Below are positions 1 through 64,000 of a stretch of 64,000 nucleotides of DNA, piece after piece. The stretch lies in IMG/VR virus record IMGVR_UViG_3300037264_001719, positions 1-64,000 of that record, one strand, 5' to 3'. The notes under the pieces were generated by a model. That model was not told the origin of the DNA, searched no databases, and saw only the letters and a list, made by a program, of their open reading frames with translations. Each line of letters begins with the position of its first letter. The first letter of the stretch is position 1. This DNA comes from a virus. The position numbers and the translations under genes were made by a program.

Positions 1-8
1 GGGCACCA
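1..8 (+). tRNA. 3' end of a tRNA cut by the window edge
   Basis: The window opens with GGGCACCA. This looks like the end of an acceptor stem followed by a discriminator A and an encoded CCA, as in the adjacent tRNAs. The rest of the gene lies outside the window, so its identity is unknown. Confidence 0.4.
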
Positions 9-17
9 GAAATATTC

Positions 18-91
18 GGGAGCGTAGTTCAACAGCAGAAGACCCGGTTCTTACCCGGGGGATGAGGGTGCAACTCCCTCCGCTCCCACCA
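18..91 (+). tRNA. tRNA-Lys(CTT)
   Basis: The cloverleaf has acceptor GGGAGCG/CGCTCCC, anticodon stem CCCGG/CCGGG with loop TTCTTAC (anticodon CTT, codon AAG), T stem GAGGG/CCCTC and an encoded CCA. The D-stem closing pair 10:25 is a G-G mismatch. The D loop AACAGCA puts A at position 18 (base 34). The T loop TGCAACT puts G at position 55 (base 70). Normal tRNAs have G18 and T55, so this is one of nine genes here with the swapped A18/G55 combination. Confidence 0.9.
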
Positions 92-99
92 AACTTCAT

Positions 100-183
100 C
101 GCCCCGTGGCGGAACAGCAGACGCGGCGGTTTCAAAAACCGTTGTCGAAAGACGTGGAGGTGCAACTCCTCTCGGGGCGACCA
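100..183 (+). tRNA. tRNA-Leu(CAA)
   Basis: This is a class II tRNA with a long variable arm. The acceptor is CGCCCCG/CGGGGCG, and anticodon stem GCGGT/ACCGT frames loop TTCAAAA (anticodon CAA, codon TTG). CCA is encoded. The D loop AACAGCA has A18 (base 116) and the T loop TGCAACT has G55 (base 162), the non-canonical elbow pair. The methyltransferase on the other strand ends two bases further on. Confidence 0.9.
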
Positions 184-184
184 A

Positions 185-838
185 TTATCCGAAGTCGAGC
201 CAGAACAGCCCGAGTCCGTTGAAGAACAAAGTGCTATTTACTTTTTCGGTGCGGATCGAATGGTCGCTGATGGCTCGTGGTTTCAATTCGTGGATTCCCG
301 CCAAGCCTCCAGTTCTTACGCACTCCCAATTCCAATCATCAATGACGATGATGACTTCCTTGGCGAAGAATCGCTTGAACTCGACCAGTCCTCGTTGGGT
401 GCTTTCGGTGCTATGAAACCCGTCGTAGAAGTAAACGCCGATGGGGAGGTCGAATGGCTTTTCACGCTGGGCGAGTTCAAAGCAGTCAGCATCATAGAGC
501 GTAAATTTTGGAAGCCTATTCTCGAAGCGGGCCACGTTTTCTTTGAATATCCTCCGGCAATCATCCCCGCTTGCCCCCGCTCCTCCGATGAATTTGTCGC
601 ACGCATAGGCTTTGACGCGGAGGTTGTCCAGAAGTGCTCCGATGAGCGTTGCCCCTTGGAAGATGCCCACCTCCAAATACGCCTCGTTGCTCGGGAGGTG
701 CGCGGCGAGAATACTCAGGAGGGTTTGCACTTTTCCCGTAGTTTGCCCAGTCACGCCCGGGGCGCGAACCCAAGGCCCCCGCGTGGCTATGGGGTCGGTG
801 TCTGCGGCGTGAATGGCTTCTGCGAGGATGTTCTTCAT
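185..838 (-). CDS. Class I SAM-dependent methyltransferase (Methyltransf_24/TylF-like)
   Basis: 217 aa when started at MKNILAEA. That ATG overlaps the stop of the radical SAM gene as ATGA, so the two are translationally coupled; an upstream in-frame ATG exists but would lie deep inside the neighbour. The glycine-rich SAM loop is EVGIFQGATL. The motifs YFYDGFHSTES and IVIDDWNWE match the family with an acidic DD-W signature. The protein is a clear paralogue of the methyltransferase at 61734-62417, sharing LPSNE.Y.EVG, GVYFYDG and DDWNW. The substrate is not readable from sequence. Relatives often O-methylate sugars or small molecules, which would suit the sugar genes here, and the radical SAM partner may supply or share the substrate. 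Confidence 0.8.
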   Translation of the reverse strand: MKNILAEAIHAADTDPIATRGPWVRAPGVTGQTTGKVQTLLSILAAHLPSNEAYLEVGIFQGATLIGALLDNLRVKAYACDKFIGGAGASGDDCRRIFKENVARFENRLPKFTLYDADCFELAQREKPFDLPIGVYFYDGFHSTESTQRGLVEFKRFFAKEVIIVIDDWNWECVRTGGLAGIHELKPRAISDHSIRTEKVNSTLFFNGLGLFWLDFG

Positions 839-1938
839 ATGTAGTTGATGTGCTTGGCGTCCGGGGAGATGGCGTAGTTGATGAAGCGGTTCTTGTTGTT
901 GAACATACAGCGGGCGCACGAGTGGGCGTCGAACTTCTTGAAGTCCTTCTCCTTTGCCTCACTCGGCCAGAAATCCTTGAATCGCTGCTTGGAGATGTCC
1001 CCGTATTCGCCTAGCGAGTTGTAGGCCGTGTTGCAACAGCGGTACACCTTGAGGTCGCCTCCGATGTACACGTTCAGGTGCATATAGGCACAGAACGAGT
1101 AGTCGGGGCGTTGCTGCTTGAGATCGTTGATCCGGTCGTCGAAGAGATTGAAGACCTTGAATTTGGGGCTGGCGAAGTCTGCGACGGCTTTCCGCGCCAT
1201 CGCCGTTGCCACCTCGAAGTGGGGCTTGTGGTACTCGAAGTCGTCCTGCGTGAAGGCGGCGCTGATTCGGAAGTTGTCGGCCCCGCTCGCCTTCGCCAGT
1301 TCCGCGCACTCGTAGATTTCGTTGTGGTTGTCCCGGGTGATGACAAAGCCCACTCCGAGGAGAGTCTTCTCGGATTTCGTTTCTGCGATCCTTCGGATGT
1401 TGTCCCACGTCCGCTGGAAGAAGCTGGCGGGGACCTTGCGGGTCCATGCGTAAGTGGTTTCCCTCCCGGCATCCACGCTCACGCGAATCCATGCGGCGCG
1501 GGACAGGGGCTTGAGCATCTTGTCGGGGACCAGCGTCCCGTTCGTTACGAGGGCGAGATCGAGATTCCGCTCAATGACGGCCTCGAATATTTCGGTCGCC
1601 TTCGGATGGACGGTCGGCTCCCCGCCCCCGGTGATCTGGATGGCGGGAATCCCCATCGTCACGAAGTCATCCAGAATCTCGATGCACTTCTCGTAGGGGA
1701 TCATCCGGTTGGGGTTGTTATTGACCGCTTCCGTGACTGGATCGACAGTTCCGAAGTGCTGATTCGAGGTGTACCCTTCGAGCCTGTAGGCACAGAAGTT
1801 GCAACTGTGATTGCAGAGATCGGAGATGATGAGTTGGACTTGAATCGGGATGGGCTGTTTTCCGGCCTTCATCTCGGCCAGCTTTTCGGGGTGGTGAACA
1901 ATCTTGAAAGGGCTGTAGGGGTCGGTATTCAAGTCCAT
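835..1938 (-). CDS. Radical SAM protein with SPASM-like C-terminus
   Basis: 367 aa. The radical SAM cluster motif CxxxCxxC is at C42, C46 and C49, and the SAM-binding GGGEP is at about 104-108. Later cysteines (C283, C301/C302 and the C341-C344 pair) resemble a SPASM or twitch auxiliary Fe-S site. Family members perform 5'-deoxyadenosyl radical chemistry on peptides, sugars or tRNA; nothing here fixes the substrate. It is the first gene of a two-gene minus-strand unit sitting between + strand tRNAs. It lacks a ribosome binding site: a TATAAT lies six bases upstream of the ATG, which suggests a leaderless start. Confidence 0.85.
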   Translation of the reverse strand: MDLNTDPYSPFKIVHHPEKLAEMKAGKQPIPIQVQLIISDLCNHSCNFCAYRLEGYTSNQHFGTVDPVTEAVNNNPNRMIPYEKCIEILDDFVTMGIPAIQITGGGEPTVHPKATEIFEAVIERNLDLALVTNGTLVPDKMLKPLSRAAWIRVSVDAGRETTYAWTRKVPASFFQRTWDNIRRIAETKSEKTLLGVGFVITRDNHNEIYECAELAKASGADNFRISAAFTQDDFEYHKPHFEVATAMARKAVADFASPKFKVFNLFDDRINDLKQQRPDYSFCAYMHLNVYIGGDLKVYRCCNTAYNSLGEYGDISKQRFKDFWPSEAKEKDFKKFDAHSCARCMFNNKNRFINYAISPDAKHINYI

Positions 1939-1944
1939 GTGGGA

Positions 1945-1950
1945 ATTATA
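1945..1950 (-). promoter_or_regulatory. -10 element for the radical SAM/methyltransferase unit
   Basis: Read on the minus strand, TATAAT is followed by TCCCAC and the ATG at 1938. Transcription should begin at or next to the ATG, which fits the absence of a ribosome binding site. The best -35 at 17-bp spacing is a weak TTTCGC inside the flanking tRNA-Leu gene. Confidence 0.5.
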
Positions 1951-1958
1951 GCTTTTAT

Positions 1959-2046
1959 GGGCGTGTGGCGAAACCAGCAGACGCGCTAGGCTCAGAACCT
2001 AGTGGGCTAAAAACCCGTAGAGGTGCAACTCCTCTCACGCCTACCA
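1959..2046 (+). tRNA. tRNA-Leu(CAG)
   Basis: This is a class II tRNA. Acceptor GGGCGTG/CACGCCT has a G1:T72 wobble. Anticodon stem CTAGG/CCTAG holds loop CTCAGAA (anticodon CAG, codon CTG). A long variable arm is present and CCA is encoded. D loop AACCAGCA gives A18 (base 1976) and T loop TGCAACT gives G55 (base 2025). Confidence 0.88.
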
Positions 2047-2055
2047 AAATTACAT

Positions 2056-2132
2056 AGCAGGGGAGTGGAACGGAATCCATGCTGGCCTCATAAGCCATGC
2101 GATAGCAGGTTCGACTCCTGTCCCTGCTTCCA
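2056..2132 (+). tRNA. tRNA with CAT anticodon (Met, or Ile if lysidine-modified)
   Basis: Acceptor AGCAGGG/CCCTGCT is followed by TCCA. The anticodon stem TGGC/GCCA holds loop CTCATAA. D loop ACGGAA keeps GG at 18-19 and T loop TTCGACT keeps T55, so the elbow is canonical, unlike most neighbours. Sequence alone does not separate elongator Met from Ile2 (lysidine at C34). It ends exactly one base before the next tRNA begins. Confidence 0.82.
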
Positions 2133-2206
2133 CCCCGGTTAGTTCAACAGCAGAACGCCTGTCCTACACACAGGAGGTAGGGGTGCAACTCCCTTACCGG
2201 GGACCA
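2133..2206 (+). tRNA. tRNA-Val(TAC), with C33
   Basis: Acceptor CCCCGGT/ACCGGGG, anticodon stem CCTGT/ACAGG and loop CCTACAC give anticodon TAC. The base before the anticodon is C rather than the near-invariant T33. Shifting the loop by one to restore T33 destroys the stem, so the reading stands but the isotype is less certain. D loop AACAGCA has A18 (base 2149) and T loop TGCAACT has G55 (base 2185). CCA is encoded. Confidence 0.72.
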
Positions 2207-2214
2207 AAATTCAT

Positions 2215-2302
2215 GCGGGCGTGGCGGAACTGGCAGACGCACGAGTTTGAGGGACTCGTGGGCTTTAAGCCCGTGCAGGTTCAATTCCTGTCGCCCGCAC
2301 CA
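2215..2302 (+). tRNA. tRNA-Leu(GAG)
   Basis: This is a class II tRNA. The acceptor is GCGGGCG/CGCCCGC; anticodon stem CGAGT/ACTCG has loop TTGAGGG (anticodon GAG, codons CTC/CTT). D loop AACTGGCA keeps G18G19 and T loop TTCAATT keeps T55, so the elbow is canonical. It reads CTC, the leucine codon that dominates the structural genes of this phage. Confidence 0.92.
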
Positions 2303-2310
2303 ATCTTTTC

Positions 2311-2386
2311 CGGGCTGTAGGGTAGGAGTCAACCCGCCTCATTCGGGGTGAGGAGATCGTGGGTGCGAATCCCACCAGCCCGACCA
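2311..2386 (+). tRNA. tRNA-Pro(CGG)
   Basis: Acceptor CGGGCTG/CAGCCCG, D stem GGGT/ACCC and anticodon stem CCTCA/TGAGG with loop TTCGGGG give anticodon CGG. T stem GTGGG/CCCAC has loop TGCGAAT. D loop AGGAGTCA aligns with A18 at base 2327, and G55 is base 2365. CCA is encoded. Confidence 0.9.
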
Positions 2387-2395
2387 ATCTTTCAG

Positions 2396-2469
2396 GGGCC
2401 GTTAGCTCAACGGTAGAGCGACCGCCTCATAAGCGGGCGACGAGAGATCGACACTCTCACGGCCCACCA
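2396..2469 (+). tRNA. Second tRNA with CAT anticodon (Met or Ile2)
   Basis: Acceptor GGGCCGT/ACGGCCC, D stem GCTC/GAGC and anticodon loop CTCATAA give CAT. D loop AACGGTA keeps G18G19. The T loop ATCGACA keeps T55, though T54 is replaced by A. The elbow is therefore canonical at 18:55. One of the two CAT tRNAs is probably Met and the other may be Ile2. Confidence 0.85.
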
Positions 2470-2476
2470 AATTTCG

Positions 2477-2566
2477 AGGGATGCCGCCGGATATATAGAA
2501 GAAGGCGGTGTGCCGAATCGGGATAGCGTCCTTCGGGGCGACGATTTGGATTTCTGGAACGTCCCT
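2477..2566 (+). ncRNA. Structured RNA candidate inside the tRNA cluster (not a tRNA)
   Basis: A 7-bp closing helix pairs AGGGATG (2477-2483) with CGTCCCT (2560-2566). Inside are hairpin CCGCC (2484-2488)/GGCGG (2504-2508) and helix CCGAATC (2513-2519)/GATTTGG (2543-2549). The second helix encloses CGTCC (2527-2531)/GGGCG (2536-2540), capped by a TTCG tetraloop. There is no T arm, no recognisable anticodon arm and no CCA. It occupies a tRNA-sized slot and may be processed like its neighbours. The pairing comes from reading the sequence; function is unknown. Confidence 0.5.
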
Positions 2567-2571
2567 CCCTA

Positions 2572-2647
2572 CAGGCTCAAGGGTAGATAGCGACCCGCCT
2601 GCCTTGGAAGCAGGAGCAGGAACGTGCAAGTCGTTCGAGCCTGACCA
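2572..2647 (+). tRNA. tRNA-Pro(TGG)
   Basis: Acceptor CAGGCTC/GAGCCTG, D stem GGGT/ACCC and anticodon stem CCTGC/GCAGG with loop CTTGGAA give TGG. T stem GAACG/CGTTC has loop TGCAAGT. D loop AGATAGCG aligns A18 to base 2589 and ends in G rather than A21. G55 is base 2626. CCA is encoded. Confidence 0.88.
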
Positions 2648-2661
2648 AATTTGAACGACTC

Positions 2662-2690
2662 TGGACGGAGGGCTTTCACCGTGGTACTCT
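2662..2690 (+). promoter_or_regulatory. Sigma70-like promoter before the DUF2589 cluster
   Basis: TGGACG (2662-2667), a 17-bp spacer and TACTCT (2685-2690) lie between the last tRNA of the cluster and the ATG at 2718, which has its own GGAGAG ribosome site. Confidence 0.5.
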
Positions 2691-2717
2691 CTGTAGGTCC
2701 CCTTATAGGAGAGTGCC

Positions 2718-3365
2718 ATGCCCGATCTCGCCAACCCAATCGGCGGAATTCTGAACAGCCTCCCGATGGAGGTGATGATCTCGAAGCCGCTGATGGGAGC
2801 GGTGGACGCGCACAAGGCGATGTGCCTCCAGTTGGCGGACTTCATCGACAAGATCGGGTTCATCGAGGTCGGCGGGACGCCCGCGCAGGGCGCGACCCCT
2901 GCGGTTCTGGGCGTCAAGTCCGTCCGCATGGTGGACTGGAAGTGGAAGGCTCCCGCGTGGAACCAACTCGGGACCACCGAAGAACTCGACAAGGACGGAA
3001 AGCCCACGGGCAAGACACTCGCGCCCGTGCAGTACGAGGCGCAAGTCCCCTTCATCTCGATGGTCCCCCTGCCTGCGCTCGGCGTGGACAAGGTGACGGT
3101 GGACTTCGAGCTTGAGGTCAGCACCTCCGAGTCCTCCTCTTCCTCCACGGCGGCAGAGGGGTCGATGGCCGGGTCGGTCGGCTTCGGGTGGTTCTCGGCC
3201 AGTTTCTCGGCCAAGGTCTCCCACAAGAGCGAGCAAACCCGGAAGACGGACACGCGGGCCAAGTATAGTTTCCACGTCGAAGCGTCCCAGCACGAGCCGC
3301 CCGAGGCGCTCATGCGGATGATCGACATGGTTGTGGACACGGTGACGAAGCCCAAAGCCGCGTAA
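2718..3365 (+). CDS. DUF2589-type protein
   Basis: 215 aa. The N-terminal segment (ISKPLMGAVDAHKAMCLQLADF) followed by a beta-rich half matches the DUF2589 family by eye. A serine run near residue 135 precedes an alternating beta region ending in a short helix. No signal peptide or membrane segment is visible. It is the first of three adjacent genes (2718-4210) behind a promoter; the third gene shares its N-terminal plan. The family has no established biochemical role, so no function is assigned. Confidence 0.65.
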   Translation: MPDLANPIGGILNSLPMEVMISKPLMGAVDAHKAMCLQLADFIDKIGFIEVGGTPAQGATPAVLGVKSVRMVDWKWKAPAWNQLGTTEELDKDGKPTGKTLAPVQYEAQVPFISMVPLPALGVDKVTVDFELEVSTSESSSSSTAAEGSMAGSVGFGWFSASFSAKVSHKSEQTRKTDTRAKYSFHVEASQHEPPEALMRMIDMVVDTVTKPKAA

Positions 3366-3371
3366 TCTCGT

Positions 3372-3632
3372 GTGCCTGAACTAACAACGGTTGACGGCGC
3401 GAAGGTCGCAGTCTACGTTCGGACGCGATTCCGGTTGGGCGATGGCATCTTCTCCGTCAAACGGGTCAAACTGGAGACCGTCGCGGCACGGGCGGGCGGC
3501 ACAACGCCCGTCGTAATGTGCGTGTTTGAGGGCGGCATCCCCCCGGAGTTCCTCAAGGTCGCGGTGGGCACGGAGGTTCCGTTTCCCGGTGATGTAGTGG
3601 CGACGATGATTGCGAAGGGTCAGAGAAAGTGA
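3372..3632 (+). CDS. Small protein of the DUF2589 cluster
   Basis: 86 aa from a GTG start six bases after the preceding stop. The protein is mostly beta-strand-like (VAVYVRTRFRLGDG, VVMCVFEGGIPPEF). I do not recognise a family. Its stop overlaps the GTG of the next gene (GTGA), so the three genes are read as a unit and the products may form one assembly. Confidence 0.65.
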   Translation: MPELTTVDGAKVAVYVRTRFRLGDGIFSVKRVKLETVAARAGGTTPVVMCVFEGGIPPEFLKVAVGTEVPFPGDVVATMIAKGQRK

Positions 3633-4210
3633 AATTCTGGACTTTTCGGAAGAAGAAAGAATCCGCCCCACCTGTTGACGGGCAGACGCTCCCCGACATC
3701 GTTCGCGGGATGCAACACGCGGTCAACACGGCCCAGCAGATTCTCCAACAGCATTGGCGCGACACGCTCGACCCGTACTTTGATGATGCGACCGGAGAGC
3801 CTGTCACGCAAAAGTACAAGCTCCCCTCCGGCCACGTCATCGAGATGCCGCTCATCGCCCTCGTCCAACCACAGGGTCTCGCGCTCGATCACATGGAGAT
3901 CGAGATGTCGGTGCGGATCGACCAGACGGAGGTGAAGCCCCATCGGTCTGCCTCACAGGAAGAGACCCATCAGCATCGGACGAGCTTCAAGTGCTCTTTC
4001 GCTCCGGTCAAGAACAAGGAAGACCGAGCCCTGAACTCGGTGATGGTCAAGATGATCTTCAAGGCGGGCGATCCCCCCGAGGCCGTTGCCCGGCTTATCG
4101 AGGAGTTCACCAATACGACCATGCCCCGGGCGGATAGTGGGCCGAAGACCGCAGGCGGGGAGCCTCCCGTGACACCCCCAACGCCCCCGGATAAGGGGCC
4201 GATGGTATAG
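3629..4210 (+). CDS. DUF2589-like protein
   Basis: 193 aa from a GTG start overlapping the upstream stop. After a basic N-terminus, a helical segment (LPDIVRGMQHAVNTAQQIL) and a proline-containing stretch (MPLIALVQPQGLALDHMEIE) precede beta strands; the order resembles the gene at 2718. The last 35 residues are proline-rich and probably disordered. It closes the three-gene cluster. Function is unknown. Confidence 0.6.
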   Translation: MKFWTFRKKKESAPPVDGQTLPDIVRGMQHAVNTAQQILQQHWRDTLDPYFDDATGEPVTQKYKLPSGHVIEMPLIALVQPQGLALDHMEIEMSVRIDQTEVKPHRSASQEETHQHRTSFKCSFAPVKNKEDRALNSVMVKMIFKAGDPPEAVARLIEEFTNTTMPRADSGPKTAGGEPPVTPPTPPDKGPMV

Positions 4211-4216
4211 TGGGCC

Positions 4217-5038
4217 ATGCCCGACAAGATTCTTGTATTCGGAAATGGCTGGATCGGAAGGCGGATCGCGGAGGAGTTCCGAGCCCAAACCGTTCGATCT
4301 GACATCACCGACCGGAGTGCGATCAGGACTGTGCTGGACGCACTATCGCCAACGGTCGTTGTCAATGCGGCGGGGAAGACCGGAAGGCCCAACATCGACG
4401 GATGTGAGGACGAGCCCGCGCAAACGCTCTCGGTGAACACCGCCGGGCCGATTCTTCTGGCCGAAGAGTGTCTCGCCCGGGACATCTTCATGGTCCATCT
4501 CGGGAGCGGATGCGTGTACGACGCATCTCGCTCCGGGTACACCGAGGAGGACTCTCCGAACTTCTCGGGGAGCATCTACAGCAGGTCTAAGGCACTCTCC
4601 GAGGCTGCGCTCAAGAATCTTCCGGTCCTCCAGTTGAGGATTCGGATGCCCTTCGATGGGATGCCCCATCCAAGGAATTTCATAACCAAGCTCGTCGGAT
4701 ACCCGAGGGTCATCGACGTTCCCAACTCGCTGACCTACATTGACGACTTCATCGTGGCGACGGAGTGCCTCATCGCGGACAGGAAGACCGGGGTGTGGAA
4801 CATCGTCAACCCCGGAGCGGTGTCCCATTCGGAAGTGCTCGGCCTCTACCAGAAGATAGTAGACCCGAATCACACGTTCGAGGTCATGCCCGTTGAGGAG
4901 TTGTCCAAGATCACCAGAGCGGGCAGGTCGAACTGTCTGCTGGACACGGGAAAGTTGGAGCGCGAGGGGATCAAGATGCGGCCTGTCACGGTCGCGTTGA
5001 TCGAAGCTCTCAAGAAATACAAAGAGAGGATCGCGTGA
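4217..5038 (+). CDS. RmlD-like NAD(P)-dependent sugar-nucleotide reductase/epimerase
   Basis: 273 aa, an extended short-chain dehydrogenase fold. The cofactor loop is VFGNGWIGRRI at residues 7-17; VVVNAAG follows, then the active-site pair YSRSK. The size and the abbreviated N-terminal motif fit RmlD-type (dTDP-4-dehydrorhamnose reductase-like) proteins better than full epimerases. It starts a run of sugar genes (to 6769). A TATAGT five bases before the ATG could give a leaderless transcript. The exact sugar is unknown. Confidence 0.8.
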   Translation: MPDKILVFGNGWIGRRIAEEFRAQTVRSDITDRSAIRTVLDALSPTVVVNAAGKTGRPNIDGCEDEPAQTLSVNTAGPILLAEECLARDIFMVHLGSGCVYDASRSGYTEEDSPNFSGSIYSRSKALSEAALKNLPVLQLRIRMPFDGMPHPRNFITKLVGYPRVIDVPNSLTYIDDFIVATECLIADRKTGVWNIVNPGAVSHSEVLGLYQKIVDPNHTFEVMPVEELSKITRAGRSNCLLDTGKLEREGIKMRPVTVALIEALKKYKERIA

Positions 5039-5121
5039 CTAAGATCAACGGCTGGTGGACGGACGCGGGCACGTTCGACTCCCCCCTCCACGACAACAAG
5101 GTCATCGCCGGATCGGAGTAG
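5035..5121 (+). pseudogene. 28-codon frame resembling the C-terminal end of a sugar nucleotidyltransferase
   Basis: A GTG overlapping the RmlD-like stop opens a 28-residue frame containing GWWTDAGTFDS and ending in TAG. The WTDAGTF.S element resembles the end of glucose-1-phosphate thymidylyltransferase-type enzymes (WLDTGT or W.DAGT near the C-terminus). The rest of such an enzyme is absent nearby, so this looks like a remnant left by deletion, or a chance short frame. Confidence 0.35.
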
Positions 5122-5123
5122 TC

Positions 5124-5333
5124 GTGCATCAAGATCGGTTCGCGCTCTGGCTCGTCGGGATGTGCGTGGCGACTCTCTGCTTCGGAGAGGTGTACGCGAC
5201 GGTCTTGGGGAAGCCTCACTCGGAAATTTTCGACGCCACGCTCGGGAGCCTCCTCGGGTACTTCATCGGAAGATCAGTCCGGCCAAACAAGCCGGAAGAC
5301 CCGAAGCTCGAAGGCCCGAAGCCCCCGGAGTAA
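5124..5333 (+). CDS. Small membrane protein
   Basis: 69 aa from a GTG two bases after the preceding stop. Residues about 6-24 (ALWLVGMCVATLCFGEVYA) and a second region around LGSLLGYFIG look membrane-embedded. The tail is charged and proline-rich (RPNKPEDPKLEGPKPPE). It could be an inner-membrane accessory of the sugar cluster or a small holin-like protein. No family is recognised. Confidence 0.55.
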   Translation: MHQDRFALWLVGMCVATLCFGEVYATVLGKPHSEIFDATLGSLLGYFIGRSVRPNKPEDPKLEGPKPPE

Positions 5334-5339
5334 GCTACA

Positions 5340-6104
5340 ATGAGTTCGATGAATTTCTCCAAGGACGTTCGGACGCTTTCGGTGTTTAGCCATCCGAACC
5401 ATGAACTCGCAATCTTCGGGATCATCCAGAGAGTCCGCCCCCATCTCCTCTACCTCACGGACGGAGGGGGCGAGGAGCGCGTGAAGGAGACCCGGAACGG
5501 GCTGGCCCGTCTTGGGCTTCTCGATCAGGCGACCTTCCTCCCCTATTCCGAGCAGTCGTTCTACGATGCGCTCCTCAGTCGGGACGTTCTCTTCTTCTCG
5601 GAAGTTCGGGATGCCATCCGATCCCGGTACAGGGCGGTCCTTCCCGAGCAGATCACCTGCGACGCGGTGGAGTTCTACAATCCGGTCCACGACATCGCGC
5701 TCCCCCTCGTCATCTCGGCGGTTGGGGGCCAGAGGAATGTCTTTGAGGCTCCGCTCATCTATCAGCGGGAGGACGGGAACTTCGGAGTCCAGATCGCCCC
5801 GCCGGAACTTAGGGATGGGCAGTCTGAGATGAAGCTCACCGACGAGGAGGCACTCCAGAAAAGAAAGGCGCTCGAAGAGGACTATCATATCCTGCGGTAC
5901 ACCCTCGGGCACGTTCTTCTCCGAGCATCCCACGCCTTCATTCAGGAAGTTGTGCTTCCGGCAAGCTCCCCGCTTGCGTCTCCGGCGGGTCGAGTTGTGC
6001 GGTACGATCTCCGGGCCAAGAAGCTCAAGAGCGAAGGGAAGGTTGCCCGGGAGATCACGCGGGAGGGGCATTACCTTCCGCTCGCCCGGCAGTTCCTCGG
6101 ATGA
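5340..6104 (+). CDS. PIG-L/LmbE-like protein (putative deacetylase)
   Basis: 254 aa. The start resembles the LmbE zinc motif: LSVFSHPNHE in place of the usual HPDDE, so the first metal ligand pair is altered to H..HE. A later FYNPVHD could supply another ligand. Family members remove N-acetyl groups from sugars such as GlcNAc derivatives. Its place between the RmlD-like gene and a glycosyltransferase agrees with sugar processing. The altered motif leaves activity uncertain. Confidence 0.5.
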   Translation: MSSMNFSKDVRTLSVFSHPNHELAIFGIIQRVRPHLLYLTDGGGEERVKETRNGLARLGLLDQATFLPYSEQSFYDALLSRDVLFFSEVRDAIRSRYRAVLPEQITCDAVEFYNPVHDIALPLVISAVGGQRNVFEAPLIYQREDGNFGVQIAPPELRDGQSEMKLTDEEALQKRKALEEDYHILRYTLGHVLLRASHAFIQEVVLPASSPLASPAGRVVRYDLRAKKLKSEGKVAREITREGHYLPLARQFLG

Positions 6105-6769
6105 CCCTCTTTATACCGAGGGTCTTTCATCGGGTGTGGCTTGGCGGGCCGATGCCACGGGAAATGATTGCGTGGGGCGAAAGCTGGCTCAAGCATCACC
6201 CCGGTTGGACTCTCAAGACGTGGGGGGAGAAGAATCTCCCGAAGCTCGTCAATCTCAACCTGTTTTCTAAGTGCTCTTGCCTTGGGCAGCAGGCCGATCT
6301 TGTCCGATACGAAGTCCTGCTTCAAGAGGGCGGGGTTTACGTCGATGCCGACGTGGAGTGCGTTCGGAACATCGAGCCACTCATCGAGGGCTGTCTGTTC
6401 TTCGCTCTCCGGCGAGACCCGAGAGTGATGGACCTTCGGGTCGAGAGCCACTCGAATGCCTTCTTCGGTTCGATCTTCGGGCATCCCATCATGCGGGACC
6501 TCGTGCAGAATTTGAGGCGGGCGTTCCGTCCTCAGCCGTGGACAGCCATTGGCCCGCCCTACTTTTCCTCCATCCTTGGGGGGCATCCCGGGAAGTTTCT
6601 TGATCTTCCGAGCCGGATCGTCCTCGACCTCAACAAGGGCGAGAGGCCCAAGCCCGGACGCCGTGCGGTCCCCGGAAACGTCTATGCCGTGAACTATCAC
6701 TCCTCGAAGTGGATTCCCTCTTCGATGGAGTCTCTCCGAAAGAATTTCTCTTCGTTTCCTAGACGATAA
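6101..6769 (+). CDS. GT32-type glycosyltransferase
   Basis: 222 aa, overlapping the upstream stop by ATGA. The N-terminal IPRVFHRVWLGGPMP and the segment QADLVRYEVLLQEGGVYVDADVE carry the DxD nucleotide-sugar/metal site of the Gly_transf_sug (GT32/OCH1) family. A soluble cytoplasmic enzyme is expected, with no membrane segment. It is the last gene before the tRNA-Arg trio, which starts on the next base. The acceptor could be virion protein, host surface or phage DNA; sequence does not say. Confidence 0.8.
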   Translation: MTLFIPRVFHRVWLGGPMPREMIAWGESWLKHHPGWTLKTWGEKNLPKLVNLNLFSKCSCLGQQADLVRYEVLLQEGGVYVDADVECVRNIEPLIEGCLFFALRRDPRVMDLRVESHSNAFFGSIFGHPIMRDLVQNLRRAFRPQPWTAIGPPYFSSILGGHPGKFLDLPSRIVLDLNKGERPKPGRRAVPGNVYAVNYHSSKWIPSSMESLRKNFSSFPRR

Positions 6770-6843
6770 CTCTCCGTGGTGTAGCAGATGCACGGCGGTT
6801 TCCTAAACCGCAAGGCTCGGCGCGACTCCGAGCGGAGAGACCA
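6770..6843 (+). tRNA. tRNA-Arg(CCT)
   Basis: Acceptor CTCTCCG/CGGAGAG, D stem GTGT/GCAC and anticodon stem GCGGT/ACCGC with loop TTCCTAA give CCT (codon AGG). T loop CGCGACT has C54 and G55 (base 6822). D loop AGCAGAT has A18 (base 6786). CCA is encoded. The roughly 107 bases that follow hold no gene I can support. Confidence 0.9.
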
Positions 6844-6950
6844 AAATTGACGAGACCGTACCGCTCTGTGTCGGGGACACCCTCCCGGCCCGCATGATGA
6901 AATCCGGTGGAAGGAGAGAACCAAGCGGGCCTGCGGCCTCGAAAAATTTC

Positions 6951-7024
6951 TCCCGATGGTGTAGCAGATGCACGTCAGTCTCCGAAACTGAAAGGGCAGG
7001 TGCGACCCCTGCTCGGGAGACCAT
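6951..7024 (+). tRNA. tRNA-Arg(CCG)
   Basis: Acceptor CTCCCGA/TCGGGAG, D stem GTGT/GCAC and anticodon stem TCAGT/ACTGA with loop CTCCGAA give CCG (codon CGG, frequent here). D loop AGCAGAT has A18 (base 6967), T loop TGCGACC has G55 (base 7003), and CCA is encoded. Confidence 0.92.
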
Positions 7025-7027
7025 TCC

Positions 7028-7103
7028 TCCCCGTGGTCCAACTAGATAAGACGCCGAGCTACGAACTCGGAGATTGGGGGTGCGAGTCCTCCCGGGGAGA
7101 CCA
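7028..7103 (+). tRNA. tRNA-Arg(ACG)
   Basis: Acceptor CTCCCCG/CGGGGAG and anticodon stem CCGAG/CTCGG with loop CTACGAA give ACG, which would need A34-to-inosine editing by host TadA to read CGC. D loop AACTAGATA has A18 (base 7045) and T loop TGCGAGT has G55 (base 7082). CCA is encoded. Confidence 0.9.
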
Positions 7104-7132
7104 ATCTTGTGTTTAATCGTTCCAGCCCTACC

Positions 7133-7138
7133 TATAAT
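7133..7138 (+). promoter_or_regulatory. -10 element before the HNH gene
   Basis: A perfect TATAAT lies 10 bases before the ATG at 7149. The intervening bases AGAGGAGACC include a ribosome site, so the leader would be only a few bases if this -10 is used. No convincing -35 is seen (TTGTGT at 20-bp spacing). Confidence 0.45.
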
Positions 7139-7148
7139 AGAGGAGACC

Positions 7149-7760
7149 ATGAACACCGCGAAGATGCTTGAGGCCCCGGTTCTAGTTCTCAACCGGAACT
7201 GGACGCCGATCCATACCACCTCTGTCAAGGAGGCGATCAGCCTCGTGGCGAAGGGGTCTGCCAAGATCATCGACCCGACGACCTTCGAGGCGTTGACCCT
7301 TGCTTCGTGGGATGATGTCTCCAAGTCTCGTGCGAAGTTCGGGGATTCGGTAGTCCGCTCCTGCCACCTCGCGCTGGTTCCGCCCGAGGTCATCGTCCTC
7401 ACCAACTACGACAAGTTGGGCGAGAGGAGCGTCGTCTTCTCCCGGCGCAACCTGTTCAAGAGGGATAGGTACACCTGCCAGTATTGCGGGTGCCAGCCGG
7501 GGCCGAGGGAGTTGACCATCGAGCACGTCTTCCCGAAGTCCCGGGGAGGCGTTTCGTCTTGGACCAACTGCGCTCTCGCCTGCGTCCCTTGCAACAAGCG
7601 GAAGGCCAACCGGACGCCGGAAGAGGCGGGCATGAATCTGCGCCGAGTTCCGAAGAAACCTTCGTGGAAGGCTCTCGCGCAGATTTCGCCTCGGGATCGG
7701 CGCGAGTCGTGGGGGCAGTTCATCTCCCGCGCCTACTGGGAAGTGGAATTGGGGGAGTAG
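7149..7760 (+). CDS. HNH endonuclease
   Basis: 203 aa from the ATG behind AGAGGAG; a longer in-frame start at 7074 would run into the tRNA-Arg and is rejected. The zinc-finger HNH core has C110/C113 (CQYC), LTIEHVFPKSRGG with catalytic H126, N140, and C145/C148 (CVPC) with NKRK. This matches free-standing bacterial and phage HNH proteins whose C-terminus reads RTPEEAGM.L. In phages these act as homing nucleases or assist terminase. It stands alone after the tRNA cluster. Confidence 0.85.
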   Translation: MNTAKMLEAPVLVLNRNWTPIHTTSVKEAISLVAKGSAKIIDPTTFEALTLASWDDVSKSRAKFGDSVVRSCHLALVPPEVIVLTNYDKLGERSVVFSRRNLFKRDRYTCQYCGCQPGPRELTIEHVFPKSRGGVSSWTNCALACVPCNKRKANRTPEEAGMNLRRVPKKPSWKALAQISPRDRRESWGQFISRAYWEVELGE

Positions 7761-7765
7761 TCGTC

Positions 7766-7795
7766 TTGACGGGAGTTCCCCATGCCTGATACACT
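7766..7795 (+). promoter_or_regulatory. Sigma70-like promoter of the leader RNA
   Basis: TTGACG (7766-7771), an 18-bp spacer and TACACT (7790-7795) begin six bases after the HNH stop. Initiation near 7802 would give the structured leader that ends at the terminator at 7877-7912. Confidence 0.6.
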
Positions 7796-7801
7796 TTTCT
7801 C

Positions 7802-7912
7802 TGAGGTGTCGCCAGATGCGGGACTCCCCGACGATTTCCTTCTTTCTATTTAGTCGGGCTTCTGCACGGACACCGGGAAGGGTCGGAGATTAATCTCCGG
7901 CCCTTCTTTTTT
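7802..7912 (+). ncRNA. Terminator-ended leader or small RNA upstream of the zinc-ribbon gene
   Basis: From the predicted start near 7802 the RNA can form helix GGTGTC (7805-7810)/GACACC (7869-7874). This encloses CCCGAC (7827-7832)/GTCGGG (7853-7858) with a 20-base pyrimidine-rich loop. The intrinsic terminator follows, and then the ribosome site of the next gene. Read-through RNA from the HNH gene could instead pair GGGAGT (7771-7776) with ACTCCC (7823-7828) and TCGTC (7761-7765) with GACGA (7830-7834), disrupting the inner helix. This looks like an attenuator leader or a stand-alone small RNA. No known riboswitch class is recognised. Confidence 0.5.
7877..7912 (+). terminator. Strong intrinsic terminator
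   Basis: A 14-bp stem pairs 7877-7890 with 7893-7906 (GAAGGG with CCCTTC at the base, one T-G pair). A two-base loop caps it and six T residues follow (7907-7912). The AGGAGGT ribosome site of the next gene starts at 7914, so the terminator directly controls read-through into it. Confidence 0.9.
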
Positions 7913-7925
7913 CAGGAGGTCTGTG

Positions 7926-8201
7926 ATGTCCAAGAATAGAGATAAGAAGGACCGGGAGGCGAGGCCCGAGGGGATGCTTGTTCTCCCGGTCATGTGTTCC
8001 CGGTGTGCCCGGGTCTATATGTACCAGAGCCAGCCGGAGGCCCGTTGTCCCAAGTGCGCCTTCAATCGCTGGCTCGACGTTCGTCTGGTTGTCGGGGCTG
8101 CTCGGACGGACGAATCCGCCAAGAAGCAACTCCTCGAAATCCTGTGGCGTGCGGCGGATTACGTCGAGGGCGAGAACACCGACGAAGACCTCAGCACATA
8201 G
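7926..8201 (+). CDS. Small zinc-ribbon protein
   Basis: 91 aa from ATG behind AGGAGGT; an in-frame GTG three bases upstream is also possible. Cysteine pairs C24/C27 (CSRC) and C41/C44 (CPKC), 14 residues apart, form a zinc ribbon. The N-terminus is lysine/arginine-rich and the C-terminal third is acidic and helical. Such proteins bind nucleic acid or transcription machinery, but no specific family is recognised. Expression is probably set by the upstream terminator. Confidence 0.7.
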   Translation: MSKNRDKKDREARPEGMLVLPVMCSRCARVYMYQSQPEARCPKCAFNRWLDVRLVVGAARTDESAKKQLLEILWRAADYVEGENTDEDLST

Positions 8202-8204
8202 TCC

Positions 8205-8232
8205 TTGCGTGGATGGGGGCGACGGATAGAAT
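8205..8232 (+). promoter_or_regulatory. Sigma70-like promoter before the ParB-like gene
   Basis: TTGCGT (8205-8210), a 16-bp spacer and TAGAAT (8227-8232) sit in the gap between the zinc-ribbon stop and the ATG at 8279. Confidence 0.5.
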
Positions 8233-8278
8233 CGCTGTCGGCGTGTGATGGGACGAGTTCCCTGCGCCGGGAGGCATC

Positions 8279-8866
8279 ATGTCGAAACCCAAGCACAAGG
8301 TCGAGCACACCGTTCTGCCCGAATCCGACCTCAAGATCGCACCGTACAATCCGCGCACGATCACCGATGATGCGATGGGGGGACTTGAAACCTCCATTGA
8401 ACGCTTCGGGCTTGTGCAGGAAATCGTCGTCAACAGGCGGACGATGCACGTTGTCGGCGGGAGTCAGCGTCTCGCGGTCCTTCGGAAGAAGGGCGTGAAG
8501 GAAATCCCCGTCGCCCTCGTGGACCTGCCCGATGACGAGGAGAAGGCGCTCAACGTCTCGTTGAACAACCCCCATCTTCAAGGGGAGTTCACCGCCGACC
8601 TCAAGACCGTCCTGCAAACGCTGGATGCGTCGCTCACCCAAGGGCTCCGAACAGGCGATCTCATGGACTCCCTTGAGGCGAAACTTTCGGAGGCCGACGA
8701 AGACCTCAAGGACAAGTTCGAGTTGGGGGAGGTCCGTGTTGCGCCGCCCCCCAAAGCGGTGTGGGCGCTTGTCGTCGTTCCCGCCGAGAAGTTCCACGAG
8801 GTCGCGGAAATGATGGAGAAGGTCAGCCGGGTCGAGGGGGTGATTTACGACCAAATCATCCGATAA
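8279..8866 (+). CDS. ParB/Srx-fold N-terminal domain protein
   Basis: 195 aa. Residues about 15-90 show the ParB-like nuclease fold: PYNPRTI, SIERFGLVQEIVVN and the conserved VVGGSQRLAVLRKKG box. No HTH or C-terminal partition domain follows, which separates it from chromosomal ParB. Phages often place such genes upstream of terminase, beside methyltransferases, where they act as DNA-binding CTPase/nuclease-like proteins. The next gene starts eight bases on. Confidence 0.78.
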   Translation: MSKPKHKVEHTVLPESDLKIAPYNPRTITDDAMGGLETSIERFGLVQEIVVNRRTMHVVGGSQRLAVLRKKGVKEIPVALVDLPDDEEKALNVSLNNPHLQGEFTADLKTVLQTLDASLTQGLRTGDLMDSLEAKLSEADEDLKDKFELGEVRVAPPPKAVWALVVVPAEKFHEVAEMMEKVSRVEGVIYDQIIR

Positions 8867-8873
8867 CGTAAAG

Positions 8874-9521
8874 GTGGTCAACCTCGTCACGGTGCCGACG
8901 AAACACGCCATCTCCGTCAATCCGCAGGACAATCAGTTTCTCCCCGAGAAGCTGGCGCTCCGTCGATACTTTCTCGACAAGTATCCGTCCAAGGTTTTTC
9001 GCGTCATCGACTGTTGCGCGGGGCAGGGCGTCATCTGGTCGGAATTGAGGAAGCAGTACCCGTGCCAGTACATCGGTCTCGACAAGAAGAAGGTCGGGCA
9101 CGGAGTTGTGCGGATTGCGGCGGAACGCTGGCTCTCTCAGACGGAGTGGAGCGCGGATGTCATCGACATCGATACTTACGGGGAGCCGTGGATCATTTAC
9201 GAGTCGGCGCTTGAAAACTTCGTCGGGGACGAGGTGACGATCTTCCTGACGTACTGCAACGTGCCCGTGAACAATGCCGTTGGGCTCATGTCGAACGCCG
9301 TCCGTCATCGTCTCGGACTCCCCGACCATTGGAAAATCTGGCACTCCCGGTCGCTTTCTCCCATCACGACTCCGGCCATGCTTGCCCACGCGCTGACGTG
9401 TGGATTCGAGGTCGTAGAGGCGAAGAAGATCGTCTTCAACCGAAAGAGTGAGAGCGGCCTGCGGTGGGACATGAACTTCCTCTACTTCTATGCGGGCTTG
9501 AGACTTCGATGGCTCAAATGA
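8874..9521 (+). CDS. SAM-dependent methyltransferase-like protein
   Basis: 215 aa from a GTG start. Residues about 43-53 (RVIDCCAGQGVIW) form a SAM-binding loop, followed by YIGLDKK (acidic residue at the second strand) and DIDTYGEPW. No NPPY or DPPY motif is seen, so a DNA N-methyltransferase is not proven. The neighbouring ParB-like and terminase genes suggest a DNA-related role. It ends in an ATGA overlap with the next gene. Confidence 0.6.
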   Translation: MVNLVTVPTKHAISVNPQDNQFLPEKLALRRYFLDKYPSKVFRVIDCCAGQGVIWSELRKQYPCQYIGLDKKKVGHGVVRIAAERWLSQTEWSADVIDIDTYGEPWIIYESALENFVGDEVTIFLTYCNVPVNNAVGLMSNAVRHRLGLPDHWKIWHSRSLSPITTPAMLAHALTCGFEVVEAKKIVFNRKSESGLRWDMNFLYFYAGLRLRWLK

Positions 9522-9928
9522 GTGCGACGGCGGAACTGCTAAAGGGATTCAAGGATCAGGAGTCCGAACGCGGGGAGGTTGTCCATCCGCTCGTTCGAGA
9601 CCCGATCCTCCGAAACCTTGTCGTCATTTGGCCCATGCTCCCCATCGAATTCACCCCTCCGAGCGGGGTGGCTCCAGAAGATGACCGGGCACGCTGGTTC
9701 TGGCTTTGGGAGGGCGTGAAGTACGATGCGGAGCAGCTTTCCGAGGCGCTCCGGCTCGACAAGATCAAGCTCGGAAAGATCGTCGAGAGGGCCAAGATGT
9801 TCCGGCTCATCTACCCGGATGGGACGACGAACAGGCTGGCGACGCAATACGTCCGAGGGGATATCGCCAAGAGCCTCCAGCGAAAGTCAGGTCCCAAGTC
9901 CTCCAAAGGTGGAGATGCGTCACCTTGA
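9518..9928 (+). CDS. Unrecognised protein upstream of terminase
   Basis: 136 aa from the ATG overlapping the previous stop (ATGA); ATG at 9509 is an alternative. The middle has tryptophan-rich ARWFWLWEG, then a helical segment with a helix-turn-helix feel (YDAEQLSEALRLDKIKLGKI). The C-terminus is basic (LQRKSGPKSSKGG). It may be a DNA-binding packaging accessory, an inference from position only. Confidence 0.6.
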   Translation: MSATAELLKGFKDQESERGEVVHPLVRDPILRNLVVIWPMLPIEFTPPSGVAPEDDRARWFWLWEGVKYDAEQLSEALRLDKIKLGKIVERAKMFRLIYPDGTTNRLATQYVRGDIAKSLQRKSGPKSSKGGDASP

Positions 9929-9929
9929 G

Positions 9930-9958
9930 TTGACAAAGGAGTTATAAGCAGGTAATCT
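9930..9958 (+). promoter_or_regulatory. Consensus sigma70-like promoter before terminase
   Basis: TTGACA (9930-9935), a 17-bp spacer and TAATCT (9953-9958). The ATG at 9967 follows eight bases after the -10 with no ribosome site, so this transcript is probably leaderless or nearly so. Confidence 0.7.
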
Positions 9959-9966
9959 TTCATTCG

Positions 9967-10455
9967 ATGTCCCTCTTGAAGAAGCCTTCGGCAGACGCGA
10001 CGAGGGAGCGGCGGATGGAAGTCTTCCGCCTCAAGATGCGGGGACTCAATAACACCGCGATCTCTCGCGCCCTCCAAGTCAGCAGGAACACGATCATCCG
10101 AGATTCCGCGTGGCTCGATTCCACAAAGCGGGACTCCGCGATGTCCGCCGACAAGTTCGGTATCCTCGGTGAGACGATGGCCGAACTTGACGAGATCAAG
10201 AAGGAAGCGATGTTCCACTTCAACGAGACGGAGAACGTCCACGGGAAGAACAACTTCCTGCTGACGGCGATCACCGCTCTCGACAAGAAGGTGCGCCTCA
10301 TGATGGATGCGGGCATTATTGATGCCGCCCCCATCGGTGTGAACCTGTCGGTGGAAGATGTCAAGAAGATGAGCACGGGGGAGCTTCTCCAGCGGAGATC
10401 GGAGTTGCTGGACCGTCTCAAGAGCGTCGAGATGCCCGGTGCAACCCGGAACTGA
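9967..10455 (+). CDS. Terminase small subunit-like protein
   Basis: 162 aa. The N-terminal helix-turn-helix (RLKMRGLNNTAISRALQVSR) is typical of small terminases that recognise the packaging site. A central helical region follows, and the C-terminus contains VEDVKKMSTGELLQRRSELL. It overlaps the large subunit by 17 bases. Assignment rests on the HTH, size and position rather than a named family. Confidence 0.7.
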   Translation: MSLLKKPSADATRERRMEVFRLKMRGLNNTAISRALQVSRNTIIRDSAWLDSTKRDSAMSADKFGILGETMAELDEIKKEAMFHFNETENVHGKNNFLLTAITALDKKVRLMMDAGIIDAAPIGVNLSVEDVKKMSTGELLQRRSELLDRLKSVEMPGATRN

Positions 10456-12310
10456 CGCCAAGGGTCTTAGGGACTTCCGAGACACACTCCAAGCTCTCGC
10501 CACACTTGACGGGGAAATCAAGCATCGCAAGGAGGTCGAGGACCCTCTCAACTACGGGCTCCCTGACCTCCTTCGGCCCAAATCCCCCGACGAGACCGAC
10601 ATCCAATTCAAAGCCCGGCAGAACCGGGAACTCAAAGATTTGATGGAGAACAAGCTCTGGTTCTCCAAGGACGCCCGGCGGGTCGAGATCAGACTCGCCC
10701 CGCAAATGATTGACTTCATCGCGGACCTTTTCTATCGAAGGACCCAGCAGGCGATCCTCTGGAAAGGCCGTGGGTCGGGAGGCTCTCTTTCTTCGGCCAT
10801 CCTCATTTGGCTCTCCATCGTCTACCACAAGATGAGCTTCACGATGATGGCGGGCTCGCAGGAGCAGGCCAAGCAGGTCTACCACTACACCAAATCGTTT
10901 TGGGAGTGCTTTCCAAGTTTCGCCAAGGCGATTCTCGACGGGGAGCCGCTTCAGACGGAGACTCGGCTCATCAACGGAGTCCTGCTCAAGATCATCTCGG
11001 CCTCGGAGAAGCAGGCCCGGGGCAAGCACAACCCCGGGTTCGTCGTGGACGAATCCTGTCAGGAAGGCGAGAACACCGACCGGATGATTTCCGCCGCCAT
11101 GCAGGGTGCGATGTCCGAGCCGAACTTCATGGTGCTTGCACTCTCTACGTTCCATCACCCCATCGGACTCTTTCAGGAGCTTTGGGACTTCGCGGATGAG
11201 CGGGGATTCTCCCGGTACAACTGGAACGTCTACGATGCGATGGCGAAGTGCGACGCCGGGATGGAAACGGCGACCGCAGAGGACCCGAAGGCCCTCAAGT
11301 TCTGCCGGACCCAATGCCCGCTCACCGAGAGGGCTCCGGTCTTCGACGATCAGGGCGTTCAGACCGGATGGAAGTTCAAGGGGTGCAACGGGAAGGCCCG
11401 AGATTCGCAGGGCTTCCTTCCCCGGAAGAACGTCATCATCGCCAAGAAGATGAACCGGGGGACCAACGTCTTCGAGATCGAATACGAGAACACCCGACCG
11501 AACTGGATGCGCCCGGTCTACGATGTTGAGTGGATCGAGAGGACGCTCGTAGAACCCGATTGGCCCCCGCCGGGAACTAAGTTCCTTGAGAAGTCGGTCG
11601 GGATTGATTGGGGTCTTGAGGGGCAGACGGCCCTCATCTTCTCCGCGCTTCTCGAAATCCCCAACCCCTCTTCGCCGGAGGAGGCCGTTGCTTTCAAGTT
11701 CATGAAATCACCCCCGTCCGTCAAGTGCGTTGGAATTCTCGAAGCGGAGTTCATGACCGGGAAGCTCACGAGCGAGACCATCCGAATTCTCATGGGGTGG
11801 ATCGAGAAGTACGGACAGGACAATTTCCATGTCTACGCCGACGCGAGCCACCCCTTCAACAATCTCGAAGTCGAGCAGGTCGGGCTCGACATGAATCGTG
11901 TCCTCTTCGCCAAGTGGAAGGACTACGGGATCGGAAGTTGCACCAAATACTTCACGTCCCCGGGGAGATTGTTCATTCGGTCCAACCTCACCGGATTCAC
12001 CGAGCAACTCAAGCGGTACAGGCAGGACAAGTACGGGAAGCCAGTTAAGAAGGACGATCACGGCCCGGACGCGATGCTTTGCGCGATGCTCCACTTTCCT
12101 TTCGAGGAGAAGTTCGCACAGGACTTGGAGCCGACTGACGAAGAACTCGATGGGACCATGATGAATCTCATCCCAAAGCCGATTGCTCCGGGGTTCGAGG
12201 GGATCATCGCGCCGGGGACTGCCGAAATACACGTCCCGCAGGCTCCAGCCAAACAACTGCACATCGTCCGAACAAAACGAACCAGCGATGGACAAGTTGT
12301 GGTAATGTGA
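10439..12310 (+). CDS. Terminase large subunit
   Basis: 623 aa from a GTG start. The ATPase P-loop is deviant: KGRGSGGS at 109-116 has its lysine at the start of the loop, as in lambda-type terminases, and not before the final S/T. Walker B is FVVDES (201-206, D204/E205). The RNase H-like nuclease has D390 (VGIDWGLEG), D468 (YADAS) and D544 (HGPDAM). It cuts and packages the genome into the prohead through the portal. The length is full. It is co-transcribed with the small subunit. Confidence 0.93.
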   Translation: MQPGTDAKGLRDFRDTLQALATLDGEIKHRKEVEDPLNYGLPDLLRPKSPDETDIQFKARQNRELKDLMENKLWFSKDARRVEIRLAPQMIDFIADLFYRRTQQAILWKGRGSGGSLSSAILIWLSIVYHKMSFTMMAGSQEQAKQVYHYTKSFWECFPSFAKAILDGEPLQTETRLINGVLLKIISASEKQARGKHNPGFVVDESCQEGENTDRMISAAMQGAMSEPNFMVLALSTFHHPIGLFQELWDFADERGFSRYNWNVYDAMAKCDAGMETATAEDPKALKFCRTQCPLTERAPVFDDQGVQTGWKFKGCNGKARDSQGFLPRKNVIIAKKMNRGTNVFEIEYENTRPNWMRPVYDVEWIERTLVEPDWPPPGTKFLEKSVGIDWGLEGQTALIFSALLEIPNPSSPEEAVAFKFMKSPPSVKCVGILEAEFMTGKLTSETIRILMGWIEKYGQDNFHVYADASHPFNNLEVEQVGLDMNRVLFAKWKDYGIGSCTKYFTSPGRLFIRSNLTGFTEQLKRYRQDKYGKPVKKDDHGPDAMLCAMLHFPFEEKFAQDLEPTDEELDGTMMNLIPKPIAPGFEGIIAPGTAEIHVPQAPAKQLHIVRTKRTSDGQVVVM

Positions 12311-12317
12311 GTAGGAT
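12289..12317 (+). promoter_or_regulatory. Sigma70-like promoter spanning the terminase stop
   Basis: TGGACA (12289-12294), a 17-bp spacer and TAGGAT (12312-12317). The leader carries a GAGGAGG ribosome site before the ATG at 12356. Confidence 0.55.
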
Positions 12318-12355
12318 AATCAACCTGTAGGCCATAGATAGAGGAGGAAGCCACC

Positions 12356-12667
12356 ATGTCGAAGCAAATTTTCGTGGCGTTCACACCCCGGATCGGACAG
12401 GCGGCGGGCACCGATGCCTTGCTGCTGGAGCGCGTCCACAAGGCGTTGTTCGATACGGCAGGCCCGAACAGTCCGGCGGCGGGCCTTTTCGGGTCTCCGC
12501 TCGGCGGCGTCAAGGCCGTGATCGATGACGGCGACGTTTCGCAGGATGCGGCCAACGCCATCGCGCAGGGCGTCTTCAACGCGGTGGGCGTGGGCCGGAC
12601 GTACAAGGCGACCGAGGTGGATTCGGTCGGCGGCATCACCGAACTCACCGCGCCCATACCGGAGTAG
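12356..12667 (+). CDS. Small head-region protein, copy A of a tandem pair
   Basis: 103 aa behind a strong GAGGAGG site. It shares SQDAANAIAQG and EVDSVGG with the next gene, including a 32-base identical DNA segment, so the two arose by duplication. It has no cysteine, membrane segment or known motif. A strong ribosome site and its own promoter suggest abundant product, possibly a head decoration or internal protein. Confidence 0.7.
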   Translation: MSKQIFVAFTPRIGQAAGTDALLLERVHKALFDTAGPNSPAAGLFGSPLGGVKAVIDDGDVSQDAANAIAQGVFNAVGVGRTYKATEVDSVGGITELTAPIPE

Positions 12668-12907
12668 TTCTCGGGCACCCGGAGCTATTTGAGGGAGAGC
12701 GAACATGAAACAGGTCACGGTTGCAGTTGCCGGACTCGGAATCCCCAACTCGGACTCCGCGTACTTGGAGCGCATCTCCAAGCGGATGTTCGACGCGGTG
12801 GGGTCTCGCGGAATCCATTTCGTCACGAAGTCCCCGTGCCGTGGAGTGGCGGCGGACATCGACGACGTTGACTCGTCGCAGGATGCGGCCAACGCCATCG
12901 CGCAGGG
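12539..12907 (+). repeat. 32-base direct repeat from tandem gene duplication
   Basis: Bases 12539-12570 and 12876-12907 are identical and encode the same SQDAANAIAQG segment in the two adjacent small genes. The flanks have diverged, so the match marks either strong constraint or recent gene conversion. Confidence 0.9.
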
Positions 12908-13004
12908 GATCAAGGATTCGGGCGGGCCGTCCTCCGGGTTCTCGGCGGTCGAAGTGGATTCGGTCGGAGGCCACACCATTCTGACGCCCCCGGTTCCCGA
13001 GTAG
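12705..13004 (+). CDS. Small head-region protein, copy B of a tandem pair
   Basis: 99 aa. It is a paralogue of 12356-12667: the N-terminal halves differ, while the C-terminal halves match around SQDAANAIAQG and VEVDSVGG and both end in P[IV]PE. A GGGAG ribosome site precedes it. The function is unknown; it may form a mixed oligomer with copy A. Confidence 0.7.
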   Translation: MKQVTVAVAGLGIPNSDSAYLERISKRMFDAVGSRGIHFVTKSPCRGVAADIDDVDSSQDAANAIAQGIKDSGGPSSGFSAVEVDSVGGHTILTPPVPE

Positions 13005-13007
13005 CCG

Positions 13008-13037
13008 TTGACAAAAGGGGGATTCTCAGAGTAAGTT
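13008..13037 (+). promoter_or_regulatory. Sigma70-like promoter before 13090
   Basis: A consensus TTGACA (13008-13013), an 18-bp spacer and TAAGTT (13032-13037) start three bases after the copy B stop. GAGAGGAG precedes the ATG at 13090. Confidence 0.55.
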
Positions 13038-13089
13038 GGTTCCCGTCGAAGATGAACAAACACCTTGTCGTGGTTGAGAGGAGCCGGAG

Positions 13090-14037
13090 ATGATCCCGCA
13101 GACCAAAACTCAATGGGACGGTCGCCTCGGAATTGAGATCGTCGGCAAGGCGAAGGGCTGTTGCGTCTCGGCGGCGCTCGACTGGAAGCCGCAGATGCAG
13201 GGTCAAAAGCTCGCCTGTCGCTACTGCGGCGGGATGCTGAAGACCATCCGCGCAGGGGAGGTCATCTCCCATCCCTTCAACGGAGGCTTCGGTCGGGACA
13301 AGACCGAAGTCTCGGAGCCCGAACTCATCATCGGAAGTCTTCTCTTCTCCGTGATGAAGTTCGAGACCCCGGAGGATGTCCGCGAGTGGCTGTCCAAGCA
13401 CGAATGCGGTTCCCCGGAGAGCATCGAAGACCTTGATGGACACGCCTTCCGCGTTCCCATCGAGCGCGTCATTCCGCAGTCAACCCGCCTCATTTGGGTG
13501 GGCGGCGGCGTTCTCGCAGAAATCGGCGTCGCGGAGAAGGATGTCACGGGCGCGGGACAGGCGTCCATGCAGTCCCCCGGAATCACCGTGACCTCCATGA
13601 ACAACGGGCTCACGCATCCGTCGCAGGGTCCGGCAGCGGTCAATGCCGGAGCCAGCCCGGAGATTCCGAACGTCCTTCACGGGCTCACCGAGATTTCGGA
13701 CGGGCACCAGCACGAGTTCCATGTGACGCCTTACCCCGCCGAGGACGGCTATCGGGTCAAGAGCTTCACCTCGTTCAACAACGGCCACACGCACATGATC
13801 GAAGGTGCGATCAACACGGACGGCTCTCTCGACACGCGCACCGCGCCCGATCAGGCCCCGGTCGGTGGGCACGCGCACGCTCACCGGATCGTCGTGAGCA
13901 CCAGCAAGACGACGCAGAAGACCGCTCCCGACACGGCCAATCTCCTCATCAGGCCGGAGGCGATGGACCTCTTCCGCGACAATCTTCGGAAGGCGGTGGC
14001 GAGGGCCAAGGGGAAGGTCGCGGCGGCGTCTGTTTGA
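13090..14037 (+). CDS. Head-region protein with GHxH repeats and a cysteine cluster
   Basis: 315 aa. The N-terminal quarter has CC (residues 24-25) and CRYC (about 43-46), possibly a zinc site. The C-terminal half carries three histidine motifs: SDGHQHEFH, NNGHTHMI and GGHAHAHRI. The 15720 gene carries the same kind of motif, so they may be related modules that bind metal. No known family is recognised. The gene is full length, between terminase and portal, so it is probably virion-associated. Confidence 0.6.
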   Translation: MIPQTKTQWDGRLGIEIVGKAKGCCVSAALDWKPQMQGQKLACRYCGGMLKTIRAGEVISHPFNGGFGRDKTEVSEPELIIGSLLFSVMKFETPEDVREWLSKHECGSPESIEDLDGHAFRVPIERVIPQSTRLIWVGGGVLAEIGVAEKDVTGAGQASMQSPGITVTSMNNGLTHPSQGPAAVNAGASPEIPNVLHGLTEISDGHQHEFHVTPYPAEDGYRVKSFTSFNNGHTHMIEGAINTDGSLDTRTAPDQAPVGGHAHAHRIVVSTSKTTQKTAPDTANLLIRPEAMDLFRDNLRKAVARAKGKVAAASV

Positions 14038-14098
14038 GAGGCCAAACGGAAGAAGGCGGGGCTTTCTCAGGAACTCAGCGAGTAAAACGGAGGATGCG

Positions 14099-14923
14099 AT
14101 GAACGAAGGCCGGGATGTCTGGTCCGGCGGGACGCTCCGAGAGAAATCCGATACGATCAAAAAGTCGCTTCGGACGACTCTTCGGAACATCGTCCAGCCG
14201 AAAGACGTGATTCACAAGATCGCGTCCTCGAACGACACGGAGATTGTCGAGAAGGATTTCGTCGGGGAAGACGGGATGCCCGGTCTCGGAAATGCGATGG
14301 GTCTCGGTCGTTTCCGCGACAAGAACGCGAGGCCCGAAAACCCTCCCGTTAGCCCCTTCGCCACGAGGCAGACCGCTACGGCGGTTGCGAAGGGGTTCGA
14401 TGTCGGCACCGTCCTCAAGGAGACGGGATACGACAAGCTCCCGATGACCGACAGGGGTCGGGAGATTCTCCAGCAGATTCTCGAACGGGGCGGGAAGCCC
14501 ATCACGGAGTTTTCGGGACGAATGCTCATCAACCGGGACTATGCCGAACCGTCCCCCGCGCACGTTCGGGTTCCAAGGATCGACGCCGGGGATCGGGTGA
14601 TAGTCCTCCCGTGGGTGAACGTCGGCGTGCAGGGTGCGTCGTTCGATCTCCCCTATGTTCCCGAGACGATGAGGGTCAAGAAAACCTACTTCGGTCCCGC
14701 GAAGGTCACGAAGAACGTGTTCCCTCCGGGCAAAGCCCCGGCGGACCCCTCGAAAGAGGAGTTGGTCGAGGAGAACCGTTTGTGGGCTATTGATCTTGAA
14801 CCGGAGAGCATGAAAAAGGATGATGAGGGCCTCGCGTGCTGTCCGATGGCGACGCGGGAGCCGACCATGATCCTTCGGCTGGAGCCGCTGGCGACCCCGG
14901 CAGGTGAGGTCGCTCCGCAGTAG
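14099..14923 (+). CDS. Unrecognised head-region protein
   Basis: 274 aa. The charged helical N-terminus (TLREKSDTIKKSLRTTLRNIV) is followed by a glycine-rich patch (GEDGMPGLGNAMGLGRF) and a mixed region with strands such as AGDRVIVLPWVNVGV. It has no catalytic motif or membrane segment. It stands in line with other unknown head genes and has a GGAGG-like site before its ATG. Confidence 0.6.
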   Translation: MNEGRDVWSGGTLREKSDTIKKSLRTTLRNIVQPKDVIHKIASSNDTEIVEKDFVGEDGMPGLGNAMGLGRFRDKNARPENPPVSPFATRQTATAVAKGFDVGTVLKETGYDKLPMTDRGREILQQILERGGKPITEFSGRMLINRDYAEPSPAHVRVPRIDAGDRVIVLPWVNVGVQGASFDLPYVPETMRVKKTYFGPAKVTKNVFPPGKAPADPSKEELVEENRLWAIDLEPESMKKDDEGLACCPMATREPTMILRLEPLATPAGEVAPQ

Positions 14924-14963
14924 GACAAGTGTTTCTCGCAAACTGATTTTGAAGGAGCGAACG

Positions 14964-15695
14964 ATGAGCGGACTCGCAGGTTACGCCCGGGGCGGGCAGG
15001 GCGGGAACGTCTCCAAGTCCAAGAAGGCCCGGGGCATGGTCGAGAAGGCCGGAGCCCCCTTCACCGGGGCGGCGACGCCTCTCGGTGATGACAACGGGAA
15101 CGGGGACGACGGGACTCCCGAGACGCCCGAGACTCCCGCGATGAGCGGGGACGAGAGCAACAAGGAACACTCGGTAGGCCCCGGCGCTCCCGAAGGCGCT
15201 CCGGGGGGCGCTCCCGAAGGCGCTCCCGAAGGCGCTCCCATGACGCCTTCGACTCCCACGAGTTCTTCGGCTTCGCCCTCCGGCGAAGTCGGGGACGCCC
15301 CTCCTCTGACGGCTCAGAAGTCGATGGCCGACTACGCCCGGTCGGGGCAAGTGTCGAAGCAGGCGGAAGGTGCCCTGTTCGAGCCGTCGCCTCAGCCGCG
15401 AGTGGCCTCGGACATCCCCGGCGCAGGACCGCAGGGCGTCCCTCCCGCAGAGCGCGATGAACTCGGCGCGTTCGCCCGGCGCGGCAACGCGGACATGATT
15501 CCGCAGGCGGTTGCGATGCAGACGGGTCTCGCTTCCCACGGTCCCGCCGTCGCCGCCTCGGTCGCTCGGATGGGCGGTCAGGTGAGGCTCGCGCCCGGTC
15601 AGTTCGGGGCGTGGGCGCATCCGCTGGACCCGGCTCCGAAGGCCACCTCGGATCAGGCCCCGTTCAACCCGCCCCCCGCGAAGCCCGTGTACTAG
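14964..15695 (+). CDS. Low-complexity head-region protein with APEG repeats
   Basis: 243 aa from the ATG behind GAAGGAGCG; the longer frame starting at 14904 overlaps the previous gene without a ribosome site. It is rich in Pro, Gly, Ala and Ser. Tandem EGAP units lie at about residues 74-92, and two YAR[GS]GQ motifs are present (YARGGQGG near the start, YARSGQVSK near 130). It is likely disordered, perhaps an internal scaffold or linker. Confidence 0.6.
   Translation: MSGLAGYARGGQGGNVSKSKKARGMVEKAGAPFTGAATPLGDDNGNGDDGTPETPETPAMSGDESNKEHSVGPGAPEGAPGGAPEGAPEGAPMTPSTPTSSSASPSGEVGDAPPLTAQKSMADYARSGQVSKQAEGALFEPSPQPRVASDIPGAGPQGVPPAERDELGAFARRGNADMIPQAVAMQTGLASHGPAVAASVARMGGQVRLAPGQFGAWAHPLDPAPKATSDQAPFNPPPAKPVY
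15183..15239 (+). repeat. 12-base tandem repeat coding EGAP
   Basis: Imperfect copies of GGCGCTCCCGAA run through this segment in frame, with one unit altered to contain CCGGGG. They encode alternating Gly-Ala-Pro-Glu. Copy number may vary between relatives. Confidence 0.75.
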
Positions 15696-15719
15696 CGGAG
15701 CGGTGACTCTGAGGAGAAC

Positions 15720-16313
15720 ATGAAGTTCGAGTACGAGACGGTCAAGGCCCCTTTCAACCTCAACGACCTGAACAAGCGGGGAGATGAGGGTTGGGAGGCG
15801 TGCGCCCTGATCGGGCCGGATGTTCTTCTCAAGAGGGCAGTTCTAAACGGCGTCCCGCAGGGCGTGGCGAAAGCCTGCGTCAACTGCCAGAACTTCTCGA
15901 CGCAGGTTGCCGAGAAGGACATGAACGCCGAAACTCCCGGCTGGTGTGCCTCATGGAAGCTCGCCATGACCGCCGTTGGGACGTGTGCGGAGAAATTCGT
16001 CAACAAGATCAATCCCGAGGGATTCCCCGGAGCGGTGCATCCCCTCCCTCCCGGGGCCGTGCCCGACCATGATAGTGCGTGGCATTGGCAACCTCGAACG
16101 GAGCTTGGTGAGAAGCGCGTCGAGGCGATCACGGATCAAGTGGCTGGGGCGAAAGCCCCGGAGCACAAGCATCGAGTCCTCGTCATCAGGGCGAAGGACG
16201 GGAAGATCGTGCGCGGGAAGACCGACATGGTGAACGGTCACGAGCACAAGATCACCCTCCTCGGGATGACCGAGGAGTCAGACGGGCACACGCATACTTG
16301 GCAGGTTGGCTAG
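15720..16313 (+). CDS. Cysteine- and histidine-rich protein, possible Fe-S or metal binder
   Basis: 197 aa. Residues about 52-92 contain CVNCQNF, then GWCASW, then GTCAEKF: four cysteines with aromatic spacing that recall high-potential iron-sulfur proteins, but in a different order. The C-terminus has EHKHRV, NGHEHKI and SDGHTHTW, the same GHxH motif as the 13090 gene. A metal-binding virion protein is plausible. Fe-S ligation is an inference. Confidence 0.55.
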   Translation: MKFEYETVKAPFNLNDLNKRGDEGWEACALIGPDVLLKRAVLNGVPQGVAKACVNCQNFSTQVAEKDMNAETPGWCASWKLAMTAVGTCAEKFVNKINPEGFPGAVHPLPPGAVPDHDSAWHWQPRTELGEKRVEAITDQVAGAKAPEHKHRVLVIRAKDGKIVRGKTDMVNGHEHKITLLGMTEESDGHTHTWQVG

Positions 16314-16337
16314 AGATTTTAACGGAGGGGTTTCAAG

Positions 16338-16703
16338 ATGGCGAACTTCACTCTCAACGCCACGGCGGGCGTTTCCACGTCGGACGGCATCAGCCTCAGC
16401 AGGGTCGTCACGGGCAAGAACGCGAACGCGAAGGCCCTGCTCGATGACACGTTCGGGCCGGGTCCGGTTTCCGTGGACTTCGCTCCCATCGTGGCGTCCA
16501 TCCTCACGCCGGAGTGGTCGCTCCTGATCGCGGACGGCGACGGCGCGAGGCTCAAGTTCGACGGCGCGGCGGCTTTCACCATCAAGTCGTACAAGACTTT
16601 GATGCTGGAACTGGCGGTCACGCCGGGCGGCGTTCTCGATCTGGAGATCGAAGCGGTGGGTCCGGCCCAGCGCATCCGGTTCTTCGCGGCGGGTGACGCC
16701 TAA
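16338..16703 (+). CDS. Unrecognised small beta-rich protein
   Basis: 121 aa behind an ACGGAGGGG site. The pattern of alternating hydrophobics (FTLNATAGVSTS, WSLLIADGDGARLKF, LMLELAVTPGGVLDLEIEAV) suggests a single beta-sandwich. Size, position and strong initiation would suit a head decoration protein. No family is identified. Confidence 0.6.
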   Translation: MANFTLNATAGVSTSDGISLSRVVTGKNANAKALLDDTFGPGPVSVDFAPIVASILTPEWSLLIADGDGARLKFDGAAAFTIKSYKTLMLELAVTPGGVLDLEIEAVGPAQRIRFFAAGDA

Positions 16704-16737
16704 ACCTCAGCCTAGCGCGAGAAGCTGATGCAGACGG

Positions 16738-16767
16738 TTGAATCTCTTCGGGCATCTCGTCTATTCT
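16738..16767 (+). promoter_or_regulatory. Sigma70-like promoter before the kinase-like gene
   Basis: TTGAAT (16738-16743), an 18-bp spacer and TATTCT (16762-16767). It lies inside the longest possible reading frame of the kinase-like gene, which supports the downstream start at 16902 and a leader of about 130 bases. Confidence 0.45.
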
Positions 16768-16901
16768 GCGGTGATCCCGCTGAGAGACGGACTTCCTCCG
16801 GCAGTTCCCTCGGCTCCTTCTTTCTCGCCAAGACGCAGGTTGCAGGAGGCGCTTGGCCTCTGCCCGTAGCCAAGCAGGGTTCGGTCAGGGACCGGGAACT
16901 C

Positions 16902-17627
16902 ATGGCCTTCTCCCTCAAGAATGGGGAGGAGATAGAGGTCCGGTCCATCGGGAAGGGGATTCACCGTCCGTATCAGGTCATCTTCGCTCAAGGGCTCGAA
17001 GTCGGTTCCGTCACCACCCTGCAAGCGGTCATGAAGACCGTTTACTGCCAGTTCGAGAACAAGCGGTACTGCCAGAGCGTCGATCTTTCCATCACGGGAC
17101 CGGAGCGCGAGCTTCTGTCCTACGAACTGGACAAGGTGCTCGGGTTTGATCTCGTTCCCCCCGTGGTCGGTCGGGAGATCGCCAAGACGGGGTTCGGGAG
17201 CATTCAGGCGTGGGTCTCTGAGCCGACCGCGTGGGAGTGGTTGTCCAAGGGTTACGATTACCGGAAGGACCGGAAGAACCCGTGGCTCCATCGGCTTGCG
17301 GCCTTCGATTTCATCCGGGGAGAGATCGACCGCCACGCGAACAACTGGATCATGGACGCCAACCGGAGAGTGTACGCCATCGACAACGGCTACTCCTTCG
17401 TGAAAGGCGACGACCGCAGATGGTTCCGTTCCAGCGCGGGGAAGTATCTCAAGGGAGCCCCCCTCCATCCTGCTGTGAAGGATGAAATCCGATCCATCGA
17501 CGAAAATGCGGTGCTCTCGCTCATGCAGGCGCAGAACTTCAAGAACGGAGAACCGGAAGGGGTTCTCAAGCGCATTCAGCAACTCAAGAGACTGGAGATA
17601 TGGGAGAAGCTCGGAGAATTGTGGTAG
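16902..17627 (+). CDS. Atypical protein/lipid kinase-like protein (HipA/PI4K/Fam20-like core)
   Basis: 241 aa from MAFSL; a longer frame from ATG 16728 adds 58 residues with no domain character. Kinase hallmarks in order: K45 (AVMKTV), E68-E70, a catalytic loop FIRGEIDRHANNWI with D143 and N147/N148, and a metal loop YAIDNGYSF with D161. The DRH..N and IDNG spacing is that of atypical kinases. The substrate could be phage or host protein. It overlaps the HAD gene by 28 bases, so kinase and phosphatase are made together. It is unusual inside a head gene block. Confidence 0.65.
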   Translation: MAFSLKNGEEIEVRSIGKGIHRPYQVIFAQGLEVGSVTTLQAVMKTVYCQFENKRYCQSVDLSITGPERELLSYELDKVLGFDLVPPVVGREIAKTGFGSIQAWVSEPTAWEWLSKGYDYRKDRKNPWLHRLAAFDFIRGEIDRHANNWIMDANRRVYAIDNGYSFVKGDDRRWFRSSAGKYLKGAPLHPAVKDEIRSIDENAVLSLMQAQNFKNGEPEGVLKRIQQLKRLEIWEKLGELW

Positions 17628-18229
17628 CCCGAACTGGCGAAGGTATTCCGACCGTCGCGGTGGACGTGGATCGCACGCTCATCGACGACGACGAGAATCT
17701 CATCCCCGGAGCGAAGGAGGCCCTCAACTACCTTCGCGCCCAAGGGTGGAAGGTCATCCTCTGGACTTCGCGGGCCGACCTAGATCACGTCAAGGAACTC
17801 TGCAAGAAGTACGGTCTGGAATACGATCACCTCAACGAGAACCCGGAAGCGGATCAACGGGAGTACACCCGGAAGATTCGGTTCAACGCAACCGTGGACG
17901 ATAAGGCTGTCCCCTTCAACGGGGAGTGGCCCCCTGTTGTCTCGGAACTCGACCGCCGCCGGGACCTCTGGCGTCTCGACGGGATGACCAAGGCGACGGT
18001 CAATCTCATGCTCGCCAGCCGCGAAGGAACGACCAAGACCCTCGCCGTTTTCGGGAGCGAAGGCGGAAGGATCGTCGAGAGGACCGGATCGAAAGACCCG
18101 GTGGTCCTTGAACTCCTCGAAAGAGGGGTCGAGACCGACGAGGGCCTTGTCGGGCCGAGTGCTGGAGGGGATTTTCTGAGAGCACTCGCAGGTATTCAAG
18201 GAACTTATCTTTGGGCGGAAGTCGCCTAA
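17600..18229 (+). CDS. HAD-superfamily hydrolase
   Basis: 209 aa, overlapping the kinase gene; GTG at 17621 is an alternative start. Motif I is VAVDVDRTLIDD (nucleophile D22, acid D24), motif II is VILWTSR, and a lysine/aspartate pair follows in TVDDKAVPF. The last 90 residues form an extra domain (MTKATVNLMLASREGTTKTLAVFG) not needed for HAD chemistry. It is probably a phosphatase; given the coupled kinase it may reverse that enzyme. Confidence 0.75.
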   Translation: MGEARRIVVARTGEGIPTVAVDVDRTLIDDDENLIPGAKEALNYLRAQGWKVILWTSRADLDHVKELCKKYGLEYDHLNENPEADQREYTRKIRFNATVDDKAVPFNGEWPPVVSELDRRRDLWRLDGMTKATVNLMLASREGTTKTLAVFGSEGGRIVERTGSKDPVVLELLERGVETDEGLVGPSAGGDFLRALAGIQGTYLWAEVA

Positions 18230-18241
18230 AAGGAGGAAGCC

Positions 18242-18490
18242 ATGCCCATCGGTGGAGGCGATCACAAGCACGTCGGGGACGGGGCGATTGTTTTCATTCG
18301 TCCCGATGCGACGCTCGGGAACACGGACATTTGGGACCTGCGCGACGCCATCGCCGCGTTCGTCGAGATGCACAACGGGGTGAAGGGTGCGCTTGCGGGC
18401 GCGGCGGATTTCGCCGCGTTCAAGGCGGCAGTTGCGCTGCTCCCGAATCTCGTCCAGTTCATTGACGAGCGCGGACCTTCGTCTTTCTAG
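18242..18490 (+). CDS. Unrecognised small protein
   Basis: 82 aa behind AAAAGGAGG, 12 bases after the HAD stop. A glycine/histidine N-terminus (GGGDHKHVGDG) precedes an alanine-rich helix (KGALAGAADFAAFKAAVALL). It was probably translated with the kinase/HAD pair. No function can be assigned. Confidence 0.6.
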   Translation: MPIGGGDHKHVGDGAIVFIRPDATLGNTDIWDLRDAIAAFVEMHNGVKGALAGAADFAAFKAAVALLPNLVQFIDERGPSSF

Positions 18491-18514
18491 CGATCCGAAG
18501 GGAAGTGAGCAGGG

Positions 18515-19030
18515 ATGCCTGTACAGCCGTTGCAACCGCCGCAGTTCTCGGTTGTGCAGCCCTGCCCACCTTCCAGCGCCGCCGTTCATTGTGTCGTCAG
18601 CATCCGGCGGAAGATCGCGTGCGAGGTCGGGATCAAGAAGGTCGATCCGTGTTGCACCGACTACTTGGCCCGGCTCTTTCGTGAACTGCGAAGGGAGAAT
18701 GTGGTCGTTCAAGGAACCGTCCGAGTTGGCGATGCGGGCACGGTCATCGAGATGACCGTGTTCGACGAGAACGGCCCCGTCGATCTTGAATTCGCCAACA
18801 CGAAGGAGTTCCTGTTCGGGAAGCCCATCAGCGGGACGCTCGTCCGTCCGGCTCAACTCGTCACGGACGGGCACGATGGAAAGCTCAAGTACGTCACGGT
18901 CGCGGAGGATTTCGACCAGCCGGGAGAGTGGCGAGTGCAGGCGCGTGTCGAGGTTCCGGGCGTCGGGATTTTCACGAGCGAGACGTGTAAATTCTTCGTG
19001 GAGCCCAACGTCGATACGCTCTTGTGTTAG
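18515..19030 (+). CDS. Unrecognised beta-rich head-region protein
   Basis: 171 aa. The N-terminal third has cysteines (QPCPP, AVHC, ACEV, DPCC). The rest resembles an Ig-like beta-sandwich with ALTERNATING strands (NVVVQGTVRVGDAGTVIEMTV, GEWRVQARVEVPGVG), ending in a lone C. A virion surface or head-completion part is plausible from position. No family is recognised. Confidence 0.55.
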   Translation: MPVQPLQPPQFSVVQPCPPSSAAVHCVVSIRRKIACEVGIKKVDPCCTDYLARLFRELRRENVVVQGTVRVGDAGTVIEMTVFDENGPVDLEFANTKEFLFGKPISGTLVRPAQLVTDGHDGKLKYVTVAEDFDQPGEWRVQARVEVPGVGIFTSETCKFFVEPNVDTLLC

Positions 19031-19033
19031 GGC

Positions 19034-19062
19034 TGGACAAAAGGCAAAAAAGCGTGTAATGT
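19034..19062 (+). promoter_or_regulatory. Sigma70-like promoter before the portal operon
   Basis: TGGACA (19034-19039), a 17-bp A-rich spacer and TAATGT (19057-19062). The ATG at 19101 follows, coupled to the portal gene. Confidence 0.6.
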
Positions 19063-19100
19063 TTGGAAGTCAATCAGCGAAAGAGATAGGATAACGAGCC

Positions 19101-19454
19101 ATGTCGGGGTTGAGTGAAGGCGTCTTCCAGACGGAACACGATTACAAGGAAGGCGCGGACATCGACTTTCCCGTGGGTGCTCGCTATCACCCTTTCTCCG
19201 CGAGAACAGTTCTTTGGGAAGCATCCGCCGCAGGTGCGGTCGATCTTTTCATCGAGGTTGTTGACGGGGATCGCGTGTACGAGATCGACAAAGTTGCTGG
19301 TTTCGCGGGGACGAAGTATTCGTGGCCCAACCAGAGGTCTCCCGAGAAGATGGACCTCGTACCCGCGCAGCGGCTTCGCTTCCGCACCGTGGGGATCGCG
19401 GGCGGCGTGAAGCATTCGGTGGCGATAACTTGGGCGGAACTGGCGGCTCCATGA
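19101..19454 (+). CDS. Small protein coupled to the portal gene
   Basis: 117 aa. It is mostly beta (VDLFIEVVDGDRVYEIDKVAG, RLRFRTVGIAGGVKHSVAITW). Its stop overlaps the portal start as ATGA. It is perhaps a head or decoration protein; the family is unknown. Confidence 0.6.
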   Translation: MSGLSEGVFQTEHDYKEGADIDFPVGARYHPFSARTVLWEASAAGAVDLFIEVVDGDRVYEIDKVAGFAGTKYSWPNQRSPEKMDLVPAQRLRFRTVGIAGGVKHSVAITWAELAAP

Positions 19455-21361
19455 TCGATAAAAACGGAACGACATGGCCGGAGGAGGACGTGCGTAACGC
19501 CGTCCTTCTCAAGAAAGTCGATCCGTCCTCGATGGAAGACCTCGTGAAGGTCATGCTCTTCGGAAAAAGTCACGAGGATGCCGAGAAGACCAGCGAAGCC
19601 GAGATCAAATCCCGCCAGCTTACCGAGGACCCTTTCGGCGCGTTGGCCGCAGGGGAATTCGTCCCCCCGAAGTACAAGCCCGATATTTGGGCGCAGGCTC
19701 CCGCACAGAACACCCGTCTCGCCCGGTGCATCCGCTCTTTCGCTCGGAACACCGTGGGGCTCGGATGGCACATCGAACCGCTTCATCCGGTGACGCCGGA
19801 CACTCCCGAGGAAGAGAAGCGGGAGATCGCGTGGCAGACGGAGGCGCTCCGCACCATCTTCAATTTCCCGAACGAGAAGATGCCCCTCACCGAAACCGCC
19901 TATCTCATGAAGTGGGATGAGGAGGCGACGGGGAACGGGTACTGGGAAGTGGTTCGGAACAACGCTGGAAAAATCACCCGCATCTATCATGCGCCTGCCG
20001 TCACCATGCGGAAGCGCGTCATGAAGGGTGAGGGGGACGGGCTGACGGCGATCTACGGGTTCATCCAGATTCGCGGAAACCAGAAGCGTTATTTCAAGGA
20101 GTTCGGTGACAAGCGCGTGATGAACGCGAAGACGGGGAAGTGGCACGACGGAGAATCTTCGCTCCCCCCGGAGGATCGGGCAACGGAGATCGTCCCCTTC
20201 CTCATTTACGATCCGACCTCCTCCTACTATGGTGCGCCCCGCTACGTCCCGTCCTCGACGGCCATCGCGGGGAATCGTCAGTCGGCTCTCCGCAACGTGA
20301 CCTTCTTCGAGAACGATGCGGTGCCGCGCATGGCCCTCCTCGTCTCCGGCGGGCGTCTCACGCAGGAGTCCACTCAGCAGATCGAGGACTTCATGCGCGG
20401 GAAGGGGAAGGGCGGCGGGGATCAGGTCCACCGGGTCATGATTATCCAAGTGGAGCCCTCGAAGATCGGCTTCCAGCAGCAGAACAAAACGATGGTGGAG
20501 TTGAAGCCGCTCACCGTGGGCGTCACCGAGGACGCGAGCTTCCAGACCTACCGCGCAGCCAACGACGAAGAGGTGCGAGAGGTCTTCGGGCTTGCGCCCG
20601 TCTTCTTCTCGACGGAGAACGTCAACAAGGCTTCGGCGGCGGTCTCCCGCGAGATCACCAACGAGCAGGAGTTCGAGCCCGACCGTCTCGCCAAGGAATA
20701 CATCATCAACCAGACCATTGTGTCGGACATCCTCTGCGCCCTGATGGGGAACAACCCCATGACCGAGGACGAGCCCGACGCTATGGTGGAATACCGGAAG
20801 AAGATCAGGGTGCAGTTCCGGTTCGCCCGGCTCACCCTCACCGATCCGCTCGATCAGGCGAGAATGGACCAGATTTACGCCTCGCTCGGGGCCATGACGC
20901 CGAACGAACTCCGCGAACGGATCGGGAAGCCCCCGTTCCCCAAGGATTTCTTCTTCGCGGACAAGCCGCTCCCGATTGCGATGGCGGAACTTTCAGCGAG
21001 CCTCGCCCTCGTCATCGAACTCAAGGACGAACAGAAATTCCCGCCGCCGCCTGCCGCGCAAGGAGCGCCGGGGGCGGAAGGAATGCCCCTGCCGGACGGC
21101 ATTGAGCCGATGGGCGGCGATGAACCTCCGCAGGGGGCGCAGGTCGAAGCGCCGTCTCCCGGGGAGTCGCCGGAGATGCCGAATCCGCAGGACAATCCGA
21201 GGCCCTCGGAACCCAAAACTGCGCGTGCGAATTTTTCCAGAAGAAGCTCGAAAATGTCCCCGGGAGTTTTGTATGCTATCGCGTCGGACCTGATGGCAGA
21301 CGCTCGGAGATTGGCGACTTCCTTCAACAGTATCCGAGACGGAGGGAGAAACGATGAGTAG
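19451..21361 (+). CDS. Portal protein (PBSX-like)
   Basis: 636 aa from the ATG overlapping the upstream stop; the longer frame to 19322 has no support. Portal features: RLARCIRSFARNTVGLGW near residue 90; a clip/stem region with AVPRMALLVSGGRL; and EVREVFGLAPVFFSTENVNKASA followed by ITNEQEFEPDR, the signature of PBSX/HK97-type portals. It forms the dodecameric DNA entry vertex and docks terminase, then the connector. The C-terminal ~120 residues are Pro-rich and basic, and overlap the protease gene by eight bases. Confidence 0.85.
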   Translation: MIDKNGTTWPEEDVRNAVLLKKVDPSSMEDLVKVMLFGKSHEDAEKTSEAEIKSRQLTEDPFGALAAGEFVPPKYKPDIWAQAPAQNTRLARCIRSFARNTVGLGWHIEPLHPVTPDTPEEEKREIAWQTEALRTIFNFPNEKMPLTETAYLMKWDEEATGNGYWEVVRNNAGKITRIYHAPAVTMRKRVMKGEGDGLTAIYGFIQIRGNQKRYFKEFGDKRVMNAKTGKWHDGESSLPPEDRATEIVPFLIYDPTSSYYGAPRYVPSSTAIAGNRQSALRNVTFFENDAVPRMALLVSGGRLTQESTQQIEDFMRGKGKGGGDQVHRVMIIQVEPSKIGFQQQNKTMVELKPLTVGVTEDASFQTYRAANDEEVREVFGLAPVFFSTENVNKASAAVSREITNEQEFEPDRLAKEYIINQTIVSDILCALMGNNPMTEDEPDAMVEYRKKIRVQFRFARLTLTDPLDQARMDQIYASLGAMTPNELRERIGKPPFPKDFFFADKPLPIAMAELSASLALVIELKDEQKFPPPPAAQGAPGAEGMPLPDGIEPMGGDEPPQGAQVEAPSPGESPEMPNPQDNPRPSEPKTARANFSRRSSKMSPGVLYAIASDLMADARRLATSFNSIRDGGRNDE

Positions 21362-22991
21362 CCCCATCGAGGCAAGATTCGAGTTCGATGCCCTCTGCGA
21401 GAAGGCGTGGCAGGACGAAAAGGGAAAGATGTTCGTCCGCGCCGTCGCCAGCGATGACGGCCTCGATCTCCAGCGCGACCGGATGAGCACGAAGGCGCTT
21501 CAAAAGATGGCCGAGTCCGCCAAGATCGGCCTCCCCTTCTTGGAGACGCACCGCTCGGTCTTCGAGTTCGGGAAGACCACGGGCGGCGAGATCGTCGCCA
21601 TGAAGGACAAGGACGGGAAGACCGTCAATCGGTTCGTCGTCGAACTCGAACTCGACGGCGACTATCCGCAGGCCCGGAAGCTGTTCAAGGAAGTCGCCTC
21701 GGGAAACTGCAAGCGACAGCTTTCCATCGGCGGCAAGCTCAACCTCAAGAACCGCGATGCGGTGTCCGTCGAGATGACGCCGAGCGGCCTCTCCCGCACG
21801 ATCCACGACCTCGAACTCGATCACATCGCTTCGACCCGCGAGAAGCAGGCGGCGAATCCCCGGACTTCTTTCACGGAGGCGGTCGCCAAGGCCCTCGACG
21901 CCGCCGAGAAGGACGGATGGACAGGGATCGAGAAAGAGGGAGTGGTCACGACCAAGAGTGATGACGAGATCGGCAAGGACTTCCTTTCCCTGTTGGGGAA
22001 GACCGTCCGCAAGTTTGGAGGAAATCCGATGCTCACGAACACCCAGAAGCTCACGAAGGAAGGGGAAGGAATGCCGCCCGTGCCGCCTGCGGATGCCGCC
22101 GCGCCGGAGGAGACCACGCCTCCCGGCGAGGAGACCACGCCTGCGACGCCGGACGGGATGACCCCCCGGAACACCGACACCCCGAAGACGCCGAAGACGC
22201 CGCCCGAGGCGTTGGCGATGGCTCCGGGGGCCGAGAAGGGCAGGCTCCCCACGTCCGCGCAACTCGCGCAGGACATCGCCACGCTCCTCTCCAAGAGCAA
22301 ATCGGCCCCGGGAAATCAGGTGTACAACTCGCTCTGGACCCTCCGCTATGTCGTGGCGAAGGACGCGGGCGAGGCCGGGGCGAAGATCACGGAGAGCGGA
22401 GTTTTCGCTCCGCGTGATCTTTCCGGCGCGAAGCCCGGAGTGCAGGACGACAAGACCAAGAAGGGCGATCCGGGCGACGTGGGGAACAGCGCGGTGACGG
22501 ATCACCGCCGGAACATCCATGTCGGCGGCGAGGAAACCTCGAACGCGCCGACCGCCAAGGACGCCCTCTCCATGACCATGCAGAGCCTCTCGGAGCACTC
22601 CAAGTTGCCGCAGGTGGGCGAGGGCGACGGCTTCGGAAAGAGCTTGACGAACGAAGCTCTGGAGAAGACGATGGCGGGCTGGTTGGAGAAGTCCACAGAG
22701 GTTCAGAAGTCCCTCCTCATGGCGACGGTCGAGAGACTGACCGAGGACCGCGAGAAGGACATCGTGGAAGTGAAGAAGTCGGTGGATCAGGTCGGCGGGC
22801 TGGTGAACGACGCCGCCAAGCGCCTCTCGGAAATGGAAGCCCGGATCGTCCGGGTCGAAAAGTCCGGCGGGGTGAGCCAGAGCGGAGCACGGGGAGTGAA
22901 AGACTCCTCGATTCCTGCGCCCGAGCGGAAGGGCGGAACTTGGGGTGGCCTCTTCGGAAAGGCCGCAAGCGAAGCCTTGAGTCGTTACTAG
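21354..22991 (+). CDS. Prohead protease fused to scaffold-like region
   Basis: 545 aa. Residues about 1-170 match HK97/XkdF-type prohead proteases, with the putative catalytic His in LPFLETHRSVFEFG and Ser in CKRQLSIGGKL. A Pro/Thr-rich linker follows (about 235-290). The rest is charged and helical, with a coiled coil at about 460-515 (VERLTEDREKDIVEVKKSVDQV) and a KxGGTWGGLF tail. This matches a self-cleaving protease joined to scaffold. Position between portal and capsid is canonical. Confidence 0.75.
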   Translation: MSSPIEARFEFDALCEKAWQDEKGKMFVRAVASDDGLDLQRDRMSTKALQKMAESAKIGLPFLETHRSVFEFGKTTGGEIVAMKDKDGKTVNRFVVELELDGDYPQARKLFKEVASGNCKRQLSIGGKLNLKNRDAVSVEMTPSGLSRTIHDLELDHIASTREKQAANPRTSFTEAVAKALDAAEKDGWTGIEKEGVVTTKSDDEIGKDFLSLLGKTVRKFGGNPMLTNTQKLTKEGEGMPPVPPADAAAPEETTPPGEETTPATPDGMTPRNTDTPKTPKTPPEALAMAPGAEKGRLPTSAQLAQDIATLLSKSKSAPGNQVYNSLWTLRYVVAKDAGEAGAKITESGVFAPRDLSGAKPGVQDDKTKKGDPGDVGNSAVTDHRRNIHVGGEETSNAPTAKDALSMTMQSLSEHSKLPQVGEGDGFGKSLTNEALEKTMAGWLEKSTEVQKSLLMATVERLTEDREKDIVEVKKSVDQVGGLVNDAAKRLSEMEARIVRVEKSGGVSQSGARGVKDSSIPAPERKGGTWGGLFGKAASEALSRY

Positions 22992-23018
22992 AACTTGATG
23001 GCCTGACTCTACTAAAAT
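22989..23018 (+). promoter_or_regulatory. Possible promoter before the capsid gene
   Basis: TAGAAC (22989-22994), an 18-bp spacer and TAAAAT (23013-23018). The -35 is weak. A strong TGAGGAGGAA ribosome site precedes the ATG at 23037, fitting high capsid expression. Confidence 0.3.
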
Positions 23019-23036
23019 ATTGAGGAGGAAGCTCAG

Positions 23037-24419
23037 ATGAACGCAGTCGCCAAGGGAACCCTGAACGAGGAACTCATCGAGAAGACCATCGCCACGAGCG
23101 ATCTTCTCACGGGCGGGTTGCTGAACCCGGTTCAGCAGACGCAATTCGTCACGCTCGTCAAGAAGTTCTCGGTTCTGCTTCCGCAGAGCCGATTCATCCG
23201 TATGCCCCGTCCGCTCATGGACATCGACAAGCTCTGGATCGGTGAGCCTGTCACCGAGTCCGTGGACGAGGCGACCGACACGGGCAACCTGTCCCGCGCC
23301 AAGTTCCAGCGCATCGTCCTGCGGGCGCAGAAGCTCCGCAGCGCGTGGAACATCACGACCGAGGTGTTGCAGGGCAACATCGAGCAGAACGAGTTCGAGC
23401 AGACCATCATGAACACGATGGTCGAGCGCATCTCGACCGACATGGAAGACCTCGCCATCAACGGCGACGTGACCACGGTCGGCACCTCGCCCCGCGACCG
23501 CCTCCTGCGCCGTCTCAACGGCTGGAACCTCCAGACCGAAGGGGCGCACCTCGTCGATGTCAAGGGCGCGTCGATCCAGAAGGGCATCTTCTCGGAGATG
23601 AAGCGCCGGATGCCCAAGCAGTACAAGAACGACCCGGGCCTTCGCTGGATCGTGGGCGACGCCGTGGCGACGGACTGGGCGGATGTCGTGTCCGACCGGG
23701 GTACGATCCTCGGTGACGCGGCCCTGCAAGGCGCGGAGATGTCCCCCCTCGGGACGCCGCTCGTCCGCATCCCCCTCATCCCCGACGACGCCCCCATCAC
23801 CATCACGCAGGCGACGAGCGCGGAGTTCCTCGGCTCCGAGTTCCAGCCCTACATCATCACGTCCTCCAACGACACCATCAAGCTCCGGGTGGACGGCCTT
23901 CCGGCGCTCGGCGTGACCATCGTGCTGTCGCACGGCACGCTCAACGCGGTCGAGGTCGCCCGGCAGATCAACGCCGCGCTCAAGGCGGCGATCCCGACCC
24001 TGCTCGTGGACGTGGCGCGGGATGACCGCGAAGGGCGGCTCCTGCTCGTCAGCCCGACCATCGGCGCGGCTTCGAGCCTCCGGCTCATGCCCGTCGCGGC
24101 GGCGTCTCAGGCGTACACGACGCTCGGCCTGTTGGGTCCGAACTCGATCCCGGTGGACCCGTTCCCGGCGGCGGACGTGTTGAAGACGGGCGCGGCCTCC
24201 GGCACCCCGAACACGGTGTTCGAGGGGTCGTTCATGTGGCTCGTGAACCCGAAGAACTTCATCTGGGGCATCCTCGACGGAACCCGCATCTTCACGGAGT
24301 TCAACAAGAACACGGACCAGATCGAGACCATCGTCTACAATCAGGTAGACGCGCAGGTGGAGAACGTGGACGCCATCGTGAAGTGCAAGAACATCCGTCG
24401 CCGCACGCTCATCCTGTAG
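23037..24419 (+). CDS. Major capsid protein (HK97 fold) with inserted beta domain
   Basis: 460 aa. The N-terminal arm and E-loop-like strands are followed by the spine helix region (EQTIMNTMVERISTDMEDLAINGD) and a P-domain core. The core resumes at about 385 with GTPNTVFEGSFMWLVNPKNFIWGI and ends RRRTLIL. Residues about 273-367 form a separate beta module with the pattern of flagellin-hook IN/sheath-like repeats: NDTIKLRVDGLP, GTLNAVEVARQINAAL, GRLLLVSPTIGAASSLRLM. The insert probably projects from the capsid surface. Strong ribosome site and downstream hairpin. Confidence 0.85.
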   Translation: MNAVAKGTLNEELIEKTIATSDLLTGGLLNPVQQTQFVTLVKKFSVLLPQSRFIRMPRPLMDIDKLWIGEPVTESVDEATDTGNLSRAKFQRIVLRAQKLRSAWNITTEVLQGNIEQNEFEQTIMNTMVERISTDMEDLAINGDVTTVGTSPRDRLLRRLNGWNLQTEGAHLVDVKGASIQKGIFSEMKRRMPKQYKNDPGLRWIVGDAVATDWADVVSDRGTILGDAALQGAEMSPLGTPLVRIPLIPDDAPITITQATSAEFLGSEFQPYIITSSNDTIKLRVDGLPALGVTIVLSHGTLNAVEVARQINAALKAAIPTLLVDVARDDREGRLLLVSPTIGAASSLRLMPVAAASQAYTTLGLLGPNSIPVDPFPAADVLKTGAASGTPNTVFEGSFMWLVNPKNFIWGILDGTRIFTEFNKNTDQIETIVYNQVDAQVENVDAIVKCKNIRRRTLIL

Positions 24420-24428
24420 TTCGAGCCT

Positions 24429-24444
24429 TCCCCCGAAAGGGGGA
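24429..24444 (+). other. GNRA-capped hairpin after the capsid gene
   Basis: TCCCCC (24429-24434) and GGGGGA (24439-24444) pair around a GAAA tetraloop. No T-run follows, so this is not a terminator. It may stabilise capsid mRNA ends or mask the next ribosome site (GGGAGGG). Confidence 0.6.
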
Positions 24445-24456
24445 GCGGGAGGGTAA

Positions 24457-24825
24457 GTGGCGACAAGGTTCTTCACTTACCGCTTTGGCGGGACGAGGCA
24501 GTTTCTCGGCCCGGCAAGCGGTCTGTCGTACCACTTCACGAAGGGTGGCGTCACGCCCGTCGCAGACGAGCGCGACGCGGGGATTTTCCTTCTCATGGGA
24601 ACTCCCGAGTCGGGAGTCTACCTCTTTCGGGAGGTAGACTCCCTCGGGAACCCAATCGGCACCTTCCCTCCCATCGACATGAGTCAGCGCCAGTCGATGA
24701 TCGACCCCAAGACCTTTGCCTCCGATGGTCTGGATGTTACAGTACAGGAGTGGAGAACGATCACCGAGGACTTGGCGGACCCTTGGCTGTACTACCACTA
24801 CTCTCGAAGGAAACTGATCCCATAA
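24457..24825 (+). CDS. Unrecognised small protein after capsid
   Basis: 122 aa from a GTG behind CGGGAGGG. It is basic-aromatic at the N-terminus (TRFFTYRFGGTRQFLG), then mixed alpha/beta, ending WLYYHYSRRKLIP. Position suggests a head decoration or head-tail joining role. No family is recognised. Confidence 0.6.
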   Translation: MATRFFTYRFGGTRQFLGPASGLSYHFTKGGVTPVADERDAGIFLLMGTPESGVYLFREVDSLGNPIGTFPPIDMSQRQSMIDPKTFASDGLDVTVQEWRTITEDLADPWLYYHYSRRKLIP

Positions 24826-24833
24826 GGTAGACG

Positions 24834-25790
24834 ATGCCGACAGGATTCGCAGACGGACTCCAGACCAACTTCCGCTATGTGACCGTGAAGCAGGTCCGAG
24901 CGGCGGGAATCCCTGAATCGGGCGAGTTCGGAATCGACGACGCCCGGCTCAACAGGCTCATCGTCGAGATGTGCCATTGGATCAACCGCCTCACCGACCA
25001 ATGGTTCCTTCCGGTCAGGCTCCGCGAACGGGTTGACGGTTCCCGGGGAAGCGTCGCCCGGATGCCCAATCTCGTCCCGATCCTTGAACTCTTCTCGCTC
25101 GATCTGGAGAAGGAGGGGCTTTTCGCTTTTCAACTCCCCAGCGTCGCCTACCAGATCAAGCAACGGTATGTCATGATGCTCTCGCGGGGGGCTCGCCTGC
25201 CGGAACTTCCGCACTTCGTCGTCCTCAACGGGGTGTTTGGCTGGCTCGTGGACACGACCCGGATCGTCAAGACCCGGACGACTGCCCCCATCGTTGCCGG
25301 GGCTACGTCTATCCCCGCCACGAGCACGGCGCACATTCGACCCGGGGACACCATTCTCGTCGGGAGAGACCCGGAGCCCCGAGTCAGCATCATCCAAGAC
25401 GACTCGGTGCTCCGGCTCAAGTCCGGCGGGATCATCGTGGATGGGGTTCCCACGGCCACGACGATCCCGGTTGAGCCCGTAGAGTTCGACATCCCCGAGG
25501 TCGGCGTACCTATCGTCCGGTACGGGCGCGTCCCCGACATGATTCAGCGAGCCGCCCTCCTCATGATCCGCGACCGGGTGCAGAAGATCGGGGACATCGA
25601 CACCGCCGAGAGCCCCTTCGGGATCGGAACCCGGCTCAACAGCGAATCGGTCGAAGGGTACTCGTACAGCTTGGGAGCCCTGCCCGCGATGAATGGGCAC
25701 GCGGGAGGGTCGTGGACGACGGGCAACGTGGAGGTTGACGACATCCTCCAGCAGTTCTGCACCCCGGCCATGTATATCGGGAACGTCTGA
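24834..25790 (+). CDS. Head-tail connector/adaptor protein
   Basis: 318 aa. A helical N-terminus (RLNRLIVEMCHWINRLTDQWF) and a C-terminal helix (MIQRAALLMIRDRVQKIG) bracket a beta insertion (SIPATSTAHIRPGDTILVG). This plan recalls portal-adjacent adaptors of the gp6/gp15 class. It is coupled to the next gene by ATGA. The call is from layout and position. Confidence 0.6.
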   Translation: MPTGFADGLQTNFRYVTVKQVRAAGIPESGEFGIDDARLNRLIVEMCHWINRLTDQWFLPVRLRERVDGSRGSVARMPNLVPILELFSLDLEKEGLFAFQLPSVAYQIKQRYVMMLSRGARLPELPHFVVLNGVFGWLVDTTRIVKTRTTAPIVAGATSIPATSTAHIRPGDTILVGRDPEPRVSIIQDDSVLRLKSGGIIVDGVPTATTIPVEPVEFDIPEVGVPIVRYGRVPDMIQRAALLMIRDRVQKIGDIDTAESPFGIGTRLNSESVEGYSYSLGALPAMNGHAGGSWTTGNVEVDDILQQFCTPAMYIGNV

Positions 25791-26233
25791 TGCCGCTCAA
25801 AGCCTCGATCCGTCCTGTTCGCATCAACCGGATCAAGGTGAAAATTCGGACGCTCTCCCTCAACAACACCGTGCTCGACATGGACTTTCGGGAGACCAAG
25901 GAGAATCGGGTCTACTCCCAATCCGTCGAAGTGATCGGGCAGATTGTCGGACTGGAGCCCACCTTCAGGCTCGAACGGTCGAACACGGGGGATGCGCTCC
26001 CGTCGCTTGTTCACTTCGTTTTCCGGTTCAGCGATCTCGATAAAATCACCCCGGGATTCCTCCCCAAGAAAGGCGACCGGATCGTAGAGATCAATGGAGT
26101 CCCGAGCGATTTCAATATCATCAAGGCGTCGAAGGCGTCCCCGTTCGGGGGGAATCGACAGAAGGCATTCGCCAAGCCGATCCTTCTCCATGTGGACGCG
26201 GAGCAACAGAGAAAGCAACTCGGGTCGATCTGA
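25790..26233 (+). CDS. Head closure/stopper-like protein
   Basis: 147 aa. It is beta-rich with a basic N-terminus (KASIRPVRINRIKVKIRTLSL) and a loop GFLPKKGDRIVEINGVPSDFNI. It overlaps both neighbours by ATGA-type junctions. Stopper proteins of this size occupy this position between adaptor and tail completion; no motif proves it. Confidence 0.5.
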   Translation: MPLKASIRPVRINRIKVKIRTLSLNNTVLDMDFRETKENRVYSQSVEVIGQIVGLEPTFRLERSNTGDALPSLVHFVFRFSDLDKITPGFLPKKGDRIVEINGVPSDFNIIKASKASPFGGNRQKAFAKPILLHVDAEQQRKQLGSI

Positions 26234-26784
26234 TGGCAAAACTTTCCGCAAATATGACTGTGGCCGCAGAATTCCGGCGGATGGTGACGCGCCTCAGCGG
26301 AGCCAGCCGGGTGTTCCGTGGCAAGAAGGTCGAGCAGTCCCAACAGAAGCTCGCCAACGCTGCGAAGAGTTTCATCGTCGATGGGATCGACCGTCAGCGG
26401 CCCGGGTGGAAGAAACTCAGCGAGATCACCAAGACCGTCAAAGGGAACTCGACGATTCTCCAAGAGACCGGGAATTTCCGCCGGGCCATGAAAGCATGGA
26501 AGGAAGGCTCGGATTGGTTTGCCGGACTCTACCCGGGGGTTAAGGGGAAGAGGGGGCAAGACCTCGAAATGGTCGGGGCGGTCCATGAGGACGGGGCGAT
26601 TGTCCCCGTGACTGCCGGGATCAGGAGATGGTTCGCCGCGATGGGCTTCCCTCTTCGCGCCGACACCAAGTTCATCACCGTTCCGTCCCGCAAGTGGTTT
26701 GAGCCTGCCGTTGCGGAGCTTGAGGCATTTGCTCCCGAGGTGCTCGATCCTCTCCTCGATGAGATCATGAAGGGGATCGCCTGA
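26233..26784 (+). CDS. Tail completion / virion morphogenesis protein (gpS/gpG-like)
   Basis: 183 aa. Features of the phage virion morphogenesis family: GWKKLSEIT..., ILQETGNFRRAM near 80, then VHEDGAIVPVTAGIRRWF and VPSRKWFEPAV at the C-terminus. Such proteins complete the tail end that joins the head. It is coupled to the genes on both sides. Confidence 0.7.
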   Translation: MAKLSANMTVAAEFRRMVTRLSGASRVFRGKKVEQSQQKLANAAKSFIVDGIDRQRPGWKKLSEITKTVKGNSTILQETGNFRRAMKAWKEGSDWFAGLYPGVKGKRGQDLEMVGAVHEDGAIVPVTAGIRRWFAAMGFPLRADTKFITVPSRKWFEPAVAELEAFAPEVLDPLLDEIMKGIA

Positions 26785-28157
26785 TGCCGACGCGGGTGGA
26801 CGCTTTGGGAACCGATGAGTTCCTCGAATTCGAGGAGCCTATTGCTCCGGCGACGGTTCACCGGGCGGTCCTTCTTTCGCCTTACGGTCTCACCCTTCGT
26901 CGGGTCAATCAGGAGGAGACCGAGTTCGATCCTGCCGGACGCTACAAGGAAACCACCGTTATCCTCGAAAACTGGAGAGCCGAGGGCCTTACGCACCTCT
27001 TCGGATTCGAGCCGACGTTTGTTATTGATCCAGAGCTTGCCGATCAGGAAGAGTCTGACAAGGCGACCGTCCTCTTCCAGCTTTCCAATGACGGCGGGAC
27101 GACGTGGTATATCTGGCAGGACGGCCCGGACAAATGGGTTCCTGCGGTGGGTCTTCTCGAAGACGAATTCAACAGCGTCGAGATGGTGGACAGGCGCATT
27201 CCCCTCTTCCCGCTTTGCGCCCCGAATCAAGTCCGCCTCAAGGCCAAGTTCATTCCCGGGCGCGGCGGGCTCCAGCGGGCCGTCCTTTGCAATACGATCA
27301 TCTACTACGACTGCGAAAAGGACTTGATGGAGGACGTGTCCCGGTCCCTCAAGAGGTATCTCGACAGCGAATTCTGTATGCCGATGTTCTACAACGCGGA
27401 ACTCGGCATTCCCTCTCAGACGGTGTGCATCGAGAGAGATGCGGGGCTCGATGTCCAGATCAAGGAGCCGATCAAGGTCTTCAACACCAAGAGCGACCCC
27501 TGCAAGCAGATCAACCTCTTCTCCGGCATCGAGCCCGATGGCCGAACGATCCGAATGCTCGAACAGCAGACGGGGCACGTCGAGGTGAGGTTCACCGGGA
27601 AGCCGGAGGTCTTCATCGGAGCGGAGGACTTCTTCGAGATCAGCAAGATTCCCTCTCTCGTGGTGTTCGTGGACCGCATGAACGCATACACGGACATCCG
27701 CGTATGGGCTCCCGAGTTCCAACGGTCGATCTCCCGTAGCGTCGGGAAGATCGAACTGGCTCGAATCTTCTATTTCATCTTCATCACCATCAGGGCGCAG
27801 TCCTCCCTCCGGCGGGAGGCGCTCATGATGATCGACAAGGTTTCCGAACTCATCGACTACGGATCGACGTTCGATTCCGTAGCCTGCGGGGACCACTATT
27901 GCGTCATGGAACAACAGCAACACGTCACGGAGCACCGGGTTGAACAGGGCCTTTACGTCACCGCGCTCTCCGCGAAGCTCATGGGGCACATCTACTTGAG
28001 GCCGGGAGACGACGAGGCCAACGTCCTCATCGAGCAGGGTGTCACCCCTCTCGTCAGGGAGGTCAATCTTCGGGTGGGTGCGGAATTTTCATGCAACTTG
28101 AATCTTCCCAAACACCTCAGAAGAAGGTATCGTGAGCGGACTACCCTGAGACCTTAG
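26784..28157 (+). CDS. Large tail-region protein, possible tail terminator fusion
   Basis: 457 aa. The N-terminal half is beta-rich (RYKETTVILENWRAEG, ATVLFQLSNDGGTTWYIWQDG), then a helical linker (VSRSLKRYLDSEF). The C-terminal ~120 residues (LMMIDKVSELIDYGSTFDSVAC through VREVNLRVGAEFSCNL) have a layout like tail terminators. It stands where a terminator is expected, before sheath. I do not recognise the N-terminal domain. Confidence 0.5.
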   Translation: MPTRVDALGTDEFLEFEEPIAPATVHRAVLLSPYGLTLRRVNQEETEFDPAGRYKETTVILENWRAEGLTHLFGFEPTFVIDPELADQEESDKATVLFQLSNDGGTTWYIWQDGPDKWVPAVGLLEDEFNSVEMVDRRIPLFPLCAPNQVRLKAKFIPGRGGLQRAVLCNTIIYYDCEKDLMEDVSRSLKRYLDSEFCMPMFYNAELGIPSQTVCIERDAGLDVQIKEPIKVFNTKSDPCKQINLFSGIEPDGRTIRMLEQQTGHVEVRFTGKPEVFIGAEDFFEISKIPSLVVFVDRMNAYTDIRVWAPEFQRSISRSVGKIELARIFYFIFITIRAQSSLRREALMMIDKVSELIDYGSTFDSVACGDHYCVMEQQQHVTEHRVEQGLYVTALSAKLMGHIYLRPGDDEANVLIEQGVTPLVREVNLRVGAEFSCNLNLPKHLRRRYRERTTLRP

Positions 28158-28176
28158 TAAGTAGAAGGAGACGCCG

Positions 28177-28449
28177 ATGGCGGAAGTCAAGAAGCGTCGC
28201 GTGGCCGTTCCGGGCCATATGATGCAGTCGATCAATCTCGACACCGCAGACAAGCTGGGCCGGAGGGAGAGCCTCGTTCTCGCCCCTCGTGCCCCCGTCG
28301 AGATCACGGAGGCGCAGTACCGGAGCCGGGAGTTCCAGAAGCTCCTTGCCCGAGGATACGTCGTGGACCTCACGGCGGCAGACGAGCGGCGGAAAGAGAT
28401 CGAGGCACGGCAGGCGGGGGCGAAAGCCTCCGTGATCCCCGCCCCCTAG
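28177..28449 (+). CDS. Unrecognised small basic protein before sheath
   Basis: 90 aa behind AGAAGGAG. It is lysine/arginine-rich (EVKKRRVAVPGHMM, DERRKEIEARQAG) and mainly helical at the C-terminus. No motif is recognised. Confidence 0.6.
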   Translation: MAEVKKRRVAVPGHMMQSINLDTADKLGRRESLVLAPRAPVEITEAQYRSREFQKLLARGYVVDLTAADERRKEIEARQAGAKASVIPAP

Positions 28450-28482
28450 TCAGGTAGTGCTCGGGCGAGTGATGCCCCGAGG

Positions 28483-28510
28483 TTGAAGTTCCGGCACGGT
28501 GAGGTATGAT
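28483..28510 (+). promoter_or_regulatory. Sigma70-like promoter of the tail operon
   Basis: TTGAAG (28483-28488), a 16-bp spacer and TATGAT (28505-28510). The leader can form a short hairpin (GGAGG/CCTCC) before the sheath ribosome site GGGGAG and ATG at 28562. Confidence 0.6.
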
Positions 28511-28561
28511 ATGGAGGAAAAGCGAATCCCTCCTAATGAGATGAGCAAGGGGAGTTAAAAA

Positions 28562-30574
28562 ATGGCCCTCGCTGGAATCGAAACTCTACACCCCGACGTT
28601 TTCATCATCGAGGAGCGCGGCATTCCGCGCATCATCGGCGTCGGAGTCAACACGGGAGGCTTCGTCGGTGCGGCCCAAAAAGGCCCCATCGACCGCGCCG
28701 ACCTCGTGACGAACACCACGCAGTTCGCGGAGAAGTACGGTACTTTCTTCCAAGGCTCCTACCTCGAACCGTCCGTTCGTGCCTTCTTCCAGCAGGGCGG
28801 GACGAGGTGCTTCATCTCCCGAGTGATCGGGCTCGGTGCGACCGAGGCGGATTCGGCCCTTGCCAACCACGAAGGGACGCCCGCCATCGACGTGAACGCC
28901 ATCTCGCCGGGGGCGTGGGGTAACGACCTCACGCTCACGACCGAGCGTTGGCGGACCACCATCGCCCCGCCCCCGCCCTCCTCGGGCATTCCTGCCGTGG
29001 GCAACGGGTCCATCGACATCCCGGTCTTCTCCCTCCGCAACGTGAAGATCGGGGACCTCATCCGCATCGTCGATTCGGTCTCACTCAACGAGATCACGGC
29101 GTTCATCTACGCAATCAGCGTCGGCCTGCGGACCCTTCGCGTCCGGGCCATCGGGGGCCTGCCTTCCGGGTTCACCTTCCCGGTCGGAAGCCTCGTCCAT
29201 TCCGCGACGGATCACCGCCTCAATACGCTTCTCGACGAAGACCTCGTGAACGGGGCGATCAGCGTTCTTCTCAAGAGCACGTCCAACCTCGGGATCGGCG
29301 CAAGGGTCTACTTCGACAACGGCCTCAATTTCGCCACGGTGCTCGTTGAGGGCATCGACGGGCGGCGCATCAAGTTCTCCCCCGTCTCGATCACGGCAGC
29401 GGCGACGCTCCCCGAGGACACGACCATCGCCGTGTCGCAGGAGTTCAACCTCAAAGTTTTCGAGAGGGGCAAGTTCAGGGAGGGCTTCGACGGTCTCTCG
29501 ATGGAGTTCACCAACACCCGGGACTACCTCGTGACCCGGCTGTCCGGTGAATCCAACGAATCCAAGGTCATCGAGGTCGTGGACCTTCTCGCGCCCGTGC
29601 TGGACACTCTTCTCGCCATCCCCCTGCCCGTCTCGGGGCAGGTCTTCAACGGAGGGACCGAGGGCGCTCCCATCACGGATGCCGACTTCATCGGCTCCGA
29701 GGAGGAGCCCAAGAGCGGAATGTTCCTTCTCGACGAGCAGCCCGAACTCAACTTCTTCTCGATCCCCGGAGTCACGTCGGTCGTGGTGGAGAAGGAGGCG
29801 GCGGACTTCGCGGATCGCAAGGGGAACATCATCGCGGTGCTCGATGCTCCGTTGGCGGACGACGAACCTCTCGAAGTGCTCAACTTCCGCAACATCGAAC
29901 TCAACGTGGACACGTCGTTCGCGGCCCTCTACTACCCGTGGGTCATCGTCCGCGACCCCTTGCAGGGGGATCAGCGGGTCGCCATGCCCCCGTCCGGTCA
30001 CGTTCAGGGCAAGTACGCCGAGACGGGGATCACCCGGGGCGTCCACTTCGCCCCGGCCAACGTCCCCCTCCGTGGTGTGCTCGATCTGACGCACAACACG
30101 TCGGACGGGGAGCACGACCTCCTCAACCCGGCGGGCGTCAACGTCATCCGTTCCTTCCTCGGGGAAGGCATCCGCATCTTCGGGGCGCGGACCCTCTCCT
30201 CCTTCAAGGACGGGCGGCACTACGTCAACGTCCGGCGACTCCTCAACTTCGTGAAGGAGTCGCTCCGGCGCGGGCTCCGGTTCGCCATCTTCGAGTTGAA
30301 CGAGCCTCGGACGTGGACGACGATCACGCTGTCGGTCGAGGAGTTCCTCCGTTCGATGTTCCTCCGGGGGCAGTTGTTCTCCCCGGACGGCGATCCTCGC
30401 CGGGCGTTCTTCGTCAAGTGCGACGCGGAAACGAACCCGACCAGCGAGATCAGGGAAGGTCGTCTCAACGTCGAAGTCGGAGTCAATCCGCCCTTCCCCG
30501 CCGAGTTCATCGTTGTCAGGCTCGGCGTCTTCGACGGCGGCTCCACCATCGAAGAGGAACTGGCGAGAAGGTAG
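28562..30574 (+). CDS. Tail sheath protein
   Basis: 670 aa. The N-terminus PDVFIIEERGIPRIIGVGVNTGGFVGAAQKGP and the C-terminal region (RRLLNFVKESLRRGLRFAIFELNE, then FFVKCDAETNP and EVGVNPPFPAEFIVVRLG) are characteristic of contractile tail sheaths of phages and contractile injection systems. The middle (about 130-300) is an inserted surface domain. It polymerises around the tube and contracts on infection. Tube genes follow directly. Confidence 0.92.
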   Translation: MALAGIETLHPDVFIIEERGIPRIIGVGVNTGGFVGAAQKGPIDRADLVTNTTQFAEKYGTFFQGSYLEPSVRAFFQQGGTRCFISRVIGLGATEADSALANHEGTPAIDVNAISPGAWGNDLTLTTERWRTTIAPPPPSSGIPAVGNGSIDIPVFSLRNVKIGDLIRIVDSVSLNEITAFIYAISVGLRTLRVRAIGGLPSGFTFPVGSLVHSATDHRLNTLLDEDLVNGAISVLLKSTSNLGIGARVYFDNGLNFATVLVEGIDGRRIKFSPVSITAAATLPEDTTIAVSQEFNLKVFERGKFREGFDGLSMEFTNTRDYLVTRLSGESNESKVIEVVDLLAPVLDTLLAIPLPVSGQVFNGGTEGAPITDADFIGSEEEPKSGMFLLDEQPELNFFSIPGVTSVVVEKEAADFADRKGNIIAVLDAPLADDEPLEVLNFRNIELNVDTSFAALYYPWVIVRDPLQGDQRVAMPPSGHVQGKYAETGITRGVHFAPANVPLRGVLDLTHNTSDGEHDLLNPAGVNVIRSFLGEGIRIFGARTLSSFKDGRHYVNVRRLLNFVKESLRRGLRFAIFELNEPRTWTTITLSVEEFLRSMFLRGQLFSPDGDPRRAFFVKCDAETNPTSEIREGRLNVEVGVNPPFPAEFIVVRLGVFDGGSTIEEELARR

Positions 30575-30586
30575 CGGCGAGAAGCG

Positions 30587-31075
30587 ATGCCTGAGACTTA
30601 TCCTGTCACCAGTTTCCGGTTCGAGGTTATCGCCCGGGATTTCGAGGCATCTTTCTCGAAGGTCAGCGGTCTCAGGGAAGAGATCGAAGTTGTCGAAATG
30701 CGGGACGGGACGGACCCGTTCCAAGTCAGGAAAATCCCGGGTATGCGAGGGGGCGGCGAGGTTACGTTCTCCAAGGGAATCACTTCTACGTCGGACAAAC
30801 TTTATAAGTGGTTCCGTCATACGAAGAAACTCAGCACGGAATTCCGGCGGGATATGATCGTGGATATTCGGGGGTGCGAAGGGTCGAGGGTTTTCGATCC
30901 CGAGAAGCACGCTACCTCCCAACGTCCGTCCTACGAGAACAACCCCGTCGCTAAGACCATCTTGCTTCAGGCTACATGGCCCCGCGCTTTCGAGGTCGGT
31001 GATCTCGACGCCCAAGCGTCCGAGGTCGCCCTGCACACGCTCGGGGTGGTGTTCGAGGACATGATTTTGGTATGA
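30587..31075 (+). CDS. Tail tube protein 1 (gp19-like)
   Basis: 162 aa. FRFEVIARDFEASFSKVSGLREEIEVVEMRDG is the gp19/Pvc1-type tube motif: a beta-barrel that stacks as hexamers inside the sheath. The C-terminus (WPRAFEVGDLDAQASEVALHTLGVVFEDM) completes the fold. It lies 12 bases after sheath. A second, related tube gene follows. Confidence 0.9.
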   Translation: MPETYPVTSFRFEVIARDFEASFSKVSGLREEIEVVEMRDGTDPFQVRKIPGMRGGGEVTFSKGITSTSDKLYKWFRHTKKLSTEFRRDMIVDIRGCEGSRVFDPEKHATSQRPSYENNPVAKTILLQATWPRAFEVGDLDAQASEVALHTLGVVFEDMILV

Positions 31076-31100
31076 TGGCGCTTTAGGGAAGGAGTGAACC

Positions 31101-31556
31101 ATGCCCGAAGCACGGGTACTTGATCCCGCCGTTGCGTTCCGTTTCGAGGTGAACGCTCGGGATGCCAACATGGGTTTCTCGAAGGTCAGCGGTCTCCGCG
31201 AGGAGAGCGAGGTCATCGAGTACCGTGAGGGGACGGATGCGATCCAGCACCGGAAACTTCCGGGTCTGCGGACGTTCCCCAACCTCGTCCTCGAACGGGG
31301 CGTCGGCCCGGGATTCGTCCTTGTCCAATGGAGGGACGACGTGATCCGGTGCCAGAACTTCCGAACCCAAGTGCAGGTGGTCGTCAAGAATTGCGACGGG
31401 ACGCCCTCCCGCACTTACACCTTCGAGAAGGCGTGGCCCGTGGCGCTGGAGTTCTCGGACCTCGACGCGGGCGCGTCCGAAGTCCAGATCGAAACGGTCG
31501 AACTGGCCCACGAGGGACGTGTCGGCATCTCCATCGCCACTCCCGGCAACCAATAA
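31101..31556 (+). CDS. Tail tube protein 2 (gp19-like paralogue)
   Basis: 151 aa. It is paralogous to the preceding gene: FRFEVNARDANMGFSKVSGLREESEVIEYREGTD matches almost position by position, and the C-terminus has WPVALEFSDLDAGASEVQIETVEL. Two tube genes in a row are typical of injection-system-like tails, where one copy forms the shaft and the other the baseplate-proximal ring. Confidence 0.88.
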   Translation: MPEARVLDPAVAFRFEVNARDANMGFSKVSGLREESEVIEYREGTDAIQHRKLPGLRTFPNLVLERGVGPGFVLVQWRDDVIRCQNFRTQVQVVVKNCDGTPSRTYTFEKAWPVALEFSDLDAGASEVQIETVELAHEGRVGISIATPGNQ

Positions 31557-31614
31557 CGAGTCCGGTGTACGGGCTCTAGGGTGATTTAATGGGCGGTGCC
31601 CAAGGAGACAGACC

Positions 31615-32412
31615 ATGCCGGAAGAAACTGTCGGCGCTTCCGAGGTGAAGGAAGCGCCGGGGAAGATCGTACAACTTCCCTGCGGGATCATCGGGAAAGA
31701 CGGGAAGATTCAGCGAGAGGCTGAGATCACCCCCATGCTCGGGCTGACCCGAAAGGCCATCGCCCGAGACGACATCCGAAACAACCCCGCCAAGGTCACG
31801 GATGTCATCTTGATCCAATGTCTCAGACGGGTCGGGGATGTTCGGCCCATCACCAATGCCCTTATCGGCGGGATGCTGGTGGCCGACCGCGACTTCCTCC
31901 TCATCGAGATTCGCCGTATTTCGATGAGCGACACCATCAACGTCTCCACCCAATGCGGGAAGTGCAACGAGAAAATCGCAATCAAGTTCGGGCTCGACGA
32001 AATCCCCATTCGCACGCTCAAGGACGGGGCCTTCGAGATCAAGGACGGTCGCCGCTGCTTCCGAATCCAGAACGACAACCCCAAGCTGGATGCGGTCTTC
32101 CGGTTCCCCGAGGGGAAGGACCAGAGTCTCATCATCCCCTATCTCGAAAAGAATCCCGTCGAGGGGAACTACCGAATCTACGCGGCGTGCCTCCTGTCGT
32201 GGGACGACAAGCCGGGGCCTTTCTCCCCCAACTTCTTCGACGGCGTTCCGGTGAACGTCCTCGATTTGATCGACGAGCATTTCAACGAGAACCAACCCGG
32301 TCCCGAGTTCACGCAGACCGTACCTTGCCCGGTTTGCACCGCAGACATCGACATGACGTTGCAGGGTAGCGATTTTTTGTTCCGACTCCCGAATCGTGGC
32401 AAGATGTCCTAA
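31615..32412 (+). CDS. T4-baseplate-like (PF12322-type) tail assembly protein, zero-frame product
   Basis: 265 aa behind AAGGAG. It has two zinc-binding pairs: C114/C117 (CGKC) and C238/C241 (CPVC). The layout matches the T4 bacteriophage base plate/tail chaperone family found between tube and tape measure genes. The last codons hold a slippery T TTT TTG, so part of the ribosomes should shift to make a longer form of about 314 aa. In analogous phages the two forms coat the tape measure during tail assembly. Confidence 0.8.
   Translation: MPEETVGASEVKEAPGKIVQLPCGIIGKDGKIQREAEITPMLGLTRKAIARDDIRNNPAKVTDVILIQCLRRVGDVRPITNALIGGMLVADRDFLLIEIRRISMSDTINVSTQCGKCNEKIAIKFGLDEIPIRTLKDGAFEIKDGRRCFRIQNDNPKLDAVFRFPEGKDQSLIIPYLEKNPVEGNYRIYAACLLSWDDKPGPFSPNFFDGVPVNVLDLIDEHFNENQPGPEFTQTVPCPVCTADIDMTLQGSDFLFRLPNRGKMS
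32373..32379 (+). promoter_or_regulatory. -1 ribosomal frameshift site (T TTT TTG)
   Basis: In the frame of the 31615 gene the codons are GAT TTT TTG TTC, so the heptamer is correctly phased as X XXY YYZ. A -1 shift exits the frame 11 codons before its TAA and enters an open frame that runs to 32558. Confidence 0.75.
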
Positions 32413-32558
32413 ATCAGACGTGGTACATCGCTATGACCACGCAAGGGGGGATCGGCTACCACACGCTCATGGGGATGGACGACAAGGAACGGATGTGGTG
32501 GTATCAGAAGTGCGTGGACTATAATGAGGAGATGGAAGAGAAGACGAGGACTCGATAG
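32379..32558 (+). CDS. Frameshift extension of the tail assembly chaperone (gpGT-type)
   Basis: Reading in the -1 frame from 32379 gives 59 codons without a stop: VPTPESWQDVLNQTWYIA, then MTTQGGIGYHTLMGM and an acidic, aromatic end (MWWYQKCVDYNEEMEEKT), stopping at TAG 32556-32558. The internal ATG at 32433 has no ribosome site, so the segment is probably made only as a fusion. The stop overlaps the GTG of the tape measure gene. This gene order (short form, shift, extension, tape measure) is the classic tail chaperone arrangement. Confidence 0.75.
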   Translation, partial: VPTPESWQDVLNQTWYIAMTTQGGIGYHTLMGMDDKERMWWYQKCVDYNEEMEEKTRTR

Positions 32559-35011
32559 TGGCGAACGCTGGACAGAGACGATTCCTGATTCAGTTCATCG
32601 TGGACGCGGACGATGCGGTCCAGAACAGCACCCGTCTCTCCAAAGCTCTCAACGGCGTCGGCGCGAAGATGAACGTGGCGGCGGCGAACCTCAAGGGGGC
32701 CGTCCCTGCCGTCAACCAAGTCTCCAAGGGGCTTGGCAAGGGCACCACTAAGCTCAAGGCGACGACGAAGGCTACCGGAGGACTTGCCGAGCAACTCACC
32801 ACGACGAATAAGAGGGCGATGACCTCGACGCGGAGGTTCCTCGAACTCATTCGTCTTTCCACCGGACTCGGCTTTGCCTTCCGAGGTCTTGCACGCGGGA
32901 ACCCGGTTGCCGCCCTCTTGGGCCTCAGCGCGGCGATGGTTCGCGTCGAGCGCCTCTTCTTCCGAGGGAAAAAGAAAGCGGATGAACTAACTGGGGCGCA
33001 GGCGAAACTCGGGAAGGGTGCGAAGAAGCACGGGCTGATTTACAACCACACCCTCAAGCCCCTCAAGAAATGGGCCAAGGGGCTCGGGATGGTGAAGTCG
33101 CTCAACACCAAGATACTCGCCCCCATGAAGGCATTCAGGCTCGGGATGTCGAAACAGGGGAGCGCGGTCATGGCCTTCCGGGGAATGCTCGGAGGACGCC
33201 TTCACGGGAAGGGTGTCATCAGCGGCGCTTTGCAGAAGAACATCGGTATGCTCAAGAAGTTCAATGCCGCAGGAGCGCGTGTCGGGAAGGGGTTCCGGGC
33301 TATGGGAGCCCCCGCGAGTAAAGTTCTCGGAGTTTTCGGGAGACTCCTGTTCCCCCTCAGCGGACTCTTCATCAAGGTCGCGCTCATCGCAGCCGTACTC
33401 CTGCCGCTTATTGCGATCTTCTCCGGGCTCATGTCGGCCCTGAAGCCCGTCATCGCAATCTTCAAGCTGATTGCCAGCGTCCTCAGCGTATTCGGGAAGG
33501 TGGTTTTCCTTCCGCTCACTTTGATGTTCACCGAGTTGCTCATGGTCGTGGCCGAACTGCTTCAACCGATCATGGAGCTTACCGAATCGCTGATGCCTGT
33601 TGCGATGATCTTCGGGAAGCTGCTCGTCGAACCGATCAAGCTCCTCGGAAAGCTCCTCATCCCGTTCGCCAAGGAACTCTTCAATGCGATGGGGGGGATG
33701 GACGGGCTTGCGTCGGTCCTCGTGGACGTGGCGGGATTCATGAGGGAATTGTCCGGGGTGATGAGCGAGACCGTCATCATCGTCTTCGACACCCTCCGCG
33801 ACATGATGCCCGAGATCGTCATGTTCATGAAAGCCTCGCTCAAGATCATCGGACTCGTCATCAAAGGATTCGCCTACCTCTTCCTTCTCAGCATCAAGCT
33901 GTTCGGTTATTGGGTCAAGTACATCGGGGGGCCTGTCTATAAGGTCATGTACTGGACGCTCGGGAAAGCTCTTGAATTCGTTCTCGACCTTTTCGCAGAC
34001 ATCCAAAGTGGAATCGAAAGCATCGTGTATTGGAGCATCATCGTGGGGAAGGCACTCTGGAAAGGAATTGTTTGGCCTTTCGAGAAGATCGCGGAAGTGG
34101 CGAAGAGTGTCTGGAACTGGCTTTTCGGGTCCAGTCTCTTTCACATCGCGGAAGGAATCTCCCAAATCCTGTCCCCCATGAGCCTCCTCACCTCGGCTTT
34201 CGGCGGCATTCAAAAAATTATTGAGCTTGTGAGCATTGGCTTCGATGCCTTGAAGTCCGTGGGCGTGGCCGCGTGGGAGGGCATTAAGTCCGTATGGTCG
34301 GGGGCCAAGGGAGTTTTCTCGAAGGCTTGGGGCTGGATTACCGGAGCGAAGGAGAAAGCTGCCGCCCCTAAGACCCTCACCGTCACGCAACAAGCCATGC
34401 GGGACAATCTCAGGGGCCTCGACGAGACGAGGAAGGCGGGCGAGGAGTATCGAAAGAAGATTGCTGGGAAGATTGCCGCAGGGCTTCCGCTGACGGACAT
34501 GGAGAGAATGGCGGCGAGCAACGCCAAGATGCTCCCTATTCTCAGCCACCAGAATTCGGAACTTGCCAAGGCGCAGGCGGGAACAGCCGCAGGACTCCCG
34601 CTCACCGTCACGCAAAAAGCTATGCGGGACAATCTCCGGGGGCTCGGAGAACTGCGTGCGGCGGGGGCGGAATATCGGAAGTCCGTTGCCGCCAAGCAAT
34701 CCGCCGGAATCCATCTCACCCCGATGGAGAAAATGGCGGCACACAACGCGACCATCGCTGATCCGACGTTGGCTTCGCGCTCTCTTCAGGCGCGACACGC
34801 GCCTGCCCCAAGTCCCGAACCGGGAGCCCGCCCCGTTCCGCACACGAGCGCCGCCGCCGCGAGCGCCGCCGTGCCCATCAAGATCACCGTGCCCGTTACG
34901 GTGCAACTCGATGGGTTTGTGCTGGCGAGAGCCGTCGCGGAGTACCTGACCGAGATCGGCAGGGATAGATTCCAGAACGAACCTCAGACCCCGATGAGAG
35001 GGGTGATTTAG
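32558..35011 (+). CDS. Tape measure protein
   Basis: 817 aa from a GTG overlapping the frameshift extension stop. It is alanine/lysine-rich and helical, with hydrophobic helices at about 265-330 and around 440-470 (FAYLFLLSIKLFGYWVKYIGG) suited to membrane passage of DNA. Two repeats of about 57 residues lie near 605-660 and 678-735 (TLTVTQQAMRDNLRGL and LPLTVTQKAMRDNLRGL). The C-terminus is Pro/Ala-rich then beta. It sets tail length. It sits at the expected place. Confidence 0.85.
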   Translation: MANAGQRRFLIQFIVDADDAVQNSTRLSKALNGVGAKMNVAAANLKGAVPAVNQVSKGLGKGTTKLKATTKATGGLAEQLTTTNKRAMTSTRRFLELIRLSTGLGFAFRGLARGNPVAALLGLSAAMVRVERLFFRGKKKADELTGAQAKLGKGAKKHGLIYNHTLKPLKKWAKGLGMVKSLNTKILAPMKAFRLGMSKQGSAVMAFRGMLGGRLHGKGVISGALQKNIGMLKKFNAAGARVGKGFRAMGAPASKVLGVFGRLLFPLSGLFIKVALIAAVLLPLIAIFSGLMSALKPVIAIFKLIASVLSVFGKVVFLPLTLMFTELLMVVAELLQPIMELTESLMPVAMIFGKLLVEPIKLLGKLLIPFAKELFNAMGGMDGLASVLVDVAGFMRELSGVMSETVIIVFDTLRDMMPEIVMFMKASLKIIGLVIKGFAYLFLLSIKLFGYWVKYIGGPVYKVMYWTLGKALEFVLDLFADIQSGIESIVYWSIIVGKALWKGIVWPFEKIAEVAKSVWNWLFGSSLFHIAEGISQILSPMSLLTSAFGGIQKIIELVSIGFDALKSVGVAAWEGIKSVWSGAKGVFSKAWGWITGAKEKAAAPKTLTVTQQAMRDNLRGLDETRKAGEEYRKKIAGKIAAGLPLTDMERMAASNAKMLPILSHQNSELAKAQAGTAAGLPLTVTQKAMRDNLRGLGELRAAGAEYRKSVAAKQSAGIHLTPMEKMAAHNATIADPTLASRSLQARHAPAPSPEPGARPVPHTSAAAASAAVPIKITVPVTVQLDGFVLARAVAEYLTEIGRDRFQNEPQTPMRGVI

Positions 35012-35620
35012 ATGCCGTTTTGGGCCATCGGCCCCATTCGGGGGCAGTACCAACCCGAAGACCTGACTGAGACCCAGACAGCCGATTTCGAGAGCCAGCA
35101 CGTCATCGGCGGGACGTTCATCCTCACCTTCAAGGAGTGGACTCCCCGAGAGGTGTCGCTCTCGTTTGTGGTTGATGGTGCGGCGAATTTGCTCGTCGAT
35201 CCCGAGGACGTGTGGCAGAAGATTCTCGACATCATGCGCCCCCGGAACGGACTCTTCCCGATCCCGATTCTCGTCAATCTCCCCGGGTGGGGTGGGGCGG
35301 GGCGGAACGTCCCGAGGAAGGCGCTCATCACCAATGCCTCCATCAACAGGACCCATGTTCAGGGACAAACGGCCAACGATCTCACGCGATTCCGCGCCGC
35401 GCCCGAACCGCAGGGGGGCTCAAGACTCACTCAGGAGCAGGTTGCTGCCGTCGCCAGAGCTTCCGGGCTCTCGCCGGAGGCGCGACGGGAAATAGAGGCG
35501 GGCGGAATAGCCGGGGGCGTCGTTACTCCCGTGCTCGGCGGCGAGTCCCAACCCATCCGGGCTATTCGTGCGACTATCACGGTGCAGTTGAAGGAAGCCA
35601 CCATTTTCATCCCCGGATAG
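35012..35620 (+). CDS. Baseplate hub-proximal tail protein
   Basis: 202 aa. An N-terminal beta region (GGTFILTFKEWTPREVSLSFVVDG) is followed by DPEDVWQKILDIMRPRNGLFPIPILVNLPGWG, resembling the tube-cap/LysM-carrier proteins that follow tape measure genes in injection systems (Pvc7-type position). An alanine/glutamate-rich insert (about 125-165) precedes a terminal strand. Family assignment is from position and layout. Confidence 0.55.
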   Translation: MPFWAIGPIRGQYQPEDLTETQTADFESQHVIGGTFILTFKEWTPREVSLSFVVDGAANLLVDPEDVWQKILDIMRPRNGLFPIPILVNLPGWGGAGRNVPRKALITNASINRTHVQGQTANDLTRFRAAPEPQGGSRLTQEQVAAVARASGLSPEARREIEAGGIAGGVVTPVLGGESQPIRAIRATITVQLKEATIFIPG

Positions 35621-35630
35621 GAGAGAAGTT

Positions 35631-35942
35631 GTGCCTGTTTTCAAAGGCTCTCGTTACGAAGGTGTCAAGTTTACGGGCATCTTGGGAAAAGACGGGAAGG
35701 TTCGGAAGTACCTCCATCCCCGGGAACCTCTCAAGCTCTCGGACGTTCGGGAGCCCGTCATCATCCACCAGTTCCAGAAGGGGGAGGTCATCGACGAACT
35801 GGCTTCCCGTGCGGCGGGGAAGCCCCGTCTCTGGTGGGTGATCGCGGACGTGAGCGATGTTCTCTTTCCGCTCCAGATCGAACCCGGGACGGAACTCGTG
35901 ATTCCCAAGCAAGACCTCTTGGAGAGGCCGGAGATCGGATAG
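35631..35942 (+). CDS. LysM-like/gp53-like tail protein
   Basis: 103 aa from a GTG behind GGAGAG. The pattern HQFQKGEVIDELASRAAGKPRLWWVIADVSD..FPLQIEPGTELVIP is LysM-like (E.LD.IA..WYG.P.LWW.IADAN), as in P2 gpX/T4 gp53 tail proteins. It should bind the hub. Adjacent to the hub gene. Confidence 0.75.
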   Translation: MPVFKGSRYEGVKFTGILGKDGKVRKYLHPREPLKLSDVREPVIIHQFQKGEVIDELASRAAGKPRLWWVIADVSDVLFPLQIEPGTELVIPKQDLLERPEIG

Positions 35943-37229
35943 ATGGGAAGAGGAACACCATGCTTCCCCATTGGGGGGTCGGGACTTGGGAGTATCATTG
36001 TCCCGATCATTCCGGGGGTCGGCTTCGTCAATAGCCCGCCCATCGCAGGGAGCGAGATTCTCGGGAATTTCTCCCCGCCGTCTCCGGTGTCCCCCAGCGA
36101 AATAAATCCTCCGAGGGTGAACCCCAACTTCAATGTGATGGGGCTTACCCCGGAGAACAACATCGTGAGGGAAATCTACGTCGAGGAGACGGTGGGGTTC
36201 GAGCTTCCTCTCGCCCGGATTATCCTCAACAACGTGGACAAGACCTTGAAGTCCACCATCATCGCCAAGGAGCAAACCAGCTTCAAGGTCATGCTCGGGT
36301 GGAGGAACCCCGGAATCCAGAATCACGGAACCTTCATCGTTCAACGTCCCAAGTTCAAGTACATGGATGGGCAAGGGTCGCTCACCGTCGAGATCATCGC
36401 TTACGGAGAGGCGGTCAAACTCGGTGCAACCGAACGTCGAGAGACCTACAAGAAGCAGAAGGACAGCGACATCGCCCGGAAGATCGCCTCTCGGAATGGT
36501 TTCGGGGCGGACGTGGAGACCACGGAGCCCGCCCATGAGCAGGTGATCCAAGCGAACGAGAGCGACTACAAGTTCCTTGCCCGGAGAGCCAAGCTCTACG
36601 GGTTCTTCCTCTATGTGGAGGACGGCATCCTTCACTTCCACCGCCCCCGTCCTCGGGAGAGCGGGATCAAGCTCACGGCTCTTGAGCCGGGGCAGGGGAA
36701 CCTCACGAATTTCGCGGTCCATTCTCGGACCTTCATGCGCGGTCTTAGTCTCCGGCTTTCCCAAGTCGATCCGGTCACGAAGGAGGAGTTCGAGGAGCGT
36801 TCGAGCGAGGAGCCCGATCCTGTTCAGGGCTTCTTCGAGCACAAAAACTGGAGGGACCTCGTGACCATCCCCGGGGTTGGACAGCCGGAGAAGTTCATTA
36901 CGAACGAAGGTCACGAGCAGAATCGCCCCCTCCTCAAACGGCAGATCGACCGGATGGCCCAATCGACCCGGTACGTCATCTCCGGGCGCGGAACTTCCAT
37001 CGGGCTCGAAACCCTCCGGGCCAACGACTTCATCCGAATCGAGGGGATCGGGCGGTCGAGCGGGAGATATTTTGTCGTCAAAGCGATCCACCAGCTTTCC
37101 GGCAAGGATGGACACAGCGTACAATTCGAGGTGGTTCGGTCGGGGGCAGGGGAGAACTCCGGGCTTGATCCCCGGACACAGGAATTGACGGCAACGAGTC
37201 CCGAGAGCGCAGGGACAGTCGCCCTGTAG
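35943..37229 (+). CDS. Baseplate hub protein (gpD/VgrG N-terminal-like)
   Basis: 428 aa. An N-terminal glycine/proline-rich stretch (about 1-60) is followed by two gpD/gp27-type domains: FELPLARIILNNVDKTLKSTI, then LTVEIIAYGEAVKLG and ESDYKFLARRAKLYGFFLYVEDGILHFHRP (the late control D signature ..FL.rlA...g..f.v..g.l.f). It forms the trimeric hub joining tube to spike. Position between LysM protein and spike is canonical. Confidence 0.85.
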   Translation: MGRGTPCFPIGGSGLGSIIVPIIPGVGFVNSPPIAGSEILGNFSPPSPVSPSEINPPRVNPNFNVMGLTPENNIVREIYVEETVGFELPLARIILNNVDKTLKSTIIAKEQTSFKVMLGWRNPGIQNHGTFIVQRPKFKYMDGQGSLTVEIIAYGEAVKLGATERRETYKKQKDSDIARKIASRNGFGADVETTEPAHEQVIQANESDYKFLARRAKLYGFFLYVEDGILHFHRPRPRESGIKLTALEPGQGNLTNFAVHSRTFMRGLSLRLSQVDPVTKEEFEERSSEEPDPVQGFFEHKNWRDLVTIPGVGQPEKFITNEGHEQNRPLLKRQIDRMAQSTRYVISGRGTSIGLETLRANDFIRIEGIGRSSGRYFVVKAIHQLSGKDGHSVQFEVVRSGAGENSGLDPRTQELTATSPESAGTVAL

Positions 37230-37237
37230 GAGCCTCT

Positions 37238-37525
37238 ATGTGTTGCGGAAAACGAGTCAGAACCAGCGATGAGCCCAAGCTGCCCTCTCGGGGGATCAAT
37301 GCGCCCATTTTCGGTCGTGCCTCGGTCATTCCGGCTCCCCCCACTCCAAGGTCTATCAAGCCGCCCACGGTTCCGGTGAAGCCCTCCACGGTCTTCTCCA
37401 TCAAGGAGATCGACGAGGTTTGCCCCAAGTGTGCCTGCAAGCTGGCGGTGCAACTGAGGTTCAGCGACCGCTTGCGGAGGTACTACGAGACCAAGTGGTG
37501 TCCCAAGTGCAAGGAGGGTCGTTGA
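37238..37525 (+). CDS. Small zinc-ribbon protein in the baseplate block
   Basis: 95 aa. A proline-rich middle (PAPPTPRSIKPPTVPVKPS) precedes a C-terminal zinc ribbon with C62/C65 (CPKC) and C88/C91 (CPKC). The N-terminus also has a CC pair. It could be a structural zinc protein of the baseplate. No family is recognised. Confidence 0.6.
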   Translation: MCCGKRVRTSDEPKLPSRGINAPIFGRASVIPAPPTPRSIKPPTVPVKPSTVFSIKEIDEVCPKCACKLAVQLRFSDRLRRYYETKWCPKCKEGR

Positions 37526-37526
37526 C

Positions 37527-37931
37527 GTGCTGGAGATCGTCGTACTCAAGCTGGCCGTCGCCACTATCGTCGTCGAGGCGGTGACGGAGGTCTTCGTCGA
37601 TAGCGCCCTCTTCGAGAGCTTCCGCAAATGGATCGGAGGCGAGAGGGAAGAAGGTCTCGCCCGCAAGTACGGGCTCAAGGGAGTGCTCGTGTGGTGCGGC
37701 TACTGTGTGTCCGTTTCCATCGGGATCGGCACGGCCTATCTCCTCTGGATCGACGGGATTCACCATCTCGATCCCCGGCTTGCGCGGCTCGCGCCATTTG
37801 AGCCTGCCCTGTGGGGGCTCGTCGTCCATCGGCTCTCGAACCTGTGGCATGAGACGGTCCTTCGCTACCTCAAGCAGATTCCGTTCTCCCTTTTCCTGCG
37901 GGTGTGGAAGCAGGAGGACAAGGACAAGTGA
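37527..37931 (+). CDS. Membrane protein, DUF1360-like, possible holin
   Basis: 134 aa from a GTG one base after the upstream stop. It has two or three membrane segments: residues 1-25, CGYCVSVSIGIGTAYLLWIDG (about 56-76) and a third around FEPALWGLVVHRLSN. The CGYC.S motif followed by a membrane helix and HRLSN.WHE resembles DUF1360-type phage proteins. It is placed inside the baseplate genes, so a membrane-docking or holin role are both possible. Confidence 0.55.
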   Translation: MLEIVVLKLAVATIVVEAVTEVFVDSALFESFRKWIGGEREEGLARKYGLKGVLVWCGYCVSVSIGIGTAYLLWIDGIHHLDPRLARLAPFEPALWGLVVHRLSNLWHETVLRYLKQIPFSLFLRVWKQEDKDK

Positions 37932-38941
37932 ACCCGACTCAGGGGAGCGATCACCAAGAGCGCCGCTACTGGGGAAAGTATCGGGGCGTCGTGACGGACA
38001 ATCAGGACCCCGAGCGCCTCGGTCGCGTGAAGTGCCGCGTGCCGGAGTTGCTCGGGCAGGCCATTGTCACGGATTGGGCGTTTCCGACTGATCTTTCTTA
38101 TGGGGGAGGTCAGGACTACGGGAAATTCGTCGTGCCTCCGGTCGGTTCCGGCGTCTACGTCGAGTTCGAGTCGGGGGAGGTAAATCGTCCGCTTTATGGG
38201 GGCGTGTGGTACGGCCATCCGAAGGGGAAGCCCGCCGATCCTCCGAAACTCACTCGGCAGGACGGTCAGACCAAGTTCAGCGACGACGACAGCACCAAGT
38301 CCCCGAAGGGGGACGACACGCTCACGGCGGCGGACTGCTCGGTACACAACCAGCCCAAGTCGCCTGCCGCCCCGGTCTATCCCCACAACCAAGTGCTTCG
38401 CACCAAGGAGAACGGGATCATCGTGGAGATCGACGACACGCCCGGAAAGAGCCGGGTCCATGTCTTTCACGGACCCTCGAAGTCGTGGCTCGAACTCGAC
38501 CACGCGGGGGAGCTTTCCATCCGAATTGCGGACAAAGCCTACACGCTCATCGAGAAGGACAGTCGCGTTCACGTCAAGGGGGACCGCCACGTCTCCGTGG
38601 ACGGGAATCTGACCCATTTCGCCAAGGGGGATCGCTGGATGCGGGTCAACGGGAAGGAGACCAAGATCGTCAACGGGGAACATGATGCGTTCGCCATCGG
38701 CCCGGAGACGAAGGTGAGTCAGGGCGGATTCAAGCATTTCGTTCTCGGGGATCGCGTGGATGTGATTATCGGGAACTACACCCAGTACGTCATCGGAAGG
38801 TACGAGACCAACGTGTACGGGTTCTATTCTCGTATGGCGATGTCCGCCATCGAAGATGCGGCTCCGGGGATTCTCCATCGCGGAGGGGCACCGACCGGAA
38901 CGCCGCCGGGATTTCCCGCCCCTCCTCCTGTGTGTGGGTAG
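37928..38941 (+). CDS. Baseplate spike protein (gp5/gpV-like OB domain)
   Basis: 337 aa from the GTG overlapping the upstream stop. The OB-fold is clear: YRGVVTDNQDPERLGRVKCRVPELLG, then VPPVGSGVYVEFESGEVNRPLYGGVWYG. From about 190 on, short repeats (YTLIEKDSRVHVKGDRHVSVDGNLTHFAKGDRWMRVNGKETKIVNGEHD) form the triple-stranded beta-helix needle. The end is proline-rich. It punctures the cell envelope; the PAAR-like tip gene lies two genes downstream. No lysozyme domain is fused. Confidence 0.88.
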   Translation: MNPTQGSDHQERRYWGKYRGVVTDNQDPERLGRVKCRVPELLGQAIVTDWAFPTDLSYGGGQDYGKFVVPPVGSGVYVEFESGEVNRPLYGGVWYGHPKGKPADPPKLTRQDGQTKFSDDDSTKSPKGDDTLTAADCSVHNQPKSPAAPVYPHNQVLRTKENGIIVEIDDTPGKSRVHVFHGPSKSWLELDHAGELSIRIADKAYTLIEKDSRVHVKGDRHVSVDGNLTHFAKGDRWMRVNGKETKIVNGEHDAFAIGPETKVSQGGFKHFVLGDRVDVIIGNYTQYVIGRYETNVYGFYSRMAMSAIEDAAPGILHRGGAPTGTPPGFPAPPPVCG

Positions 38942-38944
38942 GCT

Positions 38945-39385
38945 ATGGCCTGTACTCTCCAGACCGACTCCGACCAATGGCTCGCCCTCTTCGGGGCCGA
39001 TGAAGCTCTCCGTCAATGTGTCGCTGAAGTATTCGGCGTCATCGACGTGCAGATCACGGACAACACCCTCACGGAGATCAGTCTTTTCATCGGACTCCTC
39101 CAATCGGAACTCGCCCGGCTTCTCGTGGTCATCGACATCACCTTGGCGCACGATGCGTGCATTCAAGTCATCATCAACGCGCTCGCCGCACTCGGAGCCC
39201 CCACCTCGGAAACGAATGCGCTGTTGGCGGATATGCAGGCGAGGGCGCTCGCGGTACAGGAACAGCTTATTGAACTCCAGACGGCGGCGACTCTTATGCC
39301 GCTCCAGATTCTCCAGCAGGAGCTTCTCAAGCTCGAACTCGAATGCCAGAAGGCAAACTCGGAGTTCTTCAATAACGTCACCTGA
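38945..39385 (+). CDS. Unrecognised helical protein next to the spike
   Basis: 146 aa. Leucine- and alanine-rich helices (SLFIGLLQSELARLLVVIDITL, NALLADMQARALAVQEQLIELQ) suggest a coiled coil. It starts four bases after the spike stop. Perhaps an assembly chaperone of the needle, inferred from position. Confidence 0.55.
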   Translation: MACTLQTDSDQWLALFGADEALRQCVAEVFGVIDVQITDNTLTEISLFIGLLQSELARLLVVIDITLAHDACIQVIINALAALGAPTSETNALLADMQARALAVQEQLIELQTAATLMPLQILQQELLKLELECQKANSEFFNNVT

Positions 39386-39403
39386 TAGGATGCCGAGAGA
39401 CCT

Positions 39404-39766
39404 ATGAGTGTTCCTGTTGTGGGTCCGGGCGACATCGAGCACGCCCATTGTGGTTCGCCTACGTCCCATTTTGTAGCTCCGGGTATTCCCGCCCGGATCA
39501 TCACTTGCGATCCTGTCGCATCGGGAGGGGGCACGGGGCTCCCCGGCCCCGGGTGCGGGCTGTCTCGGATCGGAGATTTGGTGGAGCCCCATCCTCACGG
39601 AGATGACTTCCATCCCGCCAATCAGATTCAAGGGCCGGGTTCGTTCCTTACGTTTCTCTCCGGGCAACGGGCGTCAATCGTGGGCGATGTGTGTCAATGC
39701 GGGGCGGTGGTACTGCCCGATGACGGCCAGTTCTGCGGAGCCTTCAAAGTGTTCACGGGGGTTTAG
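39404..39766 (+). CDS. PAAR-like spike tip protein
   Basis: 120 aa. Histidines and cysteines are spaced as in PAAR proteins: SRIGDLVEPHPHGDDFH, FLSGQRASIVGDVCQCG and a late FCGAF. Such proteins bind a metal at the apex of the spike needle and sharpen it. The neighbourhood (spike, gp25) supports it. Confidence 0.72.
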   Translation: MSVPVVGPGDIEHAHCGSPTSHFVAPGIPARIITCDPVASGGGTGLPGPGCGLSRIGDLVEPHPHGDDFHPANQIQGPGSFLTFLSGQRASIVGDVCQCGAVVLPDDGQFCGAFKVFTGV

Positions 39767-39767
39767 C

Positions 39768-40241
39768 ATGGCGGGAATCCGAGATTTCCTCAAGGTGCTT
39801 CCCGATACGAGATTGGATTTCGTCGTGAATGTCATCACCGATCTCCAAGACAGCACTTCCGGGGCGAGGATCGAAAAGCTCCGTCAGTTTCTTTCGGCAC
39901 TCACCTTCGAGATCGACGGGATCAACCGGAAGCGGGATGCTCTCGGTCAGAAGGTCGCCAACATCGACACGCTCCTTCCGATCCTCGACGAGAACCTCAA
40001 GTCGAGTCCCGATCTTGAGATGGAGCTTCTCAGGAACACCCTTCTCGGGTGGCGAGCCTCCCTCAAGGGGGAGATTGCCGAACTTCGACCCAACGGGAAG
40101 CTCGAAAAGAAGTATGATACGGAGAGGAAGAGGGACCTCCTGATCCAGCTTCAAAGCGTTGCATCTCAACTCAATGAGCAGATGCAACGGGCTCGGGGTG
40201 CAATCGGATTGCACCCTGACGAAATCTCGGAAGGGAAGTAG
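39768..40241 (+). CDS. Coiled-coil baseplate-region protein
   Basis: 157 aa from ATG three bases after the PAAR stop; longer frames run into the PAAR gene. It is nearly all helix (SGARIEKLRQFLSALTFEID, EKKYDTERKRDLLIQLQSVASQ). It ends directly against the gp25 start. Possible baseplate assembly factor; no family is recognised. Confidence 0.6.
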   Translation: MAGIRDFLKVLPDTRLDFVVNVITDLQDSTSGARIEKLRQFLSALTFEIDGINRKRDALGQKVANIDTLLPILDENLKSSPDLEMELLRNTLLGWRASLKGEIAELRPNGKLEKKYDTERKRDLLIQLQSVASQLNEQMQRARGAIGLHPDEISEGK

Positions 40242-40688
40242 ATGGCGGTAAAACCGGACATCGTTGGTCGTGGGTGGTCTTTCCCCTTCCGATTCACGGG
40301 AATCGGAAGGGTGAACAAGATCGTCGGTGTCGAGAAGGCATTCGGTATCGAGAAGATCAACATGGCGATCCGCCAGATTCTCGGGACCAAGCTCGGAAGC
40401 AGGGTCATCGACCGTGATTTCGGGAGTGATCTTCGGGGGATCATCTTCGAGCCCATCGACCAGCTTTCGGCCACACGGCTCCAGCTTGCGGTCTCGGAGG
40501 CGATCCAAACGTGGGAGAAGAGGGTGGAGCTTCTCAACGTCGAGGTCAGTTTGCTCCGATCTCGGGAGGGCGTTCTCGAAACTCGCGTGGAGTATCAGGT
40601 CATCACCACGCAACAGATCGGGAATCTCGTGTACCCCTTCTACCTCACCCCGGAGATGAGGGTGCAGGGGCAGATCACGATTGGTTAG
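40242..40688 (+). CDS. Baseplate wedge protein gp25/gpW-like
   Basis: 148 aa. The GPW_gp25 pattern is clear: INMAIRQILGTKLGSRVIDRDFGSDLRGIIFEPID, then TRLQLAVSEAIQTWEKRVELLNVEV. It forms the sheath initiator side of the wedge. The J-like gene follows after seven bases. Confidence 0.9.
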   Translation: MAVKPDIVGRGWSFPFRFTGIGRVNKIVGVEKAFGIEKINMAIRQILGTKLGSRVIDRDFGSDLRGIIFEPIDQLSATRLQLAVSEAIQTWEKRVELLNVEVSLLRSREGVLETRVEYQVITTQQIGNLVYPFYLTPEMRVQGQITIG

Positions 40689-40695
40689 GTGAACG

Positions 40696-42474
40696 ATGGC
40701 AAACGGAACGACTACCAGTTCTTTTACGAAACTCTCTCAGCGCATCCCGCCCATCGACTATACCTCGCGGGATTTCGAGTCGATCTCGCAGGACATGGTG
40801 CGGACCATTCCGTTCTTCGCGCCGGAGTGGACCGACCACAACCTGTCGGACTTCGGCATCGTCCTCCAGCGGCTTCTCGCCTTCGTGTCGGACGTTCTCC
40901 ACTTCTACATCGACCGTGGCGTGAACGAGGCGTTCCTTCCGACCGCGATCACTCGGCGTTCGGTCATCAACCTGCTCAAGCTCATCGACTTCGAGCTTCG
41001 GGGTTCGGTGCCTGCGAGCGTGGACGTGGAGTTCTCCATTCAGGAGGCTCTCCCCGGAGACCTTCTCATTCCCGCAGGGACGGAACTCCAGACTACGACG
41101 GATGTGACGGGTCAGCCCATCTTCTTCGAGACCGTGGAGGATGTTGTGATCCCGGCGGGGCAACTCACCGCCGTCGTGTCCGCCGTCGAGGGTCAGACCA
41201 AGAGCGAGGACGTGGGCGTGAGCACGGGGCTTTCCCGCCAGAGGTTCGACCTCGTTGGGATTCCGGTCATTGACGGGTCGCTCCAAATCCTCATCGACGA
41301 GGGCGTGGGCGAACAACTCTGGATCGAAGTGGACACTTTCATTCTCAGCGAGGACACGGACAGGCACTTCACGTCCCAAAAGGACGAGAACAACAAGGCG
41401 ACGATCTTCTTCGGGGACAATGCACAGGGGAAGATTCCCGATCCGGGCTCTCTCATTCGAGCGGTCTACCGGGTGGGCGGTGGGCTTGAAGGGAACGTCC
41501 CCGCCGAGTCGATCACCGTCATCAATCGGACTTTCACGTTCAACGCCCAGCCCGTCAACGTCGAAGTCACGAACCCGAGCAACGCCTCCGGCGGTGAAAA
41601 TGAAATGTCCATCGACGAGGCCAAGGTGCTCGGGCCTCAGAGTCTTCGCGCCCTTTATCGCGCAGTCACGGAAGAGGACTACATCGCCCTCTCGGAGAAC
41701 TTCCCCGGAATCGCCAAGGCGTCTGTCTCGGTGGGGGGTTCTCCGGTGGACCCGATCACGGGCTGTTGCTGTTGCGTGACGGTCTTCATCGCGCCCCGGG
41801 GCGGCGGGCCTCCCTCCACCCAACTCAAGGAAGACCTGCTCGCCTACCTCGATGAGCGGAAGATGGTCGGGACGTGCCTCAAGATTGGAAACCCCGAGTA
41901 CGCCAAGGTGGACATGAAGGGGACCGTCTTCATCGGGTCCAACTTCGCAACCAATCAACTCGTCCTTTCCGTGGATGAGGCGATTGCGAAGTTCTTCGAT
42001 CCTGTCGGGGATTTCACCCGGTTCGGGACGCCCATCTTCCTCTCGGACCTCTATCATCTGCTCGATGCGATCCCGGGGGTGGATCACGTCGATTTGCCCG
42101 AAGTGACCAAGCAGCCGAACCCGGTGAACGAAGTCGGATCGACTTGCACGCTCCAAGACTTCATCGTCGGGGAGGAGTCCAAGGAGGAGAAGTGGACGCT
42201 CATTTTTGTCTCCCCCACGACCTTCACTCTCCGGGGGACCGTAAGTGGGTTGCAGGTTAATGCCGGGACGGTCGGAGTGCCCTACAGTTCCGACAAGAGT
42301 GAAATCTCCTTCAAGGTTGTCTGCACCGCGCCCCCCAGCATCGGGGACAGGATCGGTTTCACGACGAGCAAGAAGGCGGCGAATGTCCCGATGGGTCCGA
42401 ACCAGATCGCGCAACAGGGAAATACCCAATTCACCTTCGTCGGTGGAGCCCGCCCGTTGACGGAGTGCCCATGA
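40696..42474 (+). CDS. Baseplate J-like protein (gp6-like)
   Basis: 592 aa. The N-terminus RIPPIDYTSRDFESISQDMV and FVSDVLHFYIDRGVNEAFLPTA, then IPAGTEL and the central RALYRAVTEEDYIALSENFPGIAKA, are the signatures of baseplate J proteins. Residues about 355-362 hold a run of four cysteines (GCCCCV), which is odd. The last ~100 residues form an extra beta domain after the usual J end. It builds the wedge ring. Overlaps the next gene by ATGA. Confidence 0.9.
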   Translation: MANGTTTSSFTKLSQRIPPIDYTSRDFESISQDMVRTIPFFAPEWTDHNLSDFGIVLQRLLAFVSDVLHFYIDRGVNEAFLPTAITRRSVINLLKLIDFELRGSVPASVDVEFSIQEALPGDLLIPAGTELQTTTDVTGQPIFFETVEDVVIPAGQLTAVVSAVEGQTKSEDVGVSTGLSRQRFDLVGIPVIDGSLQILIDEGVGEQLWIEVDTFILSEDTDRHFTSQKDENNKATIFFGDNAQGKIPDPGSLIRAVYRVGGGLEGNVPAESITVINRTFTFNAQPVNVEVTNPSNASGGENEMSIDEAKVLGPQSLRALYRAVTEEDYIALSENFPGIAKASVSVGGSPVDPITGCCCCVTVFIAPRGGGPPSTQLKEDLLAYLDERKMVGTCLKIGNPEYAKVDMKGTVFIGSNFATNQLVLSVDEAIAKFFDPVGDFTRFGTPIFLSDLYHLLDAIPGVDHVDLPEVTKQPNPVNEVGSTCTLQDFIVGEESKEEKWTLIFVSPTTFTLRGTVSGLQVNAGTVGVPYSSDKSEISFKVVCTAPPSIGDRIGFTTSKKAANVPMGPNQIAQQGNTQFTFVGGARPLTECP

Positions 42475-42710
42475 CCGAAAAATTTGCCAACGTCGATTGG
42501 GACAAGCTCTCCCCCGAGGAGAAACTGCGGGTCCGGCAGGCCGAAGTATGGACCAGCCGGGTCAAGCTCACGGAGGCGACCGCCCGAGCTTTCGACTCCC
42601 TCATGCGGCAGGCGGGGCTTACGGAAGAGGAGATCACGAAGTACCGGAAGTATCTGGAGGAAATCGTCACTTCCATCCATCGGAAGCATGACGAATCGGT
42701 GAATGTCTGA
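42471..42710 (+). CDS. Small helical baseplate-region protein
   Basis: 79 aa from the ATG overlapping the J stop. It is all helical and charged (DKLSPEEKLRVRQAEVWTSRVKL, EEEITKYRKYLEEIVTSI). It overlaps the tail protein I gene by eight bases. It may be an assembly or plug subunit; unknown family. Confidence 0.65.
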   Translation: MTEKFANVDWDKLSPEEKLRVRQAEVWTSRVKLTEATARAFDSLMRQAGLTEEEITKYRKYLEEIVTSIHRKHDESVNV

Positions 42711-44484
42711 CCCCAACTGCCCCCCTCTCGGGGATGACATCCTCCCGTTCCCTGAATGTACTGATCCCATCTCCGGGCCGCAGGGAGGATTCGACGCCTT
42801 CGGGAGCCCGAAGCTCGTCAAGAACGTGCGAATCCGGCGCGGCCTTGAAGGTCCGCAACTCATTCTCGAATGGGACGCCCCCAATGAAGTTCCAGAGTTC
42901 GGGGGCGGACTCACCCGCGTCATGCGGAAGCTCTACGACTTCTCCCGTAGCCCGGACGATGGGATGCTCGTTTTCGAGAAACCCACCGAAGACGACAACC
43001 GATTCGTAGCGGACATCGACCTCGATCCCTGCAAGTGCTACTACTACACGATCTTCACCTTCGATCCCGTAGACGGGCGGTGGAGGTACTCCCTCGATAC
43101 GCAGGCCGAGGAGATCGCCATTCCCACGGGGTTCTTCACCACAGAACTCTTCAAGCTCCTGCCGGAACTCTACGTCTTCGGGGACAAGCATCTCGACGAG
43201 GACATCGATAGCAAGGAATCCAACGTCTTCGCTCTCGAAAAGACGTTCAGCCCCGAGGAGCGTGAGTGGTTCAACCTCTACGAAAACACCGATCCCACGA
43301 AGGAGCCCATCAAGAAGGGGCCTCTCCAGAGGTTCATGAGGACCCTCGCCATCGAGCCCGACATCGTGAAGGGCTTGATCGACTGTATGCCTATCCTGTG
43401 GGACGTGGACGAGACCTGTTGCGAAGTCCTTCCCGCACTCGGGGCGCTCATCGGGCTCGAAGTCAATCAGGAATTCGATTGCGCCAAGCAACGGCAGGAG
43501 ATCAAGCAGCAAGTCGCCATCTACAAGATCAAGGGAACCAAGGCGGGACTCCGCGCCCGAGCCCTCTCCGTCGCAGGGCTTTCCGGCGACATCCATGAGT
43601 GGTCGAACAACATCCTCATCGCCAACAGGATCGACCGGACGAGTCTCGCTTTCCCGAATGCGGGATTCTCCTCTAAGTTCATGCTTCCCGGGGACGATAC
43701 CTCGTACACCCCGGGAGGGGTGATCGGGTTCGTCCGGTTCTGCATCTTCCTCAATCTCGACTGCGACGACTGCCTCGCCCAGCAAGTCGTGGAGAAACTC
43801 ATCAGGGAGTTGGGCCGAGAGATTCCGGTCTGCCGGATCGGGCACGTCATTTTCGTCGATTGCAAGTGGGTCGAGTGCTACGACACCCTCCGGCGGGTTC
43901 AGGAGACCTCGAAGGACATCATCAAAGATTACATCATCGAGGACTTCCGCACCCATTGTTGGCTCATCACGAATCGGCTCACGGACACCAACTCCCCGCC
44001 GCCGCTCGGCCCGGACCTCAACCTGCCGTTCGAGCATCACTACACGAACAGCATCCACGCGCTCACGGCCAACCCGTTCCGGGTCTGTCAGGAAATCTGG
44101 TACGACGACATTGAGCAGGCATCCAAGGACATCGAAGACCTTTCCGACTGCTGGCTCATCTCCAATCGGATCGAGCGGATCACCAACACGTTCCGCTGGC
44201 GGACGCCGCCCGTGGACGAATCCCGGTGCATCCCCCTCGACGATTGGTACGACGAAGTGCAGGTGGGCGAGTTTGTCGAGCCCGTCAACTGCGAGACTCT
44301 CGGCCTCCTCTTCATCTCGAACCGTCCGGCGGGGCACCCGGACCTCCCGCCGAGCCTTACGAACACCCTCCAGTCGCTCGTCGGGCCGTGCTTCGTGGCG
44401 GGGGAGTTCTGGTACGACGAGATCATCTGCGCTGGACGAATCAACCGTGGCAGGATAAACTGTGCAAGAATCAATCAGCCGTAG
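42703..44484 (+). CDS. Tail protein I-like baseplate component with N-terminal FnIII-like domain
   Basis: 593 aa. Residues about 35-140 look like a fibronectin-type domain (GPQLILEWDAPNE, CYYYTIFTFDPVDGRWRYSL). The tail I core follows: LFKLLPELYVFGDKHLDED, LQRFMRTLAIEPDIVKGLIDCMPILWDVDE, and IYKIKGTKAGLRARALSVAG. The C-terminal third is an extra cysteine-containing region. It connects the wedge to the fibre that follows. Confidence 0.82.
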   Translation: MSDPNCPPLGDDILPFPECTDPISGPQGGFDAFGSPKLVKNVRIRRGLEGPQLILEWDAPNEVPEFGGGLTRVMRKLYDFSRSPDDGMLVFEKPTEDDNRFVADIDLDPCKCYYYTIFTFDPVDGRWRYSLDTQAEEIAIPTGFFTTELFKLLPELYVFGDKHLDEDIDSKESNVFALEKTFSPEEREWFNLYENTDPTKEPIKKGPLQRFMRTLAIEPDIVKGLIDCMPILWDVDETCCEVLPALGALIGLEVNQEFDCAKQRQEIKQQVAIYKIKGTKAGLRARALSVAGLSGDIHEWSNNILIANRIDRTSLAFPNAGFSSKFMLPGDDTSYTPGGVIGFVRFCIFLNLDCDDCLAQQVVEKLIRELGREIPVCRIGHVIFVDCKWVECYDTLRRVQETSKDIIKDYIIEDFRTHCWLITNRLTDTNSPPPLGPDLNLPFEHHYTNSIHALTANPFRVCQEIWYDDIEQASKDIEDLSDCWLISNRIERITNTFRWRTPPVDESRCIPLDDWYDEVQVGEFVEPVNCETLGLLFISNRPAGHPDLPPSLTNTLQSLVGPCFVAGEFWYDEIICAGRINRGRINCARINQP

Positions 44485-44496
44485 TGAGGGGATGTA

Positions 44497-47100
44497 ATGG
44501 GCATCGAATCCGGCTGGGACGAGTGGGGCGACCAACACCTCATTCTCGACGAACGGGCGTCTGCCTTCTGCCGCTACGTCAAGAACTTCATCCTCAAAGG
44601 ATTCGGGCTTGCCCCGGGTATCGGGTTGCAGACCATCGTCGGGGACCTCGGCCTCAACGTGGCCTACGTCAACGGCTACGAGGTCAAGCAACAGAACGCC
44701 GTGGCGCTCGGGCTCACCGCATCGGCCACGAACCACATCTTCCTCAAGTTCACTCGGACGCCCGACATCGTGGCGGGGGTCTCGGCCATCTCAATTTCGT
44801 ACACGGTCAATACCTCGGGCACCCAGCCCGCCGACTCCATCAAGCTCGGGACCGTCACAACGGACGGTGTGGGCGTGACGGCGATCACCCCGCAGAACAA
44901 CAAGTTCAAGATTCACGACGCCCAACTTGAGACCGACATCGACGGGAATCTCAATCGGATCACCCGCCTCGTCATCAACGGGGGACCAGCTTTTCCGACC
45001 GTTCCCGCCCCCCTCGCTGGGGAGCTTTTCGTCCGAACCGATCTGCCCGGAGACCCCCTTTTCCGGTTCGATGGGGACGCGGTGGCTTGGGTTTCGGCGG
45101 GTGCCGGGGGCGGGGGAGTCACCAAGATTCGGGAAGACGGGACGCTCATCGAATCCGCCGCCACGGAGATCGACTTCCAAGACGGACTCATCGCGGATTT
45201 GATCGCCGCAGGAGTCGTCAAGGTCAATCTGGATTACGGCGTCACCCCCTCGACCATCCTTCCCGACGACGTTGCGGCTCCCGGCATCTCCCCCTCGGTT
45301 GCCCGAGAGGATCACGTTCACGCCATCGGAGCGGACACTCCGGTTGACATCGCGCAGGCCAACGCCGAGGGCACGGACGCCACCTTCGCCCGGTCGGACC
45401 ACGAACACTCCCACGGAGACCAACCTCTCGGGGACGGACTCGACCATGCGCTTGTGACCCCGGACCCCGGCGGCGTGGCCGGGTTCATGTCGCCTGCGGA
45501 CAAGGAAAAGCTGGACGACTCTGGAATCCTGACCAGCACGGCACCCCCGCAAATCGACATCGGAGATGCCGCCGTTGTCGGAGTCTCCGGTGAAGCCGCC
45601 CGAGCGGACCACCAACACGCGCTTCCGATTCCGACCTTTGTTTCAACGATTGACCCGGACGATGCTCCATCTCTCGGGGTCTCCACGATTCCGGCGAGGG
45701 AAGATCACCAACACGCCATTGTGACGGACGCCCCCGTTGACGTGGCTCAAGCCAACGTGGAGGGCGTGTCGGGAGCCTTCTCCCGCGCCGACCACGTTCA
45801 CAGCCACGGAGATCAGCCCATCGGAGACGGGCTGGATCACGCTATCGTGACGGCCCTGTTCGCCGGGTTCATGTCCCCCTCGATGCTCTCCACCCTCACG
45901 GGATCGGCCCTGTGGGGGAAAATGATCTTCGTGGATGACGTGTACGGGGACGACGCAACGGCTCTCAGGGAGCGAAAGGACAAGCCGTTCAAGACCCTCG
46001 CGGCGGCGGCTGTGGCGACGGGGATCGCGTCGGGGGATGTCATCCTGCTCCTGCCCGGAACCTACGACATGGCGGCGGACTTCACCATTCCGGTAGGCGT
46101 GGCTATCCGGGGTGTGGAAAGGGGGACAGTTATCATCCAAAGACTCCTCACCGTCGTAAGTGCCACGCTCATCACGATGGGGAGTGGTTCCAGCTTGGGC
46201 GACGTGACGCTCCGGCTGACTTCCGCCGTGAACACGGCGACCCTGCTTCGGGGGGTGAGCTTCCCCGGTGCAACCACCACGACGGCCAAGCTCCGAAACG
46301 TCCGCGTCGAAGTCGAGAACGTGGCGGTTTCCGTGGCCGATTCGACCGACGTGATCGGCGTTCGAGTTGGTTCGACGGGAACGCCCGGAAAGTACCACTC
46401 GAATCTCGAAGACGTGGAAATTCTCGTCCAGACGAAGGGGAACGGGAAGAAGCGTTGCCTCTTGCTTGACACCTCGGGCGGCGTGGCGAACTGCCGGAAC
46501 GTGAACTCCCTTCTGGAACGGCAGGGCGGGGCTCCGGGTGCGCCGAACTACATCGCGGTCGAGATCGACCAAGTGGGCGCGACCTTGTATATGCAGGACG
46601 GCTCCTCGGAAATCTCCCCTGTCACCGCCGGGGCGGATGCGTCTCAGACGACCGGATCGCTCCAACTCTCGAACCATGTCCTTGTCACGAACAACGCCAA
46701 CGCCAAGGGGCTCACCGCCTACGACTCCAACCATGAAGAGTGGTCGGTCGAGGGCGCGGTCACGAACGGTGCGGTGACGCGGTTCATGCGTCCCGGCTCT
46801 GCGCCCGAGTCCACGCTCGAAATCCAGAGGAGAATCACCCGTCCCATCATCCTTTTCGGGATCGCGCTTCTGGCCCGGCTGAACCCCGGCGTTCCGGGGG
46901 CTCAGACGACGACGGTGACGGTTCGGAAGAACGGCGTGGATACGCTGGTCTTGGTCGCGCTTCCTGACGGGACGACGACTATCGCGTTCACGGCCAACGT
47001 CTCCGTGTCGTTCGCGGAGGGCGATCTGCTCTCCCTGAAGATCGTCTCGACGGGGACGAGCACGGCGACGGACGTACAGGCGACGTTGAGGCACTACTAG
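44497..47100 (+). CDS. Tail fibre with AR.DH.H repeats and beta-helix domain
   Basis: 867 aa. The N-terminal ~210 residues probably attach to the baseplate. Residues about 265-450 hold at least five copies of R[EAS]DHxH (REDHVHAIG, RSDHEHSHGDQ, RADHQHALP, REDHQHAIV, RADHVHSHGDQ), some of which may bind iron in a trimeric shaft. From about 475 a pectate-lyase-like beta-helix starts (FVDDVYGDDA.. DKPFKTLAAAAVATGIASGDVILLLPGTYDM), followed by a C-terminal beta domain. A receptor-binding role is likely. Confidence 0.82.
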   Translation: MGIESGWDEWGDQHLILDERASAFCRYVKNFILKGFGLAPGIGLQTIVGDLGLNVAYVNGYEVKQQNAVALGLTASATNHIFLKFTRTPDIVAGVSAISISYTVNTSGTQPADSIKLGTVTTDGVGVTAITPQNNKFKIHDAQLETDIDGNLNRITRLVINGGPAFPTVPAPLAGELFVRTDLPGDPLFRFDGDAVAWVSAGAGGGGVTKIREDGTLIESAATEIDFQDGLIADLIAAGVVKVNLDYGVTPSTILPDDVAAPGISPSVAREDHVHAIGADTPVDIAQANAEGTDATFARSDHEHSHGDQPLGDGLDHALVTPDPGGVAGFMSPADKEKLDDSGILTSTAPPQIDIGDAAVVGVSGEAARADHQHALPIPTFVSTIDPDDAPSLGVSTIPAREDHQHAIVTDAPVDVAQANVEGVSGAFSRADHVHSHGDQPIGDGLDHAIVTALFAGFMSPSMLSTLTGSALWGKMIFVDDVYGDDATALRERKDKPFKTLAAAAVATGIASGDVILLLPGTYDMAADFTIPVGVAIRGVERGTVIIQRLLTVVSATLITMGSGSSLGDVTLRLTSAVNTATLLRGVSFPGATTTTAKLRNVRVEVENVAVSVADSTDVIGVRVGSTGTPGKYHSNLEDVEILVQTKGNGKKRCLLLDTSGGVANCRNVNSLLERQGGAPGAPNYIAVEIDQVGATLYMQDGSSEISPVTAGADASQTTGSLQLSNHVLVTNNANAKGLTAYDSNHEEWSVEGAVTNGAVTRFMRPGSAPESTLEIQRRITRPIILFGIALLARLNPGVPGAQTTTVTVRKNGVDTLVLVALPDGTTTIAFTANVSVSFAEGDLLSLKIVSTGTSTATDVQATLRHY

Positions 47101-47108
47101 AGGGCTGT

Positions 47109-47636
47109 ATGGCAACGGTGTTCAATCGGACAACGCTGGAGCGCAGGGAAGGAGTTCCCGTCTCCGGTTACGACCCGGCAGAATGGCTCCTCGACCCCGA
47201 CCTTGCGCCAGTCGCCGGAGTTTCCGATGACTACTGGAAGATCGTCGGGGATTCGGTAGTCGAGATGACCGTGGCCGAAAAAGCCGCGAAGGACGCCCAG
47301 ATTCTCGCGGTAGAAAAGAAGAGCAAGCTGTACGAGTTCGAGATCGCGGTGGACTCGTACACGCAGGAGCACTATGACCTCCCCGCCCAGAGGATGCTCC
47401 TCGCCCTTCTGGACGAGTCGCGGCGGCTGGCGGTGCCCCTCTTGAACCGAGAGGCGTACATTCAGGGTGCCCTCAACTGGATCAAAACTGTCATTGGGTA
47501 CTATATGCAACAGGGCGGGGCGGTCATGGCCCAGACGACCCCTGCCGGGGTTTCGGCGGTCCCCCTCAACTTGGCCCAATTCGACGCCGCAGACCCCCAT
47601 GTAAGCGTTCCGGGGGCCATGATGACCACGACGTAG
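47109..47636 (+). CDS. Fibre-associated protein
   Basis: 175 aa. An N-terminal part (GYDPAEWLLDPDLAPVAGVSDDYWKIVGDSVVEMTVAEKAAKDAQ) precedes helices. The VVEMT.AEK.A.DA pattern occurs in phage fibre-associated proteins. It may be a fibre chaperone or tip protein. The start is eight bases after the fibre stop. Confidence 0.6.
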   Translation: MATVFNRTTLERREGVPVSGYDPAEWLLDPDLAPVAGVSDDYWKIVGDSVVEMTVAEKAAKDAQILAVEKKSKLYEFEIAVDSYTQEHYDLPAQRMLLALLDESRRLAVPLLNREAYIQGALNWIKTVIGYYMQQGGAVMAQTTPAGVSAVPLNLAQFDAADPHVSVPGAMMTTT

Positions 47637-47644
47637 GAGATCGG

Positions 47645-48469
47645 ATGCCAGCGGTACGTTTCGTTGCGAGCGGAGGCTCTGCGAAGGGGCTTCTCGAAAT
47701 CACCGGGGCGCTCTCAGCCCTCATCGAACAAGGAAACAGCATCGAGATCGGGGCTGGAACTTCGGCGGGAGGGGTGATCCTTGGAGCACTTGCCTCCGGG
47801 CGGTCGCCTTCGGAGATCAAGGACACCCTCATGGGGATGGACTTCACCCGGTTCATTTCGACCGGGCTCTGGTCGAAGCTCCGGCTTCTCTCCTCCGGCA
47901 ATCTCTCGAACGGAAAAGCCCTCCTCAAGTTCTTCGAGGAGTTCACTAAGGGGAAGACCTTCGGGGACTCCGGTTTCGATATCAGGATCACCGGGGCGGA
48001 TTACAGCTTCGGACAGCCGCAGGTTTTCGCCAAGCAGACCCACAAGCAAATGCCTCTCGCGCTTGCCATGCGGATCACTTCGGCCATGCCTCTCGCTTTC
48101 GACGCCGTGGAGTACGACGCCCGCTGGTTTAAAGACGGCGGGGTGTACGCGCATATCCCCGTGGAGGCATCCCGGGAGCCGTTTCGGACAGTCATCTTTG
48201 CTCTCGCCCAAGACCCTGCCAGCATCAAGCGGGAAGCATGGGGGGCCGAACCCGGAATCATCCGCGAGATCGGTAGGACGGTAGATTTGCTCGTAGATGC
48301 GAATGTGAAAGCTGAACTGGACAAAGCACCGCCAGATGCTATAAAGGTGTTCTCGGATGGCCTTGGGTTTTCGGCCTTCAAGTTCGATTTCACGAGGGCC
48401 GAGAAGGAGCGTCTTTTCGCCCACGGGCATGAACTCATGGGCGCGGCGCTAAAGGTCGCCGGGCTGTAG
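47645..48469 (+). CDS. Patatin-like phospholipase
   Basis: 274 aa behind AGGAGATCGG. Patatin signatures: oxyanion loop ASGGSAKG (9-15), nucleophile elbow GAGTSAGG with S40, and the dyad aspartate D164 in KDGGVYAH. Both catalytic residues are present, so an active acyl hydrolase is expected. No signal peptide. Placed between fibre genes, it could act on host lipids during entry or egress, or be a moron. Bacterial patatins also serve as antiphage effectors. Confidence 0.85.
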   Translation: MPAVRFVASGGSAKGLLEITGALSALIEQGNSIEIGAGTSAGGVILGALASGRSPSEIKDTLMGMDFTRFISTGLWSKLRLLSSGNLSNGKALLKFFEEFTKGKTFGDSGFDIRITGADYSFGQPQVFAKQTHKQMPLALAMRITSAMPLAFDAVEYDARWFKDGGVYAHIPVEASREPFRTVIFALAQDPASIKREAWGAEPGIIREIGRTVDLLVDANVKAELDKAPPDAIKVFSDGLGFSAFKFDFTRAEKERLFAHGHELMGAALKVAGL

Positions 48470-48482
48470 CGGAGGTGAAACC

Positions 48483-49085
48483 GTGGCAGAGCAGGGGAAA
48501 GGATCGGAGATGAAGGGTCTTCCTCCGGGGAAACCGGGCGTCGTGCGTGAAAGCTACGACGTTCGCTCGAAGTCGAAAGGCATCTGGCGCGACGAGGTTT
48601 ACAAGGTCCTTCACGGGAAGGAAGTCCTCGTCGAGAATCTCGGCTGGCAATCGAATCTCATTGTCGTCGGGATGACCAAGCTCCTCGCCGGGCTCATGAA
48701 GAACGAGCCCAGCTTCACGGGCGGCATCCTCCAGCACGCGCAGGGACGCGGGCTTCCTTCCTTCGACACGGTTCTCCCCGTCCCTAGCTTCAACAGCGTC
48801 CAACTCACGGACGAATACTTCCGCAAGGCCCCGGATTCGATCTCCTATGTGGACAACGCCGGGAACCCTTCCATCCCCATCACGAACTCCATCCTCATCC
48901 GAACGACCCTCGATTTCAACGAGGCCAACGGGGTGAGCGGAGAGTTCATCCGCGAGCAGGGAATCTACGGGGGCGATGCGACCGGAGTAACGAATTCCGG
49001 GCTCCTCGCCAACCTGATCTTCCACAAGGCGCGGTTCAAGGATGCCAGCGTGAAGATCATCAGATTTATTCAGTTCATCTTCTAG
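48483..49085 (+). CDS. Putative fibre or tail-surface protein
   Basis: 200 aa from a GTG behind GCGGAGGTG. Mixed alpha/beta with GWQSNLIVVGMTKLLAGLMKN near 60 and a C-terminal beta section ending in IRFIQFIF. It lies between patatin and another fibre-like gene. No family is recognised; surface location is inferred from context. Confidence 0.55.
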   Translation: MAEQGKGSEMKGLPPGKPGVVRESYDVRSKSKGIWRDEVYKVLHGKEVLVENLGWQSNLIVVGMTKLLAGLMKNEPSFTGGILQHAQGRGLPSFDTVLPVPSFNSVQLTDEYFRKAPDSISYVDNAGNPSIPITNSILIRTTLDFNEANGVSGEFIREQGIYGGDATGVTNSGLLANLIFHKARFKDASVKIIRFIQFIF

Positions 49086-49089
49086 CCCT

Positions 49090-49117
49090 TTGGAAGAAAG
49101 CGACTTAACGGTATAAT
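49090..49117 (+). promoter_or_regulatory. Sigma70-like promoter within the fibre block
   Basis: TTGGAA (49090-49095), a 16-bp spacer and a perfect TATAAT (49112-49117). TGAGGAGG precedes the ATG at 49146. Confidence 0.65.
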
Positions 49118-49145
49118 TCCCGGGAGTCGGTGAGGAGGTTCTGAG

Positions 49146-51101
49146 ATGGGCGCATCCTCGGCGGTGATTTCGAGGGATATGTACGACGAGGCGAAGCGGT
49201 ACGTCCTCACCGTGCTTCAAGCTGGAGTTCCTCTGGTCGATGCGGATTACAACGACCAGATGGTGTCCTTCTTCACGCAAATCCGTCGATTCGTCTCGAA
49301 CTCCATCGGAGACGGCGCTCGCGGGGTCGCCTTCAAGATCGAGCAGAACCCCGGCGATCTCGTCAACAACTTCAAGATCAGGGGCGGCGACCTCGGGGAC
49401 GAGGGGCCGGAGCAACTCTACATCAAGGGCCATCAGGCCCAGCTTTTCTCGGACGAGACCTACCTCGGGGGCGGCGAGACGGCTCCCGTCTCCACCGGGA
49501 TCGCGGGGAGCATCCTCACCGATTCGGCGTCGAACTTCACGCCCGGGGCGCTGGTCGGTCTGACGCTCGTTCCGAATCTCGCCAACCCGACGCAGAGCTT
49601 CGTCATCACGGCCAACACGCAGAACTCGATCACCTGTGCCGCCGCGATCAACGCGGTTTCGGCGGTGGGGGACCAGTACCGGGTCAAGCTCTCCACGCCC
49701 GTCGCGCCCCGGAACGATCTTGTGCTCCTCGACGTGTACCTCGACGAGATCGACAAGTTCGAGGACTCGGACCTCGAACACAACATCGACTCCATCTTGA
49801 TCGAAGCGATGCGCCGGAAGAAACTCATCCAGCGCATCTTCGTCATCGAGGGAGTGACGCTGCCCGTCATCCTTGCGCCGGGCTTCGTGGACGCGGACGG
49901 GAACCGTCACGTTCAGCTTCCTATCGCCCTTATCTCCCGCCCCGCCGGAGACCCGAACATCACGGACCCCATGATTACGGACCTCCGGCGGAAGATTTTC
50001 ACGCTGGATGCGGTGAACGACCTCTTCGTCAACACGACCGGGGACACCATGACGGGGCCGCTCGTCATGGATGCCGACATCCAGATGCTTCCGGGCCGCA
50101 GGGTCACGGGCGTCTGTGTCATCGACGGCGATGCGCTCTGCAACGAAGTCGTTGAGCAGAGGCATTTCCGCAGGGACAGCCACCTTCTCGGAGATGGAGA
50201 CTCCGTTCCGAGTTTCGAGCAAGTCAACGATCCGCTCAATCCCAACCATTTCAAGGTCCACGACAACCGCTACTACACGAAGTCTCAGGTGGACGAACTC
50301 ATCGGGTCGAACCTCATCGCCAACGGAGGTTTCGAGAAGGGCCTCGACTGCTGGGATCATGCGTCCCCGGGCGTCCTCATCGGAGCCCCCATGTCGGAGG
50401 CGGCGGTGAATGTCCACGCCTCAATCGATCTCTGTGGCGCGGGTTGCAGCGAGGCCGCTTGTCAATGTCGCACGCTCCGAATCTGCGTGCGCCGGGGTAG
50501 CCGCCTTTGCTTCATCTGCCCCGTCCGTCAGGAAGTGGACTGTTTCGGATGCGGCGGGGAGTTCCTTCTCCTCCAGACCGTTTGCGTGTCGAAGGGGGAC
50601 GACTTCATCATCCCCTTCGTCGTGCTCGACCTCTACTCCTCTTGCCAGTACGTCGGGACCAAGAAGTTCCGCCTTTTCGATCCGACTCCAGAGAAGCCCG
50701 GAATCGGGATCGACGACGGGTTCCTCCGGCTGGAGAAGAGAGTCTCGCTCCCGGGGTGTATCGACAAGGTGGTCTACACCCTTTGCTACGAGATCATCCC
50801 GAGGTCCGATCTCCCCGACGAGGAGGAGTACGGCTACTTCTTCTACCAGCCCGAGGGCGAGTCCGACCTCAACCCGAAGTGCGAGGTGGGGGAGGAAGGG
50901 CTCGTGTGGGGGGTTTGCGGAACTCAGTTCCGCAGGATCAGCGGCCTCGAAGGGGCGTCCGATACGAAGACCGGGTGCGACCTCAATACGATTCCGATGA
51001 TCGAGGTGTGCCATAGCGACGGGCGCGTGGAATTCACGCCCGGTGTGGCGCAGGAATCGGTCATCATCGAACGGTTGGAGGAGAAGTGCCTGCCCCTCTA
51101 A
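49146..51101 (+). CDS. Cysteine-rich tail fibre-like protein
   Basis: 651 aa. The N-terminal ~300 residues resemble virion fibre attachment domains (RDMYDEAKRYVLTVLQAGVPLVDADYND). Then come TGDTMTGPLVM and the shaft motif HDNRYYTKSQVDELIG common in fibres, then NGGFEKGLDCWDH, a carbohydrate-binding-like start. After about 430 cysteines are dense (DLCGAGCSEAACQCRTLRIC, RLCFICPVRQEVDCFGCGG). Such density suggests disulphide- or metal-stabilised receptor binding. Confidence 0.65.
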   Translation: MGASSAVISRDMYDEAKRYVLTVLQAGVPLVDADYNDQMVSFFTQIRRFVSNSIGDGARGVAFKIEQNPGDLVNNFKIRGGDLGDEGPEQLYIKGHQAQLFSDETYLGGGETAPVSTGIAGSILTDSASNFTPGALVGLTLVPNLANPTQSFVITANTQNSITCAAAINAVSAVGDQYRVKLSTPVAPRNDLVLLDVYLDEIDKFEDSDLEHNIDSILIEAMRRKKLIQRIFVIEGVTLPVILAPGFVDADGNRHVQLPIALISRPAGDPNITDPMITDLRRKIFTLDAVNDLFVNTTGDTMTGPLVMDADIQMLPGRRVTGVCVIDGDALCNEVVEQRHFRRDSHLLGDGDSVPSFEQVNDPLNPNHFKVHDNRYYTKSQVDELIGSNLIANGGFEKGLDCWDHASPGVLIGAPMSEAAVNVHASIDLCGAGCSEAACQCRTLRICVRRGSRLCFICPVRQEVDCFGCGGEFLLLQTVCVSKGDDFIIPFVVLDLYSSCQYVGTKKFRLFDPTPEKPGIGIDDGFLRLEKRVSLPGCIDKVVYTLCYEIIPRSDLPDEEEYGYFFYQPEGESDLNPKCEVGEEGLVWGVCGTQFRRISGLEGASDTKTGCDLNTIPMIEVCHSDGRVEFTPGVAQESVIIERLEEKCLPL

Positions 51102-51128
51102 CTCGTGAAACCGTGAGGAGAGAAGTCT

Positions 51129-53972
51129 ATGGCTGGTGAACTTCCTACGGGAATTCTCCCACTCGATTTCCCCGGAGTCCAAATCAACCCGGGTTTGGGC
51201 TGTTGTGTGGATGAGGTCGAGGTTTCCATCCTTCCGATCCGCGCCTGCGAATGCTTCGATGAGTGCTTCGACATCGGGTACACCTATCAGGATCAATGCC
51301 CCTCCGTCGAACTCAACAAGCGTCTCGACAAGTGCATCCTTCCGCTCGTCGCTCTCGACCGGGACAAGACCAAGAAGATCGCCTATTGGGGGCAGAGCGA
51401 AGAAACGATCCGTGCTGCCGAGATTGTGATGGTCCCGGCGAAGTACAAGGACGATCCCATCGTCGGTCAGAACGGGAACGGGGGCTTCGATCCAGCGGGA
51501 GACCCCCTCCCCGGCGTCCTTGAGACGCTGGCCCGGGACACGCACACGCGGTATGGACACGTCGCTTTCAAGGTCCCGCCCTCGGTCGGATGCCGGAACA
51601 TCTGGTGCGATCTCGTCTATCTCGACGAGGCCCTCTGCCTCGGGGTCCATCTTGAGAGCGAGGAGTACGAATTCTTCGACTCCGAATGCGCCTGCCTCGT
51701 GGTCGAGGTCACGGAGGAGATTTCCTCCTTCGTGACGGACAAGTGCCTGCCGCGCATCCTGCCGGATGACCAGTTCCAAGCCGCCGGGTGCCCTCCCCTC
51801 CCGGGCGGATACCCGGAGGCCGCGTCGTTCGAGTATTGCGCCCTTCCCCGGGTGGATCGCTTCGAGGAATCGGAGAACGCCTTCTTCAAGTTCCGCAGGG
51901 AGACGCCCGCGTGCGCCCGGGATGGGCAGGGCTACTTCGTCCGGGTGGAGATCACGTCCAAACAACTTCCGCTCTCGGTTCAATGGACGGATGTGCTTCC
52001 GCTCGGGAACAATCACACCCTCCTCTCAGGGTTGCCCACGGGCACTCTCGTCTTCACGGGCATCGGGGAAACCATCGTTCGGGAGTACGTCGTCAAGACG
52101 GGGCCGGGCGCGACGGATGCCGCGATCAACGGGTCCGCGCAGGTCGTGGCCCAGCCCTTGACGATCATCAACCTCCCCTCCGACACCATCGTCATCGACC
52201 CCAACTGCCCGACGCTTTGCTTCGTCCAGTTCGGGAGCCAGAATCCCAACGTCTTCGGCAAGGTCTTTTGGGCGGGCGGCGGTCGGTTCGATCCGGTCAT
52301 TCCTCCCGACATCGGCCTGTGGGTGAAGATGTGGGCAGGGTCGGGATCGGTGGGCAAGTCGGTGAGGGAGCATCTTCTCTCCGCATCCACCACCGTCCCC
52401 AACGCGGCGGCGTCCCATGTTTTCGGAGTCGGCCCCGCCGCGTTTTCGGGATTCGCCATCGGTCTTCCGGTGTGGGTCTTCAACGGCTGCTTCGAGGACA
52501 ACCCCCGACGCAGGATCGTTCTTCTCGACATCGAGGCCGAGGAAGCCAAGCCCGATCCTGATGAGGCGATCACCGGGCTCTACGGGACCATCACGGCGCT
52601 CGACCCCATCCTTGCAACGGTGACGGTCACGTTCAACACGCCGCCGAATCAGGCTGTCGATTTCCTCACGACGGCGAAGGCGACCATGATGGTCTCCCCC
52701 GATCAAGCCAAGGGTTTCTACTGGGAGGCCAGCCCGCAACTTGTCGGACTCTGCGGTGATCCGGTGGGGCCGGGCGGGAATCTCTGCATTCTCCGCTGGA
52801 ACTATCGCTTCTGGAATTCCACGCAGAACCCCTGCCCGACCACGCTCGGCGCGGGATACATCTGCGACGGAAACGGCGAGAGCTTCCAGTACGAGTTCCA
52901 CGGCGATCTCGTCAAGGACATCCTCAACCCTGTGGACTGGATCGACCTGTGGGCGAGCCCCATGATCGAGGTGACGCTCTCGGAGGACGCAGACATCACG
53001 GATGTAGAGATCACGGTCTGCGACATCTGCATCTTCGAGCCGTGCGACATCATCCAGATCGTAGACCTCAATTGCTCGGGGCGCGAGGGTAACGGGCCGG
53101 GCTTCGTGACCTCGGTTGTCTCGACATCCTCCGACGAGGAAGGGGATTGCGACGATTTTGGTGCCGCCAAGGGCGACATCCTTCTCGGAGACCCGATCCC
53201 GAGCACCATCGAAGGATGCGGAGATTTCGACGGATTCAAGACCACTCGGAAGGCGAGGGCCTTCAAGAAGCCCGACGTGTGCCGCCATGCGTTCAGCGTC
53301 ACGACCGATGCGGACGAGGACGGATGCCCCTCGATCTGCGGAGAACCTGCTCCCGAGTCGGTCCATGTGGACTTCGAGACCGGGAGGTTCACGTTTGACG
53401 AAAGCGTCTTCCTCCGCAACCCCCTCATTTGCTATCGGACGCTCGACATCACGGTGGACATTCCGTTGACGGACGGAATCTACTTCCTGCGCGGGATCGA
53501 CAAGTGCGGATGCAAGAGCCCGCCCTCGAAACCCATTCGGATGCTCGGTGCGGGAGGCCCGCCCCCGGCCCCGTTCGTTCGGGACACGACGAGCGGTTCG
53601 TTCTTCTTCGCGGCAGGCGCGTTCCTGCCCGTCGCGGGTATGTTCATCGGGCCGATCTCTCTGCCCGGCCCGTTCATCACCGTCGAACTGAATCTCGGGC
53701 AGGACAACTTCTCCGAAGTCGCCGTCCTTGTGGATGGTTCCGTCCTCGTCCCGCTTTCGGGCATGGTGTTCTACACCTTCGCGGATGATGTCGGATCGTT
53801 CGTCACGATGGTTCATGGATCGTGCGTCATTCCGGTTTCGCCCGGACTTCACACGTTTCAATTGATGGCCCGGGGAGCGACGGTGCTTCCGGGGTCAATC
53901 GGCTTCGGAACGACGATCTATGCCAACCCCTCCCTCCCGCTGGAGATGCGGTTGGACAAGCTGGGAGTCTAG
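51129..53972 (+). CDS. Large cysteine-rich putative adhesin
   Basis: 947 aa behind TGAGGAGAG. It is beta-rich throughout, with cysteine clusters near the start (GLGCCVDEVEV, ACECFDECFDIGY) and in the middle (VCDICIFEPCDI). No known domain stands out. The gene is the largest in this stretch and follows the fibre-like gene, so a receptor-binding or host-surface-recognising protein is likely. No signal peptide, consistent with a virion protein. Confidence 0.55.
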   Translation: MAGELPTGILPLDFPGVQINPGLGCCVDEVEVSILPIRACECFDECFDIGYTYQDQCPSVELNKRLDKCILPLVALDRDKTKKIAYWGQSEETIRAAEIVMVPAKYKDDPIVGQNGNGGFDPAGDPLPGVLETLARDTHTRYGHVAFKVPPSVGCRNIWCDLVYLDEALCLGVHLESEEYEFFDSECACLVVEVTEEISSFVTDKCLPRILPDDQFQAAGCPPLPGGYPEAASFEYCALPRVDRFEESENAFFKFRRETPACARDGQGYFVRVEITSKQLPLSVQWTDVLPLGNNHTLLSGLPTGTLVFTGIGETIVREYVVKTGPGATDAAINGSAQVVAQPLTIINLPSDTIVIDPNCPTLCFVQFGSQNPNVFGKVFWAGGGRFDPVIPPDIGLWVKMWAGSGSVGKSVREHLLSASTTVPNAAASHVFGVGPAAFSGFAIGLPVWVFNGCFEDNPRRRIVLLDIEAEEAKPDPDEAITGLYGTITALDPILATVTVTFNTPPNQAVDFLTTAKATMMVSPDQAKGFYWEASPQLVGLCGDPVGPGGNLCILRWNYRFWNSTQNPCPTTLGAGYICDGNGESFQYEFHGDLVKDILNPVDWIDLWASPMIEVTLSEDADITDVEITVCDICIFEPCDIIQIVDLNCSGREGNGPGFVTSVVSTSSDEEGDCDDFGAAKGDILLGDPIPSTIEGCGDFDGFKTTRKARAFKKPDVCRHAFSVTTDADEDGCPSICGEPAPESVHVDFETGRFTFDESVFLRNPLICYRTLDITVDIPLTDGIYFLRGIDKCGCKSPPSKPIRMLGAGGPPPAPFVRDTTSGSFFFAAGAFLPVAGMFIGPISLPGPFITVELNLGQDNFSEVAVLVDGSVLVPLSGMVFYTFADDVGSFVTMVHGSCVIPVSPGLHTFQLMARGATVLPGSIGFGTTIYANPSLPLEMRLDKLGV

Positions 53973-53981
53973 GAGGAACTG

Positions 53982-54482
53982 ATGAAGACCGTGGAGGTCC
54001 CGAACAAACTGGTTTACGAGCCGGGGCGGGTGAAGAACGCGCTGGTTGCAGCGAATTTTGCCGTGGACGGAGTTGTGTCTCGGCAGACCCCTCCGACCGT
54101 CTTCGTCTACCTCCAAGACGCGGAGATGAAAGACCCCACGGCTATCGTGAACGCCTACCAGAACCCGGCCAAGCTGGAAGTGACCTCGAACAAGTCCCCC
54201 GGCGTGGGCGGGGTTCCCGAGGCGCAGGCCAACGGGTCCGACATTCACACCCTCACCATCAAGAAGATCAACCGGGAGACGGGACAGGTCATGCCGGGCT
54301 CGGAGCAGGTGCAGATCATCCCGTCTCAGCTTGTGGCCGTTTCCCCGTCGAAACCCAATCTGAATGCGGGACAGGCAACAGCGGCGGTCGGCCCGACGAA
54401 CATGGTGGGCGAAATCATCGTCAAGGTTTGCGACCCTGCGGGGGCGCTGGTCGGAGGAAGTCTCCGGCTCCGATTCGCGTAG
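53982..54482 (+). CDS. Unrecognised beta-rich protein
   Basis: 166 aa behind TAGGAGGA. It has an N-terminal YEPGRVKNALVAANFAVDG and a C-terminal beta region (GEIIVKVCDPAGALVGGSLRLRFA). It could be an Ig-like surface module. No family. Confidence 0.55.
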   Translation: MKTVEVPNKLVYEPGRVKNALVAANFAVDGVVSRQTPPTVFVYLQDAEMKDPTAIVNAYQNPAKLEVTSNKSPGVGGVPEAQANGSDIHTLTIKKINRETGQVMPGSEQVQIIPSQLVAVSPSKPNLNAGQATAAVGPTNMVGEIIVKVCDPAGALVGGSLRLRFA

Positions 54483-54492
54483 GAGGATTTCA

Positions 54493-54747
54493 ATGGCCGA
54501 CACTCCGATCCCGGTCGTCATCGAGGACATCCCCAAGGGCCAACGGCTCGTGTGGGTGTTCTACCGGAAGGACACGGGCTCCGTCGTCAAGCTCATGTTC
54601 CGAGAGCCGGACAAGGGCGATGAGACTACGAACAAGAAGGTCGGCCTCTTCAAGACGTATCTCAGCCCCCGGGCGCTTGAGAAGCCCCACCAACTCCAAG
54701 TGAGGAACGGAAAAGTCATCATCGCTTCCGCCCTTGGCGGGCTGTAA
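54493..54747 (+). CDS. Unrecognised small protein
   Basis: 84 aa behind TAGGAGGAT. The body is beta (RLVWVFYRKDTGSVVKLMF) with a charged loop (REPDKGDETTNKK). It starts 10 bases after the previous stop. No motif. Confidence 0.55.
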   Translation: MADTPIPVVIEDIPKGQRLVWVFYRKDTGSVVKLMFREPDKGDETTNKKVGLFKTYLSPRALEKPHQLQVRNGKVIIASALGGL

Positions 54748-54780
54748 CCCGATTCTGACAACGGGTGAGAGGTGTCATGA

Positions 54781-55116
54781 ATGGCGTCACTTGAGGCGAA
54801 ATTCCATGAGCTTCTCGCGGAAACTCGGAATCTGCGAGAGGACATCAAAACCGAACAGCAGGAGCGAAAGCTCGATCACGATACGCTGACCCGTCTCGAC
54901 GAGCAGGCCAAGACTCTTTTCAAGATCAAGGAAGCACGGGAAAAAGAGATCGATGGACTGACGCGGCGAGTGGGCGAACTGGAGCGTGCTCCGGGCAACG
55001 CGGCTCTCGGAAGTATCACGGAAGGGAAGTCTCGGAAATGGGCGATAGGGCTGGAAATTGTCGGGGCGCTTGCCGCCGCCATTGTTGGTGGACTTGCTAC
55101 GAAATACCTCTTCTAG
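54781..55116 (+). CDS. XhlA-like coiled-coil protein with C-terminal membrane anchor
   Basis: 111 aa. Residues 1-75 form a heptad-rich coiled coil (FHELLAETRNLREDIKTEQQ through REKEIDGLTRRVGELE). A C-terminal membrane segment follows (AIGLEIVGALAAAIVGGLATKYLF). This plan is that of XhlA-type haemolysin/lysis accessory proteins. It may be the holin partner or an endolysin-release factor; no endolysin is visible in the window. Confidence 0.6.
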   Translation: MASLEAKFHELLAETRNLREDIKTEQQERKLDHDTLTRLDEQAKTLFKIKEAREKEIDGLTRRVGELERAPGNAALGSITEGKSRKWAIGLEIVGALAAAIVGGLATKYLF

Positions 55117-55124
55117 GGTGAACC

Positions 55125-55619
55125 ATGAGTTACCGGATCATGGTCATCGAGGACGACCTCAGCCAGCGAATGCAACTTGTGAAGTCCCTCGGCAGGCACG
55201 GATTCAACGTGGGAGCAGTCGGTTCCGGGGAACAGGCGGTCAACGAATTTATTTCCGGGGTGTTCCATTGTATCCTCGTGGACTACACGCTCCCGGGGAT
55301 AAACGGGATCGAGACCATCCGAAGGCTTCGGGGGCTTGATCCGAAAGTGGGGTTCGTTGTCCTCACCGGACACGACCCTGAGAAGGTCGAGAGGGAGATC
55401 GAGGGCCTCGACGTGTGGGCTGTCTGCCGGAAGCCCGCCTCGGCAGAGGTACTCATCGCCAAGATCGAGAACGCTTCCGAACTTGCGGCCATGTCGCCTG
55501 AACGGGAGGAGCAGATTTTTCACGCTTTCGAGCAGGAGACGACAGCCCTGCGCGAGTGTTGCCGGGAGGCCCCTAAGACGGGGACCAAATTCCCGCCTCC
55601 GAAGTTGAACGGGAAATAG
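55125..55619 (+). CDS. Response regulator receiver-domain protein
   Basis: 164 aa. A CheY-like domain with all key residues: acidic pocket E9-D11, phospho-acceptor D53 in ILVDYTLPG, T81 in VVLTGHD and K103 in CRKPAS. No output domain follows, only ~45 residues of charged, proline-ending tail. It starts eight bases after the XhlA-like gene. It may tap or titrate a host histidine kinase, or act as a stand-alone switch. No histidine kinase is in view. Confidence 0.85.
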   Translation: MSYRIMVIEDDLSQRMQLVKSLGRHGFNVGAVGSGEQAVNEFISGVFHCILVDYTLPGINGIETIRRLRGLDPKVGFVVLTGHDPEKVEREIEGLDVWAVCRKPASAEVLIAKIENASELAAMSPEREEQIFHAFEQETTALRECCREAPKTGTKFPPPKLNGK

Positions 55620-55632
55620 TCTAAAGTGGTGA

Positions 55633-57888
55633 ATGCTTCGATTTGTTCAACTTCGTCGTATCGAGTCCGATCTCTATAAGGCCGAGGCGATTTTCTTCGC
55701 CACGGGGATCGGGGACTCGGACGTGTCCGACAACCGCGACACGCTCAACGTCCAAGCCCCCGATCACTTCTCCGGGGGAGACCTCCTCAAGATGATGTAC
55801 CGGAGGGGGAAATGGATTGAGACCCGGGTTTACGAACATCCCAAGCGAGCGAAGGAAGTCCTTTCGGGGGAATCGGAGGAGCCGAAGGCGTCGGAGGAGT
55901 CCGAGACCTTCGTTCCCATCATTGTTTCCGGGCCTCTAAATTACAAACCGGAGTGGGCGGACTTCCCTCCGGTTGAACGCCTCCGGGCATGGATCGCGGC
56001 TTCCGACCGCCCGACCATCTCCATCCTCATCCCCTCACAGGATCGTATTCCCCTGCTTATGGCCTGCCTCCTCTCGATTGAAGAAACGACGCGGGGATAC
56101 GCAGTCGAAGTCGTGATCGGGGATTCGGGGAGCAAGTCGGATACTTTTAATTTCTACAGGAGCATTGGAATCCGGGTCGTTCACTTCAGCCAGCCTTTCA
56201 ACTTCTCCGTGGTCTGTAATGGACTCGCCGCCGTAGCGAAGGGGGAGCACCTTCTTTTCCTCAACAACGACACCAAGGCGCTCACCCCCGGATGGCCGAA
56301 AGTTCTTATCGGGAGACGGAATGAGGTGATCGGGGCCGTCCTTGTTCACGACAAAGACCCGCAACTGATTCACCATGCCGGGCTCGAAATCGGACCCCAT
56401 CCGAATTCAGGCAACGTGGTCCCCTTCTATTCCGGGCACACCGGATACCGGACGCCCATTCACGAGATCGACCAACTCGACACGAAGAAGCCCATCGCCG
56501 TGACGGGGGCCTTCCTCGCTGTCTCCAAGAAGGTATTTTTTCGGCTCGGGGGGTTCGACGTTGCCTTCCGGCTCGACCTGCAAGATGCCGACTTCTGCAT
56601 TCGGGCGAGGGAGATCGGAGTCAAAGTGTCAGTTTCGACTTCGGTCGTCTTCTCCCATGTCTCAAGCGGTAGCCGGGAAGGGGGTCAACTGGACTTCCCT
56701 GAGAACAACTGGAAGTTCTTCTCCGGCAGGCGCGGAAAGTCGATCTACCAATGGGATGCCGTGGGGAATGTTTCTCCCCGTAAGGAACAAGGGCGAGTGC
56801 TCATCATCGACGATCACGCCCCTGATCCGAACGTGGGGCTTCATGTCCCCCGGGCCAAAAGTATCCTTGAGTTCATGGCGGCGCTCGATTACCGGGTGTC
56901 TGTGTTTCAGACGCTCAATCAGAACGTAAGCCGGGAATGGCTCGACCGGATGCTCTATCTCGGTATCGATGTGGTCACGGATTCCCCGGATTTCAACGCC
57001 TTCTCTCGGGAACGAGCGGGGTTTTACGACACGGTGTACATCTCCCGGCCCCACAATCTCCGGCGCTTCTTCAACCTCGCCCGATCCCGATTCCCGAAAG
57101 CGCAGATCATCTACGACGCCGAGGCCCTCTTCTATGTTCGGGAGAAACTCAAGGCCGCACTTTTCGGGCTCAACCCCGAACGATCCAACGCGGAGGAGCG
57201 TCTCGAACTTGACATGATGGGGCCTGCGGACAAGATCGTTTCTGTTTCTGAGGCCGAGAAGAAGATCATCGAAGCGTCCCGTCCTGCCCTTCGGGGAAAG
57301 GTCCATGTGTGGGGGCACTCTCTCCCCCTCCGGCCCACGTCGGGCGGATTCAGGGATCGCCGGGGAATCCTTTTCACGGGGAATCTCAATGCGGATAATC
57401 CCAACGAGGATTCCATCATGTACTTCGCGCAGGAAATCCTGCCGGAAGTCCGCTCGAAGATCGAATGCTCCCTCGCCATCACGGGGTCCAATCCTACCGA
57501 GAGGGTGCGGAATCTTGCGGACGGTTCAATTCGTGTGACGGGATACCTCACCGAGAGCCAGCTTCTTGATTACTACAAGAGCTATCGAGTCTTCATCGTC
57601 CCCACGAGATTTGCCGCCGGAATCCCGTGGAAGCTCCATGAGGCCATGAGTTACGGAATTCCTGCCGTGGTGACAGACCTCATCGCCGCGCAACTCGGAC
57701 TCAAGGATGGACAGGGAGTTCTCGTCGCCCGAACCCCCAAGGAGTTTGCCCACAAAGTCATCCGGCTTTACACCGAGGAGACGCTCTGGAACTATGTCCG
57801 AATGACCTGTCTTGATACCATCCGTGCCACTTGCGATCCTGAAACCATGAAGAAGGAACTCGGGAAGATATTGTCGAGGAAGGAATGA
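55633..57888 (+). CDS. Two-domain glycosyltransferase (GT2 + GT4)
   Basis: 751 aa. Residues about 1-110 are unassigned. A GT2 domain follows (TISILIPSQDRIPLLMACLLSIEETT, then LLFLNNDTKAL with the DxD-type site and RLDLQDADFCIRAREIG). From about 390 a GT4-type domain begins (RVLIIDDHAPDPNVGLHVPRAKSI), with the nucleotide-sugar side at GILFTGNLNADNPNED and KLHEAMSYGIPAVVT. Two sugars or a disaccharide could be added. TAAAGT five bases before the ATG hints at leaderless initiation. Confidence 0.85.
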   Translation: MLRFVQLRRIESDLYKAEAIFFATGIGDSDVSDNRDTLNVQAPDHFSGGDLLKMMYRRGKWIETRVYEHPKRAKEVLSGESEEPKASEESETFVPIIVSGPLNYKPEWADFPPVERLRAWIAASDRPTISILIPSQDRIPLLMACLLSIEETTRGYAVEVVIGDSGSKSDTFNFYRSIGIRVVHFSQPFNFSVVCNGLAAVAKGEHLLFLNNDTKALTPGWPKVLIGRRNEVIGAVLVHDKDPQLIHHAGLEIGPHPNSGNVVPFYSGHTGYRTPIHEIDQLDTKKPIAVTGAFLAVSKKVFFRLGGFDVAFRLDLQDADFCIRAREIGVKVSVSTSVVFSHVSSGSREGGQLDFPENNWKFFSGRRGKSIYQWDAVGNVSPRKEQGRVLIIDDHAPDPNVGLHVPRAKSILEFMAALDYRVSVFQTLNQNVSREWLDRMLYLGIDVVTDSPDFNAFSRERAGFYDTVYISRPHNLRRFFNLARSRFPKAQIIYDAEALFYVREKLKAALFGLNPERSNAEERLELDMMGPADKIVSVSEAEKKIIEASRPALRGKVHVWGHSLPLRPTSGGFRDRRGILFTGNLNADNPNEDSIMYFAQEILPEVRSKIECSLAITGSNPTERVRNLADGSIRVTGYLTESQLLDYYKSYRVFIVPTRFAAGIPWKLHEAMSYGIPAVVTDLIAAQLGLKDGQGVLVARTPKEFAHKVIRLYTEETLWNYVRMTCLDTIRATCDPETMKKELGKILSRKE

Positions 57889-58628
57889 AGATTCACGTTT
57901 ACATGATTTTCTACAACGAGGAAGTGATCCTTCCTTACTTTCTTCGGCACTACGGGGCGTTTGCTGAGAAGATCGTGTGCTTCGACAACCGGAGCACCGA
58001 CCGATCCGCCGCCATCGTGGACGCCCATCCCAAGACGGAGAGGATCGTTTTCGACACGGGCGAAGGGATGTTCGACCGGATTCATCTCGATCTCAAGTCC
58101 GAGTATCGGAAGTCCCGGGGGAAGGCGGATTGGGTCATCTGCGTGGATTGCGATGAGTTCATCTACCATCCCGATATTGTCGGTCTTTTGACGAAGTATA
58201 AAAAGGAAGGGATCACCTACCCCAAGGTGCAGGGATTCGAGATGGTCTCCGAGCACACGCCTGTCGGGAACAAGCAAATCTTCGAGGAGGTTCGGAACGG
58301 ATTCCCGAACGAAGGCTACGCCAAGCGCATCCTTTTCGCCCCTGAACTGGAAATCCAATTCGCCCCGGGATGTCACACCGCAAATGTCTCGGGCTGCGTC
58401 GTTGAAAGTCCGCAGGCCGATCTCAAGCTCCTCCATTACCGATTCTTGGGGAGGGACTTCTTCATCAACAGGTCCATCGAGCGGAGGGCGAGACTCAGCG
58501 AGGAGAACAAAAAGTGCGGATGGGGAACCCACTACCTCAACCCGGATGCGTACTTCTTGAACTTGTTCAACGAAGTGAGTGCTATCTCGAAGCCCGTCGT
58601 TACGGAACTTCCAGTCCAAAGGTCTTGA
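57885..58628 (+). CDS. GT2-like glycosyltransferase (Glyco_tranf_2_4 type)
   Basis: 247 aa, overlapping the upstream stop. The N-terminus HVYMIFYNEEVILPYFLRHYGAFAEKIVCFDNRSTD and the catalytic WVICVDCDEFIYHP place it in the GT2 family with a DCDEF motif. A His-rich end (GCHTANVSG) may bind substrate. It ends convergently with the minus-strand gene, with a 29-base overlap. Confidence 0.82.
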   Translation: MKIHVYMIFYNEEVILPYFLRHYGAFAEKIVCFDNRSTDRSAAIVDAHPKTERIVFDTGEGMFDRIHLDLKSEYRKSRGKADWVICVDCDEFIYHPDIVGLLTKYKKEGITYPKVQGFEMVSEHTPVGNKQIFEEVRNGFPNEGYAKRILFAPELEIQFAPGCHTANVSGCVVESPQADLKLLHYRFLGRDFFINRSIERRARLSEENKKCGWGTHYLNPDAYFLNLFNEVSAISKPVVTELPVQRS

Positions 58629-59886
58629 GGAAGGGCAGAAGTTCAGCGATCTTGTCCTGCCACTTCCAGCGGGCGTGTGCGTTTGCGCTCGCGGCGATTC
58701 CTCGATCCCTTGCCATTTCCCGGCTTGACGCGCAGAGTTCCATCAGGTGAACGAGGTGGTCAAGGTCGGGCTCGGCCTGATCCCCTGCATCGCAGGAAGA
58801 GGGAATCCACTTCGCCACTTTTAGAGGGAGCGTTCCGTTCGGGATCGAAGTGTCCTTGTAACCGAAAGCGTCGGTGGCGATACAGGGGAGCCCCGTTGCT
58901 TCGCATTCCAGCTTCGGGAGTCCGAAGCCCTCGGCACGGCTCGGGAACACCCCGCAGTCCATTTCCGCGAGAAGCCCCTTGAGTTCCATCGGGGGGTAGC
59001 TCTTGAAGTCCCACACGATGCGGGGATCGGTTGCCGTCTTCTTCCGGTACTCCTTCGACTCGGGGTTCTCCCATTGGGCCTTCATGTAGAGCCGGATGTC
59101 CTGCCGCTTGATTCGGCGCATCGCCTCTAGCAGAAGATCGGTCCCCTTCCGAGCTTGCACGTCCGCAAAGTGAAAGAACGTAAACGGCTTCCGGTCAAGC
59201 GGTCGGTCAATGCGCGGGAATTGTTCGGGGTCGATGCCGTGCCCGAAGACGTGAACTGGGCAGGTGAGACCGGAGTCGATGATCGCTTTTTTCGTTGCTT
59301 CGGATGTCGCCAGCATCGCATCGAAATGTTTGAAGAAGTCCATGAGCCAACGGGCGGGGAGCGTTCCTTCGCATTGAAAGTAGCCCATGAGGGCGTGCGA
59401 CAGGCGCTCGGCCTTGTGAAACGGTTCTGGCGGAACACGCCTCCGAGCATTGAGGATCGTGATTGTTCTGTCGATGTCCTCGGTCATGTGGGCTCTTGGG
59501 AACGTCACGTCCCCGTCCACCTTGCCCCACGAAAGCATCTTCACGGGAATCTTGGCGGCGAGAAGCTCCCGAACGACGGCATAGTTGAACCACTTGAAAG
59601 AGCCGCCGTATCCGAATCCAAGTCCGCCCCACGTCAGACCCCGAACCTTCTGCGTGAGTCGTCTCGCCGCCCGAACTTCCTTCATGAGCGGGGCCTTGAG
59701 TTCGATCTTCCCTTCCCGGTAGCAGTAGTCGTTGACGAGGTTCCTCAGCCCTGCGTAGGTTCCTTTCAGGAAAACGAAATCCCCTCGGAGGTCCGAAGAA
59801 TCGGGCATGACCCGCCAACGATGGGTTGATTGGATTTCCCGAATTCCGGGGCTGATTTCGGGGCCGAGTTGAATGACCTGTTTCAT
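58600..59886 (-). CDS. GT4 glycosyltransferase
   Basis: 428 aa, minus strand. A GT-B fold with N-terminal GLTWGGLGFGYGGSFKWFNYAVV and C-terminal nucleotide-sugar site (FHFADVQARKGTDLLLEAM, then GVFPSRAEGFGLPKLECEATGLPCIATDAFG with the EGFG.P..E motif). It is the only minus-strand gene outside the tRNA cassette. TATACT lies ~25 bases upstream on its strand, divergent from the operon promoter at 59895. Confidence 0.88.
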   Translation of the reverse strand: MKQVIQLGPEISPGIREIQSTHRWRVMPDSSDLRGDFVFLKGTYAGLRNLVNDYCYREGKIELKAPLMKEVRAARRLTQKVRGLTWGGLGFGYGGSFKWFNYAVVRELLAAKIPVKMLSWGKVDGDVTFPRAHMTEDIDRTITILNARRRVPPEPFHKAERLSHALMGYFQCEGTLPARWLMDFFKHFDAMLATSEATKKAIIDSGLTCPVHVFGHGIDPEQFPRIDRPLDRKPFTFFHFADVQARKGTDLLLEAMRRIKRQDIRLYMKAQWENPESKEYRKKTATDPRIVWDFKSYPPMELKGLLAEMDCGVFPSRAEGFGLPKLECEATGLPCIATDAFGYKDTSIPNGTLPLKVAKWIPSSCDAGDQAEPDLDHLVHLMELCASSREMARDRGIAASANAHARWKWQDKIAELLPFLKTFGLEVP

Positions 59887-59894
59887 CTGGAGCC

Positions 59895-59923
59895 TTGACG
59901 AACGAGAGAGTATAGCATAGAGT
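59895..59923 (+). promoter_or_regulatory. Sigma70-like promoter of the metacaspase operon
   Basis: TTGACG (59895-59900), a 17-bp spacer and TAGAGT (59918-59923). It lies in the 75-base divergent gap between the GT4 gene and the ATG at 59962, which has TGAGGAGGTG upstream. Confidence 0.6.
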
Positions 59924-59961
59924 TTAAGGGTCTACTACAAACGTGTTTGAGGAGGTGAGAT

Positions 59962-60234
59962 ATGCCCGGTCCCATCATCACGGACGACATCGTTTTCCAG
60001 AAGATCAGTTCGCCCCTCGGCCAGTCCAACGGGAGCCCCTTCGACAAGGCGCTCGCCAACCGGGACAAGATTCTCACGGGCTACATCAAGAAGATCAACC
60101 GCAGGCAGGTCACGCTCGCTCCGTCGCAGACGGTCCTCCTGTCCGACTCGTGGGGCAACGAGGTGCAGAGCAACATCGCCGCGATCTTCCCCGGGCTGGG
60201 CGATTTCGGGCCGGGCGGCGGGCCGCTGTCGTAG
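59962..60234 (+). CDS. Unrecognised small protein heading the metacaspase operon
   Basis: 90 aa behind a perfect GAGGAGGTG. It has a central basic segment (LTGYIKKINRRQVTLAPSQTVLL) and a glycine-rich end (GLGDFGPGGGPLS). No motif. Being just upstream of the metacaspase on the same promoter, it may be its partner or target; this is a guess from position. Confidence 0.55.
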   Translation: MPGPIITDDIVFQKISSPLGQSNGSPFDKALANRDKILTGYIKKINRRQVTLAPSQTVLLSDSWGNEVQSNIAAIFPGLGDFGPGGGPLS

Positions 60235-60282
60235 TCGCAGTCGCGGCCTAGTTCCACCGAAGAACGGGGAGATGGTTCGCCT

Positions 60283-61218
60283 ATGAAGAAGGCCCTGCTA
60301 GTCGGCATCAACGCCTACCCGACCTCCCCGCTTCGCGGCTGTCTCAACGACGTGGAGGACTGGCACCGCCTCATCACCACGGTCGGACAATACAGCCCGG
60401 ACAACGTGCGAGCCCTGTGCGACAGCCGGGCGACCACGCAGGCCATCAAGGACAGGCTGACGTGGCTCCGCGAGGGTATCCGGCCCGGCGATGAGGTGCT
60501 CTTTCAGTTCAGCGGTCACGGATCACAGGTCCGTGACCGTGGTGTTCTGGATGAACTCGCGGACCACATGGACGAGATCATCTGCCCGGTCGATCTCGAC
60601 TGGGACCAGAAGCTCATCACCGACGACGATCTTTCGGACTGGATCGCCGGATTCCCCAAGGGCGTCCGGGTCATCGTCGTTCTCGACTCCTGCCACTCGG
60701 GGACGGGGACGCGAGACTTCCGTCCTCCGATGGAGAACCCCCACTACAAGGCCGACCGATACCTCCCGCCTCCGCTGGACATCGAGCTTCGCGGAAGATC
60801 GGTCGAGGGGAGCCGCGCCCCCATGAAGCGTTCGCGGATCGGCTACGGGAACAAGTCCGGGTTTGCCCGGAAGATGAAGGCCAAGAGCCGAGGCTGGGTT
60901 CCGTGGTGGTTCCGTTTCCGCATTCGTCCGAAGCCGAAGCCCGTGATCGTTGCGCCTGTCGCTCCGGCTGTTCCGGGCGGGAATCACGTCCTCATCTCCG
61001 GGTGCCGGAGCGATCAGACCAGCGCCGATGCCTTCATCAACAATCGGTACAACGGGGCGCTGACCCGGTACTTCGTGAACGAAGTGACGCAGAGCCCGGG
61101 GAGGAAACTCGCGGAGGTTCATGCGGCGGCGAAGGCTGCGATTCTCTCCGGCGGGTTCACTCAGGAATCCCAGCTTGAGGGGCCACCTTCTTACATGGAC
61201 ATCCCCTTTTTCGGGTAG
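60283..61218 (+). CDS. Metacaspase/caspase-like cysteine peptidase (C14)
   Basis: 311 aa. Catalytic dyad visible: H79 in FQFSGHGSQ and C137 in VVLDSCHSGTGT. The N-terminus KALLVGINAYP..LRGCLNDVEDW and LITDDDLSDWI are typical of prokaryotic metacaspases. A Pro/basic insertion (about 165-235) separates the p20-like part from the p10-like part (GGNHVLISGCRSDQTSADAF). No signal peptide. Such peptidases cleave after Arg/Lys and often need calcium. In phage it could trigger or block host cell death or serve lysis. Confidence 0.88.
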   Translation: MKKALLVGINAYPTSPLRGCLNDVEDWHRLITTVGQYSPDNVRALCDSRATTQAIKDRLTWLREGIRPGDEVLFQFSGHGSQVRDRGVLDELADHMDEIICPVDLDWDQKLITDDDLSDWIAGFPKGVRVIVVLDSCHSGTGTRDFRPPMENPHYKADRYLPPPLDIELRGRSVEGSRAPMKRSRIGYGNKSGFARKMKAKSRGWVPWWFRFRIRPKPKPVIVAPVAPAVPGGNHVLISGCRSDQTSADAFINNRYNGALTRYFVNEVTQSPGRKLAEVHAAAKAAILSGGFTQESQLEGPPSYMDIPFFG

Positions 61219-61221
61219 TCC

Positions 61222-61734
61222 ATGTCTGAAGATACGAAGACCCACGGGAAGCCTTCGGCATGGGGCCTCAAGAGTCTCATGGCGGTCATCGGGGGCGGAC
61301 TCCTCAGTACGTTCGCCACGATCATCTGGACCGGATTTGAGAAGACCCACGAAGCCATCGGCCAGTTGACCTCCAAGGTCAAGGAACTCGAAGACGAACG
61401 GAGCAAGTGGGGCCTTCTGACGGAACTCCACAACCACATGATCGCGCTCGACAAGAAGGCGACGATCAATGAGGTCAATCACGAATGGGTGAAATGGACC
61501 ATCGGGGTCGGGCGAATTGAAGTTCCTGTCTCCGTAATCCCCGCGCCGGAGCCGAAACCGGAGCCGGGGCCGAAACCTGTACCTGTCGTACCTCCCGATC
61601 CGCCGCCGCAAAAAACGGAACCGCCCAAGAAGTTGCCTTTCGATCAGCAAAAGAAGCCCCTCGACCCCGACGACTTGAGGCGACTGTACGAACAGAAGTA
61701 CCCGAACGAATTCTTCAAGAAGGGCGAAAAATAG
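61222..61734 (+). CDS. Membrane-anchored proline-rich protein
   Basis: 170 aa starting three bases after the metacaspase stop. A membrane segment at about 17-40 (SLMAVIGGGLLSTFATIIWTGF) is followed by a coiled coil and a proline-rich stretch (PAPEPKPEPGPKPVPVVPP, about 109-127). This is like periplasm-spanning or spanin-type proteins and could also be the metacaspase membrane partner. No family is identified. Confidence 0.6.
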   Translation: MSEDTKTHGKPSAWGLKSLMAVIGGGLLSTFATIIWTGFEKTHEAIGQLTSKVKELEDERSKWGLLTELHNHMIALDKKATINEVNHEWVKWTIGVGRIEVPVSVIPAPEPKPEPGPKPVPVVPPDPPPQKTEPPKKLPFDQQKKPLDPDDLRRLYEQKYPNEFFKKGEK

Positions 61735-62417
61735 TGCAGAACGTCCTTGCCTCCATCGTCGGGTCTATGCGGGAAGTCCCTGAATGTCTTGCCACGGATG
61801 TCCAATCCCAATCGACGGCGAAAGTGAGGATGCTTCTCAACAGACTCGTTGCGGAGCTTCCTTCCAACGAGTCATACTTCGAGGTCGGGTGCCTCAAGGG
61901 GGGAACGCTCATCAGCGCCCTCCTCAACAACCTCAACGCCACGGCTTACGCCTGCGACAACTGGACCGAGTACCTCAACGAGAACCCCGAGCAAATCTTC
62001 TGGAACAACCTCAAGAAGTACAAGGGGCGGATGGCCGAGCCCAAGGTCATCAAGGACAGTTGTTGGAACCTTGTGACCACGCCCCCGTTCGAGAAGCCTA
62101 TCGGGGTTTACTTCTACGACGGGGACCACACCTTCGAGTCTCAGAAGAAGGCGCTCACCCACTTCTACAAGTTTTTCGCGGAGCGAGTCGTTGTCATCGT
62201 GGACGATTGGAATTGGGACGCTGTGAAAACCGGGACGTGGGCGGGAATCGCGGAGATCAAGCCCAAGCACGTCTTCTACCTTGAACTTCCGTCTCGGAGG
62301 AACGGGGACCTCGAAAACTACCACAACGGAATCGGGGCGTTCTATCTGGAGTTCGGGGAGAACAAGTTCTATACCCCGTCAACCGCGCCCGGCAAAATAC
62401 CTGCGGCTGTAAAATAG
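61734..62417 (+). CDS. Class I SAM-dependent methyltransferase, paralogue of the 185-838 gene
   Basis: 227 aa from a GTG whose first base is the last base of the upstream stop. Motifs: SYFEVGCLKGGTLISALL, GVYFYDGDHTFES and VVIVDDWNWDAV. These match the minus-strand methyltransferase at the left edge, so the phage keeps two copies in different contexts. The substrate is unknown. Relatives O-methylate sugars or small molecules. Confidence 0.8.
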   Translation: MQNVLASIVGSMREVPECLATDVQSQSTAKVRMLLNRLVAELPSNESYFEVGCLKGGTLISALLNNLNATAYACDNWTEYLNENPEQIFWNNLKKYKGRMAEPKVIKDSCWNLVTTPPFEKPIGVYFYDGDHTFESQKKALTHFYKFFAERVVVIVDDWNWDAVKTGTWAGIAEIKPKHVFYLELPSRRNGDLENYHNGIGAFYLEFGENKFYTPSTAPGKIPAAVK

Positions 62418-62507
62418 GGGCGATAACAAACCATGTCAGAACAGCCCTACTATGTCCGAGGCGATAAGGTGATTCAGGATGATCTTGTTCCTTAAAGGAG
62501 GTGGGCT

Positions 62508-63071
62508 ATGAGGCGGTGCCTCTTCGTGCGTCTGATGACGCTGGCGGTTGTTTCCCTGATGCTCCCCGGATGCGGTTCAACTGGAGGACTCCAGATCGAC
62601 CCGCAGGACGCGGCGAAGTACGTCCAGATCGGCGCGGAGAAGGCGGTGGACCTCGGCCTCAAGGCCCTCTCCAAGGACGCGGCGAGCTTCACCAACGTCA
62701 AGAAGTGGAGCGGCGAAGCCAAGGACGCCATCGACAAGGCGGTTCTCCCCCTGTTCACCGGAGCAGGCGTCGGAGACGTGACGCTGGCGACGGCGAATCA
62801 GGCTCTCCAGATTCTCGACGAGAAGATCAACCCTGTATTGAAGGGCGTGATCCAACTCGGCGTGAACACCGCGCTCGCTTACATCAAAATGCCCGCCAAC
62901 CCCACGGACAAGCTCTCGCCTGATGCGAAGGCGATCATCGTCGCCCTCTTCAACGGGATGAGTGCGGGGGCCGGGAACTTCGCCAAGTGGGATGGTCCTG
63001 CCAGCCGCGATCCCAGCCCCGTGCCGCCCGTCGTCTCCCTCGGGTGGAACTGGGGAGGCAAAGGCCCGTAG
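62508..63071 (+). CDS. Putative lipoprotein
   Basis: 187 aa behind AAAGGAGGTG. An N-terminal signal (RRCLFVRLMTLAVVSLMLPGC) ends in the lipobox LPGC, so export and lipidation at the cysteine are expected. The mature part is alanine/lysine-rich and helical. It may sit in the envelope as an exclusion or spanin-like factor. Its TAG overlaps the next start by one base. Confidence 0.75.
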   Translation: MRRCLFVRLMTLAVVSLMLPGCGSTGGLQIDPQDAAKYVQIGAEKAVDLGLKALSKDAASFTNVKKWSGEAKDAIDKAVLPLFTGAGVGDVTLATANQALQILDEKINPVLKGVIQLGVNTALAYIKMPANPTDKLSPDAKAIIVALFNGMSAGAGNFAKWDGPASRDPSPVPPVVSLGWNWGGKGP

Positions 63072-64000
63072 TGTCGGCAGAGGTTCTCCCCGGAGCCGTC
63101 CGAATCCCGGTCAAGCCCAAGCGTAACGAAGGCGAGTTCCGCGTCCTCGCCATGCGGAGGTCCGGGCACCACGGGTTCATTCGGTGGTTGCTCGGGCATT
63201 TCTCCGGCGAGGTCGTTTTCCAAAATGATGTCTCCGTCCTTCGAGCCGAGAACACCTCCACTTTCTGCCCCTCTGCGAACGGGACTCGGCAGGCGTTCGT
63301 ATTCAACGTCGAGAACCCCGACATCCCGAACGTCATGAGCCAAATCTCCTCGGATTGCTGGAGAACGAACAAGGGGCCGAGCGACAAGACGCACACCCTT
63401 GTCCTCCTGCGAGACCCGTACAACTGGATTGCCAGCCGGATCAAGGCATGGGGAGCCCGGGAGCAGTACGGAGGCACCTCCATCCTTTCGGAAGTCGCGC
63501 TCTGGAAGCAACAAGCCCGGGAGTTTCTCGGGGAGACGGAGTATCTCCCGAAGGATACGCTGTTCGTCTCCTACGTTGAATGGTTTCGGAGCGCGGATTA
63601 CCGCCGGGGGATTTCCGAGAAGCTCGGGCTTTCCTTCACCGACAAAAACCTCGGGATCAACATGAGGCTCGGGGGGAGCAGTTTCGATTCTATCGACAGC
63701 GACCCCCAAACGCTCAATGTCCTTGGCCGATGGAAGAACTTCCTCCAGCACAAGGGCTACCTGTCCCTTTTTGACCGGGAACTTCTCGATCTTGCGGACA
63801 GAATCTTCGGAGATTTCTCCAAAGACATTCGAGCAAAACTTCCCCGCGCCCGTGGGGTCACGGTTTGGCTTACAGGGCTCCCCGGGGCAGGAAAGACCTC
63901 CATCGCCCGGGAGCTTGAGACCCGTCTCGGGGAAAAGAATTTCCTCGAAGTGCTTGACGGGGATCAAATGCGTCGCCTGCTCTGTTCCGACCTCGGGTTC
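63071..64000 (+). CDS. Sulfotransferase-APS kinase fusion, truncated by the window edge
   Basis: The frame opens with GTG overlapping the lipoprotein stop and stays open for 310 codons to the edge. Residues about 25-255 look like a sulfotransferase: LAMRRSGHHGFIRWLL (5'-phosphosulfate loop) and VLLRDPYNWIASRI (3'-phosphate side). From about 262 an APS kinase (CysC) starts: VTVWLTGLPGAGKTSIA P-loop and DGDQMRRLL. The fused pair would make PAPS from APS and transfer the sulfate. The acceptor may be the phage or host glycans built by the nearby glycosyltransferases. Confidence 0.85.
   Translation, partial: MSAEVLPGAVRIPVKPKRNEGEFRVLAMRRSGHHGFIRWLLGHFSGEVVFQNDVSVLRAENTSTFCPSANGTRQAFVFNVENPDIPNVMSQISSDCWRTNKGPSDKTHTLVLLRDPYNWIASRIKAWGAREQYGGTSILSEVALWKQQAREFLGETEYLPKDTLFVSYVEWFRSADYRRGISEKLGLSFTDKNLGINMRLGGSSFDSIDSDPQTLNVLGRWKNFLQHKGYLSLFDRELLDLADRIFGDFSKDIRAKLPRARGVTVWLTGLPGAGKTSIARELETRLGEKNFLEVLDGDQMRRLLCSDLGF

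Follow-up and report, generated by a model that had tools for sequence, protein, structure and literature searches.

Nine of the twelve tRNA genes in a phage tRNA array carry A18 with G55 in place of G18 with U55, and, judged from the genes themselves, these nine are probably functional spare phage tRNAs that arrived at an alternative, modification-free elbow through a compensatory double change. The DNA analyzed here (the window) is a stretch of 64,000 bases, positions 1–64,000 of the 82,331-base IMG/VR record IMGVR_UViG_3300037264_001719. The contig encodes a terminase large subunit (10439..12310, + strand, TerL match), a portal (19322–21361), a tail sheath (28562–30574) and a virion protein, and the window is tailed phage DNA. 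The array packs 12 tRNA genes into 7 kb, and since CAT occurs twice the number of different anticodons is 11; no tRNA genes were found in the remaining 18 kb of the record.

Window tRNA genes, all on the + strand, were detected with ARAGORN and with Infernal cmscan against RF00005, which aligned 10 of the 12 at full length with scores of 40.6 to 60.6 bits (gathering score 29 bits). A18:G55 is present in tRNA-Lys(CTT) (18..91; D-loop AACAGCA, T-loop TGCAACT), tRNA-Leu(CAA) (100..183) and tRNA-Leu(CAG) (1959..2046), both with a long variable arm, tRNA-Val(TAC) (2133..2206), tRNA-Pro(CGG) (2311..2386), tRNA-Arg(CCG) (6950..7023) and tRNA-Arg(ACG) (7027..7103; D-loop AACTAGATAA, giving A18-G19). 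These seven were found by both programs, and the cmscan alignment places A-G at 18–19 and T-G-C at 54–56 in each. With tRNA-Arg(CCT) (6770..6843; D-loop AGCAGAT, T-loop CGCGACT), found by ARAGORN, A18 and G55 are read from alignment or gene models in eight genes. The ninth, tRNA-Pro(TGG) (2572..2647), was overlooked by both gene finders and was read by hand; it has D-loop AGATAGCG, T-loop TGCAAGT, all stems paired and an encoded CCA. G18-G19 with T55-C56 is found in the other three genes, the first CAT-anticodon tRNA (2056..2132; cmscan 2056–2129 plus the encoded CCA read in the sequence), tRNA-Leu(GAG) (2215..2302) and the second CAT-anticodon tRNA (2396..2469), the latter two detected by both programs. 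No gene mixes the two states (0/12), and G19 with C56 is kept in 12/12. Further odd bases are C54 in Arg-CCT, A54 in the second CAT gene and, in Pro-TGG, A8 instead of U8 together with G21.

An earlier note on this DNA had assigned A18 with G55 to the same nine genes, and G18 with T55 to the two CAT tRNAs and Leu-GAG with no mixed gene; both assignments are confirmed. The D-stem mismatches it reported in Lys and Arg-ACG are marked in the cmscan alignment, and the covariance-model alignment it had called for upheld A18 and G55, with no G18 or T55 among the aligned members of the nine. Variable D-loop length makes position 18 partly alignment-dependent, which is the ground on which an alignment or detection artefact could be argued; position 55 is nevertheless unambiguous in a 7-base T-loop, Infernal and an offset-tolerant dinucleotide test concur, and an artefact, refuted by the cross-table of positions 18–19 and 55–56 given below, has a negligible probability.

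The cross-table was compiled from 2,074 IMG/VR tRNAs that were not picked by elbow state. In this unselected sample, tRNAs with G55-C56 carried A18-G19 in 20/20 cases and G18-G19 in 0/20, which shows that positions 18 and 55 change jointly in the gene sequences and supports the earlier description of the set as one with a real covarying 18:55 pair. Because G55 occurs in ~1% of unselected phage tRNAs, and then always with A18, chance is excluded for A18:G55 in the window. The table also shows that the 19:56 pair is exchanged in the same coordinated way elsewhere among phage tRNA genes: in the unselected sample T56 was accompanied by G18-A19 in 30/30, A56 by U19 in 6/7 and G56 by C19 in 2/2. A covarying elbow swap of the 18:55 or 19:56 kind is present in ~3% of phage tRNAs. 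In a larger tRNA set, chosen partly for A18:G55, G55G56 was paired with A18-C19 in 6/6, and 42/47 tRNAs with a base other than C at 56 had the expected partner, where shuffling these among themselves gave 15.9 on average. Swaps of 19:56 in T55 tRNAs numbered 34/572 at phage loci with A18:G55 and 2/556 elsewhere (as C56 was fixed in the CAT scan, most of the data behind these rates are from bystander tRNAs and from scans with position 56 set to N). This excess points to a driver at the level of the genome and not to chance compensation, and counts against the explanation favored below.

Stem pairing, T33, G53-C61 and CCA were as intact in swapped tRNAs as in ordinary phage tRNAs, which shows, at the level of the genes, that the remainder of the swapped tRNA is under normal constraint and supports the earlier view that the window genes are intact and unlikely to be pseudogenes. 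Relaxed selection, by which these would be decaying tRNA genes or non-translational decoys, could draw on A8 and G21 in Pro-TGG and on the two D-stem mismatches; it is very unlikely given that integrity, the perfect covariation of 18:55, the presence of A18:G55 in chromosomal initiator tRNA genes and its conservation in the relative L005, where Arg-ACG retains the pair with a compensatory T-stem change. For 46 viral G55 tRNAs, the closest relative outside both loops was a T55 tRNA that shared the anticodon, and these relatives span 23 anticodons; by this comparison the swap is shown to have arisen many times independently, in different isotypes. The spread of arms from a single A18:G55 ancestor across the set by duplication or gene conversion is improbable on the same evidence: strings AACAGCAGA and GGTGCAACTCC are common to several window genes, but D- and T-loops differ in sequence and length and the window Leu genes retain their long variable arms. 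The earlier note's argument against one copied arm is thereby borne out.

In the explanation that we favor, the D and T loops would dock through A18 with G55 replacing G18 with U/pseudouridine-55, G19-C56 being retained and the A18-G55 geometry holding the loops together in place of G18-U55. The swapped tRNAs, having neither target base, would be without Gm18 and pseudouridine-55; that the nine genes offer no U55 to TruB, as the earlier note stated, follows from their sequence. They would be charged and used, and the tRNA set as a whole may supplement or replace host tRNAs in infection. Phage and reserve tRNA sets presumably must serve in bursts or in damaged cells, independent of host elbow modifications, and therefore, after one base change, a compensating modification-free pair could be accepted and then held.

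An IMG/VR pattern scan led us to reject A18:G55 as a peculiarity of the window phage: the pair recurs in other phages and in cells. Some Verrucomicrobiota have near-complete A18:G55 tRNA sets as chromosomal arrays, mostly adjoining RtcB, RlaP, TROVE or HNH genes, with RtcB at most arrays; among orthologues G55 is constant while 57, 59, 60 and the stems vary. Nearly every tRNA of these spare arrays is swapped, whereas the ordinary tRNAs of the phylum are not; this contrast would be in keeping with selection for difference itself and also counts against the favored explanation. Some Patescibacteria have chromosomal initiator tRNA genes with A18:G55. A Listeria phage and Rctr197k were rejected as swapped cases, their elbows being canonical on inspection, and BLAST with tRNA queries, seeking A18:G55 in close relatives of known phages, returned mostly short tRNA matches.

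A rival reading is evasion, in which the standard elbow would be recognized by a host defence or stress factor (a nuclease, nucleotidyltransferase or modification-dependent toxin) and a swapped spare set would be resistant. The earlier note had put forward possible roles of this kind, escape from host nucleases or from modification-dependent control. It is known that phage tRNAs can restore translation once defence cuts host tRNAs (PMC12409363; PMC7824862), whole swapped sets adjoin RNA-repair genes in Verrucomicrobiota, several elbow pairs are swapped within the same loci, and 9/12 swapped genes in the window phage stand against a background of ~1%. Evasion is nonetheless a tentative reading: no candidate elbow-reading attacker was identified, the tRNA-cutting defence AriB is independent of TruB (PMC12409363), and in most other phages just 1–2 of 10–25 tRNAs are swapped, which argues against simple all-or-none evasion. 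Among reserve arrays on plasmids, those of Mycolicibacterium and Variovorax show no swaps, and one from Nostoc is swapped in 2/20 tRNAs and G18:U55 in 18/20. It is likewise somewhat speculative to see the elbow as a password, with conflict factors inactivating standard G18:U55 / G19:C56 tRNAs and the sets of phages and RNA-repair islands escaping by swapping while the fold is kept.

Neighboring genes were compared across arrays. The window encodes an HNH endonuclease (7149..7760, + strand) whose homologues recur next to tRNA arrays, whether these are carried by phages, by plasmids or on chromosomes; four (L286, L287, L292 and L293) had no tRNA array in the flank examined. HNH was rejected as an A18:G55-specific partner, as it also occurs at unswapped arrays of Mycolicibacterium, Variovorax, Synechococcus phage S-CBWM1 and Tunturi_5. 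No shared protein partner was clearly enriched near swap-rich phage arrays, which also counts against evasion (HNH 3/20 vs 5 others, p = 0.02 before correction). No RtcB, RlaP or TROVE match was found in the 82 kb phage record, itself a fragment; Pfam on its tail region identified an ADP-ribosylglycohydrolase, a dual-specificity phosphatase and a VWA/metallopeptidase protein.

The contacts G18-Psi55 and G19-C56 are regarded as almost universal, and no tRNA modification is considered more universal than pseudouridine-55 (PMC7912444). With 9/12 window genes swapped, along with a small percentage of phage tRNAs and whole spare sets in some bacteria, an elbow contact believed to be fixed and modified almost throughout life is evidently exchangeable. 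No earlier report of A18-G55 or related elbow swaps was found in the open-access papers searched; mention elsewhere is possible. Natural covarying swaps at 18:55, 19:56 and 54:58 in functional-looking tRNAs separate the elbow contacts that matter as shape from those that matter as identity, and swapped tRNAs offer a direct test of the purpose of pseudouridine-55 and Gm18, candidate modification-independent tRNA scaffolds, and, in the elbow, an unexplored target in phage-host tRNA conflict. They also carry a warning that tRNA finders overlook swapped genes, as two programs did Pro-TGG.

The canonical elbow (G18-Psi55 and G19-C56; PMC4810234, PMC7912444) shares with the nine window genes the cloverleaf, 7-base T-loop, G53-C61, U54-A58 in most and G19-C56. 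It differs in that 18:55 is A:G in these nine, leaving no site for TruB or G18 methylation, and in that other phage tRNAs have 19:56 as A:U, U:A or C:G and may have 54:58 as A:U. T5 tRNA-Lys, which counters PARIS AriB, is an instance of phage tRNA against a tRNA-cutting defence (PMC12409363); the window set also consists of phage-encoded spare tRNAs, able in principle to replace attacked host tRNAs, but known escape changes lie near the anticodon-arm cleavage site, whereas the window set is altered at the elbow, across most isotypes. The cryptic or reserve trn operon of Anabaena/Nostoc plasmids is likewise an array of many isotypes with an HNH gene, in which the repressor TrcR acts on trn, rtcB and an HNH gene until translational stress relieves repression (PMC10272220); the Nostoc plasmid array examined is mostly G18:U55, whereas the window array is mostly A18:G55 and lies in a phage, whose 82 kb fragment gave no RtcB match. 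tRNA-Pyl, tRNA-Sec and mitochondrial tRNAs also depart from G18, G19 and T-Psi-C (PMC7609411); these alter or lose the D-T contact, whereas the window tRNAs would keep it through covarying pairs in an ordinary cloverleaf.

The window covers bases 1-64,000 of an 82,331-base IMG/VR virus record, and its tailed-phage gene set includes genes for terminase (10439-12310), portal (19322-21361), a virion protein (23037-24419) and sheath (28562-30574). Ten tRNA genes were called by ARAGORN, all within the first 7.1 kb of the window, and ten by Infernal, for a union of eleven. A twelfth gene outside both lists, Pro-TGG (2572-2647), was clear on reading the sequence by hand. No tRNA genes were found in the last 18 kb of the phage record, beyond the window. 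Covariance-model alignment in Infernal, as suggested in the earlier note, placed A18, G19, G55 and C56 in the variant tRNAs. With Pro-TGG read by hand, this upholds the claim that A18:G55 replaces the usual D-loop/T-loop pair G18:T55 in nine of twelve genes; three genes retain G18:T55, and, as also claimed, none mixes the two states (0/12). C54 is carried by the window Arg-CCT tRNA, A54 by the CAT tRNA at 2396-2469 and A8 by Pro-TGG. Two DUF2589 proteins (2718-3365 and 3629-4210) sit between tRNA groups, and minus-strand methyltransferase-like and radical SAM/SPASM genes lie inside the cluster (185-1938). The same phage encodes a Caspase-domain (Peptidase_C14) protein at 60283-61218 and an ADP-ribosylglycohydrolase-like protein at record positions 64373-65704 (373-1704 of L001, the rest of the record).

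In L005, a relative with 71% identity in terminase residues, comparison by hand showed that Arg-ACG still has A18:G55, with T-stem pair 50:64 being U-A versus G-C in the window; its Arg-CCT and Arg-CCG genes have G18:T55, unlike those of the window. Searching other phages, also suggested earlier, found the pair widely: an IMG/VR pattern scan for the swapped T-arm and D-loop matched at least 120 stretches, with more than 100 tRNAs of most isotypes. For a sample not selected on the elbow, CAT, Asn and Arg(NCG) tRNAs were scanned with position 55 left free. G55 occurred in 5 of 123 CAT matches, none of the five with GG in the D-loop; GG was present in 116 of the 118 T55 matches. The unselected cross-table held 2,074 distinct tRNAs from 333 loci. 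T55C56 was found in 1,999 (GG in 1,936), T55T56 in 30 (GA in 30/30), G55C56 in 20 (AG in 20/20, GG in 0/20), C55C56 in 15 (GG in 13/15), T55A56 in seven (GT in 6/7) and T55G56 in two (GC in 2/2). A larger set, which included loci chosen for A18:G55, added six G55G56 tRNAs, all with AC; the predicted partner was present in 42 of its 47 non-C56 tRNAs, whereas shuffling D-loops among these 47 gave 15.9 on average and at most 27. The cross-table and shuffle results indicate that coordinated change swaps each of the two D-T pairs, 18:55 as well as 19:56. At a third pair, 54:58, U:A was found in 1,585 and A:U in 46 of 1,666 tRNAs. For odd tRNAs these rates are minimum values, because ARAGORN and the scan patterns demand standard T-stems.

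Several other unusual forms were observed. Phage tRNAs with C55 (TCCGA T-loops) and G18-G19, at loci L494, L442, L452, L297 and others, present a further alternative at 55. In the Lys tRNAs of L081, L130, L141, L086 and L176, U8:A14 appears to be swapped to A8:U14, in some together with A54:U58. Leu-anticodon tRNAs whose variable loop is short (class I size) occur in arrays, at L278, L279, L282 and the phage loci L040 and L061, and about 40% of phage Leu tRNAs have a short variable loop. Class II is normal for Ser tRNAs; a conserved short GCT-anticodon tRNA with A18:G55 was seen at L145:4051-4126 and L153:2713-2788, in Fermentithermobacillaceae-like Bacillota.

Phage G55 and T55 tRNAs did not differ in the frequency of stem pairing, T33, R37, G53-C61 or encoded CCA, which agrees with the earlier view that the variants are intact genes and unlikely pseudogenes. 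For 46 viral G55 tRNAs, the nearest relative on other contigs, compared outside both loops, was T55 and shared the anticodon; all viral G55 tRNAs with a nearer relative among same-anticodon T55 tRNAs than among G55 tRNAs covered 23 anticodons, and simple copying of one arm is, as had been argued, inadequate as an explanation. Elbow switches were many on this comparison, which was of nearest relatives rather than trees and gives no exact number. No set of three proteins was common to twenty swap-rich phage loci (2-15 kb per locus; 20 kb for the window), so as far as is visible these are not one lineage.

In the canonical elbow, one hydrogen bond connects 18 to 55, residue 18 intercalates into the T-loop, and the Watson-Crick 19:56 pair forms a flat face on which the ribosome and others stack (PMC4810234). 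No tRNA modification is more universal than pseudouridine-55 (PMC7912444). A18-G55 would stand in for the contact made by this one bond, the flat face could come from any Watson-Crick pair at 19:56, and swapped tRNAs would need neither TruB nor G18 methylation. At the level of sequence, covariation, recurrence and integrity are evident, as is occurrence in essential-type tRNA genes. We somewhat favor compensatory change, in sets independent of host elbow modifications, over evasion of an attacker that reads the elbow. Evasion would fit the near-complete swapped sets that adjoin repair genes. Different kinds of swap also cluster in the same phage loci (19:56 swaps in 34/572 T55 tRNAs of loci with A18:G55 versus 2/556 of other loci, p = 1.4e-8), which is suggestive, although the way loci were chosen also favors array-rich ones. 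However, the usual phage array has one or two swapped genes, reserve arrays without the swap exist and no elbow-reading attacker is known, and we consider evasion less likely.

A narrow A18:G55 pattern matched only 29 stretches in 84,980 cellular genomes, several by chance. Real matches were mostly Verrucomicrobiota arrays with A18:G55 in nearly every isotype, in Geminisphaera colitermitum, other Opitutales, Prosthecobacter and other Verrucomicrobiaceae, and an Akkermansia bin; RtcB, RlaP nucleotidyltransferase, TROVE or HNH genes lay nearby at most sites examined. Genomes of Verrucomicrobiota, Patescibacteria and Pseudomonadota were sampled with a G55 T-arm pattern. Among 79 Verrucomicrobiota genomes, an array was matched only in Geminisphaera, besides five scattered matches versus three in a reversed control; the T55 pattern gave 1,212 matches. 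In Pseudomonadota, 5 of 100 genomes gave six matches (reversed control, four), with a called tRNA only in the SAR11 genome used as the seed for sampling. The pattern matched in 24 of 96 Patescibacteria genomes, and the matches read were initiator tRNA genes (CAT anticodon, 1:72 mismatch, A18:G55; L517, L518, L520, L523, L531, L533 and L534), a few other tRNAs, and tmRNA 3' ends, with a tmRNA called by ARAGORN at 6 of 9 such loci. tmRNA genes with G55 in the T-loop (GGTGCRANTCC) were seen at L515, L516, L519, L524, L528 and L530, where the D-loop side reads either CAG or CGG. A 1:72 mismatch was also present in 38 of 50 phage G55 CAT tRNAs.

Directly downstream of the window array lies an HNH gene (7149-7760), homologues of which occur at Verrucomicrobiota arrays, phage tRNA arrays, and Nostoc, Mycolicibacterium and Variovorax plasmid arrays. 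In Anabaena, the TrcR repressor silences rtcB, the HNH gene all8564 and a 26-gene tRNA operon until translational stress lifts the silencing (PMC10272220), and in jumbo phages the repair genes RtcB, RlaP and TROVE co-occur with tRNAs (PMC7824862). By analogy with these systems and from the HNH homologues at arrays, the window array would belong among reserve or replacement tRNA sets. A18:G55 is found in only 2 of 20 tRNAs of the Nostoc plasmid array and in none of the Mycolicibacterium, Variovorax, S-CBWM1, Tunturi_5 and Mx1 arrays; the elbow swap is thus an optional trait of reserve sets and lies outside their definition.
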